Shown: piece by piece, positions 1-51,871 of the stretch
Layout of the letters: every line of letters begins with the position of its first letter
How positions within the stretch are numbered: the first letter of the stretch is position 1
Source of the DNA: Hoeflea sp.
GTDB lineage: Bacteria > Pseudomonadota > Alphaproteobacteria > Rhizobiales > Rhizobiaceae
Direction: 5' to 3'
Assembly: GCF_014359905.1 (NCBI RefSeq)
Contig: NZ_JACIYP010000028.1
Span: 1-51,871, forward strand
Length of the DNA stretch: 51,871 nt
Made by a program: the position numbers and the translations under genes
The notes under the pieces: generated by a model
What the model was told of the DNA's origin: nothing
The model's database searches: none
Seen by the model: only the letters and a program-made list of their open reading frames with translations

Positions 1-261
1 CGCGCGGTGAATTTCCGCGGCGGTCCTCGATATTGTCGCTCTGGCGACGGCCCTTCCAATCCATGGCGGCAGTTCTCCTGAAGGAATGTCCGTCCTTAAT
101 GCAGCAGGCGGCCAGTTTGTTCAATCCGAATCCGCTGAAACTGCGGCCGGTCACTTTCACGGGCGCCGGAAACGGCCGCACGCCGCTTGATCTCCGCACG
201 ATTGATCAGGATCAGCGCGCAGGGCGCGTCTGATGCTATGATGATCCAAGGAGGTCCCGCC

Positions 262-606
262 ATGCCGAAATTCAATCCATGCCTTTGGTCCGGCTGCCTG
301 ATGCTGATGGCCGCAAGCTGGCCACTCGTCGCCATGCCTGCGTACGCCGACCAGGCGGCGGTCAGGCGTGGCGAGAAGGTGGTCGATGAATGGTGCCGCG
401 ATTGCCATGTGCGCGAGGGCGAGGCCCTGACCGCCGACATGGCGCCCCCCTACTCGGCAATCGTCGCTGTTGATGGCCGCGACCGGGCCTGGTTCGAGGC
501 GTTCCTGAAAGACGATCACTTTCCGATGACCACGTTCAGGCTGTTTGATCACGAGAAGGCTGACGTGGTGGAATGGCTGATGGATCTGCAGAAGCGGCAG
601 GAATAA
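262..606 (+). CDS. small c-type cytochrome, exported
   Basis: This 114-residue protein begins with a hydrophobic signal segment that ends near an Ala-Tyr-Ala-Asp cleavage-like site around residue 30. A single heme-attachment motif, CRDCH, follows about 20 residues later, so it is probably a periplasmic mono-heme electron carrier. A Met in the C-terminal part (PMTTFR) could be the distal heme ligand. The ATG at 262 is chosen because AAGGAGGT stands just upstream at 248-255; a longer in-frame extension has no such site. It converges with the PAP2 gene, with only 5 bases between the two stop codons. The redox partner cannot be read from the context. The heme motif makes the class secure; the subfamily is not assigned. 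Confidence 0.8.
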   Translation: MPKFNPCLWSGCLMLMAASWPLVAMPAYADQAAVRRGEKVVDEWCRDCHVREGEALTADMAPPYSAIVAVDGRDRAWFEAFLKDDHFPMTTFRLFDHEKADVVEWLMDLQKRQE

Positions 607-611
607 ACCGT

Positions 612-1700
612 TTACCGGCCGGAAGAATAGGCCGGGACAGCCGGTCTGAACCCCGTCATAAAACGCCGCAGGCCGAAATGGGCGGCGGTCACGACGGCGA
701 TCGAGACATAGCCGTCAATGGCATAGTGCCAGCCCAGATAGACCGAACTGAAAAGCACGAACCCGACATAGGCGAACGCCGCTATGCCCCACGGCCGCGA
801 GCGTTCGATGACGAACAGCGCGTTCATGGTGACCAGCGCCACATGCACGCTCGGAAATGCCGAAATTCCGCCGCCAAGGCCCTGGATATTGTTCTCGTGC
901 AGCAGCCAGAGATAGCGCTGGCTGAGCATCACCGATGCGTCGAGCGGGCTCTGCGCCAGAAACGCCAGAAGCCCGGCAAAGCGGGCGTGGTCACCGGTGA
1001 CATTGCCGTAGAAGGCCGGCCCCGCGGATAAAAACGTGCCCGCCAGAAGATTGCCCACCACGATCCAGACGATCATGAACATGATCAGATAGCGCTTGCG
1101 CACCGCATCGGCCGCGGGCGAGGTGGCGACGAAGAACAGCGCGCCGAAACACACGGTAAACCACACCTCGCCGTAATTGATCTCGGCAATCAGCCGCACC
1201 GCATCATTGCCCGCCACCGCGTGCAGGGTGCGCCAGGGATCGGCGCCGAAATGCAGCCACGCATCGATATCGGCCTGCAGCCGGTCATAGGGAAAGCCGC
1301 CGAAGATCAGTGGCAGCGATGTCTTGATCGAGGTGAAGGTGCCCTGGAACACGGCGATGCCGGCCATCATCATCATGCCGGAGCCGAGGGCCGCCAGGCG
1401 TCCGGCCGAAAAGGTCCGCCTGAACGCCAGCCGCCGCCGCTGATCGAACCGGACGATCACGCGGATGACGTCGAAGCTCAGCGCCGCAAGCGGCATCATC
1501 AGCAGGAACCCCTTGATGGCGGGCAGGACATAGCTCGCATGCGAGGCGCCGCCCGCATCGCCGACGGCGATGAGAAAGGCGAAACCCATAATGGTGTAGA
1601 AGAGCACGGCCCAATAGAACCAGCCATCCGCCGTCAGCCGCGCCAGCACCCCGGAAAGAAGCGGGTTTTCCGATCGAAGATACAAGGTTTGAACTGTCAT
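612..1700 (-). CDS. PAP2-superfamily membrane phosphatase
   Basis: A 362-residue integral membrane protein with about eight hydrophobic segments. The C-terminal half carries the two recognisable PAP2/vanadium-chloroperoxidase active-site pieces. These are GGGISAFPSVHVA (Ser and His of the phosphatase motif) and, about 40 residues on, SVYLGWHYAIDGY (His and Asp). The spacing and the aromatic-rich second motif match the PAP2_3 (inositol phosphorylceramide synthase / lipid phosphatase-like) group. It probably dephosphorylates or transfers a head group on a membrane lipid at the periplasmic face. The substrate is not known. It stands alone, converging with the cytochrome gene. Confidence 0.8.
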   Translation of the reverse strand: MTVQTLYLRSENPLLSGVLARLTADGWFYWAVLFYTIMGFAFLIAVGDAGGASHASYVLPAIKGFLLMMPLAALSFDVIRVIVRFDQRRRLAFRRTFSAGRLAALGSGMMMMAGIAVFQGTFTSIKTSLPLIFGGFPYDRLQADIDAWLHFGADPWRTLHAVAGNDAVRLIAEINYGEVWFTVCFGALFFVATSPAADAVRKRYLIMFMIVWIVVGNLLAGTFLSAGPAFYGNVTGDHARFAGLLAFLAQSPLDASVMLSQRYLWLLHENNIQGLGGGISAFPSVHVALVTMNALFVIERSRPWGIAAFAYVGFVLFSSVYLGWHYAIDGYVSIAVVTAAHFGLRRFMTGFRPAVPAYSSGR

Positions 1701-1850
1701 CGCCGCGCCAGCTTTTGGGATCTCGCCAGACCTTGCCGCGTCAAGCTTAAGATAATGTTTCGGCGGACGGGGTTTCGGGTATGCTCAGGGGCGTGAACGG
1801 CGGGCGGAACGGACTTAATACCGGTTGCAGAGAGCGCGGCTCTGCCCGCT

Positions 1851-2090
1851 TCAAACCTTCTCCAGCCGCTCCGCGATCCAGATCTTGATCAGCGCCTGCC
1901 GTGTCACCCCAAGCCGCTGCGCTTCCTTGTCGAGGGACGACACGACCCAGGCCGGAAAATCGACATTGACGCGCTTGGGCTCCTGGCCCGGGCGGCGCAG
2001 CGTGGTGAGATCGAGATGTTCGATGACGCTTTCGCCATCATCGAACTTGCGGTCGAATTCTTCAGTGGTGATTATCTTCCTGGCTGTCAT
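1851..2090 (-). CDS. brnA: BrnA-type antitoxin (type II toxin-antitoxin)
   Basis: A 79-residue protein. The N-terminal half (EEFDRKFDDGESVIEHLD) is the toxin-binding type of sequence found in BrnA/CopG-like antitoxins. The C-terminal part (NVDFPAWVVSSLDKEAQRLG followed by VTRQALIKIWIAERL) is a ribbon-helix-helix DNA-binding domain. BrnA neutralises the RNase toxin BrnT and represses the operon. Its start lies inside the end of the toxin frame (29-base overlap), the usual brnT-brnA order. The antitoxin looks intact, whereas the toxin frame upstream is damaged. Confidence 0.85.
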   Translation of the reverse strand: MTARKIITTEEFDRKFDDGESVIEHLDLTTLRRPGQEPKRVNVDFPAWVVSSLDKEAQRLGVTRQALIKIWIAERLEKV

Positions 2091-2322
2091 AAAGTTCCAC
2101 CTCGTCTTCTCTTGCGCGCCTGACAGAAATCAGCCGGATGTTCATGTTGCGCAGCGTGCCGATCGCGGTCCACATCAAATCGCCGATCCTGCCTACCGCC
2201 AAGAATCGCGGTTCAATAGCGGACTCTGCCTGAATGACGATATGCCTGTCGTCATTCCACAAAGCCTGCGCCTCGACAAAATCGATGCCGTGCTTGGCCT
2301 TGTTGATCGCACTCTTGGCATT
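2062..2322 (-). pseudogene. brnT: BrnT-like toxin, N-terminus lost behind an in-frame stop
   Basis: The frame reads NAKSAINKAKHGIDF, then EAQALWNDD, RFLAVGRIGDLMW and IRLISVRRAREDEVELY. These are the conserved blocks of BrnT RNase toxins (the KHGIDF block and the ISVRRAR catalytic block). Conserved sequence continues upstream to a TGA at 2323-2325, directly before NAKS, where intact relatives still have several residues. Between that TGA and the preceding gene there is no in-frame ATG, GTG or TTG that could bypass it. The only usable start is the TTG at 2262, and using it would delete the KHGIDF block. So the toxin is probably non-functional or truncated. A sequencing error at the TGA cannot be excluded. 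Confidence 0.7.
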
Positions 2323-2374
2323 TCAATACTGAATTGCAATCGCAACTCGGGATTCGACCAGTTCGGCGAGTGCC

Positions 2375-2872
2375 TTAAAGTGGCGACATCGTCCAGCCTT
2401 GCCGCTCAAGTTCCAAGGCTTCAGGTCCATACCAGAAAATACACTTTCCCTCTCTGCTCATCAGCCTGCGCGCACCGCGCAAAACACTGTCCGCCCATTT
2501 CAGAAAGTCATCGTTCTTCCGGATCAGGCGCTCGGACTCATCGAAATAATCCGTCACCACATACAGTCGGCCGCGCCTGATTTCTTGCCGATCTTGAATT
2601 ACGCAGCTGGGCCAGTATTCAATGCCATCAGAATTTTGCTCATCAAAATGATATTTATTATTAATTTCTATGAATTTAATATTTACTGTATATTCGGCAT
2701 GGATAAGATAAAATCGTTCAAATATATTTTTATCTCTCTTGATTTCACGTCGAAAACGAAGTTCACGAGTGTCGGATTTGTCATCGACGGGGACAGCCCC
2801 TTTTGCCTTCAAGAAATCAGCGAGTGCATCTTCATCATTTTGCGACAGGAAAAAATTAATTTGCTTGCTCAC
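2375..2872 (-). CDS. hypothetical protein, AT-rich
   Basis: About 165 residues, not assigned to a family. The sequence is rich in charged and aromatic residues, with no signal peptide or membrane segment, so a cytosolic protein is likely. The GTG at 2872 (MSKQINFFLS) is preferred: it follows a GGGA about ten bases upstream and begins the compact conserved-looking part. A second GTG at 2887 is possible. Codon use is markedly AT-richer than in flanking genes (many AAT, ATA, TTT codons), which suggests horizontal acquisition. It lies directly upstream of, and in the same direction as, the damaged brnT and intact brnA. Whether it works with them is unknown. Confidence 0.55.
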   Translation of the reverse strand: MSKQINFFLSQNDEDALADFLKAKGAVPVDDKSDTRELRFRREIKRDKNIFERFYLIHAEYTVNIKFIEINNKYHFDEQNSDGIEYWPSCVIQDRQEIRRGRLYVVTDYFDESERLIRKNDDFLKWADSVLRGARRLMSREGKCIFWYGPEALELERQGWTMSPL

Positions 2873-2887
2873 GTTAAGTGTTCCCAC

Positions 2888-3323
2888 TTATACAGATCAA
2901 CTCAAACTCAGAAATCCTCAATTCAATGTAGAGATCATCCTGTTCATCCATACCGATATCCTAATTTTTGTTCATCCCGAGGTCTTCTGAGGCCCCAAGC
3001 TCCCTTCCACACCGTCAGCGTACATGTGCCTTTGGTCCGCGATGATGTCTGGTCTGCGATCCAAGTTGTAGCCATTTTAGGATCGTAGGCAAAGCGGCAA
3101 CGTCGGATTCAGTCCTCAGGCACGCCCCGCAAGCGCTGCGCGGTACCGCTGCCGCCTCATGCCCCCACTTTCCCCTGCACAATCCCGCATTGGGGGTTCC
3201 CTCGGGGCATCCATTTGCCTATAAGCCGCGCTTAGCCTCATAGATCGCGCATGGCGTCTCCCGAGCGGTTGCAAACCGGCGGGGGCGTTTTGGCGCGAAG
3301 CCTGCGCAACAGGGACCCGGACC
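2888..3323. other. intergenic stretch without a gene
   Basis: About 435 bases between the unknown gene on the minus strand and carB. The first part is AT-rich and continues the composition of the unknown gene. The part nearer carB returns to high GC. No convincing reading frame, RNA gene or clear terminator was seen. The carB promoter must lie here, but no strong consensus stands out. Confidence 0.5.
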
Positions 3324-6815
<3,492 letters not shown>

Positions 6816-6828
6816 GCCCAGGCTCTTA

Positions 6829-6958
6829 ACCTCCCCCTTGAGGGGAGGTCGGAGAGACAAGCGTAGCGCAGGCGATCCGGGTGGGGCTACGTCGCCGCAG
6901 GCGACCGAGCAAGCCCTTGCCCCACCCCTACCCCCTCCGCTCAAGCGGGAGGGGAAAA
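6829..6958. repeat. palindromic intergenic repeat element
   Basis: Directly after carB lies a chain of self-complementary G-runs and C-runs. There is a hairpin of CTCCCC/GGGGAG type at about 6831-6848. A GGGTGGGGC arm at about 6879-6888 pairs with GCCCCACCC at about 6919-6927. A final CCCCTCCGCT/AGCGGGAGGGG hairpin sits at about 6932-6955. This architecture is typical of short intergenic palindromic repeats in Rhizobiales. It may also end carB transcription. No coding capacity is apparent. Confidence 0.6.
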
Positions 6959-7081
6959 GCGAACTGCACGGACCTCTCCACCAATACCGTGGTCGCCGCC
7001 GTCACGCCCGCATCGGGATGGCCGACGCGGCCTACACTGACGTGGAAGCCGCACCCCTGCCGTCATCCCGGACCCGGTCAG

Positions 7082-7177
7082 TTGGCTGCGCCCTTCGACA
7101 TCAGCCTGCCGGGCGTATCAAAGCATATGAAAGTTCTGGAGCGGGCCGAACTGATATCCCGCAGCAGGAACGCGGGG
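7082..7177 (+). pseudogene. remnant of an ArsR-family regulator
   Basis: A 32-codon stretch reads LAAPFDISLPGVSKHMKVLE followed by RAELISRSRNAG. This is the winged-helix recognition region of ArsR-type regulators that usually sit beside SRPBCC/AHSA1 genes. Nothing of the N-terminal dimerisation helix or the C-terminal tail is visible on either side, and the flanking codons in frame have no similarity. It is therefore a decayed fragment. It lies between the carB repeat and the end of the rhodanese gene. Confidence 0.65.
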
Positions 7178-7192
7178 GCTGATAGCCACCGG

Positions 7193-7600
7193 CTACGGCC
7201 CGGCTTGTCCCTTGCGTTCCACGGCTTCGGTCGGGAGGCCGGCCTCTTTCCAGGCTGTGAACCCGCCTGACACATGACACACGGCATCCAGACCCATCTC
7301 CTGGGCGGCCAGGGTCGCCAGCGCCGACCGCCATCCGCTTGCGCAATAGAACACGAATGTCTTCGGCTCGGCAAAGACGGGCTTGTGGTAGGGGCTTTCG
7401 GGATCGATCCAGAATTCCAGCATGCCGCGCGGACAATTGAACGCTCCGGGGATGCGGCCTTCGCGCTCCAGTTCCCTCCGGTCGCGCAGATCCACAAAGA
7501 TGACATCGCCGCGGCCATGGAGGGCGGACGCCGCCTCTGTCGACAGCGTTTCGATCCTGGCTTCCGCCTCGTCGATCAATTGCCTGTATCCACGTTTCAT
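7193..7600 (-). CDS. rhodanese-like sulfurtransferase domain protein
   Basis: A single rhodanese domain of 135 residues. The catalytic loop is CASGWRS, with the Cys that would carry the persulfide, preceded by TFVFY and followed by HVSGGFTAWKEAGLP, both standard rhodanese blocks. There is no signal peptide, so it is cytosolic. The ATG at 7600 is chosen because AAAGGA lies about five bases upstream; a longer frame upstream has no ribosome-binding site. It probably moves sulfane sulfur between small thiols or proteins. The true acceptor is unknown. It is divergent from fumC. Confidence 0.85.
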   Translation of the reverse strand: MKRGYRQLIDEAEARIETLSTEAASALHGRGDVIFVDLRDRRELEREGRIPGAFNCPRGMLEFWIDPESPYHKPVFAEPKTFVFYCASGWRSALATLAAQEMGLDAVCHVSGGFTAWKEAGLPTEAVERKGQAGP

Positions 7601-7920
7601 GCCGGTTCCTTTCGCTTCCGCCGCTGCGTCATCTGGCGCGGCCCATCGCCCAAGGCATGATCGCCCGACGACAATCGGGCACAGACCGTGGCCCATCGGT
7701 TCATGGTATCATCTTTCCCGCGATTTCCGAGGCCGGGCGGTGGGGCGGTGCAACACGGGCCGTGACCGGTTGCGGATCGTTGTCGCCAGTCCCGATAGTG
7801 TAGTATGTGCGCACTTGGCTGCGGTGCTCCCGGAACAGGCCCTCCGGCGCCGCGGCTTCACGCTCTATCGCAGTTGCCGGCGGCACCCCCGCCGCGCTCA
7901 AGGCAGAAAGGCCGCATTCC

Positions 7921-9318
7921 ATGACCGCAACACGCACGGAAACCGATAGCTTCGGACCCATCGAGGTTCCCGCGGACCGGTTGTGGGGAGCGCAGACCGA
8001 GCGCAGCCTGGGCAACTTCCGCATCGGGGACGAGACCATGCCGCTGCCGCTGATCCATGCGCTGGGGCTGGTCAAGCAGGCGGCGGTGCTGGCCAACATG
8101 GAGGCGGGGCTGATCGAGCCCGGGATCGGCGATGCCATTGCGGCGGCGGCGGCCGAGGTCGCCAGCGGGGCGCTGGACACGCATTTTCCGCTCAGGGTCT
8201 GGCAGACGGGCTCGGGCACGCAGACCAACATGAATGTCAACGAGGTGATCGCCAACCGCGCCATTCTGGCCCTGGGCGGCGTTGCCGGATCGAAGACGCC
8301 GGTGCACCCCAACGACCACGTCAACCGCTCGCAATCCTCCAATGACAGCTTCCCCTCGGCCATGCATATTGCCGCAGCACGGGAGCTCGCGGACCGGCTG
8401 ATGCCGGCGCTGTGGCATCTGCACGACGCCCTCGATGCCAAGAGCAAGGCCTGGGAAGGGATCGTCAAGCTCGGGCGCACACACCTGCAGGACGCCACGC
8501 CGATCACGCTGGGCCAGGAATTCTCGGGCTACGCGGCGCAGGTGCAGGCGGGCATCGCCCGCATCAAGGCCTGCCTGCCGCGGCTCTATCCGCTGGCCCA
8601 GGGCGCCACCGCCGTGGGCACCGGGCTGAACGCGCCCCAGGGCTTTGCCGAGAGTTTCGCAGCCCATGTGGCGCGGCTCACCGGCTTGCCGTTCACGAGT
8701 GCGGCCAACAAGTTCGAGGCCATCGCCGCCCACGACGCCATGGTGGAGCTGTCGGGCGCGCTCAACACGCTGGCAGCCTCGCTGTTCAAGATCGCCCAGG
8801 ACATACGGTTTCTGGGCTCGGGCCCGCGGTCGGGACTGGGCGAGCTGATCCTGCCGGCAAACGAGCCCGGTTCGTCGATCATGCCGGGCAAGGTCAACCC
8901 GACGCAATCCGAGGCGCTGACAATGGTCTGCGCCCAGGTCATCGGCAACCACGTGGCCGTCACCTTCGCCGGCAGCCAGGGCAATTTCGAGCTCAATGTG
9001 TTCAAGCCGGTTATCATTTTCAATGTGCTGCAATCGATCCGGCTGATCGGCGACGCGGCGCGCTCCTTCACCGACAACTGCGTGGCGGGGATCGAACCCG
9101 ACCGGGCGCGGATCGAGAGCCTGATGGAGCAATCGCTGATGCTGGTCACCGCGCTCGCGCCGCATGTCGGTTACGATCAGGCAGCAGGCATCGCCAAGCG
9201 CGCGCATGCGCAGGGATTGACGCTGCGCGCGGCGGCGATCGAGGCGGGGATTGACGGCGACGACTATGACCGTTGGGTGGTGCCGCTGGACATGACCGGG
9301 CCGGCAGCCAGGGGCTGA
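7921..9318 (+). CDS. fumC: fumarate hydratase class II
   Basis: 465 residues, the normal length for class II fumarase, which interconverts fumarate and malate in the TCA cycle without an iron-sulfur cluster. The family signature [13 protein letters not shown] is present in the C-terminal third, and [14 protein letters not shown] and [11 protein letters not shown] are also intact. The ATG at 7921 begins [20 protein letters not shown], the standard fumarase N-terminus, and has AGAAAGG upstream. It stands alone, converging with the ecfG operon across a hairpin that includes its stop codon. Confidence 0.97.
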
Positions 9319-9328
9319 CTGGCTGCCG
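9302..9328. terminator. bidirectional hairpin between fumC and ecfG
   Basis: A 10-bp perfect stem (CGGCAGCCAG with CTGGCTGCCG) encloses a 7-base loop that contains the fumC stop codon. It separates two convergent genes. The T-run after it is weak, so it may be only a partial terminator. Confidence 0.6.
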
Positions 9329-9348
9329 TTCCCGATTCATGGGCAGGC

Positions 9349-9948
9349 TTACGTGCCGGCGGAGGTCTTGTTGACGAGACCCGCAGATGTTCTGTCGGGG
9401 CCGTAGTCGCTCTCGCCGTCGATACCCAGCAGGTCGCGCAGCCTGGCACGCGCCCGGTTGACCCGGCTCTTGATCGTGCCCACGGCAACGCCGGCGATCT
9501 CGGCTGCTTCCTCATAGGCAAAGCCCGATGCCCCGATCAGAATGATGGCCTCGCGCTGGTCGTCCGGCAATGTATCGAGGGCTGCCTTGAAGTCTTCCAT
9601 GTCAAGCTTGCCATATTGTTCCGGATGGGTGGCAAGATTGCCAGCGAACACGCCATCCGGATCAGGCAGTTCCCTGCCCTTTCTGCGCATCTGGCTGTAG
9701 AATTCATTGCGCAGGATGGTGAACAGCCAGGCACGGATGTTGGTTCCGGGCTGAAAGCTTTCCTGCTTGCTCCAGGCCTTCATCACCGTTTCCTGAACGA
9801 GGTCATCGGCCCGGTCGTGCCGGCGGGCAAGGGAAACGGCAAAGGCCCGCAAACCAGGCAGGGCTGCGAGCAATTCACGCTTGAACGAGAACGACGCCCC
9901 TGCATCGACGGCCACAGTCTCCGCGCCGCTCATCTCAGTTTGTGCCAT
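9349..9948 (-). CDS. ecfG: ECF sigma factor of the general stress response (EcfG/RpoE2 type)
   Basis: About 199 residues. It shows sigma region 2 (DDLVQETVMKAW, then FQPGTNIRAWLFTILRN) and region 4 (LPDDQREAIILIGASGFAYEE, then GVAVGTIKSRVNRAR), in the form typical of the alphaproteobacterial EcfG group. It recruits RNA polymerase to GGAAC...GTT promoters under stress and is held inactive by NepR. Its start overlaps the end of nepR, which fits translational coupling. The ATG at 9948 is preferred; a GTG at 9963 and an ATG at 9933 are alternatives. Several exact target promoters follow in the next 10 kb. Confidence 0.95.
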   Translation of the reverse strand: MAQTEMSGAETVAVDAGASFSFKRELLAALPGLRAFAVSLARRHDRADDLVQETVMKAWSKQESFQPGTNIRAWLFTILRNEFYSQMRRKGRELPDPDGVFAGNLATHPEQYGKLDMEDFKAALDTLPDDQREAIILIGASGFAYEEAAEIAGVAVGTIKSRVNRARARLRDLLGIDGESDYGPDRTSAGLVNKTSAGT

Positions 9949-10132
9949 TGGAGTTACCCGCACGCTCGGCTTGGTCGAGCTTTTCGAGCAGGTCGAGAAG
10001 CTGATCGGGGATCGGCTCCTGTTCGACAGACTTGTAGTAGTGCTTCAGTTGCGAAGCGATTGCGTCACTCGCATCATGATTGGAGGACCGCTTGCCCGAG
10101 ACGGGTGCGCCTTTCTGAGTTTTTGTCATCAT
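9935..10132 (-). CDS. nepR: NepR anti-sigma factor
   Basis: A small 65-residue protein with the NepR core: SDAIASQLKHYYKSVEQEPI followed by PDQLLDLLEKLDQAE, two helices that clamp EcfG. Under stress, phosphorylated PhyR takes NepR away from the sigma factor. The first of two tandem ATGs at 10132 is chosen because AAGGGGT precedes it. The longer frame up to 10180 would begin inside the predicted promoter. It is co-transcribed with ecfG, overlaps it by 14 bases, and is divergent from phyR, as in many Rhizobiales. Confidence 0.95.
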   Translation of the reverse strand: MMTKTQKGAPVSGKRSSNHDASDAIASQLKHYYKSVEQEPIPDQLLDLLEKLDQAERAGNSNGTN

Positions 10133-10170
10133 ACCCCTTATCAGCCCCGTTTGAATCAACATGGGGTCAT

Positions 10171-10195
10171 AATGCGCCATTCAAAAAAAAGTTCC
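10171..10195 (-). promoter_or_regulatory. EcfG-type promoter for nepR-ecfG (variant -10)
   Basis: Read on the minus strand, GGAAC (10195-10191) is followed after 16 bases by CATT (10174-10171). This fits the RpoE2 consensus GGAAC-N18-TT but differs by one base from GGAAC-N16-CGTT. It would start transcription about 30 bases before nepR and make the sigma factor autoregulated. Its -35 box forms an inverted repeat with that of the phyR promoter. Confidence 0.75.
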
Positions 10196-10203
10196 ATGCC
10201 ACT

Positions 10204-10228
10204 GGAACTTTTTTTAAAGCTGTGCGTT
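10204..10228 (+). promoter_or_regulatory. EcfG-type promoter for phyR (exact consensus)
   Basis: GGAAC at 10204-10208, 16 bases, then CGTT at 10225-10228: an exact match to the EcfG consensus, 44 bases before the phyR ATG. The 12-base arms AAAAAAAGTTCC (10184-10195) and GGAACTTTTTTT (10204-10215) make the two divergent -35 regions mirror images around an 8-base centre. Confidence 0.88.
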
Positions 10229-10272
10229 TTCTCGGTTGTCGCCACTTTCTGTGGACAATCAAGGGGTAAATA

Positions 10273-11097
10273 ATGACGACATTATCCATGCGCATTGCGC
10301 CGCATCTTCCCTATCTACGTCGCTTCTCGCGTGCTGTAACCGGGTCACAGACATCCGGAGATGCCTTCGTCGCGGCGACGCTTGAGGCGCTCATTGCGGA
10401 TCTGTCCGTGTTTCCCGCCTCGGGCGACGATCGCGTTGCCCTGTACAAGTTGTATTCCCAACTCTTTGACAGCCTGTCGGTTCCCGTGCCCGAGAATGTC
10501 ACGCCCTTCGGGTGGGAGAAACGAGCTGCCGCCAATCTGGAGGCCGTCACGCCCCAGGCCCGCAAGGCATTTCTTCTCATCGCTGTCGAAGGTTTCAATC
10601 CCGATCAATGCGCCGAGATCCTGAATGTGGATGAGGCCGGACTTTCCAAGCTTCTCGACACGGCATCCCGGGAAATTTCCGAACAGGTCGCAACCGACAT
10701 CATGATCATCGAGGACGAGCCGCTGATCGCCATGGACATTGAGGACATGGTGGAAACGCTCGGCCATCGCGTCACCGGCATTGCCCGGACCCGCATGGAA
10801 GCGCTGGAGCTCTACAAGCGGACCAGACCCAAGATGATCCTGGCCGACATCCAGCTGGCTGACGGAAGTTCAGGCATCGATGCCGTCAACGACATCCTGA
10901 AAGACGACACGCTTCCCGTCATTTTCATCACCGCGTTTCCGGAACGCCTGTTGACCGGCGAAAAGCCCGAACCGGCATTCCTGGTGACCAAGCCGTTCAA
11001 TCCGGACATGGTCAAGGCGTTGATCAGCCAGGCGCTGTTTTTCAACACAGCCAATGAACATGCCGATGAAACGCAGACAATGACTGGAACCAATTGA
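10273..11097 (+). CDS. phyR: PhyR, sigma-like response regulator (anti-anti-sigma)
   Basis: 274 residues in the PhyR layout. An N-terminal sigma-factor-like domain (about 1-135) mimics EcfG, and a C-terminal receiver domain (about 141-260) follows. The phosphoacceptor is Asp192 in MILADIQLADG, and the acidic pocket is IIEDE at about 145-149. The PhyR-specific FATGUY block is present as VIFITAFPERLLTG, followed by the conserved Lys in LVTKPF. Phosphorylated PhyR binds NepR and frees EcfG. It is transcribed away from nepR-ecfG from an exact EcfG promoter, giving positive feedback. Its 3' end hides another EcfG promoter. Confidence 0.97.
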   Translation: MTTLSMRIAPHLPYLRRFSRAVTGSQTSGDAFVAATLEALIADLSVFPASGDDRVALYKLYSQLFDSLSVPVPENVTPFGWEKRAAANLEAVTPQARKAFLLIAVEGFNPDQCAEILNVDEAGLSKLLDTASREISEQVATDIMIIEDEPLIAMDIEDMVETLGHRVTGIARTRMEALELYKRTRPKMILADIQLADGSSGIDAVNDILKDDTLPVIFITAFPERLLTGEKPEPAFLVTKPFNPDMVKALISQALFFNTANEHADETQTMTGTN

Positions 11098-11110
11098 GAC
11101 ATCGAGCGTT
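11086..11110 (+). promoter_or_regulatory. EcfG-type promoter inside the end of phyR
   Basis: GGAAC at 11086-11090, 16 bases, CGTT at 11107-11110. The -35 box lies within the last codons of phyR and the -10 just after its stop. It is placed to drive the DUF1328 gene, 33 bases downstream. Confidence 0.85.
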
Positions 11111-11142
11111 GGCTTGTCATCGAATGACAAAGGAGATTTTCG

Positions 11143-11307
11143 ATGCTTTACTACGCTCTTGTCTTTCTCGTCGTCGCCATCATTGCAGGTGTTCTCGGCT
11201 TCGGCGGCATTGCCGGCGCTTCGGCTGGCATCGCCCAGATCCTGTTCTTCCTGTTTCTGGCGCTTCTTGTGATTTCCGTGATCATGAATTTCGTCCGGAA
11301 AACTTGA
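11143..11307 (+). CDS. DUF1328 (YtjA-type) small membrane protein
   Basis: A 54-residue protein made almost entirely of two transmembrane helices: [20 protein letters not shown], then a [12 protein letters not shown] turn, then a second hydrophobic helix ending MNFVRKT. This is the pattern of the DUF1328/UPF0391 family, whose function is unknown and which is often stress induced. AAAGGAG stands 8 bases before the ATG. It is the first gene behind the EcfG promoter at 11086. The PAS-HWE kinase follows 124 bases later and could share the transcript. Confidence 0.9.
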
Positions 11308-11431
11308 CCTTCCGGCATGCTGACCTTCACGTCAAGGAAGCGAGCCAAGCAATGGGAGCGGGCGCTGGATTGATTTTCAGTGCCCGCATTCCGTCCCGAT
11401 GGACCCTGGCCACCATGATGAAGAGTGCTTG

Positions 11432-12439
11432 ATGCCCCTGAATTCACTCAAGGAGTCCCATCGACTGAATTTTGTGCTGGCCGGCCTGCGCAACGCCGGC
11501 GTTTCGATGGTCTATCAGGACTTGAACCTCACCATCGGCTTCTGCGCGAATCTCCCGGAGATGTGGCCGAAAGAGGCTGACGTTATCGGCAAGTCGGACG
11601 CTGCCTTGTTCGGCGAGGTGCAGGCGGCAAGGATCGGCGCTGCCAAGCGCGAAGTCATCAACACCGGCGAGCCGTCCAAGCTGGAAGTTTTGCGCGAGAT
11701 CGATCAGAAGCGGCATTGGTACTTGCTGCATATTGATCCCGATGCGGATGAAAGCGGAGCGATCATCGGCGTCGTCACGACCATACTCGATATCGATGAT
11801 CTGAAGTATCGGGAGACGGTGCTCCGGACACTGCTGCGCGAACTGAACCACCGGTCGAAAAACCTGCTGGCGATCATCCAGTCCATCGCCTCGCAAACCG
11901 CGCGCTCTACCCATGATCTCGATGAGTTCCTGTTCGCATTCCGCAACCGCATCCAGTCCATGGCCCAGTCACAGGACCTGGTGACCGCGTCCGATTGGCG
12001 CGGCGCGGAATTGTTCGAGTTGACAAGATCCCAGCTCAAGCCCCTGGCGGGCGAGGCGCCGCCCGGTTTCTCGATGGTCGGCGAAGACGCCTACCTGCTC
12101 CCCAATGCCGCGCTGCATCTGGGCCTGGCGCTGCACGAGCTGACGATCAATTCCCTGGCCACCGGCGCTCTCGGGCCCGCGGGCGGCGACATCGTGCTCT
12201 CGGCGGAGCGGCGCCTGAACGGCAACAACAAGACCGAGCTGGTCGTGACCTGGACCGAGACCTTTCTGGTGCCGCCGACTGTGATCGGGACGAACCCAGC
12301 ACCCAGCTCCGGATTTTCAGGCACCGTTCTCAAGCGCATCGTTCCGCAGGCGCTGTCGGCGCGCGTGCGCCACGAGGTGAGCAACACCCAGATTGTCTAC
12401 GAGCTGACGATCCCCGACACCCAGTACGAACTCAACTGA
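11432..12439 (+). CDS. PAS-HWE family sensor histidine kinase
   Basis: 335 residues, soluble. The N-terminal 120 residues form a PAS-like fold (SMVYQDLNLTIGFCANLP; later HWYLLHIDPDADESGAIIGV). The HWE kinase core follows, with phospho-acceptor His140 in RELNHRSKNLLAIIQSIA. The family-defining residues are His235 in HELTIN, with Asn240 of the N box, and Trp274-Glu276 in WTE. The C-terminal G box is weak (SGFSG). HWE kinases phosphorylate PhyR in several alphaproteobacteria, so this close neighbour is a candidate PhyK or stress sensor. With no transmembrane segment, its signal must be cytoplasmic. The ATG at 11432 is used because upstream codons lack PAS similarity. Confidence 0.88.
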   Translation: MPLNSLKESHRLNFVLAGLRNAGVSMVYQDLNLTIGFCANLPEMWPKEADVIGKSDAALFGEVQAARIGAAKREVINTGEPSKLEVLREIDQKRHWYLLHIDPDADESGAIIGVVTTILDIDDLKYRETVLRTLLRELNHRSKNLLAIIQSIASQTARSTHDLDEFLFAFRNRIQSMAQSQDLVTASDWRGAELFELTRSQLKPLAGEAPPGFSMVGEDAYLLPNAALHLGLALHELTINSLATGALGPAGGDIVLSAERRLNGNNKTELVVTWTETFLVPPTVIGTNPAPSSGFSGTVLKRIVPQALSARVRHEVSNTQIVYELTIPDTQYELN

Positions 12440-12542
12440 GATACCTGTGACGCTGACGTCATCGCGGCGCATCCGAATGGGTGCGCAGCGATGGCGTGCC
12501 GGCGCATCCTTCAAACCGGCTTTCCGCAAAATCATCCGCAAC

Positions 12543-12567
12543 GGAACTTCCGGCATGAACGGGCGTT
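12543..12567 (+). promoter_or_regulatory. EcfG-type promoter
   Basis: GGAAC at 12543-12547, 16 bases, CGTT at 12564-12567. The match is exact, 22 bases before the ATG of the next small gene. Confidence 0.87.
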
Positions 12568-12589
12568 AACGCTTCAAAGGAGAAGCGTC

Positions 12590-12925
12590 ATGGAACACAT
12601 CGCAGCCTTCATGATTCTGATCGCTTGCAGCGACGATTACACCACTTGCACAGAGCAGCCCGCGCCGGCGGTGGCCTATGAAACCGTACGGCAATGCGAG
12701 GCAGACTTGTCTCCCTCCATCCGCATGATGGCGGCGGAGCGGAAACATGCCTTGGGCAAGTGCCTCGAGATCGACCCTGCCCTGTTTTACCAGGACGCCG
12801 AGATCGTCTGGGATGTCAGTGCGGAGGGAGAGCTCGAGGTCGTGCTTGAGCTGATCAATCCCGAGATGACGGTTCCGGCCTATGCCCAATCGGCGACCCC
12901 GGATGATAACCGTCGGCTGAACTGA
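12590..12925 (+). CDS. hypothetical GSR-controlled protein with four cysteines
   Basis: 111 residues, no family assigned. The start MEHIAAFMILIACSDDYTTC is hydrophobic and could be a short signal or anchor, but it lacks a positively charged lead. Four cysteines (13, 20, 36 and 58) are spaced as if for two disulfides, suggesting an extracytoplasmic protein. An AAAGGAG site precedes the ATG, and an exact EcfG promoter lies just upstream. This makes it a probable stress-regulon member of unknown role. The DUF2383 gene follows 102 bases on and may be co-transcribed. Confidence 0.75.
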   Translation: MEHIAAFMILIACSDDYTTCTEQPAPAVAYETVRQCEADLSPSIRMMAAERKHALGKCLEIDPALFYQDAEIVWDVSAEGELEVVLELINPEMTVPAYAQSATPDDNRRLN

Positions 12926-13027
12926 TCCTGTCCCGGCCCTGAGCGTCGGGAAAGGCAACCAGCGGTGCAGATCCGCCTGGTTCACCCACGATGCAAAACA
13001 CCCACAAAACCACATAAGAGGCCTATC

Positions 13028-13519
13028 ATGACACAGGAAACCATGGACGACGCGACAACCGAAGTGCTGGATGCCATTGGCGATGTTCACATTGCCCTGA
13101 TCGATGCGGTTCACGGCTATGACGTGATGCTCGAAAAGGCAGAGCCGGAAATCAGGACCGTGCTGGAAACGACCCGGGAGACCTCCGACAGTCAGGCCCG
13201 GGAGCTTGCCGGGTTCCTGGTCGCCCAAGGCAGGCACCCGTCCGATGACGGCTCCTTCATGTCCGCGGTTCACGAAGGCGTGGTCCGCACCCGGGCCTTC
13301 TTCACCGACATCGATGGTGATGTCCTTCCGGCCGTTGTCGATGGCGAGCGGCGGATCGTGTCCTCCTATGATGATGCGCTGGAAATGCTGGCCAAGAACA
13401 TGGAATCCCTGCCGCGGGCGACCTTCGACGCTGCACACGCCGTGCTGATGAAGCATCGCAGCGAGATAGAGGATATCGTCAGACGTCTTGGCGAACGTCA
13501 TCACGCGCTTGAGGATTGA
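13028..13519 (+). CDS. DUF2383 ferritin-like four-helix protein
   Basis: 163 residues, all helical in appearance. The run MDDATTEVLDAIGDVHIALI, then GYDVMLEKAEPEIRTVLE and VHEGVVRTRAFF, fits the DUF2383/PA2169 family of ferritin-like helical bundles. No metal function is established for this family. Glu and His residues that could bind metal are present, but the set is not clearly complete. It lies between two EcfG-driven genes and has no GGAAC box of its own, so it probably reads through from the promoter at 12543. Confidence 0.75.
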   Translation: MTQETMDDATTEVLDAIGDVHIALIDAVHGYDVMLEKAEPEIRTVLETTRETSDSQARELAGFLVAQGRHPSDDGSFMSAVHEGVVRTRAFFTDIDGDVLPAVVDGERRIVSSYDDALEMLAKNMESLPRATFDAAHAVLMKHRSEIEDIVRRLGERHHALED

Positions 13520-13537
13520 TCCGTTCGAAGTTCGTGA

Positions 13538-13570
13538 TGCCGCAGCGGCGCCGTGCCTGGCGCTGCGGCA
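13538..13570 (+). terminator. hairpin after the DUF2383 gene
   Basis: A 10-bp perfect inverted repeat (TGCCGCAGCG / CGCTGCGGCA) with a 13-base loop lies 18 bases after the stop. It has no T-run, so its role as a terminator is uncertain. Confidence 0.4.
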
Positions 13571-13621
13571 CGGTGCCTGAGAGCCGGACATCGATCAGGA
13601 TTAATTTCGATCGGATTTTTC

Positions 13622-13646
13622 GGAACCAAAAATTGGGTACGGCGTT
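13622..13646 (+). promoter_or_regulatory. EcfG-type promoter for csbD
   Basis: GGAAC at 13622-13626, 16 bases, CGTT at 13643-13646. The match is exact, 66 bases before the csbD start. Confidence 0.87.
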
Positions 13647-13712
13647 GATCAAGCAAGCCGGTTGGCGAAAACAAACAACGGCTTCCGGATAACGTGCAAA
13701 AGGAGAATTGCT

Positions 13713-13910
13713 ATGAACTGGGATATGATCGAAGGAAAATGGAAAGAATACCGCGGCAAGGCTCAGGCGCAGTGGGGCAAACTCACCGATGACGATCTTG
13801 ACGTGGTCGAAGGCCGCCGCGACGAGCTGGCCGGCAAGATCCAGGCCCGCTACGGCAAGACCCGTGACGAAGCCGAAAAGGAAATCGACACCTGGCTTGA
13901 AAAGCACTAA
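13713..13910 (+). CDS. CsbD-family stress protein
   Basis: 65 residues: MNWDMIEGKWKEYRGKAQAQ, WGKLTDDDLDVVEGRRDELA and a closing ARYGKTRDEAEKEI block. This is a textbook CsbD-like protein: small, hydrophilic and helical. Family members are among the most strongly induced general-stress genes in many bacteria; the molecular role is unknown. AAAAGGAG precedes the ATG. It is driven by an exact EcfG promoter and followed by a strong terminator, so it is probably a single-gene unit with a short abundant mRNA. Confidence 0.95.
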   Translation: MNWDMIEGKWKEYRGKAQAQWGKLTDDDLDVVEGRRDELAGKIQARYGKTRDEAEKEIDTWLEKH

Positions 13911-13926
13911 TTACACATCAATGAGA

Positions 13927-13957
13927 ACCCGGCAGACCATCTGCCGGGTCTCTTTTT
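13927..13957 (+). terminator. rho-independent terminator after csbD
   Basis: A 10-bp perfect stem (ACCCGGCAGA / TCTGCCGGGT, 3-base loop) is followed by CTCTTTTTG. It lies 16 bases after the csbD stop and ends only 16 bases before the next gene's ATG. Confidence 0.9.
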
Positions 13958-13973
13958 GTGAAAGCCAGATCCG

Positions 13974-14762
13974 ATGCCTCCAGAGAACCAGAGTGCGATC
14001 CCTGAAAATGCCAGCGCGCTGGTAAAGCGGTTGGGGCGGTCGATGCTTCTCACCGCCGAGGAGGTCGACTATCTCGAAACCATGCAGGTCAACCAGGCGT
14101 CGATCGACAAGGGAGATGAATTTCTCCACGATGGCGAACCGATGCGCCTGACATTCCTGATCCGCAGCGGCTGGGTCATGCGTTACCGGATAACCGCCGG
14201 CGGTCGCAGACTGATTATCGGCATTTCCCTGCCGGGCGATTTCATCGGTCTGCATGTGAACTTCAAGAACTCCTCCATCTATTCGGCGGCTGCGCTGACC
14301 GACTCATCCCTGGCGCTGATCGAGCCGGTGCGCATTCTCGAGATCCACCGCCGTTTTCCGGTGCTTGCATCAGGCCTCGACTGGATGACCGTGCGCCATT
14401 CCAACATTTTGTCCGAACACAAGGTTTCGCTTGGCGCACGCAGCGCCGCACAACGGATCCTGCACTTCCTTCTGGAACTGTGGACCCGGCTCGAGCAGAT
14501 CGGGCAGGCGAACACGAAGGGGTTCGAACTTCAGCTGACCCAGGAGCAGATCGGCGATTGCATGGGTCTGTCGACAGTCCACGTGAGCCGGTCCATCAGC
14601 CGCCTGTGCAAGGAGAACCTTGTCCGTATCGACAAGGGCATGGTCACATTCCCTCAGGTGAGTCGGTCGGTGAGCTTCGCCGATTTCGACAATCGGTTCC
14701 TGATGGAGTTTTCGACCAAGCCTGGCATGCCCGAGCTGATCAACAAAATTTCTTCGAACTGA
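13974..14762 (+). CDS. Crp/Fnr-family transcriptional regulator
   Basis: 262 residues. A cyclic-nucleotide-binding-like beta barrel (about 35-130; FLHDGEPMRLTFLIRSGWVM, LPGDFIGLHV) is followed by a dimer helix. The winged helix-turn-helix (about 190-240) includes LTQEQIGDCMGLSTVHVSRS. The N-terminal cysteine cluster of true FNR is absent, so it does not sense oxygen through an iron-sulfur cluster. The ligand is unknown. The ribosome-binding site is weak. Its ATG is so close to the csbD terminator that its transcript must start within or before that terminator. The CHASE-HWE kinase lies 101 bases downstream on the same strand. Confidence 0.9.
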   Translation: MPPENQSAIPENASALVKRLGRSMLLTAEEVDYLETMQVNQASIDKGDEFLHDGEPMRLTFLIRSGWVMRYRITAGGRRLIIGISLPGDFIGLHVNFKNSSIYSAAALTDSSLALIEPVRILEIHRRFPVLASGLDWMTVRHSNILSEHKVSLGARSAAQRILHFLLELWTRLEQIGQANTKGFELQLTQEQIGDCMGLSTVHVSRSISRLCKENLVRIDKGMVTFPQVSRSVSFADFDNRFLMEFSTKPGMPELINKISSN

Positions 14763-14863
14763 TCCTGACTTAACCTGTGTAATAGACGGCTGTTCGCTCA
14801 TCTCTTATCCGTGAAGCTGATTTTCCTTGCTGCGTTTCACAACCAGCGCAAGAAGCGGTTTGC

Positions 14864-16624
14864 ATGTTCACTCAGTCCTGTCTTGATGAAACATACTTGC
14901 AAACGCGCCGCGAACGCCTTAGCGGATTGAGCTGCCCCCCATTGAAGAAGGTTGTAAGATTGTTATACCGCGTTCAGCCAGTGCTGATCTTTGCAGTGGT
15001 CACGTTTGTCGGTTTGCTTACAGCGGCAGCGTCCTGGTACACCATTGACCACGCCAACAAGATGAGCTTCTCGGCCATTGCCGAAAATGCTGTTCAGCGA
15101 TTGAGCGACCGGATCGACAGCCATATTCTGCTGGTCAAGTCGACGGAAGCCCTCTTCGAGGCGATCGGCGAGGTGCCAACCGCGGAAGAGTTCAAGACCT
15201 TCGTCGGACATTTGCAGAAAAGCGAACAATTCAGCGGCGTCCAGGGCATCGGCTTTGCCCGCTACGTCCCGGCGGGATCGCAGTCGGATGTCGCGATCGC
15301 ACAGGAGCTTGAGCGAAACTACGGGATTGCCCGCACTCCCTGGCCCGAAACCACCGAGGACATCCGTGTCCCGATGGTTCTGATAGAGCCGCAAACCAGT
15401 CGCAGCCTGGGGGCTCTGGGGTTTGACATGTATTCGAACCCGGTCCGCCGCGCGGCGATCCTGGCAGCGTTGACCGAACAGCGGCTGCGCGCCTCGGGCT
15501 CGGTGGAGCTTGTTCGCGAGAATTCGAACGACAAACAAGCCGGGTTCGTGATGTACACACCGTTCCTCGACGCGGAGTCCGGCCGTCCCATCGGGTTTGT
15601 CTTCGCGCCGTTCCGGATCGGCGATCTGTTTGAATCTGCGCTGAACCGGTTGCCGGTCCTGCCCGTACACATCTCTGCCTGGGATGGGGAACCGGCTGAA
15701 TCCAGCCTGATCTATCAAACGGCAGGCGATCCGGAAACCCGTTTTGGCATCGGACAGAAGGTCAGGACCTCGCTGACGGTGGCGGGTCGCATATGGACGC
15801 TGGAGATCCAGCCCTCCTCCATCTACACGCCGCCGGTCGACCAGACCCGCTCCTTCATGCTGATGGTTGCCGCGGTCTTGCTGGCTGCGGCGCTGGCGGC
15901 GTCGTCTCATTCCCAGCAACGGACGATTGAAGTCGGGGAGATCCTGCGCGAGGAGACTGAACGCGCGCTCACCGAGCGCGAGCTGCTGCTTCAGGAGATG
16001 AAGCACCGCATCAAGAACATGATCGCCCGGGTTCTGGCGATTTCGCGGCAGACCGCGCGAGCCTCCCAGAGCCTGCCGGACTTTTCCCAGTCCTTTTCCG
16101 CGCGGTTGCAGGCCATGGCGGCATCGCAGGACCTTTTGGCCCGCACCGCCTGGCAGGGCGCCGATCTCGAAACCCTGCTGGTTCAGGAGCTTAAACAGCT
16201 TTTCGGCGATGATCCGATCGAGGACAAGTTCTCCGGCCCGAAGGTCGAGCTCAATGAAGCTGCGACACAGGCGTTCGGGCTCGCTTTCCATGAACTGGCG
16301 ACCAATGCGCTGAAATATGGATCCGCCCGGTTCCCCGGTGGCGTGCTCGATGTCACATGGACCATTACATGGCAGCGCGGCACCGAGGCGGACCTGATCC
16401 TGACCTGGTCCGAGCGCAGCGAGGAGCCTCTGGACGCGCCCATGACGGAAGCGGCGCCCGGCAAGGGCGGCTTCGGAACCCGGCTTCTTGATGCCACCAT
16501 CCGTGGTGAAATGGGCGGGTCAATCACCTCGGCGAAGAATGAATACGGCATCGATGTCACCATCAGCGTGCCCTATGAGCGGGTGACATCGCGTCCCAAC
16601 GCGGCGAGACCCGCCAAGAAGTGA
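14864..16624 (+). CDS. CHASE-domain HWE-family membrane histidine kinase
   Basis: 586 residues. Transmembrane helix 1 (about 38-58) and helix 2 (about 330-348) flank a periplasmic CHASE sensor domain that includes FSGVQGIGFARYVP, LGFDMYSNPVRR and GFVMYTPFLD. A short coiled linker (EEILREET type) leads to the HWE kinase core. That core has acceptor His381 in QEMKHRIKNMIARV, His476 and Asn481 in HELATNALKYG, Trp515 and Glu517 in WSE, and the G box GKGGFGTRLL. It would sense an extracellular signal and phosphorylate a response regulator. PhyR, 4 kb away in the same island, is a plausible target. No exact EcfG promoter precedes it. Confidence 0.92.
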   Translation: MFTQSCLDETYLQTRRERLSGLSCPPLKKVVRLLYRVQPVLIFAVVTFVGLLTAAASWYTIDHANKMSFSAIAENAVQRLSDRIDSHILLVKSTEALFEAIGEVPTAEEFKTFVGHLQKSEQFSGVQGIGFARYVPAGSQSDVAIAQELERNYGIARTPWPETTEDIRVPMVLIEPQTSRSLGALGFDMYSNPVRRAAILAALTEQRLRASGSVELVRENSNDKQAGFVMYTPFLDAESGRPIGFVFAPFRIGDLFESALNRLPVLPVHISAWDGEPAESSLIYQTAGDPETRFGIGQKVRTSLTVAGRIWTLEIQPSSIYTPPVDQTRSFMLMVAAVLLAAALAASSHSQQRTIEVGEILREETERALTERELLLQEMKHRIKNMIARVLAISRQTARASQSLPDFSQSFSARLQAMAASQDLLARTAWQGADLETLLVQELKQLFGDDPIEDKFSGPKVELNEAATQAFGLAFHELATNALKYGSARFPGGVLDVTWTITWQRGTEADLILTWSERSEEPLDAPMTEAAPGKGGFGTRLLDATIRGEMGGSITSAKNEYGIDVTISVPYERVTSRPNAARPAKK

Positions 16625-16685
16625 GCCGCGCGCAGACTTGCGCTTTCGGCCGTCGCACCAGTTTGCAGGATCGGCAGTACCTGGC

Positions 16686-16710
16686 GGAACCATACGCGCG
16701 TTCCGGCATT
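16686..16710 (+). promoter_or_regulatory. candidate EcfG-type promoter (variant -10)
   Basis: GGAAC at 16686-16690, 16 bases, then CATT at 16707-16710. This is the same one-base variant as the nepR-ecfG promoter and fits GGAAC-N18-TT. It lies 25 bases before the chosen start of the permease gene. Confidence 0.6.
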
Positions 16711-16735
16711 GTCCCTAATTGATAGGGGTAACCGG

Positions 16736-17857
16736 ATGAGACACAAGTATCGAATGGAACCGCCAGTGGTTCGAATCGCTGCCAAGTCCGGTCTGGACGC
16801 CAGCCTGCAAACGATTTCGCGGGTTTCAATCATCGTGATTGGCCTGGTTGTGGCGTTTGCGGGTCTTGATCAGGCCCAGCCGCTGCTTGCCCCCATTTCA
16901 CTTGCCATCGTCACCGGATTGATGGCCTCGCCCGTCGCTGCAGCGCTCGAACGCTTCATGCCGCCGGCGCTGTCGGCGGCCATCGTCGTCCTGCTGTTCC
17001 TGGGATTGATCGCTTCCGCAACCACCCTGTTTTCCATGCCGCTGTCGATCTGGATGGACCGGTTGCCGGAAATCTGGCGGGAACTGCAGCGCCACCTGCT
17101 GGACTGGCGGACGGTGTTGGAGACGCTTGGCGGCGTTCAGGAACAGATCCGCTCGATATCCGGCGGAGAGACCGCAATGAAGGTCGAGATCGAAGAGAGC
17201 TCAACGGTCGAGGATATCGCCACCCTTGCCCCGGCTCTGGCGGCGCAGATCATTCTGTTCCTGGCGAGCCTTTATTTCTTCCTGGCCACTCGCCATCAGA
17301 TGCGCATCAGCGTCCTGTCGCTGTGTTTCAGCCGCCGCGCGCGGCTTCGCACCGCCCGCATGTTTCGGGACGCCGAGTGGTTCGTGTCACGCTACCTGCT
17401 GTCCATCTCCGTCATCAATGCAGGTCTCGGGATCGCCACCACTGCCGCAATGTGGCTTCTTGACGTGCCGCAACCCTATCTCTGGGGCATGTTGGCTTTC
17501 ATCCTCAATTATGTCGTCTATATCGGACCGGCGGTGATGGCCGGGACCCTGCTCGGTGTGGGGCTTGCCACCTGGGATTCGCCCCCGGCGATCTTCCTGC
17601 CCATGGCAGCCTATCTCTCCCTCAATCTGATTGAAGCCCAGTTCGTGACCCCGCAGGTCATCGGCCGCTCGGTTACGCTCAGCCCGTTCCTGGTGTTCCT
17701 GTCGCTGGCGTTCTGGATCTGGCTGTGGGGACCGATCGGCGGCTTGCTGGCGGTTCCGTTCCTGCTCATCGGCCATGCCGTGATGCGCAATTCGATTCTG
17801 CTGAACCAGTCGAGACCGAATTTGGCCCGTCGCGACGCGACTTCAGCGGCACGCTGA
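16736..17857 (+). CDS. AI-2E family (PerM-type) transporter
   Basis: 373 residues with about seven or eight hydrophobic segments. It has the family layout: two or three N-terminal helices, a less hydrophobic middle (about 100-160), then a C-terminal group. That group includes LGIATTAAMWLLDVPQPYLW, NYVVYIGPAVMAG, AYLSLNLIEAQFVTPQVIG and FLSLAFWIWLWGPIGGLLAV, the family hallmark. Members export or exchange small solutes; the substrate here is unknown. The ATG at 16736 follows AGGGGT. A TTG at 16709 is rejected because it would lie inside the predicted promoter. The promoter suggests membership of the stress regulon. Confidence 0.88.
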   Translation: MRHKYRMEPPVVRIAAKSGLDASLQTISRVSIIVIGLVVAFAGLDQAQPLLAPISLAIVTGLMASPVAAALERFMPPALSAAIVVLLFLGLIASATTLFSMPLSIWMDRLPEIWRELQRHLLDWRTVLETLGGVQEQIRSISGGETAMKVEIEESSTVEDIATLAPALAAQIILFLASLYFFLATRHQMRISVLSLCFSRRARLRTARMFRDAEWFVSRYLLSISVINAGLGIATTAAMWLLDVPQPYLWGMLAFILNYVVYIGPAVMAGTLLGVGLATWDSPPAIFLPMAAYLSLNLIEAQFVTPQVIGRSVTLSPFLVFLSLAFWIWLWGPIGGLLAVPFLLIGHAVMRNSILLNQSRPNLARRDATSAAR

Positions 17858-17878
17858 CCAAAAAAAACATCTCCCGGG

Positions 17879-17903
17879 GGAACCAAGAGCAGGGGGATGC
17901 GTT
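17879..17903 (+). promoter_or_regulatory. EcfG-type promoter for the PRC-barrel gene
   Basis: GGAAC at 17879-17883, 16 bases, CGTT at 17900-17903. The match is exact, 89 bases before the start codon. Confidence 0.85.
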
Positions 17904-17992
17904 TCTGCTCTGTAACCGCCGCCGAGCCAGCCCCGCGCTCTCACACACGGACCAGCCCGGCGCACACCTTTCGATGCAAAGAGGAATTTACC

Positions 17993-18955
17993 ATGTTTAA
18001 GATGCTTTTGGCCAGTACGGCCCTGACCGCTCTTGTGACCACGTCGGCTTTCGCCCAGACCACTCCGGCGACGACGGACACGAATGAAGCGACCACCACC
18101 ACCGAAACCTCCGCAACCGCCACGGCTGATGCCACCGGCGCAATGCACGGCGCAACGCTTGCGAGCGATCTGATCGGCGCCTCGGTTTACGAATCGTCGG
18201 CTGAAGATGCAGCCTCGATTGGCGAGATCAACGACATCGTCGTCAGCCCGGAAGGCGAAGTGTCCTCCGTCATTATCGGCGTTGGCGGCTTCCTGGGAAT
18301 CGGCGAGAAGGACGTCGAGGTCGAGTACAGCGCCGTTGAATGGGCCGACCGCGATGGTCAGCGCTGGATTGTTGCGAACATGTCCCGCGAGCAGCTCGAA
18401 GCCGCGCCGGCCTTTGACCGCACAAATATCTACACCGAAGCCCAGTCTGAACCGGAAGGCATGGACGCCAACCAGAACATGGCGACCGGCACTGACACCA
18501 ACATGGCGACCGAAACCGAGCAGACAACCGAGCAGGCCACTGCTGAACGGGTCGAAAGCACTGACAGCGCCGTTGCGCCCGTCGAACAGCAGACCCAGGT
18601 CATTGATCGCATGACGATGACTGAAGTGGCTTCCGGCGACATGACTGCCGATGACCTGACCGGCCGCACCGTCTATGGCGCCAATGACGAAAACATCGGC
18701 GAAGTCGGCGAAGTGCTGATCAGCGGCGACAACAAGATCGACGGTTTCGTCCTTGATGTTGGCGGTTTCCTGGGCATGGGTGAAAAGGAAGTGGCGATCT
18801 CGCCGGAAAACCTTGATATCCGCGCCGATGCCGATGGCAATATCACCGTCTTCACGCCTTTCACCAAGGAAGAGCTGGAAGCGCAGCCGGAATACACCGA
18901 GGAAACTTGGAAATCCGACCGCGACTCCGTGATCATGATGGCTCCGGCAGGCTAA
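17993..18955 (+). CDS. exported protein with two PRC-barrel domains
   Basis: 320 residues. A clear signal peptide (MFKMLLASTALTALVTTSAF, cleavage near AFAQ) is followed by a Thr/Ala-rich linker. Two PRC-barrel domains are visible. The first (about 45-140) contains ASDLIGASVYE and GVGGFLGIGEKDVEV. The second (about 215-310) contains DDLTGRTVYG and DVGGFLGMGEKEVAI. A Thr/Glu-rich spacer of about 70 residues joins them. The repeated GGFLGxGEK signature shows an internal duplication. It is probably periplasmic or envelope-associated. GAGGA precedes the ATG, and an exact EcfG promoter makes it a stress-regulon gene. Confidence 0.9.
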   Translation: MFKMLLASTALTALVTTSAFAQTTPATTDTNEATTTTETSATATADATGAMHGATLASDLIGASVYESSAEDAASIGEINDIVVSPEGEVSSVIIGVGGFLGIGEKDVEVEYSAVEWADRDGQRWIVANMSREQLEAAPAFDRTNIYTEAQSEPEGMDANQNMATGTDTNMATETEQTTEQATAERVESTDSAVAPVEQQTQVIDRMTMTEVASGDMTADDLTGRTVYGANDENIGEVGEVLISGDNKIDGFVLDVGGFLGMGEKEVAISPENLDIRADADGNITVFTPFTKEELEAQPEYTEETWKSDRDSVIMMAPAG

Positions 18956-18977
18956 GCCAGTCGAACGCCTGAAACAC

Positions 18978-19015
18978 AAATGGCCGTCGGAGCAATCCGG
19001 CGGCCATTTTGTTTT
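18978..19015 (+). terminator. terminator after the PRC-barrel gene
   Basis: A 14-base arm (AAATGGCCGTCGGA, 18978-18991) pairs with TCCGGCGGCCATTT (18996-19009) with one mismatch, around a GCAA loop, followed by TGTTTTG. Confidence 0.85.
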
Positions 19016-19035
19016 GAATTAACGCAACCTCGCCC

Positions 19036-19060
19036 GGAACCTATCCGGATGTCATGCGTT
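19036..19060 (+). promoter_or_regulatory. EcfG-type promoter for the DUF883 operon
   Basis: GGAAC at 19036-19040, 16 bases, CGTT at 19057-19060. The match is exact, 32 bases before the start codon. Confidence 0.88.
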
Positions 19061-19092
19061 GGTGAGGTGAAATCAATCAAGGAGATGTTACC

Positions 19093-19425
19093 ATGGCTTC
19101 AACCAAGAGCACACGGTCCGACGGAACAGACAACCCGGTGATGGACGATATTGCCGAACGCACCGCACGTATCCGAGCTGAATTGGCGGCCCTTGGCGAA
19201 GCGCTTGCTGGCGCCGGCGCACTCAAGGCCGGCGTGGCCCGCGAGGCCGCCGAAAACCGTGTCGATGAGGTTCTCAGGAGCGGCGAGCGACTCGTGGCAG
19301 ACATGTCCGGCCAGTTCTCGAGCGCCGAAAAGAAAGTTGTCGCAAATGTGCGCGAACATCCGCTGCAGTCGCTCGGCATCGCCGTTGCCGCCGGCTTCCT
19401 GGCCGCCTTGCTGATGCGCAGGTAG
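19093..19425 (+). CDS. DUF883 (ElaB/YqjD-like) membrane-anchored protein
   Basis: 110 residues. The N-terminal 80 residues are an amphipathic, Ala/Glu-rich helical region (RTARIRAELAALGEALAGAG, KKVVANVREHP). The tail is a single membrane helix (SLGIAVAAGFLAALLMRR) ending in two arginines. This is the DUF883 layout, in which E. coli relatives bind ribosomes at the membrane in stationary phase; whether this one does is not known. AAGGAGAT precedes the ATG. An exact EcfG promoter lies directly upstream, and the next gene starts 7 bases after its stop. Confidence 0.88.
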   Translation: MASTKSTRSDGTDNPVMDDIAERTARIRAELAALGEALAGAGALKAGVAREAAENRVDEVLRSGERLVADMSGQFSSAEKKVVANVREHPLQSLGIAVAAGFLAALLMRR

Positions 19426-19432
19426 GACCGGT

Positions 19433-19846
19433 ATGTTTTCGGCCTTTCCCCTGACCAGCCTTGTCTCGGCCTTTGCCGGCGCCAAGGCGCGCCAGATCAA
19501 GCGGGACGCAGTGTTGTTCGCCATCGTTGCCTTGATGGTGGTGTTGGCAAGCATCTCGCTGATGGGCGCCTTTGCAGCCTTCGTCGCGCAAACCCATGGG
19601 ATCATCATCGGCCTGCTGTCCGCAGCGGCGCTGGCGATCTTCCTGGGGGTGATCGCAATCATTGTCCGGGCCTTGTTGCGCAGGAGAGCCCTGCGGCGGC
19701 AGCGATTGGCAACGACCAGCGCCGCATCGGTGCTGGCCATGTCAACGGCCACGAACCTGATCGCCCAGAACAAAACCATGGCCATCGCAGCCGGTGTCGT
19801 CATCGGCGTGATTGCGGGCTCCCTCGTCCGCTCCGGCCGCAGTTAG
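19433..19846 (+). CDS. phage-holin-superfamily (YqjE-like) membrane protein
   Basis: 137 residues with two strong membrane helices near the N-terminal half (VLFAIVALMVVLASISLMGA; IIIGLLSAAALAIFLGVIAI). A basic linker (RALLRRRALRRQR) and a third hydrophobic stretch (MAIAAGVVIGVIAGSLV) follow. This is the usual partner of DUF883 proteins, called 'phage holin family' by homology only. There is no evidence of phage origin here. It is translationally close to the DUF883 gene and shares its EcfG promoter. Confidence 0.75.
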   Translation: MFSAFPLTSLVSAFAGAKARQIKRDAVLFAIVALMVVLASISLMGAFAAFVAQTHGIIIGLLSAAALAIFLGVIAIIVRALLRRRALRRQRLATTSAASVLAMSTATNLIAQNKTMAIAAGVVIGVIAGSLVRSGRS

Positions 19847-19976
19847 AGCCGTCGCCATGTCAAGGTCGCGCACGCGCTCTGGCATTCGGATAACGGTGCT
19901 TCCTGCTGTTTCACAGCCGGCAAGGCTGCGCGCAGGAGGCGCCAAATACGGCCAAGTTTAGAAAGGAGCATGTCAA

Positions 19977-20213
19977 ATGCCCGATTCGAAAGATCCCACA
20001 AAGGTGCGCCAGGGCCGGCTTGGCAAACAGGTTCTCGTCATCCTGGTAATCAGCATGGCCCTTGCATTCGTGGCCGGATGGGTGCTCTGGGGCGTCTTCG
20101 CCAATGATGAGCCCACCATCCCACAGGCTTTCTCCGTGCCTTCGGAAGTGCCGGCGATGTCTGAGCCTGTGCAACAGCCGGTGCTCTCGGCCTCTTCCGC
20201 GAGCTCCAACTGA
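19977..20213 (+). CDS. small single-pass membrane protein, unknown
   Basis: 78 residues: a basic start (MPDSKDPTKVRQGRLGKQ), one membrane helix (VLVILVISMALAFVAGWVLW) and a Pro/Ser-rich tail predicted outside. AAAGGAG stands 6 bases before the ATG. No family recognised. It lies 130 bases after the DUF883 operon and 43 before dps in the same direction, so it may belong to the same stress transcript. Confidence 0.7.
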   Translation: MPDSKDPTKVRQGRLGKQVLVILVISMALAFVAGWVLWGVFANDEPTIPQAFSVPSEVPAMSEPVQQPVLSASSASSN

Positions 20214-20256
20214 TCCAATCCATTAAGTCCACAGACGAAACAAGAGGCAGATACTC

Positions 20257-20772
20257 ATGACCAAGTCAGCAATCGCCAGTCTTTCTCCCGAAACCTCCAA
20301 CGACACCCTGCATACGGGTCTGAAGGCAGATTATCGCAAGGCCATGTCCAGCGACCTCTCGGACATTCTGGCCGCGACCTACCGCCTCACGATCAAGAGC
20401 CACGTGTACCACTGGAATGTGGTTGGCCCGATCTTCAAGCCGATCCACGACCTCACCGAAGAGCACTACAACGCGCTGTTTGCGGCAACCGACATCATCG
20501 CCGAACGGATCCGCGCGCTTGGTCACCTTGCTCCCGTGAGCTTCGGAATGACCAAGTCCTTCGCGCCCACCAAGTCCGATGTCGATCATGCCTCGGCGCA
20601 TGATATGGTGTTCGATCTGATTTCAGAGCATGAGCAGGCAGTGCGCGACATGCGCACCGCAGCGGCCAAGGCCGGCGAGAATGACGACATGGTCACCGAA
20701 GACATGCTGACCGAGCGTCTTGGCTTCCATGAAAAGGCGCTTTGGATGCTCCGCGCCATTGTCGCGGAATAA
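20257..20772 (+). CDS. dps: Dps family DNA-binding ferritin-like protein
   Basis: 171 residues. The ferroxidase region LTIKSHVYHWNVVGPIFKPI and the EEHYNALFAATDIIAERIRA block define Dps, a dodecameric shell that stores iron and protects DNA from peroxide. The N-terminal tail carries few lysines. The gene ends the stress island, before a strong hairpin. No GGAAC box lies in the 43 bases upstream, so it is either read through from the EcfG promoter at 19036 or uses another promoter. Membership of the stress set is inferred from context. Confidence 0.95.
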   Translation: MTKSAIASLSPETSNDTLHTGLKADYRKAMSSDLSDILAATYRLTIKSHVYHWNVVGPIFKPIHDLTEEHYNALFAATDIIAERIRALGHLAPVSFGMTKSFAPTKSDVDHASAHDMVFDLISEHEQAVRDMRTAAAKAGENDDMVTEDMLTERLGFHEKALWMLRAIVAE

Positions 20773-20835
20773 CCAGGGTTTCCGTGTTCGAGCCGCCTCC
20801 CCCGGCGTGATCGAACAAGCCTGACTTCAAGACAT

Positions 20836-20873
20836 TTCGGCGCTGCCTGTGATTTTCGACAGGCGGCGCCGAA
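20836..20873. terminator. bidirectional hairpin between dps and gntR
   Basis: Fifteen-base arms (TTCGGCGCTGCCTGT, 20836-20850; ACAGGCGGCGCCGAA, 20859-20873) pair with a single G-T wobble around an 8-base loop. It separates two convergent units. No long T-run follows, so efficiency is uncertain. Confidence 0.65.
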
Positions 20874-20906
20874 TGCGTATTGGCCCCTAGGCCGCCGCAC
20901 TGTCCG

Positions 20907-21695
20907 TCACGATCTCGGCCGCGGGCGTTCGCGCAAAGCGGCCCGCTCCAGCATGTATTGTGCCGCTTCGCTCATGTGCTCGCGCATGATCGCGCGCGCC
21001 CGCTCCGCGTCTCCGGCCTTGATGGCGCGCAACAGCCGGACCTGGTAATTCAGTCCGGTTTCCCGCAGGCCCGGATTGGGAAGCTGATAGATCTCGCGGC
21101 AGACCGTCAGATCGCGCAGCAGGCTCAGCAGGAAGACTGCGACAAAGCCCATCACCCGGTTCGGGCTGTTGCGGGCAAGTTCGGCATGAAAATCGAGCTC
21201 GGCCAGGCGCTGGCGGTACTCGTCCTCGGCCGACACCGGCTCCGCTTCATAGAGGCGGATGGTGTCCTGCAGCGCCTTGAAGGCGTCGGCCGACATCGGG
21301 CCGGTTGCCGCCGAGGCGGCGAGCTCGGGCTCGATCAGCATGCGCATCGCATAGATGTCGGCGATCGAGGGCGGCGAAAACAGGAACAGATTGTCGAGCA
21401 TCCGCAGCGCGTTTTCCGGCGCGATCGCCGCGACGAACGCGCCTCCGCCCGGTCCGGTCCGGGTGGCGACCAGACCCTGGAACTCGAGCAGCTTCAACGC
21501 TTCGCGCAGCGTGCCGCGCGACACGTTCAATGCGTCCGGATCGAGCCAGCCCGCCGGAACACGGTCGCCGGGCGTGAGACCCGCTTCCATGATCCTGTCG
21601 CGGATCTTGTCTGCGGTGATATCGGGGCGCTTGCGCTTGCGTGCCGCAGACGGCACCACCGGCACGATTTTTAACCTGTCCGACACGTCTGTCAT
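20907..21695 (-). CDS. GntR-family (FadR subfamily) transcriptional regulator
   Basis: 262 residues. The winged helix-turn-helix (about 25-95) includes ITADKIRDRIMEAGLTPGDR and LNVSRGTLREALKLLEFQGL. The C-terminal FCD-type helical ligand domain includes IADIYAMRMLIEPELA, AELDFHAELARNSPN and AIMREHMSEA, with metal-ligand histidines where expected. It is the last gene of the peptide-type ABC operon, starting 6 bases after the ATPase stop, and is therefore probably the pathway-specific regulator. The operator is not known; an AT-rich palindrome lies in the divergent region at about 27261. Confidence 0.9.
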   Translation of the reverse strand: MTDVSDRLKIVPVVPSAARKRKRPDITADKIRDRIMEAGLTPGDRVPAGWLDPDALNVSRGTLREALKLLEFQGLVATRTGPGGGAFVAAIAPENALRMLDNLFLFSPPSIADIYAMRMLIEPELAASAATGPMSADAFKALQDTIRLYEAEPVSAEDEYRQRLAELDFHAELARNSPNRVMGFVAVFLLSLLRDLTVCREIYQLPNPGLRETGLNYQVRLLRAIKAGDAERARAIMREHMSEAAQYMLERAALRERPRPRS

Positions 21696-21701
21696 TCCGG
21701 C

Positions 21702-22685
21702 CTATCGCCTCTCCTGGGGATGAAAACACGCCGCCCGATGGGTCTCATCGCCGGAGACCGCTTCAAGCTGCGGGATCTTCGCATTACACAGATCCGTGCC
21801 GCGAGGGCAACGGGCATAAAAGGCGCAGCCCGGCGGCGGATTGTAGGGATCGGGCAGCTCGGTGTTGGCGTCCTCGGAAACAAGCACCCGCCGTCCCGGC
21901 GCGGGCGCGGAATCGAGCAGCAGATGGGTGTAGGGATGACCCGGCCGCCGGAACATGGCACGCGCCGGACCGACCTCGACGATCCTGCCGAAATACATCA
22001 CCGCCACCCGGTCGCTCACACTTTCGACCACGGAGAGATCGTGGCTGATGAAGACATAGGTCAGGCCGAACGTGTGCTTGAGTCCGTCGAGGATGTTGAG
22101 CACCTGCGCCTGCACCGAGACGTCGAGCGCCGAGACCGGCTCGTCGAGCACGATCAGCTTCGGATCGGCGGCGAGCGCGCGGGCGATGCCGATGCGCTGC
22201 GCCTGGCCGCCCGAGAATTCATGCGGATAGCGGTCGAGAAACTCCGGCGCGAGATTGACCGCGTCCATGAGTTCGGACAGCCGTTTTTCGCGCGCATTCC
22301 GGTCAAGCCCGAGCAGATGGATCAGCGGCGCCTCGAGAATGGTGCGGATGGTCTTGCGCGGGTTGAGCGAGGCGACGGGATCCTGGAAGACATATTGCAC
22401 GTCGCGCGATAACCGGCGGAGATCCTTGCCCGCTTCGGCCACCAGGTCGCGCCCGTCGAAGACGATGCGCCCGCCGGTCGGCGCGTCGAGGCCGACAATC
22501 AGCCGCGCGAGCGTCGACTTGCCGCAACCGGATTCGCCGACGATGCCGAGGGTTTCGCCGCGCCGGACCTCGATCGAGACATCCTGCACGGCGTGAACGG
22601 CGGGCCTCGGCCGGCCGAACAGGGTGCGCCCGCCGCCAAAGACCTTCTCCGCCTGTTCGATGGACAGCAGTGGCGCCTCAGTCAT
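21702..22685 (-). CDS. oligopeptide-type ABC transporter ATP-binding protein (DppF/OppF-like)
   Basis: 327 residues. Walker A is GIVGESGCGKST, the signature FSGGQAQR, and Walker B LIVLDEPVSALD. The C-terminal oligopeptide-transporter extension with cysteines (GCAFYARCPRGTDLC) is present. It energises import together with the fused permease-ATPase encoded upstream. The ATG at 22685 (MTEAPLLSIEQ) overlaps the end of that gene by 8 bases, indicating coupling. An apparent N-terminal extension up to 22802 lies within the upstream gene and has no similarity. Confidence 0.92.
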   Translation of the reverse strand: MTEAPLLSIEQAEKVFGGGRTLFGRPRPAVHAVQDVSIEVRRGETLGIVGESGCGKSTLARLIVGLDAPTGGRIVFDGRDLVAEAGKDLRRLSRDVQYVFQDPVASLNPRKTIRTILEAPLIHLLGLDRNAREKRLSELMDAVNLAPEFLDRYPHEFSGGQAQRIGIARALAADPKLIVLDEPVSALDVSVQAQVLNILDGLKHTFGLTYVFISHDLSVVESVSDRVAVMYFGRIVEVGPARAMFRRPGHPYTHLLLDSAPAPGRRVLVSEDANTELPDPYNPPPGCAFYARCPRGTDLCNAKIPQLEAVSGDETHRAACFHPQERR

Positions 22686-24627
22686 GGCCTGCCTCCGCGT
22701 TGAGCGGGTGGATGCAGCGTACCGCCCTGCCCTGGCCGAATTCGACGAGCGAGATCGGCGCTGCGCGGCAATCCTCCTGCGCCCGCGGACAACGCGCGGC
22801 AAAACGGCATCCCACCGGCAGGTTGTTGACCATCGGCGGACGGCCCTCGATGGCGTCGAGCCGGCGCTCGGGCTGGCCGAGCACGGGGACGCAGTCGATC
22901 AGCTTGGCCGTGTAGGGATGGGCCGGCGACTGCAGGATCTCCCCGGTCGTTCCGGTTTCGACGAATTGCCCCGCATACATCACCGCAACGCGGTCGCAGA
23001 TCGCCGAAACGACGCCGAAATCATGGGTGATGAACAGGATGCCGGTGTGCTTCTCCCTGCGCAGCGTGTCGAGCAGCGCCAGCACCTGCGCCTGCACCGT
23101 GACATCCAGCGCGGTGGTGGGTTCGTCGGCGATGATGATCTTGGCATCGGCCGCAAGCGCCATGGCGATGCAGACGCGCTGGCGCATTCCGCCCGACAGT
23201 TCATGCGGATAGGATTTCAGCCGCTCCGCAGGATTGGGAATGCGCACCATCTTGAGAAGTTCTGCCGCCTTCTCGGTGGCCTCGCCTTTCGACAGCGGCT
23301 GGTGCGCCTGGATCGCCTCGATCAACTGATCGCCGACGGTGAACAACGGGTGCAGCGTCGACAGCGGATCCTGGAAGACGTGGCTGACGGCGGAGCCGCG
23401 CAACTGCCGGACGCGCTCGTCGGAGACCGAAAACAGGTCCTCGCCGCCCAGCAGCGCCACGCCGCCGGTGATGCGGCCGGGCGGCGTCGGCACCAGCCCC
23501 ATGATCGACATGGCGGCAACGGACTTGCCGGAGCCGGATTCGCCGACAATGCCGAGGCACTCGCCCTGGCCAAGCCGCATGTCGACGCCGCTGACCGCCC
23601 GGAAGATCTCGCGGCCCATATGGAACTCCGTCCTGAGCCCGCGCACGTCGAGCACGGCGCCGGGAGATGGCGTGGCGTCTTCGGTCACGCTCTCGCGCAT
23701 GACGGCGGTGCGCGCCACGGGCCGGGTCAGCGCGCCGGATTTGAGCCGCGGGTCGAGCACGTCGCGCACGCCGTCACCAAGCAGATTGATGCTCATCACC
23801 AGCACGAAGATCATCACGCCGGGAATGATCGAGACATGCGGCGCGGTGAACAGGATCTTGCGCCCGTCGCCGAGCATGGAGCCGAGATCGGCCTGCGGCG
23901 GCTGCGCGCCGAGACCGAGGAACGACAGGCCCGCCGTTTCCAGGATCATCCAGCCCACAGTGGTCGACATGGTGATGATGATCACCGGCAACACATTGGG
24001 CAGCACCTCGATGAACAGGATCTGCGCGTGGGACTTGCCCGACAGCCGCGCCGCATCGACAAACTCCCGCCGCGACAGGCCGAGCGCGATGCCGCGGATG
24101 TTGCGGGCAAAGAACGGGATGTTGACCACGGCGATGGCGTAGAGCGCATTGAGCAGGCCCGGCCCAAGCACCGCGACGATGGCGAGCGCGAGCAGGATGT
24201 AGGGAAAGGCCATGACCATGTCGATGCCGCGCATCAGCATCGTGTCGACGCGCCCGCCCGCATAGCCCGCAACGAGACCTATGAGCGAGCCGAAGAAGGC
24301 CGCGATCAGCGTGGCCGAGATTCCGACGGCGAGGCTCACGCGGCTGCCCCAGACGAGCCGCGAGAGAATGTCGCGGCCGAGTGCGTCGGTGCCCAGCAGA
24401 TGGCCCTCGGACAATGGCCGGAACAGCCGGTTGGCCGGCGCGGTAACGTCTGGATCGGGCAAGGGCAGCAGCGGTGCGGCAAGCGCCGCGAGCACGATCA
24501 GCGCGAAGATGACGAGCCCCGCGGTCGCCAGCTTGTTGTTGAGCAACAGCCTGAGACTGTCGGGACGTCCGGACGGCCTTTTCGCCGCGCGCGCCGGAGG
24601 GGCGGTCGCGGTGCTTGCTTCCACCAT
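22678..24627 (-). CDS. fused ABC permease and ATP-binding protein (DppC-DppD-like)
   Basis: A single 649-residue frame. Residues about 1-300 are a DppC-type permease: an N-terminal helix, HLLGTDALGRDILSRLVWGS, five or so membrane helices, and the EAA loop LSGKSHAQILFIEVLPNVLP. Residues about 330-649 are a DppD-type ATPase with Walker A GIVGESGSGKS, signature LSGGMRQR, Walker B IIIADEPTTALD and a C-terminal Cys motif CRFAARCPRAQEDC. The two are joined by about 30 residues with no stop. The ATG at 24627 overlaps the stop of the upstream permease (ATGA). Permease-ATPase fusions of this family occur in other bacteria but are uncommon. Confidence 0.93.
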   Translation of the reverse strand: MVEASTATAPPARAAKRPSGRPDSLRLLLNNKLATAGLVIFALIVLAALAAPLLPLPDPDVTAPANRLFRPLSEGHLLGTDALGRDILSRLVWGSRVSLAVGISATLIAAFFGSLIGLVAGYAGGRVDTMLMRGIDMVMAFPYILLALAIVAVLGPGLLNALYAIAVVNIPFFARNIRGIALGLSRREFVDAARLSGKSHAQILFIEVLPNVLPVIIITMSTTVGWMILETAGLSFLGLGAQPPQADLGSMLGDGRKILFTAPHVSIIPGVMIFVLVMSINLLGDGVRDVLDPRLKSGALTRPVARTAVMRESVTEDATPSPGAVLDVRGLRTEFHMGREIFRAVSGVDMRLGQGECLGIVGESGSGKSVAAMSIMGLVPTPPGRITGGVALLGGEDLFSVSDERVRQLRGSAVSHVFQDPLSTLHPLFTVGDQLIEAIQAHQPLSKGEATEKAAELLKMVRIPNPAERLKSYPHELSGGMRQRVCIAMALAADAKIIIADEPTTALDVTVQAQVLALLDTLRREKHTGILFITHDFGVVSAICDRVAVMYAGQFVETGTTGEILQSPAHPYTAKLIDCVPVLGQPERRLDAIEGRPPMVNNLPVGCRFAARCPRAQEDCRAAPISLVEFGQGRAVRCIHPLNAEAGHD

Positions 24628-25571
24628 CAGCGCAGCCTCGGATCGAGCACGGTCTGCAGCACGTCGGCGGCGAGATTGAACAGCACATAGGCGCTCGCCA
24701 CGACCAGCACGCCGCCCTGGACCAGCAGAAGGTCGCGCGTCGAGATCGCCTTGACCAGCATCGAGCCGATGCCCGGCCACTGGAACACCGTCTCGATATA
24801 GACCGCGCCGCCAAGCACGAAGCCCGCCTGGATGCCGATGACTGGAATCACCGTGACCAGCGCCGCCTTGAAGGCGTGGCGGTAGATCACACGGTTCTCG
24901 GTGACACCCTTGGACCGCGCCGTGCGGATATAATCCTGGCGCAGAACCTCGAGCATCGCCGTGCGCGTCAGCCGCGCGATCACGCCGGTGGCCACCACGG
25001 CGAGCGTCAGCGCCGGCAGGACCAGGTGATGCAGCAGGTCGAGCGGGCCGCCGCCGCCATAAATGGCGTACATGCCCGAAGCCGGGAACCAGCGCAGGTT
25101 GACAGCGAAGGCCAGAATGAGCAGCAGGCCAAGCCAGAACGAGGGCACCGATATGCCGATCAGCACCACCAGCGTGATGGTCTTGTCGACCCAGGAGAAT
25201 TGGCGCACCGCCGAGACGACGCCGGCGATCAGGCCCAGCACCGAGCACAGCACCAACGCCGTGCCGGCAAGGATCAGGGTCGCGGAAAACCGCTCCAGGA
25301 CCTCGTCCAGCACCGGCCGGTTGAGCGTGTAGGAGCGGCCCAGATCGCCCTGGAACAGGTTCGCGATCCAGATCAGGTATTGCTGGAGAAGCGGCTTGTC
25401 GAGGCCGAGGTCACGGTTGAGCTTTTCGACGTTCTCGGGCGTCGCATAGGAGCCAAGGATGGCGGTCGCCGGATCGCCCGGGATCATCGCCATGATCAGG
25501 AAGACGATGACGGTCAGCCCGAACAGAACCGGGATCGCCGCCAGAAGCCGTTTTGCGATATAGGCCGACAC
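24627..25571 (-). CDS. oligopeptide-type ABC transporter permease (DppB-like)
   Basis: 314 residues. The start MSAYIAKRLLAAIPVLFGLT is the classic DppB first membrane helix, followed by the periplasmic loop DLGLDKPLLQQYLIW and about five further helices. The EAA cytoplasmic loop is LRQDYIRTARSKGVTENRVI. It forms the membrane channel with the permease half of the fused protein. Its stop overlaps that gene's start. It is separated from the upstream binding-protein gene by 68 bases containing a strong hairpin. Confidence 0.94.
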   Translation of the reverse strand: MSAYIAKRLLAAIPVLFGLTVIVFLIMAMIPGDPATAILGSYATPENVEKLNRDLGLDKPLLQQYLIWIANLFQGDLGRSYTLNRPVLDEVLERFSATLILAGTALVLCSVLGLIAGVVSAVRQFSWVDKTITLVVLIGISVPSFWLGLLLILAFAVNLRWFPASGMYAIYGGGGPLDLLHHLVLPALTLAVVATGVIARLTRTAMLEVLRQDYIRTARSKGVTENRVIYRHAFKAALVTVIPVIGIQAGFVLGGAVYIETVFQWPGIGSMLVKAISTRDLLLVQGGVLVVASAYVLFNLAADVLQTVLDPRLR

Positions 25572-25595
25572 GACGATCTCCGGGGGTAGAGAGAG

Positions 25596-25624
25596 GGGCC
25601 GTTGGCGCCACGCGCCGGCGGCCC
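25596..25624 (-). terminator. stem-loop after the binding-protein gene (attenuator)
   Basis: A 13-base stem (GGGCCGTTGGCGC / GCGCCGGCGGCCC) with two G-T wobbles and a 3-base loop lies directly after the binding-protein stop, inside the operon. Such structures stabilise or partly terminate the mRNA, so that binding protein exceeds permease. Confidence 0.6.
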
Positions 25625-25639
25625 TTCACGATGGGTTTG

Positions 25640-27199
25640 TTACTGCGGCTTGGCCACGTCCTGAAGCATCAGGAAGAACGAGGGCTGCAGCTTGAAGCCC
25701 TCGACGGAGGCCTTGGTCACCGCGTTCTGCTTCCAGTTGGCGACGAACACCCAGGGCGCGTCCTCCTGCACGATCGCCTGCATCTCGCGATAGAGTTCCG
25801 CGCGCTCGTCCTGATCGGTGGAGCGACGGGCCGCCTCGAGCAGCTCGTCCACCTTCGGGTTGGAATAATAGCCCGAATTGAAGCCGCCCTTGTCGGGCCA
25901 GGCTTCCGTGCGCAGCGCCAGGAACGGCAGCGTGTCGGGGTCGTTGGTCATCCAGGCCATCTCAGCCATGTCGGCCTTGCCCTCGAGCCCGGGATTGACC
26001 TTTCCCAGGAACGTGTTCCACTCGTAGGTCTCGATCTTCACGTCCATGCCGATGGCTTCGAGGTCGGCCTGGATGGCCGTGCCCATGGCGATGGGATCGA
26101 GCATGCCGGAGCCGCCTTCGGTGACGTAGAACGTGACTTCCTCACCATCATAACCAGCATCCTCGAGAAGCTGCTCGGCCCGTGCCGGATCGTAGGGATA
26201 GGGCTGGAGGCTTTCGTCATAGGCCCAGGCAAAGGCCGGCGGCGTCGGACCGGCGGCGACTTCGGCGGTGCCCTGCAGGATATTGTCGACCAGCGCCGTC
26301 TTGTTGATAGCGTAATTGGCCGCCTGGCGGATTTCCTTCTTGGCGAACGGCCCTTCCTTGGTGTTGAGGATCAGGAACCACAGATGCGGACCGGCCTGCT
26401 CATGGACCGTGAAGGCATCGTCGCTCCGGAACTGCTGCAGGCTGTCCGGCGGCACCTCGACCATGATGTCGAGCCCGCCCGACAGCATCTCCGCAATGCG
26501 GGTGTTGGCGTCGGTGATAGGGCGGTAGATCACCGCCTCGAGCTCCGGCGCGCCGTCCCAGTAGTCTTCGTTGCGGGTCACCACGACCTTGGCGTTGGCC
26601 TCCCATTCGGCGAATGTGTAGGCGCCGGTGCCCGACGGATTGCGGCCGAAGTCGGCGCCATTGTCCTCGACGCCCTTGGGCGAGACGATCAGGCCCGTCG
26701 GATAGGCGAGGTTCGACAGGAAGGGCGCATAGGGCTCCTTCAGCTTGAACTCGACGGTGAGATCGTCAATGGCGGTGACGGTATCGATGGACGAGAAGAA
26801 GAACGCCAGCGGGAACGGCCCGGTGTCGTGGAAGGGATGCTCTTCATCGAGCATCCGGTCGAAATTGAATTTCACCGCCTCGGCGTTGAGCGGCGCGCCG
26901 TCGTGAAAGCGCACGCCCTCGCGCAGCTTGAACGTGTAGACGGTGCCATCGTCGGAGATCGTCCAGCTTTCCGCAAGCGCCGGCTCGACTTCCAGCGTGC
27001 CATCCTTGTAGCGCACCAGCCCGTCATAGATGTTCATCAGGATGCGGAAGTCGTTGACCGCGGTGACCGCATGGGGATCCAGCGATTTGGGCTCCGCGAT
27101 CTGCCCGACAACGAGAACATTGGGTGGCGTCTGGGCAAGGGAAGGCGAGGTGAATGCGAGCGACAACACCGCCGCCGCTGCAGCCAGAAATCTCTTCAT
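25640..27199 (-). CDS. ABC transporter substrate-binding protein, peptide/opine family 5
   Basis: 519 residues. A signal peptide (MKRFLAAAAAVLSLAFTSPS, cleavage near SLAQ) precedes a family 5 binding protein with EPKSLDPHAVT, YDGLVRYKDGTLEVEPALAE, FKLREGVRFHDGAPLNAEAV and AANYAINKTALVDNI. It captures the substrate in the periplasm for the transporter encoded downstream. The substrate is unknown. The family includes peptide, opine and glutathione binders. The ATG at 27199 is chosen because the signal peptide starts there. It is the first gene of the operon and divergent from the M20 hydrolase gene. Confidence 0.93.
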   Translation of the reverse strand: MKRFLAAAAAVLSLAFTSPSLAQTPPNVLVVGQIAEPKSLDPHAVTAVNDFRILMNIYDGLVRYKDGTLEVEPALAESWTISDDGTVYTFKLREGVRFHDGAPLNAEAVKFNFDRMLDEEHPFHDTGPFPLAFFFSSIDTVTAIDDLTVEFKLKEPYAPFLSNLAYPTGLIVSPKGVEDNGADFGRNPSGTGAYTFAEWEANAKVVVTRNEDYWDGAPELEAVIYRPITDANTRIAEMLSGGLDIMVEVPPDSLQQFRSDDAFTVHEQAGPHLWFLILNTKEGPFAKKEIRQAANYAINKTALVDNILQGTAEVAAGPTPPAFAWAYDESLQPYPYDPARAEQLLEDAGYDGEEVTFYVTEGGSGMLDPIAMGTAIQADLEAIGMDVKIETYEWNTFLGKVNPGLEGKADMAEMAWMTNDPDTLPFLALRTEAWPDKGGFNSGYYSNPKVDELLEAARRSTDQDERAELYREMQAIVQEDAPWVFVANWKQNAVTKASVEGFKLQPSFFLMLQDVAKPQ

Positions 27200-27260
27200 G
27201 GCGTTCTCCATCGTTGCTGATGGGAACCAATTAATCCGGAAAATTAAAATCAATGCAAGC

Positions 27261-27276
27261 ATTTATTATGATAAAT
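27261..27276. promoter_or_regulatory. candidate operator palindrome
   Basis: ATTTAT-TATG-ATAAAT in an AT-rich divergent intergenic region between the binding-protein gene and the M20 hydrolase gene. It is well placed for a regulator such as the GntR of this operon. There is no direct evidence of binding. Confidence 0.35.
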
Positions 27277-27334
27277 TTTTGTGCATCCTGATGCTGCTTT
27301 TGGATCATCTGCAAAAGAGGAGCACGTCGGCGCC

Positions 27335-28579
27335 ATGACTCACGCGGACCCTGTCATCAACACCGAACGCCTTCGCCATCTGCTCGACGGCGTAAATGCG
27401 TTCGGTTTCAACGCCGTAACCGGCAGCTACAACCGTGTCGGCTATTCCGACGCCGACATGGCCGTGCGCGACTGGTTTGCCGGTCAGATGGAGAACGACG
27501 GCCTGACGGTCAGCCGCGACGGCGTCAACAATCTCTTCGGGCGCTACGGTCCGGACACCGGTGCCTGCGTGATGGCGGGCTCGCATCTCGACACCGTACC
27601 CGAGGGCGGCGCCTTCGACGGGTCTCTGGGCGCCTGCATTGCGCTCGAATGCGTGCGCGCCATGAAGGACGCCGGGATCGCGCCGCGCACGCCCATTGTG
27701 GTCGCGGCGACGGCGGAGGAGGAAGGCCGGTTCGGCGGCATGTTCGGATCGCAGACGATTGTCGGCGCGGTGACACCCGGCTGGATCGAACAGGCCTCGG
27801 ACAGCGACGGCGTGCGCCTGATCGACGCCATGGCGGCGCAGGGGCTCGATGCCCGCGCCGCCATGGGCGCTGCGTGGGAGCCGGGCTCGATCAGGGCATT
27901 CCTGGAGCTTCACATCGAGCAGGGTCCGGTGCTGGAGCGATCCGCCATCCCCGTCGGCATCGTCGAGGGGATCTCCGGCGTGTGCAATCTGCAGGTCCGC
28001 TACGAGGGCACGGCCAACCACTCCGGCACAACGCCGATGGACATGCGCGCCGACGCCTTTGCCGGGCTCGCCGCCTTCGCCACCACGATTACGCCCATGC
28101 TCAAGGAGCACGGCTCCGGGCAAAGCCGCATCACCATCGGCAAGGTGGAGCTGTCGCCGAACCACGCCCATACCATCCCCGGCGCGGCGGACTTCCTGAT
28201 CAATCTGCGCGACACCTCGGAAATCGTCATGCGTGAACTCCGCGCCGAATGCCTGCGCAATATCAAGATCGCCGCGGCCGCGCATGGGCTCACGTCCGAT
28301 GTGCGGGAAAAAAGCTGGCTGTCGCCGGTGTCCCTGGACCCGGCAATCCGCGATGTCCTGAGCGAGGAAGCGGACCGGCTGGGCTACGCCTCGATCATCA
28401 TGCCCTCTGGCGCCGGCCATGACGCGCAGACGATGCAGTCGCTCTGCCCGTCCGGACTGATCTTCATTCCGAGCCGCAATGGCATCAGCCACGCGCCGGA
28501 GGAATGGAGCGACTGGGCCGACATCGAAAAAGGCGCACAGCTGATGCTCAACGCGCTGGTGCGACTGTCCAGTAGCTGA
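27335..28579 (+). CDS. M20-family amidohydrolase (HyuC/AllC-like, Zn-dependent)
   Basis: 414 residues. The metal-binding motifs of the carbamoylase/allantoate amidohydrolase group are present: AGSHLDTVPEGGAFDG, EEEGRFG, LELHIEQGP and the C-terminal SGAGHDAQ. The dimerisation domain includes GTANHSGTTPMDMRADA. Family members hydrolyse N-carbamoyl amino acids, allantoate or related ureido and amide compounds; the exact substrate is not visible. The ATG at 27335 begins the conserved part. It is divergent from the peptide-type importer operon, so it may act on the imported compound. Its 3' end converges with the NAGGN operon, 8 bases apart. Confidence 0.9.
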   Translation: MTHADPVINTERLRHLLDGVNAFGFNAVTGSYNRVGYSDADMAVRDWFAGQMENDGLTVSRDGVNNLFGRYGPDTGACVMAGSHLDTVPEGGAFDGSLGACIALECVRAMKDAGIAPRTPIVVAATAEEEGRFGGMFGSQTIVGAVTPGWIEQASDSDGVRLIDAMAAQGLDARAAMGAAWEPGSIRAFLELHIEQGPVLERSAIPVGIVEGISGVCNLQVRYEGTANHSGTTPMDMRADAFAGLAAFATTITPMLKEHGSGQSRITIGKVELSPNHAHTIPGAADFLINLRDTSEIVMRELRAECLRNIKIAAAAHGLTSDVREKSWLSPVSLDPAIRDVLSEEADRLGYASIIMPSGAGHDAQTMQSLCPSGLIFIPSRNGISHAPEEWSDWADIEKGAQLMLNALVRLSSS

Positions 28580-28587
28580 CCTGACTT

Positions 28588-29751
28588 CTACTCGCCCAGT
28601 TCCTCGTCGGCAATGGCGGGCGACAGCTCCTGCTCGGCCTCGCCGGCCGGCTGGCGCGTGAAGCCCCTGACGCCCGAGGTCTCCTTGAAATCGCGCTTGA
28701 TCACCACCGGAGAGACGGCATAGGCGGTGATCAGTTCGGCGAGCGAGCGCAGCGCATGGGTGTGGATCCGCTCATAGCCGTGCGAGGCATCGACCCCGAA
28801 GGTGATCAGCGCCGTGCGCACATCGGCGCCGGCCTCGATGGCGCTGGCCGAATCCGAACGGTAATAGCGGAACACGTCCTTCTGGTAACGGATCTCGTTG
28901 TCCTTGCACAGGTTCACCAGTTTCCGGGCGAGGTGATAGTCGAACGGTCCGGTCTGGTCGGCCATGGCGATAGTAACGCCGAATTCATCGGAATTCTGTC
29001 CCGGCGCCGTCGTGCCGTTGTCGACCGCGACCATGGAGGCAACATTGTGGCTGAGCACGGAGGAGGCGCCGACGCCGACTTCCTCGGCGATGGTGAACAG
29101 GAAATGCAGATCGACAGGCATCTCGGCTTCCTCGTCCTGCAGCGCCTTGAGCGCCGCCAGCATCACCGCGACGCCGGCCTTGTTGTCGAGGTGGCGGGAG
29201 ACAATGAAGCCGTTGTGGAGGAATTCCGGCTGGGGATCGATGGCGATGATGTCGCCGATCTCGATGCCGAGCCGGATGACGTCGTCCTTGTTGCGCGAAA
29301 GCGCGTCGATGCGCAGTTCCACATGCTGCCAGCCGACAGGCGCGGAATCGACTTCGTCGTTGAACGTATGTCCGGACGCCTTGAGCGGCAGGATGGTGCC
29401 GGTGTAGGTGCCGCTGTCGGTGAACACGGTGGCGCGTGCACCCTCGGCGAACCGCGCCGACCAGTGGCCGATCGCCACCAGCTCGAGCCGGCCATTGTCC
29501 TTGAGCTGCTTGACCTGCGCGCCAAGTGTGTCGAGATGGGAGACGATGGCGCGCGCACCCTCCTGGCGTTTGCCATGGCGAATGGCGCGGATCGCTCCGC
29601 GCCGCGTCAGTTCCACATTCAAGCCTTGACGCTCGAGCTCCTGAGAGACGAAGCGAACGACGGTGTCGGTATAGCCGGTCGGACTTGGGATCTTGAGAAG
29701 CTTCTCCAGAATGTGAAGCATGTAGTCGTGATCGATTGCCAGGCGTGACAC
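28588..29751 (-). CDS. M42-family metallopeptidase of the NAGGN osmoprotectant operon
   Basis: 387 residues. The two-metal site of M28/M42 aminopeptidases is recognisable in VSHLDTLG, SRHLDNKAG, TIAEEVGVG and the late ASHGYERIHTHA segment. It is the third gene after asnO and ngg, the position held by the 'NAGGN system M42 peptidase' family. It probably turns over N-acetylglutaminylglutamine amide or a related dipeptide; this is inferred from operon membership. The GTG start at 29751 overlaps the ngg stop by one base. Confidence 0.9.
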   Translation of the reverse strand: MSRLAIDHDYMLHILEKLLKIPSPTGYTDTVVRFVSQELERQGLNVELTRRGAIRAIRHGKRQEGARAIVSHLDTLGAQVKQLKDNGRLELVAIGHWSARFAEGARATVFTDSGTYTGTILPLKASGHTFNDEVDSAPVGWQHVELRIDALSRNKDDVIRLGIEIGDIIAIDPQPEFLHNGFIVSRHLDNKAGVAVMLAALKALQDEEAEMPVDLHFLFTIAEEVGVGASSVLSHNVASMVAVDNGTTAPGQNSDEFGVTIAMADQTGPFDYHLARKLVNLCKDNEIRYQKDVFRYYRSDSASAIEAGADVRTALITFGVDASHGYERIHTHALRSLAELITAYAVSPVVIKRDFKETSGVRGFTRQPAGEAEQELSPAIADEELGE

Positions 29752-31580
29752 TAGCTGCCTCCCTCTCGTTCCTTTTGCATGGTCTGGCGCGCGGCCGCAG
29801 GCATAGATAACGGAAAAAGCAGATCGATGAAACGTTCGGCGGTGGGCTGCGGCTCGTGATTGGCGAGACCGGGCCGTTCATTGGCCTCGATGAACGCATA
29901 GTCCGGCCGGCTCGGCGATTTGACCATCAGGTCGATGCCGGTGACCGGAATGTCGATGGCGCGCGCGGCGGCGATTGCCGCCTTGACCAGGGTTGAATCA
30001 ACGATGTCGGTGACATCGTGGATGGTTCCGCCGGTATGCAGATTGGCCGTCTTGCGGACGGCGACCTCGGTTTCCTTCTGCAGGACGTCGTCGAGCCCAT
30101 AGCCCGCTTCGCGCAGGGTGCGCTCGGTCTCGGCATCGAGCGGAATGCGCGATTCGCCCCCGGTCGCTGCCGCCCGGCGCCGGCTCTGCGCCTCGATCAG
30201 CTGCCGCACCGTGCGCTCCCCATCGCCCACGATCGAGGGTGGACGCCGGATCGCCGCGGCGACAACGCGGTAATTGATGACAACGAGCCGCAGGTCCTCG
30301 CCCTCGATATAGTCCTCGAGCAGCACCGTTTCCGACACGCCCTTCGCCGCGGCAATCGCCGCCTTCACGTCCTCGGGGTCGGACACGCCGACCGAGATGC
30401 CGCGGCCCTGCTCGCCGCGCGCCGGCTTGACCACGATGCGGCCGCAGCGCTTGACGAATTCGGCAATCTCGTCGGGGCTCGCGCCGCCGTCGAGCTGCGC
30501 CGGAACACGCACGCCGGCGGCGGAAACCAGGCGCCGGGTCATCGACTTGTCGTCGCAGATCGACATCGCCACGGCGGAGGTGAGTTCGGTCAGGCTCTCG
30601 CGGCACAGAACCGACCGCCCGCCCTGCGTCAGGCGGAAATAGCCGGCTTCGGCGTCAACGGCCTCGACATGGATGCCCCTGCGCCGGGCTTCCTTGACGA
30701 TGATCTTGGCATAGGGGTTGAAGGCCTCGTCCGCCTCGGGCCCGGTGTAGAGCACCTCGTTGATGGTGTTCTTGCGCTTGACCGAGAAAAACGACACCCG
30801 CCGGAAGCCGAGCTTTTCATAGAGCGCGATCGCCTGCTCGTTGTCATGCAGGACCGAGAGATCGAGAAAGGCCGCGCGGCGCGTGGTGAAATACTCCGCC
30901 AGGCGCCGCACCAGCGCTTCGCCGATGCCCGGATGCCGGGCGGCGGGGTCGACGGCCAGGCACCACAGCGAGGAACCCTTCTCCGGATCGTTGAAGGCGC
31001 GCATGTGGTCGACGCCGGTCACCGTGCCCAGCAGCTCCCCGGTCTGCTCGTCCTCGGCGACGAAATAGATGATGGTGCGCGCGTCGCGCTTGGACCAGAA
31101 GAATTCCGGCGGCACCGGAATCATCGACCGGCCCGCATAGATGCGGTTGATTGCATCGGCATCCGACTGCGATGTCAGCCGCCTTATGAAAAAGCCTTTC
31201 GGCGATTTCGGCGAGGCGCGGTAGCGCGCCAGGTCGAGCCGGAACGTGTGCGACGGGTCGAGGAACAGCTCCTGCGGCGCATTGGCCAGCAGCACATGCG
31301 GATCGCGCACATAGACCGCGATATCGCGGCGGTCCGGCTGCTCGGCGCTCAAGGCCGAAATCATCGATTCGGTATTGTCGAAGGTCTGCGCGAAGACCAG
31401 GCGGCCCCAGCCGCAGTCGAGCGCGAATTCCGGCGTCATCCGCGTCGCTTCCTCGCCATGGGGCGGAACCGGAGGCTTGAGGCCCTGCTCGCGCATGCGC
31501 TTGAGCCGATGCGCATAGGCGTCGCGCCCCTGGCGCTCGCGCGAGCCGCTCCTGGCGCCGTCCTTGCCCTTGTCCGTCAT
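29751..31580 (-). CDS. ngg: N-acetylglutaminylglutamine synthetase (GNAT and ATP-grasp)
   Basis: 609 residues. An N-terminal GNAT acetyltransferase domain (about 110-270; LWCLAVDPAARHPGIGEALV, LHDNEQAIALYEKLGFRRVS) is followed by an ATP-grasp ligase domain (about 310-590; VVKPARGEQGRGISVGV, LEDYIEGEDLRLVVI, IEANERPGLANHEP). It makes the N-acetylglutaminylglutamine dipeptide, acetylation and ligation being combined in one protein. The start at 31580 (MTDKGKDG) is preferred; it lies 7 bases after the asnO stop. It works with AsnO, which amidates the product. Confidence 0.93.
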   Translation of the reverse strand: MTDKGKDGARSGSRERQGRDAYAHRLKRMREQGLKPPVPPHGEEATRMTPEFALDCGWGRLVFAQTFDNTESMISALSAEQPDRRDIAVYVRDPHVLLANAPQELFLDPSHTFRLDLARYRASPKSPKGFFIRRLTSQSDADAINRIYAGRSMIPVPPEFFWSKRDARTIIYFVAEDEQTGELLGTVTGVDHMRAFNDPEKGSSLWCLAVDPAARHPGIGEALVRRLAEYFTTRRAAFLDLSVLHDNEQAIALYEKLGFRRVSFFSVKRKNTINEVLYTGPEADEAFNPYAKIIVKEARRRGIHVEAVDAEAGYFRLTQGGRSVLCRESLTELTSAVAMSICDDKSMTRRLVSAAGVRVPAQLDGGASPDEIAEFVKRCGRIVVKPARGEQGRGISVGVSDPEDVKAAIAAAKGVSETVLLEDYIEGEDLRLVVINYRVVAAAIRRPPSIVGDGERTVRQLIEAQSRRRAAATGGESRIPLDAETERTLREAGYGLDDVLQKETEVAVRKTANLHTGGTIHDVTDIVDSTLVKAAIAAARAIDIPVTGIDLMVKSPSRPDYAFIEANERPGLANHEPQPTAERFIDLLFPLSMPAAARQTMQKEREGGS

Positions 31581-31587
31581 GACGGTC

Positions 31588-33363
31588 TCACACTCCGTGT
31601 GTCTGCAGCCACATTTCCAGAAGCGCCACCTGCCACAATTCCGATCCGCGCAGCGGCGTGATGTGGCTGGCCGGGTCGGCAAACAGCGTGTCGAGGTAAT
31701 CCTGCTTGAACAGGCCGCGCTCGCGCGCGGCTTGCGACCCGAGCGAATCCTTGACCATGTCGAGATATTCGCCCTGGATGTATTTGAGCTGCGGGACGGG
31801 GAAATAGCCCTTCTTGCGGTCGATCACCTCATGCGGCACGACCAGGCGCGCGGCGTCCTTGAGCACGCCCTTGCCGTTGTCGTTCAGTTTGAACTCCGGC
31901 GGGATCGTCGCGGCCAGTTCCACCAGTTCATGATCGAGGAACGGCACGCGCGCCTCGAGCCCCCAGGCCATCGTCATGTTGTCGACGCGCTTGACCGGAT
32001 CGTCGACCAGCATGACGTGCGAGTCGAGCCGCAGCGCCCGATCGACCGGAGTTGCAGCACCATCCCCGAGCAGATGATCGCTGACAAACGAGCGGCTGAC
32101 ATCGCTGTCGGCGATCCACCGGTCGCCCAGCTGCGACTTCAGCGTCTCGTGGGTGCGGTCGAAGAACACCTTGGCGTAATCGCCGACGACGTCGTTGGAA
32201 TTGGCCAGCGGCGGGTACCAGTGGTAGCCGCCGAACACCTCGTCGGCGCCCTGGCCCGACTGCACCACCTTGATGTGCTTGGAGACTTCGCGGCTCAAAA
32301 GGAAGAAGCCGATATTGTCATAGGACACCATCGGCTCCGACATGGCGGCGATGGTGTCGGGCAGATGGCTGATCAGGTCGGCCGAGGGCACGAAGATCTT
32401 GTGATGGTCGGTGTCGAAGGTCTTGGCGATCAGGTCGGAATAGACGAACTCGTCGCCCTTCTCGCCATTGGCCTCCTCGAATCCGATGGAAAACGTCATC
32501 AGGTCCTTCTGGCCTTCCTCGGCCAGAAGCCCGACGATCAGGCTCGAATCGACGCCGCCCGACAAGAGCACGCCGACCGGAACGTCGGCCACCATGCGGC
32601 GGCGCACGGCAAGCCTCAGCGCATCATGCACCTTGTCGCGCCAGTCGTTGCGCGTCAGGCCCGCGTCCTGGCTCAGACGCTGATAGGGCGGAGACCAGTA
32701 AAGCCGGTCGGTCGACGAGCCGTCGGCGGCAATGCGCCTTGTGGTCGCCGGCTGCAGCTTGCGCACACCCTTGAGAATGGTGCGCGGCGGCGGCACCACG
32801 GCGTGAAAGCTCATGTAATTGTGCAGCGCCTCGCGGTCGATATCGGTGTCGATGCCGCCGGCTTTCAGAAGCGCCGGCAGGAAGGAGGCGAAGCGGATGC
32901 GGCTTGCGTCCTGAGCATAATAAAGCGGCTTGATGCCGAAACGGTCGCGCGCCAGTACCACGTCGCCAGTGTCGCGCTCATGGATGGCGAAGGCGAACAT
33001 GCCGTGGAACCGCTCGACACAGGCCTCGCCCCATTTGTGGTAGGCCTTGAGCACCACTTCGGTATCGCCATGGGAGAAGAAGCTGTAGCCCTCGGCGCTG
33101 AGTTCTGCGCGCAGTTCGGGATAATTGTAGATGCAGCCATTGAAGACGATGGTCAGGCCAAGCGCCGAATCCACCATCGGCTGGGCAGCCTTTTCCGACA
33201 GGTCGATGATCTTGAGCCGCCTGTGCCCGAAGGCAACGCGGCCCTGGGCGACGATGCCGCTTCCATCGGGTCCGCGCGGGGCCATGGCGTCCGCCATGCG
33301 CGCAACGGCTGCAGTATCGGCAAACGCGCCGTCGACACGGATTTCCCCGGCAATTCCACACAT
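31588..33363 (-). CDS. asnO: asparagine-synthase-like amidotransferase for NAGGN
   Basis: 591 residues. An N-terminal class II glutamine amidotransferase domain has catalytic Cys2 (MCGIAGEIRV). A C-terminal ATP pyrophosphatase domain has the PP-loop VLLSGGVDSSLIVGLLAEEG. It transfers ammonia from glutamine to N-acetylglutaminylglutamine to form the amide, a dipeptide osmoprotectant known from rhizobia and pseudomonads. Identification as AsnO rather than AsnB rests on the adjacent ngg and M42 genes. It is first in its operon. The promoter must lie in the 270 bases upstream, where no GGAAC box is present on this strand. Confidence 0.93.
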   Translation of the reverse strand: MCGIAGEIRVDGAFADTAAVARMADAMAPRGPDGSGIVAQGRVAFGHRRLKIIDLSEKAAQPMVDSALGLTIVFNGCIYNYPELRAELSAEGYSFFSHGDTEVVLKAYHKWGEACVERFHGMFAFAIHERDTGDVVLARDRFGIKPLYYAQDASRIRFASFLPALLKAGGIDTDIDREALHNYMSFHAVVPPPRTILKGVRKLQPATTRRIAADGSSTDRLYWSPPYQRLSQDAGLTRNDWRDKVHDALRLAVRRRMVADVPVGVLLSGGVDSSLIVGLLAEEGQKDLMTFSIGFEEANGEKGDEFVYSDLIAKTFDTDHHKIFVPSADLISHLPDTIAAMSEPMVSYDNIGFFLLSREVSKHIKVVQSGQGADEVFGGYHWYPPLANSNDVVGDYAKVFFDRTHETLKSQLGDRWIADSDVSRSFVSDHLLGDGAATPVDRALRLDSHVMLVDDPVKRVDNMTMAWGLEARVPFLDHELVELAATIPPEFKLNDNGKGVLKDAARLVVPHEVIDRKKGYFPVPQLKYIQGEYLDMVKDSLGSQAARERGLFKQDYLDTLFADPASHITPLRGSELWQVALLEMWLQTHGV

Positions 33364-33584
33364 TTTGTTTTCAGTCCCCGATTATTGGTTTCGTGCAGAC
33401 AAAACAGGCATGTCGCCAAGGCTGCACAAAGAGGCATCGCGGCAAGGCGCGGCGCAAAGTGATGGGGAGTATCTAGTCATACAAGCCCCGGAAATCAAAT
33501 GTTTGCGGGACAATTGAGGCACATCGGAGGTGCTCTCGCAATTATGGGCGACGATCAAAACACGGAAAAATGCAGGATCGTCGC

Positions 33585-33613
33585 ACCGGCTGGTCCCGGT
33601 GGGACCAGCCGGT
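33585..33613 (-). terminator. hairpin at the end of the ten-gene catabolic operon
   Basis: A 13-bp perfect stem (ACCGGCTGGTCCC / GGGACCAGCCGGT, GGT loop) lies 20 bases after the ridA stop. A T-run occurs only about 15 bases later. It probably ends the operon transcript and insulates asnO. Confidence 0.7.
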
Positions 33614-33632
33614 TGAGTTCGGGCGGCCCGGA

Positions 33633-33980
33633 TCAGACAGCCGCGATGACGATGATCTCGACCTTGTAGTCGGGCGTGGCGAGCTTGGCCTCGCCGGTGG
33701 CGCGCGCGGGCGCGTTGCCCTGCGAGACCCAGCCGTCCCAGACAGCGTTCATCTCGGCAAAATCATCCATCGACGCCATCCAGATCGTGGTCTGCAGGAT
33801 CTTGCTCTTGTCCGAGCCGACGGAGGCGAGCAGCCGGTCGATATTGGCGAGGATGTCCTGGGTCTGCACCGTGACGCTGGCGCCTGCAGTGCCGACCTGG
33901 CCGGCCAGATAGACGAGGCCGCCATGGACGACGGCCTGGCTCATGCGCGGTCCGGTTTCGATGCGTTTGATATCACTCAT
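33633..33980 (-). CDS. RidA-family protein
   Basis: 115 residues of the RidA/YjgF/UK114 family. AVVHGGLVYLAGQVGTAG and the C-terminal PARATGEAKLATPDYKVEII block hold the catalytic Arg and Glu region. RidA hydrolyses reactive enamines and imines produced by PLP or flavin enzymes. As last gene, with a 4-base overlap with the FAD oxidoreductase, it is placed to clear an imine formed by that oxidase or the aminotransferase. Confidence 0.9.
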   Translation of the reverse strand: MSDIKRIETGPRMSQAVVHGGLVYLAGQVGTAGASVTVQTQDILANIDRLLASVGSDKSKILQTTIWMASMDDFAEMNAVWDGWVSQGNAPARATGEAKLATPDYKVEIIVIAAV

Positions 33981-35104
33981 GTGTTTTGTCCTTGTTGAAA
34001 ATTCAGTGCCGCCCGCCCGGGGCTAAGTGCGTCCGTTACGGTCTGGCCCAGCGGCGACGGGCGCCCGAGGCAAAGATCGGCAGCCAGTTCCGACAGCGCC
34101 GGCGCCGTCTGCATACCATAGCCGCCCTGACCCGCAAGCCAGAAGAACCCGTTGTCCTCGGGCGCAAAGCCCACCACCGGCGACCGGTCGGGGGCAAAGG
34201 TGCGCATGCCCGCCCAGGTATGCTCGAGCCGTGTCACCGGCGTGGTGACCGCCTGCTCGTAGCGGTGCAGGCCCTCGGCGATCACCATGTCGTCGGCCCA
34301 GACGTCATGCGCATCGACCGGGTCCTCGTCGGCCGGCGAAATCATCAGCTTGCCGGCTTCGGGCTTGGCGTACCACTGGTCGCCGGCATTGGCGAAGAGC
34401 GGCCAGCGGGTGATGTCATGACCGTCAGGCGCCGGGATCAGCGCAGCCGACCGGCGCAGCGCCTGCAGGCCGAGCGTCCGGACGCCGGCCATGTGCGCCA
34501 CCGCATCGGCCCAGCCGCCGGCGGCATTGATCAGCACAGGGGCGGTGAAGCTTCCCGCGGGTGTCTCCACCGACCAGAGGCCGTCGCGGCGGGTGATCGA
34601 CTGCACCGGCGCGCCGGTGACGATCCTGCCGCCATGGCGGCGCAGCTTGCGGGCAAAGCCCTGCAGCATGCGGTCGACATCGATGTCCTGCGCATCCCAT
34701 TCGATCGCGGCCGATGCGATTGCGTCGGGGCGCAGGATCGGCACCAGTTCGACCGCCTGGGCGGCCGAGAGCCGTTCCAGCCCGTCGCTGCCGTCGAGAT
34801 AGGCTTCGAACTTGGCCATGTCCTCATCGGTGGCGAGCAGCAGCTCGCCGCGCGGAGACAAGAGGCTGGTGTCGGACACGCCTTCCGGACTTGCCAGGAA
34901 CGGCGCCGATGCGGCGTTGAGCGCCCGGAGCGTGGCGTTGCCGTAATTGCGGATGAAGATCGCCGCGGAGCGGCCTGAGGAGTGATGGCCGATCGCCGGC
35001 TCGGCCTCGAGCACGGTCACTGACGCCTCCGCCGCCAGTTGCGCCGCCGCACTGATGCCGGCGATGCCGCCGCCGATCACCAGAATGTCGCTGTTCGTGC
35101 TCAT
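33977..35104 (-). CDS. FAD-dependent oxidoreductase (DAO/DadA-like)
   Basis: 375 residues. The Rossmann dinucleotide motif ILVIGGGIAGISAAAQLAAE is at the N-terminus, followed by EPAIGHHSSGRSAAIFI. The C-terminal part has WAGMRTFAPDRSPVVGFAP and WLAGQGGYGMQTAPALSELA, typical of the DAO family that oxidises amines and amino acids to imines. The substrate is unknown. Both ends overlap neighbours by 4 bases (acetylpolyamine-hydrolase-like gene upstream, ridA downstream), which indicates tight coupling. An amine oxidation step in the pathway is inferred. Confidence 0.9.
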   Translation of the reverse strand: MSTNSDILVIGGGIAGISAAAQLAAEASVTVLEAEPAIGHHSSGRSAAIFIRNYGNATLRALNAASAPFLASPEGVSDTSLLSPRGELLLATDEDMAKFEAYLDGSDGLERLSAAQAVELVPILRPDAIASAAIEWDAQDIDVDRMLQGFARKLRRHGGRIVTGAPVQSITRRDGLWSVETPAGSFTAPVLINAAGGWADAVAHMAGVRTLGLQALRRSAALIPAPDGHDITRWPLFANAGDQWYAKPEAGKLMISPADEDPVDAHDVWADDMVIAEGLHRYEQAVTTPVTRLEHTWAGMRTFAPDRSPVVGFAPEDNGFFWLAGQGGYGMQTAPALSELAADLCLGRPSPLGQTVTDALSPGRAALNFQQGQNT

Positions 35105-36123
35105 CCCGCCTCATAGCCTCCGAGAAAGCTTGTCAGATTGTCGCCCAGATCCGCAGACAGATAGCCGCCTTCCTGCACGATGACCGCAGGAAGGTCCAGT
35201 CCCGCAATGCGCGCTGCGATCCGCGCAAAGCCCGGCGTCGTCACCTTGAAGCCGTGGAACGGATCGTTCTCGTGGGCGTCGAGCCCGAGCGCCAGCACCA
35301 GCACGTCGGCGCCGAAGGCGCGGATGCGGGCGAGCGCGGCATCGAGCGCCACCAGATAGTCTTCTGTCACCGTGCCGCGCGGCAGCGGCAGGTTGAGATT
35401 GTATCCCATCCCCTCGCCCTCGCCCCGCTCCGCGGCGTGCCCCCAGAAGAATGGATAGAACCGCGCCGGATCGGCATGGATCGAGACGGTGAGCACGTCG
35501 CGGCGCTGATAGAAGATCCCTTGCGTGCCGTTGCCGTGATGCACGTCGACATCGAGGATCGCCGGACGGCGGCCCGCGCGCAGCAGGGCTTGCGCGGCAA
35601 TCGCCGCATTGTTGAGGAAGCAGAAGCCCCCGGCCAGATCGCCGAAGGCATGATGCCCAGGCGGGCGGCAGAGCGCATAGACCGTGCGCTCGCCGCCCAG
35701 CACCCCGTCCGCGGCGCTCAGGGCCGACTGGGCCGACCAGTAGGCCGATTGCCAGGTGCCGGCCGCGATCGGGCAGGACGTGTCTGTCTGGTGGAAGCCC
35801 GCCTGCCCCGCCGCCGAACTCGGATAGCTTGCCGTCCGCCGGTCGGGATGCACATTGGGGATGACCTCGTCGGACGCCCCTTCCGTGCGCTGCCAGCGCG
35901 CGTGTATGGTCTCGAGGAAAGTGAGATATTCCGGCGAATGGATCTCGGCGATCGGACCCGACCCATGGTCGGCGGGCGCGCTGAACTCGCATCCTGCCGC
36001 CCGGGCGCCGCGGCTCAACTCGTCGATGCGCTGCGGCTGTTCCGGATTGGCAGACAGCCTGCCGTTCGACATGAAGTGTTTCGGGTCATGCGCCCGCTGG
36101 CGCGCATCGAACACCGCCCTCAT
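35101..36123 (-). CDS. acetylpolyamine amidohydrolase-like (class II HDAC family)
   Basis: 340 residues. The histone-deacetylase fold is shown by CRPPGHHAFGDLAGGFCFLN, with the tandem His pair, and by DVDVHHGNGTQGIFY, with Asp and His zinc ligands. GYNLNLPLPRGTVTEDYLVA and the tail VIVQEGGYLSADLGDNL are also present. The N-terminus MRAVFDARQRAHDPKHFMSN is that of bacterial acetylpolyamine amidohydrolases. It would remove acetyl groups from N-acetylated amines. Its neighbours include a polyamine-type importer, so an N-acetylated amine is a reasonable substrate; this is not proven. Confidence 0.9.
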   Translation of the reverse strand: MRAVFDARQRAHDPKHFMSNGRLSANPEQPQRIDELSRGARAAGCEFSAPADHGSGPIAEIHSPEYLTFLETIHARWQRTEGASDEVIPNVHPDRRTASYPSSAAGQAGFHQTDTSCPIAAGTWQSAYWSAQSALSAADGVLGGERTVYALCRPPGHHAFGDLAGGFCFLNNAAIAAQALLRAGRRPAILDVDVHHGNGTQGIFYQRRDVLTVSIHADPARFYPFFWGHAAERGEGEGMGYNLNLPLPRGTVTEDYLVALDAALARIRAFGADVLVLALGLDAHENDPFHGFKVTTPGFARIAARIAGLDLPAVIVQEGGYLSADLGDNLTSFLGGYEAG

Positions 36124-36605
36124 ATCTCGTCTCCCAACGCGTCGAACGGCTGGCCGGCCAGGGTCATGAACTGGGTCTCGGCGGCGGGGACGAAGCCCAG
36201 CCGCTCATAGAAGGCCATGGCCTTGGGATTGTCATGATAGACGCCCAGCCGGATGAAGCCGGCGTCCCAGGCCTCCAGTCCGGCCTTGCGGACCGCCGCC
36301 AGCAACCGCTGGCCAAGCTGCTTGCCGCGGGCCTCTTCGGCTACCCAGAGATCGGATACATACAGGCCGACCGCGCCATTGACCGTCGAGAAGAAGGGCG
36401 AATAGGCGGCGACCCCGATGATATCCCCGTCCTCCGTGACGGCGAGCAACGCATTGAGGACCGGCGCCGGTCCGAAGCAGAATCGGGCGATGTCGGCGTC
36501 GGTGGCGCGGTGCTCGTCGCCCATGTCCGCCGACAGTTGCGCCAGCGCCCGGTTCAGCCTCGCCGCATCCGCGGCAACCGCCTGCCTGATGATGATGTCA
36601 TTCAT
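36120..36605 (-). CDS. GNAT-family N-acetyltransferase
   Basis: 161 residues with the GNAT acetyl-CoA block LWVAEEARGKQLGQRLLAAV and the C-terminal YHDNPKAMAFYERLGFVPA. The ATG at 36605 lies two bases after the stop of the BKACE gene; a TTG at 36611 is possible but less likely. Its stop overlaps the acetylpolyamine-hydrolase-like gene by 4 bases. Finding an acetyltransferase next to a deacetylase suggests acetyl protection and removal of an amine within one pathway, which is inference. Confidence 0.88.
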   Translation of the reverse strand: MNDIIIRQAVAADAARLNRALAQLSADMGDEHRATDADIARFCFGPAPVLNALLAVTEDGDIIGVAAYSPFFSTVNGAVGLYVSDLWVAEEARGKQLGQRLLAAVRKAGLEAWDAGFIRLGVYHDNPKAMAFYERLGFVPAAETQFMTLAGQPFDALGDEI

Positions 36606-36607
36606 GC

Positions 36608-37534
36608 TCAAAATCCCACTTTGTCCTTGCCCTTGAGGCCCAGCATCGCGCGCGCCTCATCAGGCGTCGCCACCACCCGGCCGGCGGCCTCGACGATCTC
36701 CCGCACCTTCTCTACCTGCACGGCATTGGATGTCGCCAGCTCGCCGCGAGCGATGTAAAGATTGTCCTCAAGCCCGACGCGGACATGGCCGCCTAACGAG
36801 GCGCAGAGCCTCGCCATCGGCATCTGCTGGCGACCGGCGGCGAGCACGGAGAACATGTAATCCTCGCCGAAGAGTTTGTCTGCGGTCTGCTTGAGATAGG
36901 CCAGATGCTCCGGTTCGGCCGCAACGCCGCCGAGAACACCCATGACGAACTGGATGAAGATCGGCGCATGGATCAGGCCACGCTCGACGAAATGATGCAG
37001 CATCGTTAGATGGCTCAGATCGTAGCATTCGAACTCGAACCGGGCGCCGCGCTCCCGGCCCATCAGCCGCAGCACGGTTTCGATGTCCCTGGGCGTGTTC
37101 TTGAACACCAGGTCGTCGGAATCTCGAAGGAACGGCTCCTCCCAGTCATGCAGCCACTCGGTTCGCTTGCCGAGCATCGGATAGAGCGCGAAATTCATCG
37201 TGCCCATGTTGAGCGAGCACATTTCTGGTTCCGCCGCCATCGGCCCGGCGAGCCGCTCCTCCATGGTCATCACCGCGCTGCCGCCGGTCGTCAGGTTGAT
37301 CACGGCATCGGTTTGGGCCTTGATCGCCGGCAGGAACGCCATGAAATCCTCGCGCGCGGCCGAGGGCCGTCCGTCCGCGGGATCGCGGGCATGCAGATGC
37401 AGGATCGCGGCGCCTGCGCGCGCCGCTGCGATGGCCTGTCCGGCGATCGCCTCGGCGGTCACCGGCAGATAGGGCGACATCGACGGCGTGTGGATCGAGC
37501 CGGTGACGGCGCAGGTGATGATGATCTGCGACAT
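36608..37534 (-). CDS. BKACE-family beta-keto acid cleavage enzyme (DUF849)
   Basis: 308 residues. Start MSQIIITCAVTGSIHTPSMS, then AGAAILHLHARDPADGRPS with the metal-binding His pair, and late ASLGGHVRVGLEDNLY. These define the BKACE family, whose best-known member (Kce) cleaves 3-keto-5-aminohexanoate with acetyl-CoA in lysine fermentation. Other members act on different beta-keto acids, so the substrate cannot be assigned. In this operon it follows the aminotransferase by 5 bases. A beta-keto acid made by transamination could be its substrate. Confidence 0.92.
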   Translation of the reverse strand: MSQIIITCAVTGSIHTPSMSPYLPVTAEAIAGQAIAAARAGAAILHLHARDPADGRPSAAREDFMAFLPAIKAQTDAVINLTTGGSAVMTMEERLAGPMAAEPEMCSLNMGTMNFALYPMLGKRTEWLHDWEEPFLRDSDDLVFKNTPRDIETVLRLMGRERGARFEFECYDLSHLTMLHHFVERGLIHAPIFIQFVMGVLGGVAAEPEHLAYLKQTADKLFGEDYMFSVLAAGRQQMPMARLCASLGGHVRVGLEDNLYIARGELATSNAVQVEKVREIVEAAGRVVATPDEARAMLGLKGKDKVGF

Positions 37535-37539
37535 GGCAA

Positions 37540-38886
37540 TCAGGCCGTCTCGACCGCAAGCCCGGCCCGGGCGGCGAACTTGCCGAGCGCCGACGTCAGC
37601 ATGTCGATGAGTTCGTCGATCTGCTCTTCGGTGACGATCATCGGCGGACAGACCATGAAATGATCGCCCTCAAGCCCGCCGCGCGTGCGCCGCGAATAGA
37701 TGATCAGGCCCTCGGCATAGGCGAGCTCGACCAGCTCCGTGTGCGCATTGAGCGCCTTGGGCAAGGGCTGCATGGTGTGGCGATCGGCCACCAGCTCGAA
37801 GGCCAGCAGCAGGCCTTCGCCGCGCACATCGCCGATGAAGGAAAACCGCTGCATCAGGTTTTCAAGCCGCGCCTTGAGCAAGCCGCCCATGCGGGCGGCA
37901 TTGACCATCAGCTCGCCGGCCTCGATCTCTTCCAGCACCGCCAGGCCCGCGGCGCAGGCCTGCGGGTTGCCGGCATAGGTGTGGCCATGCAGGAAGCCGC
38001 CGGCGTCGAGGACCGGATCGATCAGACGGTCGGTCGCGATCATGGCGCCGAGCGGCGCGTAGCCGGCGCCGAAGCCCTTGGAGATGGCGATGATGTCGGG
38101 GGCAATGCCGGAATGCTCCGATCCCAGGAACCGGCCGGTGCGGCCGCCGCCGGACATGACCTCGTCATGGATCAGCAGCACGCCGTAGCGGTCACAGATC
38201 TCTCGGATTTCCCGCATGTACCCCGCCGGCGGCATCAAGGCACCGGTGGAGGCACCGCCGACCGGTTCCTGGATGAAGGCCAGCACGCTGTCGGGGCCTT
38301 CCTCAAGGATCTTGGCTTCGAGCATCGCCGCGTAATGGGCGCCGGTGGCCGGATCGTCGCTATCAAGGCCGTCGAGATAGGCGCGCGGCGCCGGGATCTT
38401 GGGCATCGCCTGCATCATCGGCGCGAACGGATCGGACAGCGGCGCGTATCCGGTGAGCGCCAGCGCGCCGAGGGTGGAGCCGTGATAGCTCGGGTTGAGC
38501 GAGATCACCTTCCAGCGCGATCCCTGCCCCACCGTCACCGCATATTGCCGCGCCAGCTTGATGGCGCTTTCCACCGCCTCCGAACCGCCCGAGACGAAGA
38601 ACACCTTCTCCATGCCCGCAGGCGAGAGCGCGGCCACCTTGGCGGCAAGCTGCTCGCTCGATTCGGTCTCGAAATGCAGCCTGTAGCCGAACGTCGACTT
38701 CTCCATCTGCCGCCGCATGGCTTCCAGCACGCGGGGATTGGAATGGCCGATATTGGAGACCATGGCGCCGGACGAGCCGTCGAGATAGCGCTTGCCGTCG
38801 ACATCCCACATGTAGACGCCGCGCGCTTCGGACAGGACCGGCCGCCGCGAGCGGGTCTGGTAGAACAGATGGCTCTCAAATGTCAC
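37540..38886 (-). CDS. class III PLP-dependent aminotransferase
   Basis: 448 residues. The class III hallmarks are visible: DGSSGAMVSNIGHSNPRV, FFVSGGSEAVESAIKLARQY (PLP phosphate binding), LIHDEVMSGGGRTG (the Asp that contacts the pyridine N) and ISKGFGAGYAPLGAMI (the Schiff-base Lys). The family transaminates omega-amino groups such as beta-alanine, putrescine or taurine. The start overlaps the end of the ABC ATPase gene by 4 bases. It would convert the imported amine to an aldehyde or beta-keto acid for the BKACE enzyme; the exact donor is unknown. Confidence 0.92.
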   Translation of the reverse strand: MTFESHLFYQTRSRRPVLSEARGVYMWDVDGKRYLDGSSGAMVSNIGHSNPRVLEAMRRQMEKSTFGYRLHFETESSEQLAAKVAALSPAGMEKVFFVSGGSEAVESAIKLARQYAVTVGQGSRWKVISLNPSYHGSTLGALALTGYAPLSDPFAPMMQAMPKIPAPRAYLDGLDSDDPATGAHYAAMLEAKILEEGPDSVLAFIQEPVGGASTGALMPPAGYMREIREICDRYGVLLIHDEVMSGGGRTGRFLGSEHSGIAPDIIAISKGFGAGYAPLGAMIATDRLIDPVLDAGGFLHGHTYAGNPQACAAGLAVLEEIEAGELMVNAARMGGLLKARLENLMQRFSFIGDVRGEGLLLAFELVADRHTMQPLPKALNAHTELVELAYAEGLIIYSRRTRGGLEGDHFMVCPPMIVTEEQIDELIDMLTSALGKFAARAGLAVETA

Positions 38887-39971
38887 GGACGGCTCTCCAC
38901 CGGCAGCGCGGCGCAGTCTTTCGCCCGGAACCGAAGGGCGACACGCGCGCCCGCGGCGAAGGGGTGGTCCTCGATCATGTTCACGGCCTGCATCTGGTGA
39001 TCGCCGGCGCGGACGAAATAGCGCGCGGACTGGCCCTGGTAATCGACATTCTCGACAATCGCATCGACGCTCAGCATGCCGTCGGCGGGTGCCTCAGGCG
39101 CCTTGAGATGCAGCTTCTCGGCGCGAATGACGAGGCGGACAGGGCCGGGGCCGGACACCCTGGGCGCGCGTTCCCTTGGAATTTCGATCCGGGGAAAGCC
39201 CGGCAGGTCGAGCACGATGCCGCCTCCGGCTGCGTCGACACATTGCGCCGTGAGCAGGTTCGAGGCACCCAGGAACTTGGCGACGAACTCGGTGGCGGGC
39301 GTGTTGTAGACGTCCTCGGGCGCGCCCACCTGTTCGACCCGGCCTTCCGACATGACGATGATCTGGTCCGACATCGCCAGCGCCTCGGTCTGGTCGTGGG
39401 TGACGAACACCGTGGTCACGCCGATGCTTTGCTGGATGCGCTTGAGTTCGACGCGCATGTCCTCGCGCAGATTGGCGTCGAGCGCCGACAAGGGCTCGTC
39501 AAGCAGCAGCACGTCGGGTTCGATAACGATGGCGCGGGCCAGCGCGATGCGCTGCTGCTGGCCGCCGGACAGTTCCTTGGGATAGCGCCCCCCGAGATCG
39601 GGCAGTTGCACCAGTTCGAGCGCCGCCGCCACCTTGCGCTTGGCCTCGTCCTTGCTCACGTCGCGGTAGTTCAGTCCGAAGGCGACATTGTCGGCCACCG
39701 TCTTGTGCGGAAACAGCGCGTAGTTCTGGAACACCAGGCCCAGGTTGCGCTTGTGGATCGGCACATCATTGACCCGCCTGCCCTTGATGGTGATGTCCCC
39801 TTCCGTGGGATCGAGCAGGCCCGCGATCATGCGCAGGGTCGTGGTCTTGCCGCATCCGGAGGGGCCCAGAAGCGTGACGAAGCTGCCTTCCTCGATATCC
39901 AGCGACATCTGGTGCACGGCGGTGTAGTCGCCAAAACGCTTGACGATGTTGCTCAGGGAAACTGCGCTCAC
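38883..39971 (-). CDS. polyamine/spermidine-type ABC transporter ATP-binding protein (PotA-like)
   Basis: 362 residues. Walker A is LLGPSGCGKTTT, the signature LSGGQQQRIALARA, Walker B VLLLDEPLSALD and the H loop VFVTHDQTEA. The C-terminal TOBE-like domain (about 270-360) is that of the PotA/spermidine group. It drives the importer formed by the two permeases encoded upstream. A strong stem-loop separates it from the binding-protein gene, so its level is probably lower than that of the binding protein. Confidence 0.93.
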   Translation of the reverse strand: MSAVSLSNIVKRFGDYTAVHQMSLDIEEGSFVTLLGPSGCGKTTTLRMIAGLLDPTEGDITIKGRRVNDVPIHKRNLGLVFQNYALFPHKTVADNVAFGLNYRDVSKDEAKRKVAAALELVQLPDLGGRYPKELSGGQQQRIALARAIVIEPDVLLLDEPLSALDANLREDMRVELKRIQQSIGVTTVFVTHDQTEALAMSDQIIVMSEGRVEQVGAPEDVYNTPATEFVAKFLGASNLLTAQCVDAAGGGIVLDLPGFPRIEIPRERAPRVSGPGPVRLVIRAEKLHLKAPEAPADGMLSVDAIVENVDYQGQSARYFVRAGDHQMQAVNMIEDHPFAAGARVALRFRAKDCAALPVESRP

Positions 39972-39999
39972 GGCATCCTGCCTCCAGTTGAGGGAAAAG

Positions 40000-40026
40000 C
40001 CGGCCCCGTCCGGACGACGGGGCCGG
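40000..40026 (-). terminator. stem-loop after the binding-protein gene (attenuator)
   Basis: An 11-bp perfect stem (CCGGCCCCGTC / GACGGGGCCGG, 5-base loop) lies 8 bases after the binding-protein stop and within the operon. It resembles the structure in the peptide-type operon at 25596. Confidence 0.65.
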
Positions 40027-40034
40027 AAGCTGGC

Positions 40035-41180
40035 TTAATAGCCGCGCTGGACGCGGCCGAATTCCTTCGACCACTCGGCCTCGTTGCCGTTCCAGTAGGC
40101 CGGATTGGCAAACGTCAGGCCCGACAGCGTGCCGGTCGGGTCGAAGGCGGGGAGCGTCGCGATCTTGTCGCCGAGATCGACCTTGGTCGGGTCGAGCGCC
40201 GGCGGGTAGCCCTGGCCTTCTGCCACCGCGATCGAGGTGTCCTTGTCGAGCATGAAGTTGATCAGCTCCTCGCAGGCCGCCATCGGGCTGCCCTTGATGA
40301 CGAACAGGCATTCCTGCCAGCCGAAGCTCTTGGGCGGGTCGTAGTAGCCGATGTCGTGGCCCTGTTCCTGCAGGGCATAGATGCGGCCGGACCAGCCTTC
40401 GGTAACGTAGATTTCCTCTTCCGCCAGCAGGCTCATCAGTTCGGCGCCCGAAGCCCAGTATTTGAGCGCCAGGTCGCGGTGCTTGCGCACGGCGTCCCAG
40501 GCGGCTTCGAGATCCTTGATGTCGTTGGGGTCCTGGCCGGTCTGCAGCGCCGCGTACCACATGCGGGTGCGCCAGTCGCCCCAGCCGCCGATCTTGCCCT
40601 TGTACTTCTCGTCGATGAGGATCTTGGCGCCCTTTTCCTTCATCTCCTCGTCGGAGATGTGCTTGCGATTGTAGGCAAGGCCGGTGGTGCCGTAATTGTA
40701 GGGTGCCGCGCTCAGGCTGTCGGGCGTGATCGACTTGAACGCGTTCATCAGCGCCGGCATGACATTGGCCATGTTGGGGATGTTGTCGAGGTTCAACTCG
40801 CTGTTCAGATCGAAGCTGTGGTAGCGGGCGTAATCGAACACGCCCGACAGGTGGGCGATGTTGTATTCGCCAGGCTGGCTGGCGCGCACCAGCGCCAGAT
40901 ATTCGTCGCCGCCGGGGAAGGTGCCGTCGACGACGGTGATGCCGGTCTTCTCCGTATAGGGATCGAAGGCGAACTTGCGGAAGGCTTCCGAAACAACGCC
41001 GCCCCATCCGTCGAAGCGGACCTGGGACACATCGCTCTGGGCGAAGGCCTGGCGGGCGAAGGGCATCTGCAGGCCGTAGGCAGCACCGGCGGCGCCGAGA
41101 AGTCCGAAAAAGCTGCGGCGGCTGATGTCGCCGTTCTGGAACCGCTCGCGCAGTCGTTCATAGCGTTGTGTGTCGTCCAT
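40035..41180 (-). CDS. polyamine-type ABC transporter substrate-binding protein
   Basis: 381 residues. It starts with a twin-arginine-like signal: SRRSFFGLLGAAGAAYG after a charged N-region of about 18 residues, cleavage near AFAQ. The mature part is a PotD-like periplasmic binding protein (FDPYTEKTGITVVDGTFPGG, YKGKIGGWGDWR, LSLLAEEEIYVTEGWSGRIY region). It selects the imported solute. PotD-type proteins bind polyamines, but related ones bind other amines and opines, so the ligand is not certain. It is third in the operon, after both permeases. Confidence 0.92.
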   Translation of the reverse strand: MDDTQRYERLRERFQNGDISRRSFFGLLGAAGAAYGLQMPFARQAFAQSDVSQVRFDGWGGVVSEAFRKFAFDPYTEKTGITVVDGTFPGGDEYLALVRASQPGEYNIAHLSGVFDYARYHSFDLNSELNLDNIPNMANVMPALMNAFKSITPDSLSAAPYNYGTTGLAYNRKHISDEEMKEKGAKILIDEKYKGKIGGWGDWRTRMWYAALQTGQDPNDIKDLEAAWDAVRKHRDLALKYWASGAELMSLLAEEEIYVTEGWSGRIYALQEQGHDIGYYDPPKSFGWQECLFVIKGSPMAACEELINFMLDKDTSIAVAEGQGYPPALDPTKVDLGDKIATLPAFDPTGTLSGLTFANPAYWNGNEAEWSKEFGRVQRGY

Positions 41181-41218
41181 GGTGTTCTCCGTCTCTGGTT
41201 AAGGTTGGGTCCGGCGGC

Positions 41219-42004
41219 TTAGGCGCCGCTTCTTGTTGCAAGTGTCCGGGCGATCGCCGCGCCGATCAGCGGCAGCCCGACCGTGAGCACGATCATGACC
41301 GTGCCAAGGGCGTTGATTTCCGGGGAAATGGAATTGCGCAGCATCGAGAAGATCTGGGTCGGCACGGTCTCGATGCCGCCCGGCTTCCAGAACAGGGTTC
41401 CGGTGATGTCATCGAAGCTGATGGTGAAGGCGAACAGGCCGCCCGCCGCCACCGCCGGCATCAACAGCGGCAACGTGATCGAAAAGAAGGTCTGCATCGG
41501 CGATGCGCCGAGGCTGAGCGCTGCCTCCTCGACATCGCGCTTGATGCTGACCAGCCGCGCTTGCACCACCAGAATGACGAAGGGCAGCGTGAAAATCACG
41601 TGGCCTGCGAGCAGCAGCGTGAAGCTCTTGCCGAAATCGAGGAAGTTGAGAAACAAGAGCAAGGCAACGGCGAGCACCACCTCGGGCACCAGGATCGGCG
41701 CAATCAGCAGCGTGGTGATCAGATTCCGGCCCGGAATTTTGTAGCGTACCAGCGCCAGGCTCGCCAGCACCCCGATCACGGTCGAGATCACGGCCGTCAT
41801 CAGGCCCAGCACGATCGAGGTCCGGAAGGCGCGCATGATCGCGTCATTGTTCCACAATGCCTCGAACCACCGGGTCGAGAGCCCGGTCATCGGGAAGCTG
41901 CCGAACTGGTTGGCGTTGAAAGACAACAGCACCACCACCATGATCGGCAGGAACATGAACAGATAGACAAGGATCGTGTAGATGCGGATCAGACGCCAGC
42001 CCAT
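41219..42004 (-). CDS. PotC-like ABC transporter permease
   Basis: 261 residues with six membrane helices, starting MGWRLIRIYTILVYLFMFLP. The EAA loop is VEEAALSLGASPMQTFFSIT, the normal contact with the ATPase. The ATG at 42004 overlaps the stop of the other permease (ATGA). It forms half of the importer channel. Confidence 0.94.
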   Translation of the reverse strand: MGWRLIRIYTILVYLFMFLPIMVVVLLSFNANQFGSFPMTGLSTRWFEALWNNDAIMRAFRTSIVLGLMTAVISTVIGVLASLALVRYKIPGRNLITTLLIAPILVPEVVLAVALLLFLNFLDFGKSFTLLLAGHVIFTLPFVILVVQARLVSIKRDVEEAALSLGASPMQTFFSITLPLLMPAVAAGGLFAFTISFDDITGTLFWKPGGIETVPTQIFSMLRNSISPEINALGTVMIVLTVGLPLIGAAIARTLATRSGA

Positions 42005-42870
42005 CAGCCAAGCCCCTTCGCCAGTTGCGCCATGCCGAGATAGCGGTTGTAGATCAGGACCAGGACGCCCAGCACCATGAGCAGGAGCAGCGACAGCGCC
42101 GAGCCGAGCGGCCAGTCGAGCTGGCGGATGATCGCCTCGTAGACGAGGTTGGCGAACATCGCGTCGCGCGGGCCGCCGAGGATCACCGGCGTGATGTAGG
42201 TGCCCGCAGACAGCACGAAGCAGAGCAGACCGCCCGCGGCAAGGCCAGGCAGGGACAGCGGCAGCGTCACCTGCAGGAAGCCCTGCCAGCGCGTGGCGCC
42301 CAGCGAGGAGGCCGCATCTTCGAGATTGGTGTCGATGCCGTCGAGGCTCACGAAGATGTTGAGCACCATGAACGGCAGTAGGAAATGGACAAGCCCGAGG
42401 ATCACGGTGGTCTCGTTGTAGAGCATCTGGATCGGCTCGTTGATGATGCCGGCCCAGATCAGCGCCGCATTGAGCGCGCCGGAGACGCCCAGAATATTGA
42501 TCCAGCTCATCGTGCGGATGATGTAACTGATCCAGAACGGCAGCATCAGCAGCACCAGAAGCACCATCTTGTTGCCCTTCGAGCGGGCGATGAAATAGGC
42601 CGCCGGATAGCCCAGGAGCGCGCAGGCAAGTGTTGTGATCGCTGAAATCTTGAGCGTGTTGAGCAGGATGTCGCGATAGAAGCGGTCCGTCAGCGCTTCC
42701 TGCCAGTTGTCGAGAAAGAAGCCCGGCGTGTCGGCGCCCACAGCGCTCTTGAGCCAGAACGAATAGACGACGATGAACGCAAGCGGCACGATCAGCAGCA
42801 AGGTGACCGCTGTCAGTGCCGGCGTCAGCAGAATCCACGGCTGCCGCGCTTCGCGTTGTTCGATGCTCAT
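42004..42870 (-). CDS. PotB-like ABC transporter permease
   Basis: 288 residues, starting MSIEQREARQPWILLTPALT, with about six membrane helices. The EAA loop is LEDAASSLGATRWQGFLQVT. It is the first gene of the ten-gene operon and is divergent from lysR. An apparent extension to 43848 overlaps lysR on the opposite strand and has no similarity, so the ATG at 42870 is used. Confidence 0.94.
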   Translation of the reverse strand: MSIEQREARQPWILLTPALTAVTLLLIVPLAFIVVYSFWLKSAVGADTPGFFLDNWQEALTDRFYRDILLNTLKISAITTLACALLGYPAAYFIARSKGNKMVLLVLLMLPFWISYIIRTMSWINILGVSGALNAALIWAGIINEPIQMLYNETTVILGLVHFLLPFMVLNIFVSLDGIDTNLEDAASSLGATRWQGFLQVTLPLSLPGLAAGGLLCFVLSAGTYITPVILGGPRDAMFANLVYEAIIRQLDWPLGSALSLLLLMVLGVLVLIYNRYLGMAQLAKGLG

Positions 42871-42926
42871 GGTCTCAACGCTCCCCGGCGTCTTCTTGTT
42901 GGAAGCATGATGTTGGCTCGGAGCGT

Positions 42927-42972
42927 ATTGATCAAATAGATAATTGATATTCCATTCATTGATGATATCAAT
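42927..42972. promoter_or_regulatory. candidate LysR operator with phased ATTGAT repeats
   Basis: ATTGAT occurs at 42927, 42943 and 42958 (spacing 16 and 15). Its complement ATCAAT lies at 42967, so TTGATAT (42944-42950) faces ATATCAA (42965-42971). TTGATCAA at 42929 is itself palindromic. All of this sits between the divergent lysR and permease starts, the usual place for LysR binding. Confidence 0.6.
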
Positions 42973-42978
42973 AATGAA

Positions 42979-43938
42979 ATGTTCAGCCTCACCCCGCCCG
43001 AACGTCTCGCCCGCGATCTCGACTGGAATCTGCTCCGCACATTCCTCGTGCTTGCCGACTCGCGCTCGGTGACGGAGGCCGCGGAACGCCTCAGCCTGAA
43101 GCAGCCGACAGTCTCGAGCGCGCTCAAGCGTCTGGAAGACCGGCTCGGCAAGCGCCTGATCAACCGCAAGCCCGGGCGGTTCGAGCTCACCGCCGCCGGG
43201 CGGCTGCTCTATGACGAGGCGATCGACATCCACGGCGCAATCCTGCGCCTGGGAACGGTGATCCGCGATGTCGAGGACGAGGTCAGCGGCCATGTCCGCA
43301 TCGTCATGGCGAGCCATGTCGTCTCCCCGCTGTTGAACGCGACGCTCACCAAGTTCCATACGGACCATCCCCGCGCCACGCTGTCGATCGAGGTGATGGC
43401 GAGCCGCGGCGCCTTGACGGCTGTTGCCGCGCGTCGCGCGTCGCTTGCCATCTGCCTGGTGATGGACCGCAGCCCGGCGCTCGAATACCGGCGGCTGTTC
43501 CGCGAATATTTCGGCCTTTTCTGCGGCCCGACCCATCCGCTCTTCGGTCGCGAGGGCGTCACCATGGCCGATCTCGCCGGTCATTCGTCGGTGAGTTTCG
43601 TCACCGACCAGATGGACGATGCGCTGAGGCCCGTTGCGAAAATGCGCGCCGAGGCGCAGCTCGACGCCCGCATTGTCGGCACGTCGCCCAATCTTGAGGA
43701 GGTGCGGCGCATGATCATCGCCGGGCTCGGCATCGGGCCGCTGCCGCTGCATGTGGTGCGCGAGGATGTGGAGCGCGGCAGGCTCTGGCGTCTGCCGCCC
43801 TATGAGGCGCCGCCGGCCATCGACGTGCACGTGGTCTGGAACCCGCACGCCAAGCAGAACCGCGCCGAGGCGGCCATGCTCGCCGGCCTGACCGGCCTGA
43901 TCGAACGCACGCCGATGGATGACCGCATCTACAGCTGA
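42979..43938 (+). CDS. LysR-family transcriptional regulator
   Basis: 319 residues. The N-terminal helix-turn-helix (LRTFLVLADSRSVTEAAERL, LSLKQPTVSSALKRLEDRLG) is followed by a periplasmic-binding-like effector domain (GHVRIVMASHVVSPL, GTSPNLEEVRRMIIAGLGIG). It is divergent from the ABC/BKACE operon with a repeat-rich operator between them, so it is the likely activator of that operon. The ribosome-binding site at 42979 is weak; the start is kept because the HTH begins about 17 residues in. Confidence 0.93.
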   Translation: MFSLTPPERLARDLDWNLLRTFLVLADSRSVTEAAERLSLKQPTVSSALKRLEDRLGKRLINRKPGRFELTAAGRLLYDEAIDIHGAILRLGTVIRDVEDEVSGHVRIVMASHVVSPLLNATLTKFHTDHPRATLSIEVMASRGALTAVAARRASLAICLVMDRSPALEYRRLFREYFGLFCGPTHPLFGREGVTMADLAGHSSVSFVTDQMDDALRPVAKMRAEAQLDARIVGTSPNLEEVRRMIIAGLGIGPLPLHVVREDVERGRLWRLPPYEAPPAIDVHVVWNPHAKQNRAEAAMLAGLTGLIERTPMDDRIYS

Positions 43939-43966
43939 GCGCCTTCACAGCCCAGAGCGGGCCCGG

Positions 43967-44548
43967 TTATCGCAACACCAATCCAAGCTGCTTGAGGTTG
44001 ACCAGGATCTCGTCGATGCTGTCTGACAGCAACCTGTCCTCATCGACCAGCCAGGATTCGAGGGCGTCCTTGATCGCGCACACGACCACGACGGCGAGAA
44101 TATCAGCCAGATGATGGGTGTCGGGATCGAGTCGCGTGACCAGAATGGCCGCGAGTTCCTTTATCAGGCAACGCATGCAAGCTTCATGGGCGTTCTTCAG
44201 ACCGGGATTGTTCCGCAGCAGCGCCTGGATCACAAGCCCGCCCTTCCTGTTCGCATCAATCTGGGCGAGATGGGCGACCAGCAACCCGCGCAAGTCTTCC
44301 AGCAAGCTTCCGTTTCCCTCGGCGAATTCCTTCGCCGCCGCTTCGGGAAAGTCAGGCGGGCGATGGACGATCGCCGCCTCCTTGTTGGGGAAATAGTTGA
44401 AGAACGTGCGCAGGCTGATACCGGCGCGGCTGGAGATCGCCTCGGTGGTCACGGCTTCGAGGCCGAGTTCCTGGCATAGCTCGATCGCCGCGACATGGAT
44501 CTCCCTGGCCGTCTGCGCACGACGGCGCACTCTCAATGCATGCTCCAT
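43967..44548 (-). CDS. TetR-family repressor of the RND pump
   Basis: 193 residues. The TetR helix-turn-helix is at about residues 10-55: IHVAAIELCQELGLEAVTTE, then AISSRAGISLRTFFNYFPNK. The C-terminal ligand domain is variable, as usual. It is divergent from the adaptor gene of the RND pump, so it probably represses the pump and itself and responds to a pump substrate. The ATG at 44548 follows GGGGG five bases upstream; an upstream ATG at 44581 would fall within the putative operator. Confidence 0.9.
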   Translation of the reverse strand: MEHALRVRRRAQTAREIHVAAIELCQELGLEAVTTEAISSRAGISLRTFFNYFPNKEAAIVHRPPDFPEAAAKEFAEGNGSLLEDLRGLLVAHLAQIDANRKGGLVIQALLRNNPGLKNAHEACMRCLIKELAAILVTRLDPDTHHLADILAVVVVCAIKDALESWLVDEDRLLSDSIDEILVNLKQLGLVLR

Positions 44549-44576
44549 GAATCCCCCGCCCCCAACTTTCTCACAA

Positions 44577-44610
44577 TGCAATTATTGCACACAATGCATT
44601 TTCGTGCAAT
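44577..44610. promoter_or_regulatory. candidate TetR operator, repeated TGCA half-sites
   Basis: TGCAATTATTGCA (44577-44589) is a near-perfect palindrome, followed by TGCATTTTCGTGCA (44595-44608). The paired TGCA half-sites lie between tetR and the pump genes. They are candidates for repressor binding. Confidence 0.5.
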
Positions 44611-44721
44611 GAGACTGTCCATGTCAATGCCCTCGTGGTCTGACCCTAACAGATGAGTCATCCTGTCAGGATCGCACCACCAGAGACTGCCCCCAGTTCT
44701 GACGAGCGAGACCGTCCCCTC

Positions 44722-45933
44722 ATGAAAAGTCATCCTTCACGAGCACGACCCACACTGCTGGGGGCGATTATAGCGATTGCTCTGGGACTGGGCCAGTCCG
44801 CCGCCGCCCAGGGATTTCCGCCAGGGCCGCAGGGTCCGGCCGCAGTTGGCGTCATCACCGCCGAAGTCGAGACTGTCCCCTACACGGTCACCCTCCCGGG
44901 TCGCGCGGCGGCCTTTCAGGAGGCCAGCATCCGGCCAACGGTGGAGGGCATTGTCGAGCAGATCAATTACCGGCCCGGCGAACCGCTCAAGGCAGGCGAC
45001 CTGATGTTCACGCTCGCGCGAGACCGTTATCTGGCAGCCTCAGCCGCGGCTGAGGCTGAGCAGGCCGGCGCCGAAGCGGCCGTGGCAGCCGCGCAAACCA
45101 CAGTGAACCGCTACCGGAGCCTTGCCGGCAGCGGCGTGACGCAGGTCCAGCTCGACACCGCCGAAGTGGAGCTGCTCACCGCGAAGGCGTCGCTCAGCAG
45201 CGCTCAATCCGCCGTCACGCTTGCCCGGATCAATCTCGACGGCACCGAAATCCGCAGCCCCATCGAAGGCATTCCCTCCGTTTCCGCGGTGTCGGTGGGC
45301 GCGGTGGTGACCGCCAACCAGACCGACGCACTGACCACCGTGCGCCGTCTTGACCCGGTCTATGTGGACATGACGGAATCGAGCGCCCGCATGCTTCGGG
45401 TGCGAAGCCGCATCAGCTCCGGGCAGATCACCCCGGGGCAGTCGCTCGACGCGACGCTGACGCTGGAAGACGGCACGCTCTATGACGGCAAGGGAACCTT
45501 CGTCAGCCCTGGAACAGCGGTCTCAGCCACCACCGGCACGATCGAATTGCGCATCGAGTTCGCAAATCCCGATCGACTGATTCTGCCGGGCCAGTTCCTG
45601 CGCGTCGCAGTTGAACTCGGCACGACCGAGGCCATCCTGGTGCCGCAACGGGCCACCAGCCGGACCAGCGACGGTCGGCTGACCGCCTTCATCGTTCGCG
45701 ACGGCAAGTCGGCCCTGGTCAATCTCACCGAGAGCGGCAGCCACCGGAACTCCTGGATCGTCACCGACGGATTGACCGCCGGCGACAAGATCATCGTCGA
45801 CGGGCTGAAATCGCTGCGCGCCGATATGGAGGTCGAACCGGTAGCGGTCGTCATCGGCGAAGACGGCCTCGTTGAAGACGCCGGCAGCGCCGATGCCGTC
45901 CCGGCCGGTCAGCCAGCGCCCGCCAAGCCCTGA
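44722..45933 (+). CDS. RND efflux periplasmic adaptor (MFP, HlyD/AcrA-like)
   Basis: About 403 residues. A signal-like start (MKSHPSRARPTLLGAIIAIA, cleavage near SAAAQ) leads to the lipoyl half VTLPGRAAAFQEASIRPTVE, a coiled hairpin (about 75-160, Ala/Glu-rich) and the second half AGDKIIVDGLKSLR. It bridges the inner-membrane pump and the outer-membrane channel. No lipobox Cys is present, unlike AcrA. The ATG at 44722 gives a good signal peptide; an in-frame ATG at 44653 would put 23 extra residues before it. It heads a three-gene operon. Confidence 0.92.
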   Translation: MKSHPSRARPTLLGAIIAIALGLGQSAAAQGFPPGPQGPAAVGVITAEVETVPYTVTLPGRAAAFQEASIRPTVEGIVEQINYRPGEPLKAGDLMFTLARDRYLAASAAAEAEQAGAEAAVAAAQTTVNRYRSLAGSGVTQVQLDTAEVELLTAKASLSSAQSAVTLARINLDGTEIRSPIEGIPSVSAVSVGAVVTANQTDALTTVRRLDPVYVDMTESSARMLRVRSRISSGQITPGQSLDATLTLEDGTLYDGKGTFVSPGTAVSATTGTIELRIEFANPDRLILPGQFLRVAVELGTTEAILVPQRATSRTSDGRLTAFIVRDGKSALVNLTESGSHRNSWIVTDGLTAGDKIIVDGLKSLRADMEVEPVAVVIGEDGLVEDAGSADAVPAGQPAPAKP

Positions 45934-45963
45934 CGGGCCCCCACTTTCCCTGGAGGCCCCTTG

Positions 45964-48900
45964 ATGGTCCAGTACTTCATTCATCGCCCCGTGTTCGCCT
46001 GGGTTCTCGCCATCGTCACGATGCTGGCCGGCGGCTTTGCCCTGACCCAGCTCGCGGTGTCGCAATATCCCGATATCGCGCCGACCACAGTCAGCATTTC
46101 GGCGACCTATTCCGGCGCCACCGCCCAGGCGGTTCAGAACTCCGTGACCACGGAGATCGAGGACGGCCTGACGGGGATCGAGGGCGTGCTCTACACGGAA
46201 TCGAGCTCCAGCGAGGGCTCATCCAGCATCTCGCTCACCTTCGATGACAGCATCGATCCGGTCGACGCACAAAATGAAGTGCAGACCCGTGTCGCCCAGG
46301 TCGAATCCCGGCTTCCCACTTCGGTACAGACCAGCGGTGTTTCCGTGCGTCGTTCGACCTCATCCATTCTGATGGTCGGGGCGATCGTCTCGGCCGACAA
46401 CCGCTATTCCACGGTCGAACTCGGCAATATCCTGGCGGAGACCATCGAGGGACCCGTGCAGCGCACCCAGGGCGTCGGCAACATCAATTCCTTCGGCTCC
46501 GGCTATGCCATGCGCGTCTGGCTCGATCCGCTGAAGCTCGCGCAATACCAGCTCACGCCGTCCGATGTGACGGCAGCGGTCGCCGCGCAGAACACCACCG
46601 TCTCGGTCGGTTCGCTCGGCAAGCAGCCGACGGTCACCGGACAGCAGTTCACCGCTAACGTGACGGCGCAAAGCCAGCTCACCTCGGTGGTGGAATTCGA
46701 GAACATCCTTCTCAAGACCGGAGAAGACGGCGCTTCGGTGACCCTTGCCGATGTGGCGAAAATCGAGATCGGCCAGGAGAGTTACGGTTCGGATTCGATT
46801 TTCAGCGGCGCCAATGCCGCCGGCTTCGGCGTCAATCTGGCCACCGGCGCCAATGCCGTCGACACTGCGGCGGCGGTTCGCGAGGTCCTGCAGGGTCTCT
46901 CGGCCTCCCTGCCCGAGGGCGTCACCATCGAGACCGCCTATGACACCTCGCCCTTTGTCGAATTGTCCATCCAACAGGTCAAATGGGCCTTGTTGGATGC
47001 CATCCTGCTGGTGCTGGCCGTGATCCTGCTGTTCCTGCAGAAATGGCGGGCGACGCTGATTCCGATCATTGCCGTCCCTGTTGTCCTGCTCGGCACCTTC
47101 GCGGTCCTGTGGGTGGCAGGCTATTCGATCAACACGCTGACCATGTTCGCCATGGTGCTCGCCATCGGCCTGCTGGTGGACGATGCAATCATCGTGGTCG
47201 AAAACGTCGAGCGGCTGATGGAGGAGGAAAACCTCTCCGCCCTCGAGGCCACGGAGAAGAGCATGCGCCAGATCACCGGAGCGCTGATCGGCCTCGCGCT
47301 GGTGCTCTGTGCGGTGTTCCTGCCGATGGCGTTTTTTGCAGGCTCGACCGGCATCATCTACCGCCAGTTTTCGATCACCATCATCACCGCCATGGTGCTG
47401 TCGGCCGCCGTCGCGCTGATCCTGACGCCAGCACTCTGCGCGACGATGCTGCGCCCGCACGGTGACAAGCCGCTGATTGCACCGGCGCGCTGGTTCAATC
47501 GCGGTTTCGACCGGTTTAGCTCGGGCTATGTCAAGGTCGTCACAAGGTCGCTCGGCCGGCCGATCCTGATGCTTGGCGTGCTCGGACTGATCATCGGCGG
47601 GGCCGCGCTGATCTACCCGAAGATCACCTCATCGTTCCTGCCCGCCGAAGACCAGGGCGTGCTGATGGCCATGGTCTCGCTGCAGGAGGGCGCGACCACC
47701 CAGCAGACCCGCGTCGCGCTCAACGACATCGAGGACTACATGCTCAGCACCGAGAAGGAGAGCGTGGCCTCGACCTTCTCCGCGCTGGGCTTCAGCTTCA
47801 GTGGAAGCGGCCAGAATTCCGCCATGACCTTCATCAGGCTGCGCGATTTTGATGACCGTCAGGACAGCGCGCTCGCTGCCAGCGCTCTGGCCGCCCGCGC
47901 CAACCGCCATTTCGCCGGCTACCGCGCCGGCCAGGTCATCTTCATGCAGCCGCCGGCGATCCCCGGTCTCGGCAATTCCTCCGGGTTCTCGATGTATCTT
48001 GTCGACCAGGCAAACAATGGCGCTGAAGCGCTGACGGAGGCTGCCAACCTGCTGATCGCCAACGCCGCAGGCGCTGCGGAACTCGAAAATGTGCGCGCCA
48101 CGGGGCTTGAGCAGAAGGCAGCGCTGCGGATCAATATCGACCAGCAGAAGGCGGAAAGCTTCGGCATCAGCGTCTCCGACATCAACGCCATGCTGTCGGT
48201 CATCTTCTCAGGCACCGAGGTCAACGACTTCGCGCTCGGATCATCCTTGCGCCCGGTGATCGTCGCCGCCGCGGCCGAGCACCGGGCGCAGCCTGAAGAC
48301 ATCGACGCCTGGTATGCCCGCAATTCCGGCGGCGAGATGGTGCCGTTCCCGTCGTTTCTCACCACCAGCTGGGAACCGGTCGCCAATTCGCTGTCGCGCA
48401 TCGACGGCGTGAATGCGGTGTCGATCTCCGGCTCGCAGTCCTCTGGGTCCAGCTCGGGCGTTGCCATGGAAAAGATGGAAGAGCTGGTGGCGGCCCTGCC
48501 CGGCGGCTATGGCGCGAGCTGGACCGGGCTCGCCTACCAGGAGCGCCAGTCGGGTAACCAGGCGCCCTATCTCTACGCGCTCTCGGTGCTGGTGGTGTTC
48601 CTCTGCCTGGCGGCGCTCTATGAAAGCTGGTCGATCCCGCTGGCGGTCATGCTGGCGGTTCCCGTCGGCGTCTTCGGCGCGCTGCTCGCCACATGGCTGT
48701 TCGACCAGGCCAATGACGTCTATTTCAAGGTCGGCATGCTGACAACCATCGGCCTGGCGGCGAGGAACGCCATCCTGATTGTCGAATTTGCCAACGACCT
48801 CCAGGCCCGGGGCATGGCCCTTGTCGAAGCCGCGACGACGGCTGCGCGTCAGCGTCTGCGCCCGATCCTGATGACCTCGATGGCCTTCATGCTGGGCGTT

Positions 48901-49077
48901 ATGCCGTTGGCGACCGCCACCGGCGCGGGCGCGGCGGCGCAGAAATCCATCGGCATCGGGGTTCTGGGCGGCATGATCAGCGCCACCATCCTCGGCATAG
49001 TCGTTGTTCCCGCATTCTACGTTGTCATCCGGCGGGTCATGCCCGCCAAAATTCCTTCAAGCGAGACGCCCTCATGA
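45964..49077 (+). CDS. RND efflux transporter, AcrB/HAE1 family
   Basis: 1037 residues. The start MVQYFIHRPVFAWVLAIVTM and the AcrB-like porter sequences (SQYPDIAPTTVSISATYSGA) fit the HAE1 drug-export class. The proton relay acids are in place as Asp406-Asp407 (GLLVDDAIIVVENVER), matching AcrB Asp407-Asp408. The partner Lys940 of AcrB is here Arg934 (TIGLAARNAILIVEF). It would export hydrophobic compounds using the proton gradient. The ATG at 45964 follows TGGAGG; its stop overlaps the channel gene by 4 bases. Confidence 0.95.
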   Translation: MVQYFIHRPVFAWVLAIVTMLAGGFALTQLAVSQYPDIAPTTVSISATYSGATAQAVQNSVTTEIEDGLTGIEGVLYTESSSSEGSSSISLTFDDSIDPVDAQNEVQTRVAQVESRLPTSVQTSGVSVRRSTSSILMVGAIVSADNRYSTVELGNILAETIEGPVQRTQGVGNINSFGSGYAMRVWLDPLKLAQYQLTPSDVTAAVAAQNTTVSVGSLGKQPTVTGQQFTANVTAQSQLTSVVEFENILLKTGEDGASVTLADVAKIEIGQESYGSDSIFSGANAAGFGVNLATGANAVDTAAAVREVLQGLSASLPEGVTIETAYDTSPFVELSIQQVKWALLDAILLVLAVILLFLQKWRATLIPIIAVPVVLLGTFAVLWVAGYSINTLTMFAMVLAIGLLVDDAIIVVENVERLMEEENLSALEATEKSMRQITGALIGLALVLCAVFLPMAFFAGSTGIIYRQFSITIITAMVLSAAVALILTPALCATMLRPHGDKPLIAPARWFNRGFDRFSSGYVKVVTRSLGRPILMLGVLGLIIGGAALIYPKITSSFLPAEDQGVLMAMVSLQEGATTQQTRVALNDIEDYMLSTEKESVASTFSALGFSFSGSGQNSAMTFIRLRDFDDRQDSALAASALAARANRHFAGYRAGQVIFMQPPAIPGLGNSSGFSMYLVDQANNGAEALTEAANLLIANAAGAAELENVRATGLEQKAALRINIDQQKAESFGISVSDINAMLSVIFSGTEVNDFALGSSLRPVIVAAAAEHRAQPEDIDAWYARNSGGEMVPFPSFLTTSWEPVANSLSRIDGVNAVSISGSQSSGSSSGVAMEKMEELVAALPGGYGASWTGLAYQERQSGNQAPYLYALSVLVVFLCLAALYESWSIPLAVMLAVPVGVFGALLATWLFDQANDVYFKVGMLTTIGLAARNAILIVEFANDLQARGMALVEAATTAARQRLRPILMTSMAFMLGVMPLATATGAGAAAQKSIGIGVLGGMISATILGIVVVPAFYVVIRRVMPAKIPSSETPS

Positions 49078-50426
49078 CCTTTTTTCCCCGCATATCGATC
49101 CTCACCGCCAGCCTCATCAGCCTGTCCGCCTGCACATCCGTCGGGCCCGACTACAAGGCGCTCGATGCGGCAACGCCCGCGAGCTATGTCGAGGGCGGCA
49201 CGATCTCGGCGGGCGACGTTGCCCCGGTCAAATGGTGGCAGGGCCTGGGCGCGCCGCAGCTCGACGCTCTCGTCGAGCGGGGACTGGCGCAGAACCTGAG
49301 CATCCAGACCGCGATCGAGCGGGTGGAGGAAACCCGCGCGGCGCTTCGCTCCACCGGCGCCGGCACCGTCAGCGGCAACCTGACCGGCGCATCTCTCCGT
49401 TCCGGCGGGTCCGCCTCCCCCACCGCCTCGACGAACAGCGCAGTCTTCAATGCTTCGCTCGTGCTTGACCTGTTTGGCGGCCAGCGACGGGCAGTGGAGC
49501 GGGCCCGGGCCCAGGCCGAGAGTGCGGACTACGACATCGGCACGGCGCGCCTGGCGTTTCTCGCAAGCCTCACCGGCGCCTATGTCGACGCCCGCTATTT
49601 CCAGGAGACGCTGGAACTGACACGGCGAACCATCGCCACCCGCGAGCGGACGTTCGAGCTGGTCCGCGCCCAGGAAGACGCCGGCACAGCAACCGAGCTC
49701 GACCGCGTCCAGGCGCGGGCCTTGCTCGAGGAGGCGCGCGCCTCGCTGCCGGACCTTGAAAGCGGCTTCAATTCCGCGGTCTACGCCATCGCCACGCTGC
49801 TCGCGGAACCCGCAGCGCCCCTGCGCGCATCCCTGCAGAAGGGCGCGGCGCAACCCCGGCCCAAATCCGGCATGGCGGCAGGCGTTCCGGCGGACTTGTT
49901 GCGCAACCGCCCCGACATCCGTGCAGCCGAGCGCGACCTCGCCGCCGCAGTCGCCGCCATCGGCGTCGCCGAAGCGGAGCTTTATCCCTCCATCACGCTG
50001 TCGGGAGAGATCACCGCCTCGTCGGCTAACAACTGGTCATTCGGGCCGACCTTGGTGCTGCCGGTTCTCAACCAGCCCAAGCTTCGCGCAGACCGCGATC
50101 AGGCCATCAGCCGGGCGCGGCAGGCGGAACTCGCCTGGCGTGCGCTCATCCTCTCCGCTGTCGAGGAAACCCAGTCCGCGCAAGGCAAGGTGCTGCGCAC
50201 CCAGCGCGCCCTGTTCAGCCTGAGGGCGGCGGCCGACTCCTATGCGCGCGCGGTCGAATTGTCGCAGCTCACCTATTCGGGGGGCACCACCACGCTGCTC
50301 ACGCTGCTCGATGCGGAACGCTCGCGCGCCGCCGCCCGGCTTTCGCTGGCGCAGTCTGTCCAGGCGCTGGCCAACAACTGGATCAGCCTCCAGGTGGCCA
50401 CAGGGCGGGGCTGGGCGCCGCAATAG
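49074..50426 (+). CDS. outer-membrane efflux lipoprotein (TolC/OprM-like)
   Basis: 450 residues. A lipoprotein signal (ISILTASLISLSAC, lipobox LSAC with the Cys at about 20) is followed by TSVGPDYKALD, the typical OprM start. The two TolC-type repeats include VPADLLRNRPDIRAAERDLA and the late STTLLTLLDAERSRAAARL-like block. It forms the exit duct of the pump. The 4-base overlap with the RND gene means all three components are made together. Confidence 0.93.
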   Translation: MTFFPRISILTASLISLSACTSVGPDYKALDAATPASYVEGGTISAGDVAPVKWWQGLGAPQLDALVERGLAQNLSIQTAIERVEETRAALRSTGAGTVSGNLTGASLRSGGSASPTASTNSAVFNASLVLDLFGGQRRAVERARAQAESADYDIGTARLAFLASLTGAYVDARYFQETLELTRRTIATRERTFELVRAQEDAGTATELDRVQARALLEEARASLPDLESGFNSAVYAIATLLAEPAAPLRASLQKGAAQPRPKSGMAAGVPADLLRNRPDIRAAERDLAAAVAAIGVAEAELYPSITLSGEITASSANNWSFGPTLVLPVLNQPKLRADRDQAISRARQAELAWRALILSAVEETQSAQGKVLRTQRALFSLRAAADSYARAVELSQLTYSGGTTTLLTLLDAERSRAAARLSLAQSVQALANNWISLQVATGRGWAPQ

Positions 50427-50765
50427 GCCCCGGCATGTGCCGCTCGACCGCGACCCTTCGCCGGGGTCGGGGTCAACGTTCGAAGTCCGGAGAGTGGGGC
50501 AGGCAGACGTTGTCGCGCAATCCGGATTCCGCGAACAACCACCGCTTGGGGTGATTGCAACTCGCAAGCAAGAGGCCTAAAGCGAACGCGCTGGCGATCC
50601 AGGAAACGCCATCCCCGATATGCCCATCGACCGTCCATCAGCGAGACAAGGGCTGTTGATTGTTGGGGAATTGTCACAAATTCCAGTGTTTCGCCAAATA
50701 GAGTAATTTCATATTGTCACCATATTTGGCCTTATGCAGTCACCATAAATGGAAAACAGGCCGGC
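50427..50765. other. intergenic region with a short hairpin and repeats
   Basis: 339 bases without a gene. The first part has a GC-rich CGACCC/GGGTCG hairpin at about 50451-50470 that may end the pump operon. The last 75 bases are AT-rich and carry the repeats listed at 50693-50752, probably the control region of the glycosyltransferase gene. Confidence 0.5.
50693..50752. repeat. TCACCATAWWTGG direct repeats and inverted repeat
   Basis: TCACCATATTTGG (50717-50729) recurs as TCACCATAAATGG (50740-50752) with a 23-base offset, about two helix turns. GCCAAATA (50693-50700) is the complement of TATTTGGC (50723-50730). The second copy ends 13 bases before the glycosyltransferase ATG. A regulator-binding region is likely but unidentified. 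Confidence 0.5.
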
Positions 50766-51707
50766 ATGGACATACAGTCGCATCGCGATACACATCCCTC
50801 GATAGCGATCCTGTTGGGAACCCATAACGGGGCGCGATTCCTCAAGGAGCAACTCGCCTCGATCGCCGCGCAGACGGTTGGCCGGATAACCCTTTACGTC
50901 TCGGATGACGGCTCGTCCGATGAAACCTCCGCCATCCTCGATGATTTTGCCGCCGCCGGATGCTGTCAGGTGATCAGGCTTGATGGCCCCGGGATGGGAT
51001 TTGCCGAAAACTACCGAAGCCTGATGCAACGCGCCGCCGACACCCACGATGCCTACATGTTTTCCGACCAGGACGACATCTGGCGCCCCGACAAGATCGA
51101 GCGCGGCCTCGAGTTGCTTTCAAAGGCCCGGCAAGGTCCCGCTGGCGTCGGCGGCAGGACAAGATCCATGACTGAAGCAGGCGAGGATGCGGGATTCTCG
51201 CCGCTTTTCCTGCGCAACCCGGCATTCCGCAATGCCCTGGTGCAATCGATCGCCGGCGGCAACACGATGATCCTCAATCGGGATGCCTTCCGCCTCGTGC
51301 GGGACTCCAGCCGCTCAGGCCCGTTCGTGAGTCATGACTGGTGGGCCTACATCATCATCACGGGGGCTGGCGGCCAGTTCGTCTATGACAAGGAGCCGAC
51401 CATCTCCTACCGGCAGCATTCGCACAATCTGGTCGGGGCCAACAATGGAATGCTGGCCCGGATCCGGCGAATTCGGAACGGACTTGCCGGGACCTATCGC
51501 GGCTGGAACGACGTTCACATGCGCCTTCTGGAACAAAACCAGGCTCATCTGACGCCGGAAAACCGTGACGTGCTGGACTGTTTCGACAGAGCCCGTACCG
51601 GTCGCCTTCCGGGCCGGTTCTTGGCTCTGAAGAGATCCGGCGTCTACCGGCAGACCTGGCTGAGCGATGTCAACTTGATGGTTGCATGTCTTCTGGGGAA
51701 GCTGTAG
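50766..51707 (+). CDS. glycosyltransferase family 2
   Basis: 313 residues, cytosolic, no membrane helix. It has the GT-A nucleotide-sugar motifs: IAILLGTHNGARFLKEQL, YVSDDGSSDETSA and MFSDQDDIWRPDKIE, with DQDD as the metal-binding Asp group. The later block QSIAGGNTMILNRDAF, then FVSHDWWAYIII, matches the rhamnosyltransferase-like branch used in polysaccharide or LPS assembly. Donor and acceptor sugars are unknown. It is alone here. The AT-rich repeats upstream suggest tight regulation, for example of surface polysaccharide. Confidence 0.9.
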   Translation: MDIQSHRDTHPSIAILLGTHNGARFLKEQLASIAAQTVGRITLYVSDDGSSDETSAILDDFAAAGCCQVIRLDGPGMGFAENYRSLMQRAADTHDAYMFSDQDDIWRPDKIERGLELLSKARQGPAGVGGRTRSMTEAGEDAGFSPLFLRNPAFRNALVQSIAGGNTMILNRDAFRLVRDSSRSGPFVSHDWWAYIIITGAGGQFVYDKEPTISYRQHSHNLVGANNGMLARIRRIRNGLAGTYRGWNDVHMRLLEQNQAHLTPENRDVLDCFDRARTGRLPGRFLALKRSGVYRQTWLSDVNLMVACLLGKL

Positions 51708-51871
51708 CACATTCTTAATTCAAGGGCGCTTTCGGTGGCAGATGCTGGAAGTCACGGTCGATGTTACTTGCTGACGGGTGCCAAGACAGGGGATGGATCT
51801 GTTAGCTTCCCATAGCCTTAGCGAGCAAAACCCGGGCAAGCGGAAAAAGGGGCAGGCGGGAGCACTTTCAG

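Follow-up and report, generated by a model that had tools for sequence, protein, structure and literature searches.

A clustered EcfG/NepR/PhyR locus of Hoeflea and a possible composite promoter at its core

Introduction

The partner switch formed by PhyR, NepR, and EcfG is established for these protein families. In a 51,871-bp contig from a Hoeflea species (the whole stretch of DNA that was analysed, hereafter the window) the genes of this switch lie among several EcfG-type promoter sites. The question raised by the locus is whether it is a self-contained stress island and, if so, which part of it is out of the ordinary. A full-text search for Hoeflea together with "general stress response" returned nothing on this system, as judged by titles and the beginnings of abstracts. 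Negative feedback in the general stress response is described as little known in PMC4814048. The source genome comprises 6.86 Mb in 552 contigs and is 8.3% contaminated.

Results

The window is Hoeflea-like, and the canonical gene set ecfG, nepR, and phyR was identified by Pfam domains. The gene for the general stress ECF sigma factor, ecfG (9349..9963, minus strand), encodes Sigma70_r2 and Sigma70_r4_2 domains. EcfG scored 307.9 bits (cut-off 219) against NCBIfam PRK12547, a sigma-factor model without EcfG in its name. Identity was 79-85% in the Hoeflea loci L031-L037 and 71% in H. marina (L038); ecfG is the sole close match in the genome, with a runner-up at 32%. The anti-sigma factor gene nepR (9935..10132, minus strand) overlaps the ecfG open reading frame, and its product matched Pfam NepR at 1.4e-14 (53.9 bits, cut-off 25.7) as the single match in the whole genome. 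Translation of nepR probably starts at the ATG at 10132 or 10129, after AAGGGG, and not at the open reading frame limit of 10180, because the promoter at 10195-10171 falls inside the extension. On the plus strand phyR (10273..11097) encodes the sigma-mimic response regulator, with PhyR_sigma2, PhyR_sigma-like, and Response_reg domains and 91% identity with the protein of Hoeflea sp. BAL378. Very probably, the stretch is a canonical alphaproteobacterial general-stress locus of the EcfG/NepR/PhyR type that is autoregulated and includes two kinases with the HRxxN motif as well as six output units predicted to be driven by EcfG.

An earlier sequence-only reading had listed six exact GGAAC-N16-CGTT sites in intergenic or gene-edge positions. 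All six, at 10204, 11086, 12543, 13622, 17879, and 19036, were confirmed on the plus strand: the first lies between nepR and phyR, the second covers the last 12 bp of phyR, and the other four are intergenic. Five precede small stress-type genes, as had been proposed, but the target of the site at 10204 is phyR itself. Also present are the two near-consensus sites of that reading, both ending in CATT, at 10195-10171 (minus strand) for nepR-ecfG and 16686-16710 (plus strand) for an AI-2E permease. The ends of the -10 boxes lie 22 to 89 bases upstream of the likely start codons, with three gene starts revised from the open reading frames. A seventh exact N16 site, at 25921 and beyond the stretch, ends in TCGTT and is likely a chance match.

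Promoters are predicted here from sequence together with conservation in place. The phyR promoter (10204..10228, plus strand) is exact in eight of nine Hoeflea-type copies and has CATT in the ninth, and the nepR-ecfG promoter (10171..10195, minus strand; GGAAC-N16-CATT) has CATT in all nine. A weaker -10 box on the nepR side was considered as a general rule and rejected: CATT is found there in Hoeflea-type loci and in many from Rhizobium, but the nepR side has CGTT at N17 in Ensifer-type loci, and in some loci belonging to other families CGTT on that side is combined with GGTT on the phyR side.

The remaining sites and genes are all on the plus strand. The promoter over the end of phyR (11086..11110), exact in 9/9 Hoeflea-type copies, precedes a gene for a DUF1328 small protein (11143..11307; PF07043, 2.3e-15). 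It probably also serves the PAS-HWE histidine kinase gene downstream (11399..12439; HWE_HK 1.5e-24, PAS_4), whose product has an HRSKN motif, with HRxxN at residue 151, and shares 41% identity with the kinase encoded beside phyR in Rhizobium L098. In L098 an N17 site at the position equivalent to 11086 stands directly before the homologue of this kinase gene. The promoter at 12543..12567 (exact in 7/8 Hoeflea-type copies) precedes a gene for a 111-amino acid protein with cysteines (12590..12925), for which Pfam and NCBIfam searches gave no match at E 0.01 and no family was recognized. A homologue with 35-36% identity lies downstream of an exact site in L039, L040, and L042. The csbD stress protein gene (13713..13910; CsbD 9.1e-20) has its predicted promoter at 13622..13646, exact in 8/8 copies, and a terminator-like hairpin 3' of it at 13927-13949.

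A second histidine kinase gene (14864..16624; CHASE, HWE_HK) encodes an HRIKN motif with HRxxN at residue 381, and an exact EcfG site upstream of it is absent in 8/8 copies. The HRxxN motif is that of kinases in the general stress response, according to the review PMC8103513, and both HWE kinases are candidate PhyR kinases. The AI-2E family permease gene (16736..17857, start revised from an open reading frame start at 16709; PF01594, 1.3e-40) follows the near-consensus promoter at 16686..16710 (GGAAC-N16-CATT), whose counterparts are exact in three and CATT in five of eight Hoeflea-type copies. The promoter at 17879..17903, exact in all eight copies (three with N17), precedes a gene for a protein with two PRC-barrel stretches (17993..18955; Pfam PRC). 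The N terminus of that protein looks signal peptide-like by eye, and a terminator-like hairpin of 14 pairs lies 3' of the gene at 18978-19009. The last promoter (19036..19060; exact in 7/8 copies, CATT in H. marina) precedes the gene for a DUF883 family protein (19093..19425; DUF883_C, 7.6e-8). A 137-amino acid open reading frame (19433-19846) lies closely downstream.

The hairpin scan found 11 terminator-like hairpins versus 10.1 in shuffled sequences, so single hairpins are weak evidence. No Rfam family reached threshold in the window in a scan in which a ReC64-like small RNA was sought, ReC64 itself being outside the scan. With switch, targets, and candidate kinases as neighbours, the region was fairly called self-contained.

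Could the six sites have come together by chance, the motif being short and the genome G+C-rich? Genome-wide, the motif showed none of the overall enrichment that a density comparison might have revealed, the 6.86-Mb genome having 127 exact N16 or N17 sites and 139 matches to the reversed control, as expected if such sites arise by chance. The same comparison did bear out a local excess, in that six of the 127 sites fall within 8.9 kb here where about 0.16 would be expected. A stricter motif gave 39 matches in the genome versus 27 for its control, and six of the 39 are in this region. Dinucleotide shuffling gave an expectation of 0.42 exact sites in the 51.9-kb window, and none of 100 shuffles held at least seven. 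Placement, too, is kept in up to nine loci although the spacers have diverged. These observations, and the spacing control described below, make a chance origin extremely improbable.

The block is mostly kept in seven named Hoeflea loci, and in an eighth it ends at a contig edge. Across the window and these eight loci the eight promoters hold position, nearly all in register, while the spacers diverge. Where window genes without a site could be located in the relatives, the interval from -220 to +60 of each contained no exact site either, with the one exception of an N17 match nine bases inside the fumC query, in L032.

The constant 16-base spacing had been singled out as notable, yet it is the usual one. 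Among 80 named PhyR loci (the 80 best among 567 PhyR matches that were confirmed) there were 288 N16 and 62 N17 sites, and eight other spacings of GGAAC and CGTT between 12 and 21 gave 7-24 each. Because the N16/N17 counts far exceed those at other spacings, this internal control indicates that the sites are real promoters. N16 is also the spacing in the motif published for Rhizobium etli in PMC3892343. Regulon members were likewise said to be scattered in many relatives; clustering is real here, but 17 of the same 80 loci (mostly Rhizobiaceae by title, several of the 80 ending at contig edges) have six or more exact sites inside a stretch of 9 kb. In NepR regions from a class-wide sample (26 of 134 genomes matched; of 29 places in genomes other than that of the window, 26 were used), 2/26 had at least six exact sites, some regions being shorter than 20 kb. 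Further loci came from a PhyR sample (54 of 289 genomes matched; of 60 places in such other genomes, 59 were used) and from another in which 126 of 199 genomes matched and 29 loci plus 45 further places were used, mostly one per genus. The claim that much of the output of the switch is clustered here was not borne out. In R. etli the motif is present in 19 of the 56 units whose expression falls in an ecfG1 mutant, according to PMC3892343, so the six output units here are probably a minority of the regulon.

The promoters of nepR and phyR are arranged back to back as A8-GTTCC-N8-GGAAC-T7, with an 8-bp gap between their -35 boxes. A T8 tract lies directly 3' of the nepR -35 box and a T7 tract directly 3' of the phyR -35 box. 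Read on the plus strand, the nepR-spacer tract is the A8 run at 10183..10190, which begins 14 bp upstream of the phyR GGAAC. We propose, from sequence comparison, that this A/T tract within the nepR spacer acts as an UP element of the phyR promoter.

T-runs of this kind go with pairing. A phyR site was found in 71 of 81 loci, and T-runs of at least six followed the -35 box in 62 of the 71 phyR arms and 54 of the 71 nepR-side arms, compared with 5 of 275 other exact sites. When loci were grouped by PhyR cluster, a run of at least five behind the phyR -35 box was present in 21 of 36 clusters with a paired -35 box (the other 15 lacking it on the phyR side) and in 0 of 43 unpaired ones. These 79 clusters, of 121, represent 160 of 214 loci; in the other 54 the upstream sequence was too short or no site could be recognized in 300 bp. 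A smaller earlier version of this count gave 11/16 versus 0/19. In 15 loci of one lineage nepR-ecfG has been relocated, and its own unpaired promoter has a T-run of five in none of them; the pair remaining at phyR keeps the run on the phyR side in 14/15 and on the other side in 15/15.

The T-tracts might instead be spacer elements that EcfG reads at its own promoter, a reading that we regard as possible but rather unlikely. It has precedents: PMC7083833 cites a T-stretch effect on ECF promoters of Bacillus subtilis and reports that EcfG promoter output varies with the spacer sequence, and spacer elements of sigma-E promoters are treated in PMC5333181. The phyR-side tract fits it as well, its centre lying only 2.7-4.3 bp from its own -35 box over gaps of 5-9 bp. 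The nepR-side tract behaves otherwise. Among pairs with a T-run of at least four (91 of 109), its centre moves away from its own -35 box from 2.8 bp at a gap of 8 to 7.7 bp at a gap of 5, and stays 16.8-18.8 bp from the phyR -35 box at gaps of 5-10. Although the phyR-side tract shifts much less, the rank correlation of tract position with gap was as strong there (-0.59) as on the nepR side (-0.54), and the effect may be reciprocal to some degree. The gap-7 pairs L032 and L104 have a tract without a shift, and short gaps are represented by few lineages, chiefly Ensifer/Sinorhizobium and Pararhizobium. The absence of T-runs from the unpaired phyR clusters and relocated nepR-ecfG promoters, and their rarity at other EcfG sites, also argue against an own-spacer element.

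The proposal of an UP element draws further on base composition. A+T was 0.72 and 0.66 at -15 and -16 in 275 sites in named loci, and unpaired phyR promoters have an A+T peak at -18 to -13; this interval was picked from earlier data that included the same 43 unpaired sequences, which makes its significance optimistic. In the six output promoters of the window A+T was 0.64 versus 0.43, which is not significant (p 0.16). Such a patch may not be a general trait of EcfG promoters: the named loci have it, but 56 other exact sites in class-level loci, some of them probably chance matches, do not (0.405 versus 0.375, p 0.26). This negative control counts against an UP element, as does the lack of a T-run of five on the phyR side in 15 of the 36 paired clusters. 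All p values for the core element are inflated by the relatedness of the sequences.

The near symmetry of A8-GTTCC-N8-GGAAC-T7, retained across Hoeflea-type loci, could alternatively mark an A/T inverted repeat to which a nucleoid protein or a regulator binds, so as to repress the two promoters or couple them. This we consider improbable: the symmetric parts contain the promoter boxes, the gap sequence varies between clusters, and phyR promoters that lack the repeat also have A/T patches at this offset. Our own reading, a tentative one with somewhat less than even confidence, is that one composite promoter drives the switch in many Rhizobiaceae and in some Alphaproteobacteria of other families, the nepR spacer T-tract doubling as the phyR UP element and the NepR:PhyR ratio being set in cis.

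Discussion

A mechanism can be sketched for this locus. Stress-activated HWE kinases, two of which are encoded here, would phosphorylate PhyR, a transfer that we infer; phosphorylated PhyR would bind NepR and free EcfG. EcfG-RNA polymerase would then transcribe its own nepR-ecfG operon, phyR, and six neighbouring units through GGAAC-N16-C(G/A)TT, the six being those of DUF1328 (probably with the PAS-HWE kinase), the 111-amino acid protein, CsbD, the AI-2E permease, the PRC-barrel protein, and DUF883. With 8 bp between the -35 boxes, polymerase would be expected on one of the back-to-back promoters at a time. If the core promoter is composite, transcription from the inhibitor side would block the activator side, which the DNA of the inhibitor side would at the same time strengthen.

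The locus resembles core general stress loci of Alphaproteobacteria, for example ecfG1/phyR/tcrY of R. etli, in its gene set, in nepR-ecfG divergent from phyR, in an adjacent kinase, and in the N16 motif, as described in PMC3892343 and PMC8103513; in those accounts EcfG-dependent promoters also serve both arms, as predicted here. Unlike such core loci, it has a second (CHASE-HWE) kinase and six predicted output units, co-directional over about 9 kb. Ciceribacter-type loci (L039, L040, and L042) similarly have CsbD, DUF883, DUF1328, and a relative of the 111-amino acid protein near the switch, with six exact sites in about 5.5 kb. They differ in gene order and in the distance of about 4 kb between nepR-ecfG and phyR, and a second NepR is divergent from phyR in L039 and in the similarly arranged L053. 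The idea that Ciceribacter-type loci retain a vestigial nepR arm, with GTTCC beside phyR kept without a gene, was dropped because the divergent short open reading frames in L039 and L053 match Pfam NepR (42.4 and 40.4 bits). A T-run in the spacer is shared with B. subtilis ECF promoters (Gaballa 2018, as cited in a passage of PMC7083833), but here it occurs with a back-to-back partner, and on the nepR side its position follows the partner's -35 box.

The clustered arrangement is shared with relatives, and the less ordinary part of the locus is the doubled core promoter, one half of which may help the other. In Hoeflea, the island provides six output units as candidates for EcfG control, along with two candidate PhyR kinases. 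If it works in this way, the composite core promoter would be a short DNA element for balancing NepR, EcfG, and PhyR, all of them under EcfG.

EcfG sites and their clustering

A motif scan of the window confirmed the six exact EcfG-type sites (GGAAC-N16-CGTT) of the sequence-only reading, starting at 10204, 11086, 12543, 13622, 17879 and 19036, all on the plus strand; 0.42 matches were expected by chance from dinucleotide shuffles. At all six, G precedes CGTT and C or T follows GGAAC. A seventh exact match, at 25921-25945, ends in TCGTT rather than GCGTT and is probably a chance occurrence. The source genome comprises 6.86 Mb in 552 contigs with 8.3% contamination, the window being contig C201. 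The proposed genome-wide search for N16 and N17 matches revealed a high local density (six in 8.9 kb) but no overall excess (127 versus 139 for the reversed pattern), so matches elsewhere are likely to be mostly chance. When the flanking bases shared by the six sites are also required, the genome contains 39 matches versus 27 for the control, and six of the 39 lie in this island.

The contrast drawn with the scattered regulons of relatives was only partly right. The clustering is real but not special to this locus, because at least six exact sites within 9 kb were found at 17 of the 80 named loci and in 2 of 26 class-level NepR regions, several loci in both sets being cut by contig ends. The neighborhood of the switch is thus often rich in EcfG sites. 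Across the 80 named loci, N16 spacing occurs 288 times and N17 62 times, with 7 to 24 occurrences at each of the remaining spacings between 12 and 21. Passages of PMC3892343 report the motif in 19 of the 56 units lowered in an R. etli ecfG1 mutant, so the island probably accounts for the smaller part of EcfG output.

Gene content and conservation

Domain searches confirmed ecfG, nepR, phyR, DUF1328, a PAS-HWE kinase, DUF2383, CsbD, a Crp-type regulator, a CHASE-HWE kinase, an AI-2E permease, a double PRC-barrel protein, DUF883 and a ferritin-like protein. Both kinases contain the HRxxN motif, and the genome has one NepR match and one close EcfG. The PhyR protein shares 91% identity with its counterpart in Hoeflea sp. 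BAL378, and the top eight of the named loci (the best 80 of 567 PhyR matches) are from Hoeflea. Because the nepR open reading frame start at 10180 falls within the promoter, a start at 10132 or 10129 is more likely. The gene at 12590-12925 encodes a 111-aa protein that contains cysteines and matches no Pfam or NCBIfam family. It is preceded by an EcfG site in Hoeflea, as are its homologues (35-36% identity) in the Ciceribacter-type loci L039, L040 and L042; on this sequence context we regard it as an unnamed candidate stress protein.

The EcfG sites hold their positions across the window and eight Hoeflea loci (of which L033 is cut short), and the spacers diverge. The site is exact at DUF1328 in nine of nine loci, at phyR in eight of nine, at csbD in eight of eight, at the PRC gene in eight of eight (three with N17), and at the 111-aa gene and DUF883 in seven of eight each. 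The nepR promoter has the near-consensus CATT in all nine, and that of the AI-2E permease is exact in three of eight and CATT in five. The site-free genes of the window (both kinases, crp, the 137-aa and 78-aa ORFs, dps and DUF2383) had no exact site between -220 and +60 in the relatives in which each was found (three each for dps and the 78-aa ORF, two for DUF2383). The exceptions are an exact N17 site in L032, 9 bases inside the fumC query, and a single-mismatch match upstream of the CHASE kinase in L037, both Hoeflea loci.

The output block of H. marina (L038) lies mostly on the opposite side of ecfG, with gene order and most EcfG sites kept, a rearrangement that preserves its linkage to the switch. 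At about +4140 to +4180 relative to the start of phyR, the Hoeflea loci L034, L035 and L036 have an additional exact site, with the 111-aa gene before it and csbD after it. That interval gave no DUF2383 match, and among ORFs of at least 50 aa starting at +4100 to +4300, L036 has only two, both on the minus strand.

A hairpin scan detected terminator-like structures 3' of csbD (13927-13949) and of the PRC gene (18978-19009), although its total of 11 was no excess over the 10.1 in shuffles. The scan showed no such structure separating DUF1328 from the PAS-HWE kinase, and in the Rhizobium locus L098 an N17 site at the corresponding position, at the end of phyR, directly precedes a kinase homologue (41% identity). 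From these observations, the PAS-HWE kinase is probably transcribed from the 11086 promoter.

A proposed composite core promoter between nepR and phyR

The nepR and phyR promoters lie back to back as A8-GTTCC-N8-GGAAC-T7. Among the named loci, at least six T residues follow the -35 box in 62 of 71 phyR arms, 54 of 71 nepR-side arms and 5 of 275 other exact sites. Class-wide and order-wide samples gave 214 phyR loci, of which the 160 with a recognizable phyR site formed 79 clusters at 85% PhyR identity. A GTTCC partner lies within 3-12 bp in 36 clusters, with a modal gap between -35 boxes of 8 bp (17 clusters), followed by 9 bp (12 clusters). A T-run of at least five occurs in 21 of the 36 paired and none of the 43 unpaired clusters (Fisher 7e-10, the clusters not being fully independent).

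Read on the opposite strand, the T-tract is an A-tract that, at a gap of 8, lies 14 to 21 bp upstream of the partner's -35 box. At other EcfG sites of the named loci, A+T content peaks at -15 and -16 (0.72 and 0.66), and at unpaired phyR promoters it is highest at -18 to -13 (0.64 versus 0.42, in a window chosen after earlier A+T profiles). A nepR-side T-run of at least four is present in 91 of the 109 distinct pairs. The mean centre offset of this tract is 2.8, 2.8, 4.7, 6.2 and 7.7 at gaps of 9, 8, 7, 6 and 5. The tract thus moves inward as the gap narrows, and its distance to the phyR -35 box consequently stays at 16.8-18.7 bp. The phyR-side tract shifts less in bases (2.7 to 4.3), although its rank correlation with gap is equally strong (-0.59 versus -0.54). 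Two gap-7 pairs, L032 and L104, show no shift.

The nepR-spacer tract is best explained as a predicted UP element for phyR; the reverse role, of the phyR-side tract for nepR, is less clear. Against an UP element, an A/T patch is missing from 56 class-level EcfG sites, the long T-run on the phyR side is absent from 15 of the 36 paired clusters, and few lineages supply the short gaps.

In 15 Ciceribacter-type loci, all of one lineage, some 4 kb separates nepR-ecfG from phyR, and the nepR-ecfG promoter is without a close partner. None of these 15 relocated promoters has a T-run of at least five, and the pair remaining at phyR retains the run in 14 of 15 and 15 of 15. In the two such loci that were read, a 63-64-aa NepR is encoded divergently from phyR (L039, 9657-9851, and L053, 9654-9845, both minus strand; Pfam 42.4 and 40.4 bits). 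With nepR-ecfG 4 kb off, this NepR would seem to be a second one in each of the two genomes.

General polymerase footprints suggest that two polymerases would exclude each other where only 8 bp separates the -35 boxes. Passages of PMC3892343, PMC6599016, PMC7083833, PMC4814048, PMC8103513 and PMC5333181 give it as the rule that nepR-ecfG and phyR are transcribed divergently in an EcfG-dependent manner. Those passages mention no tract or UP element at the nepR/phyR promoter, which is not proof that none has been published. The locus is real and conserved, but of an ordinary kind; it is the composite core promoter that merits experiment.
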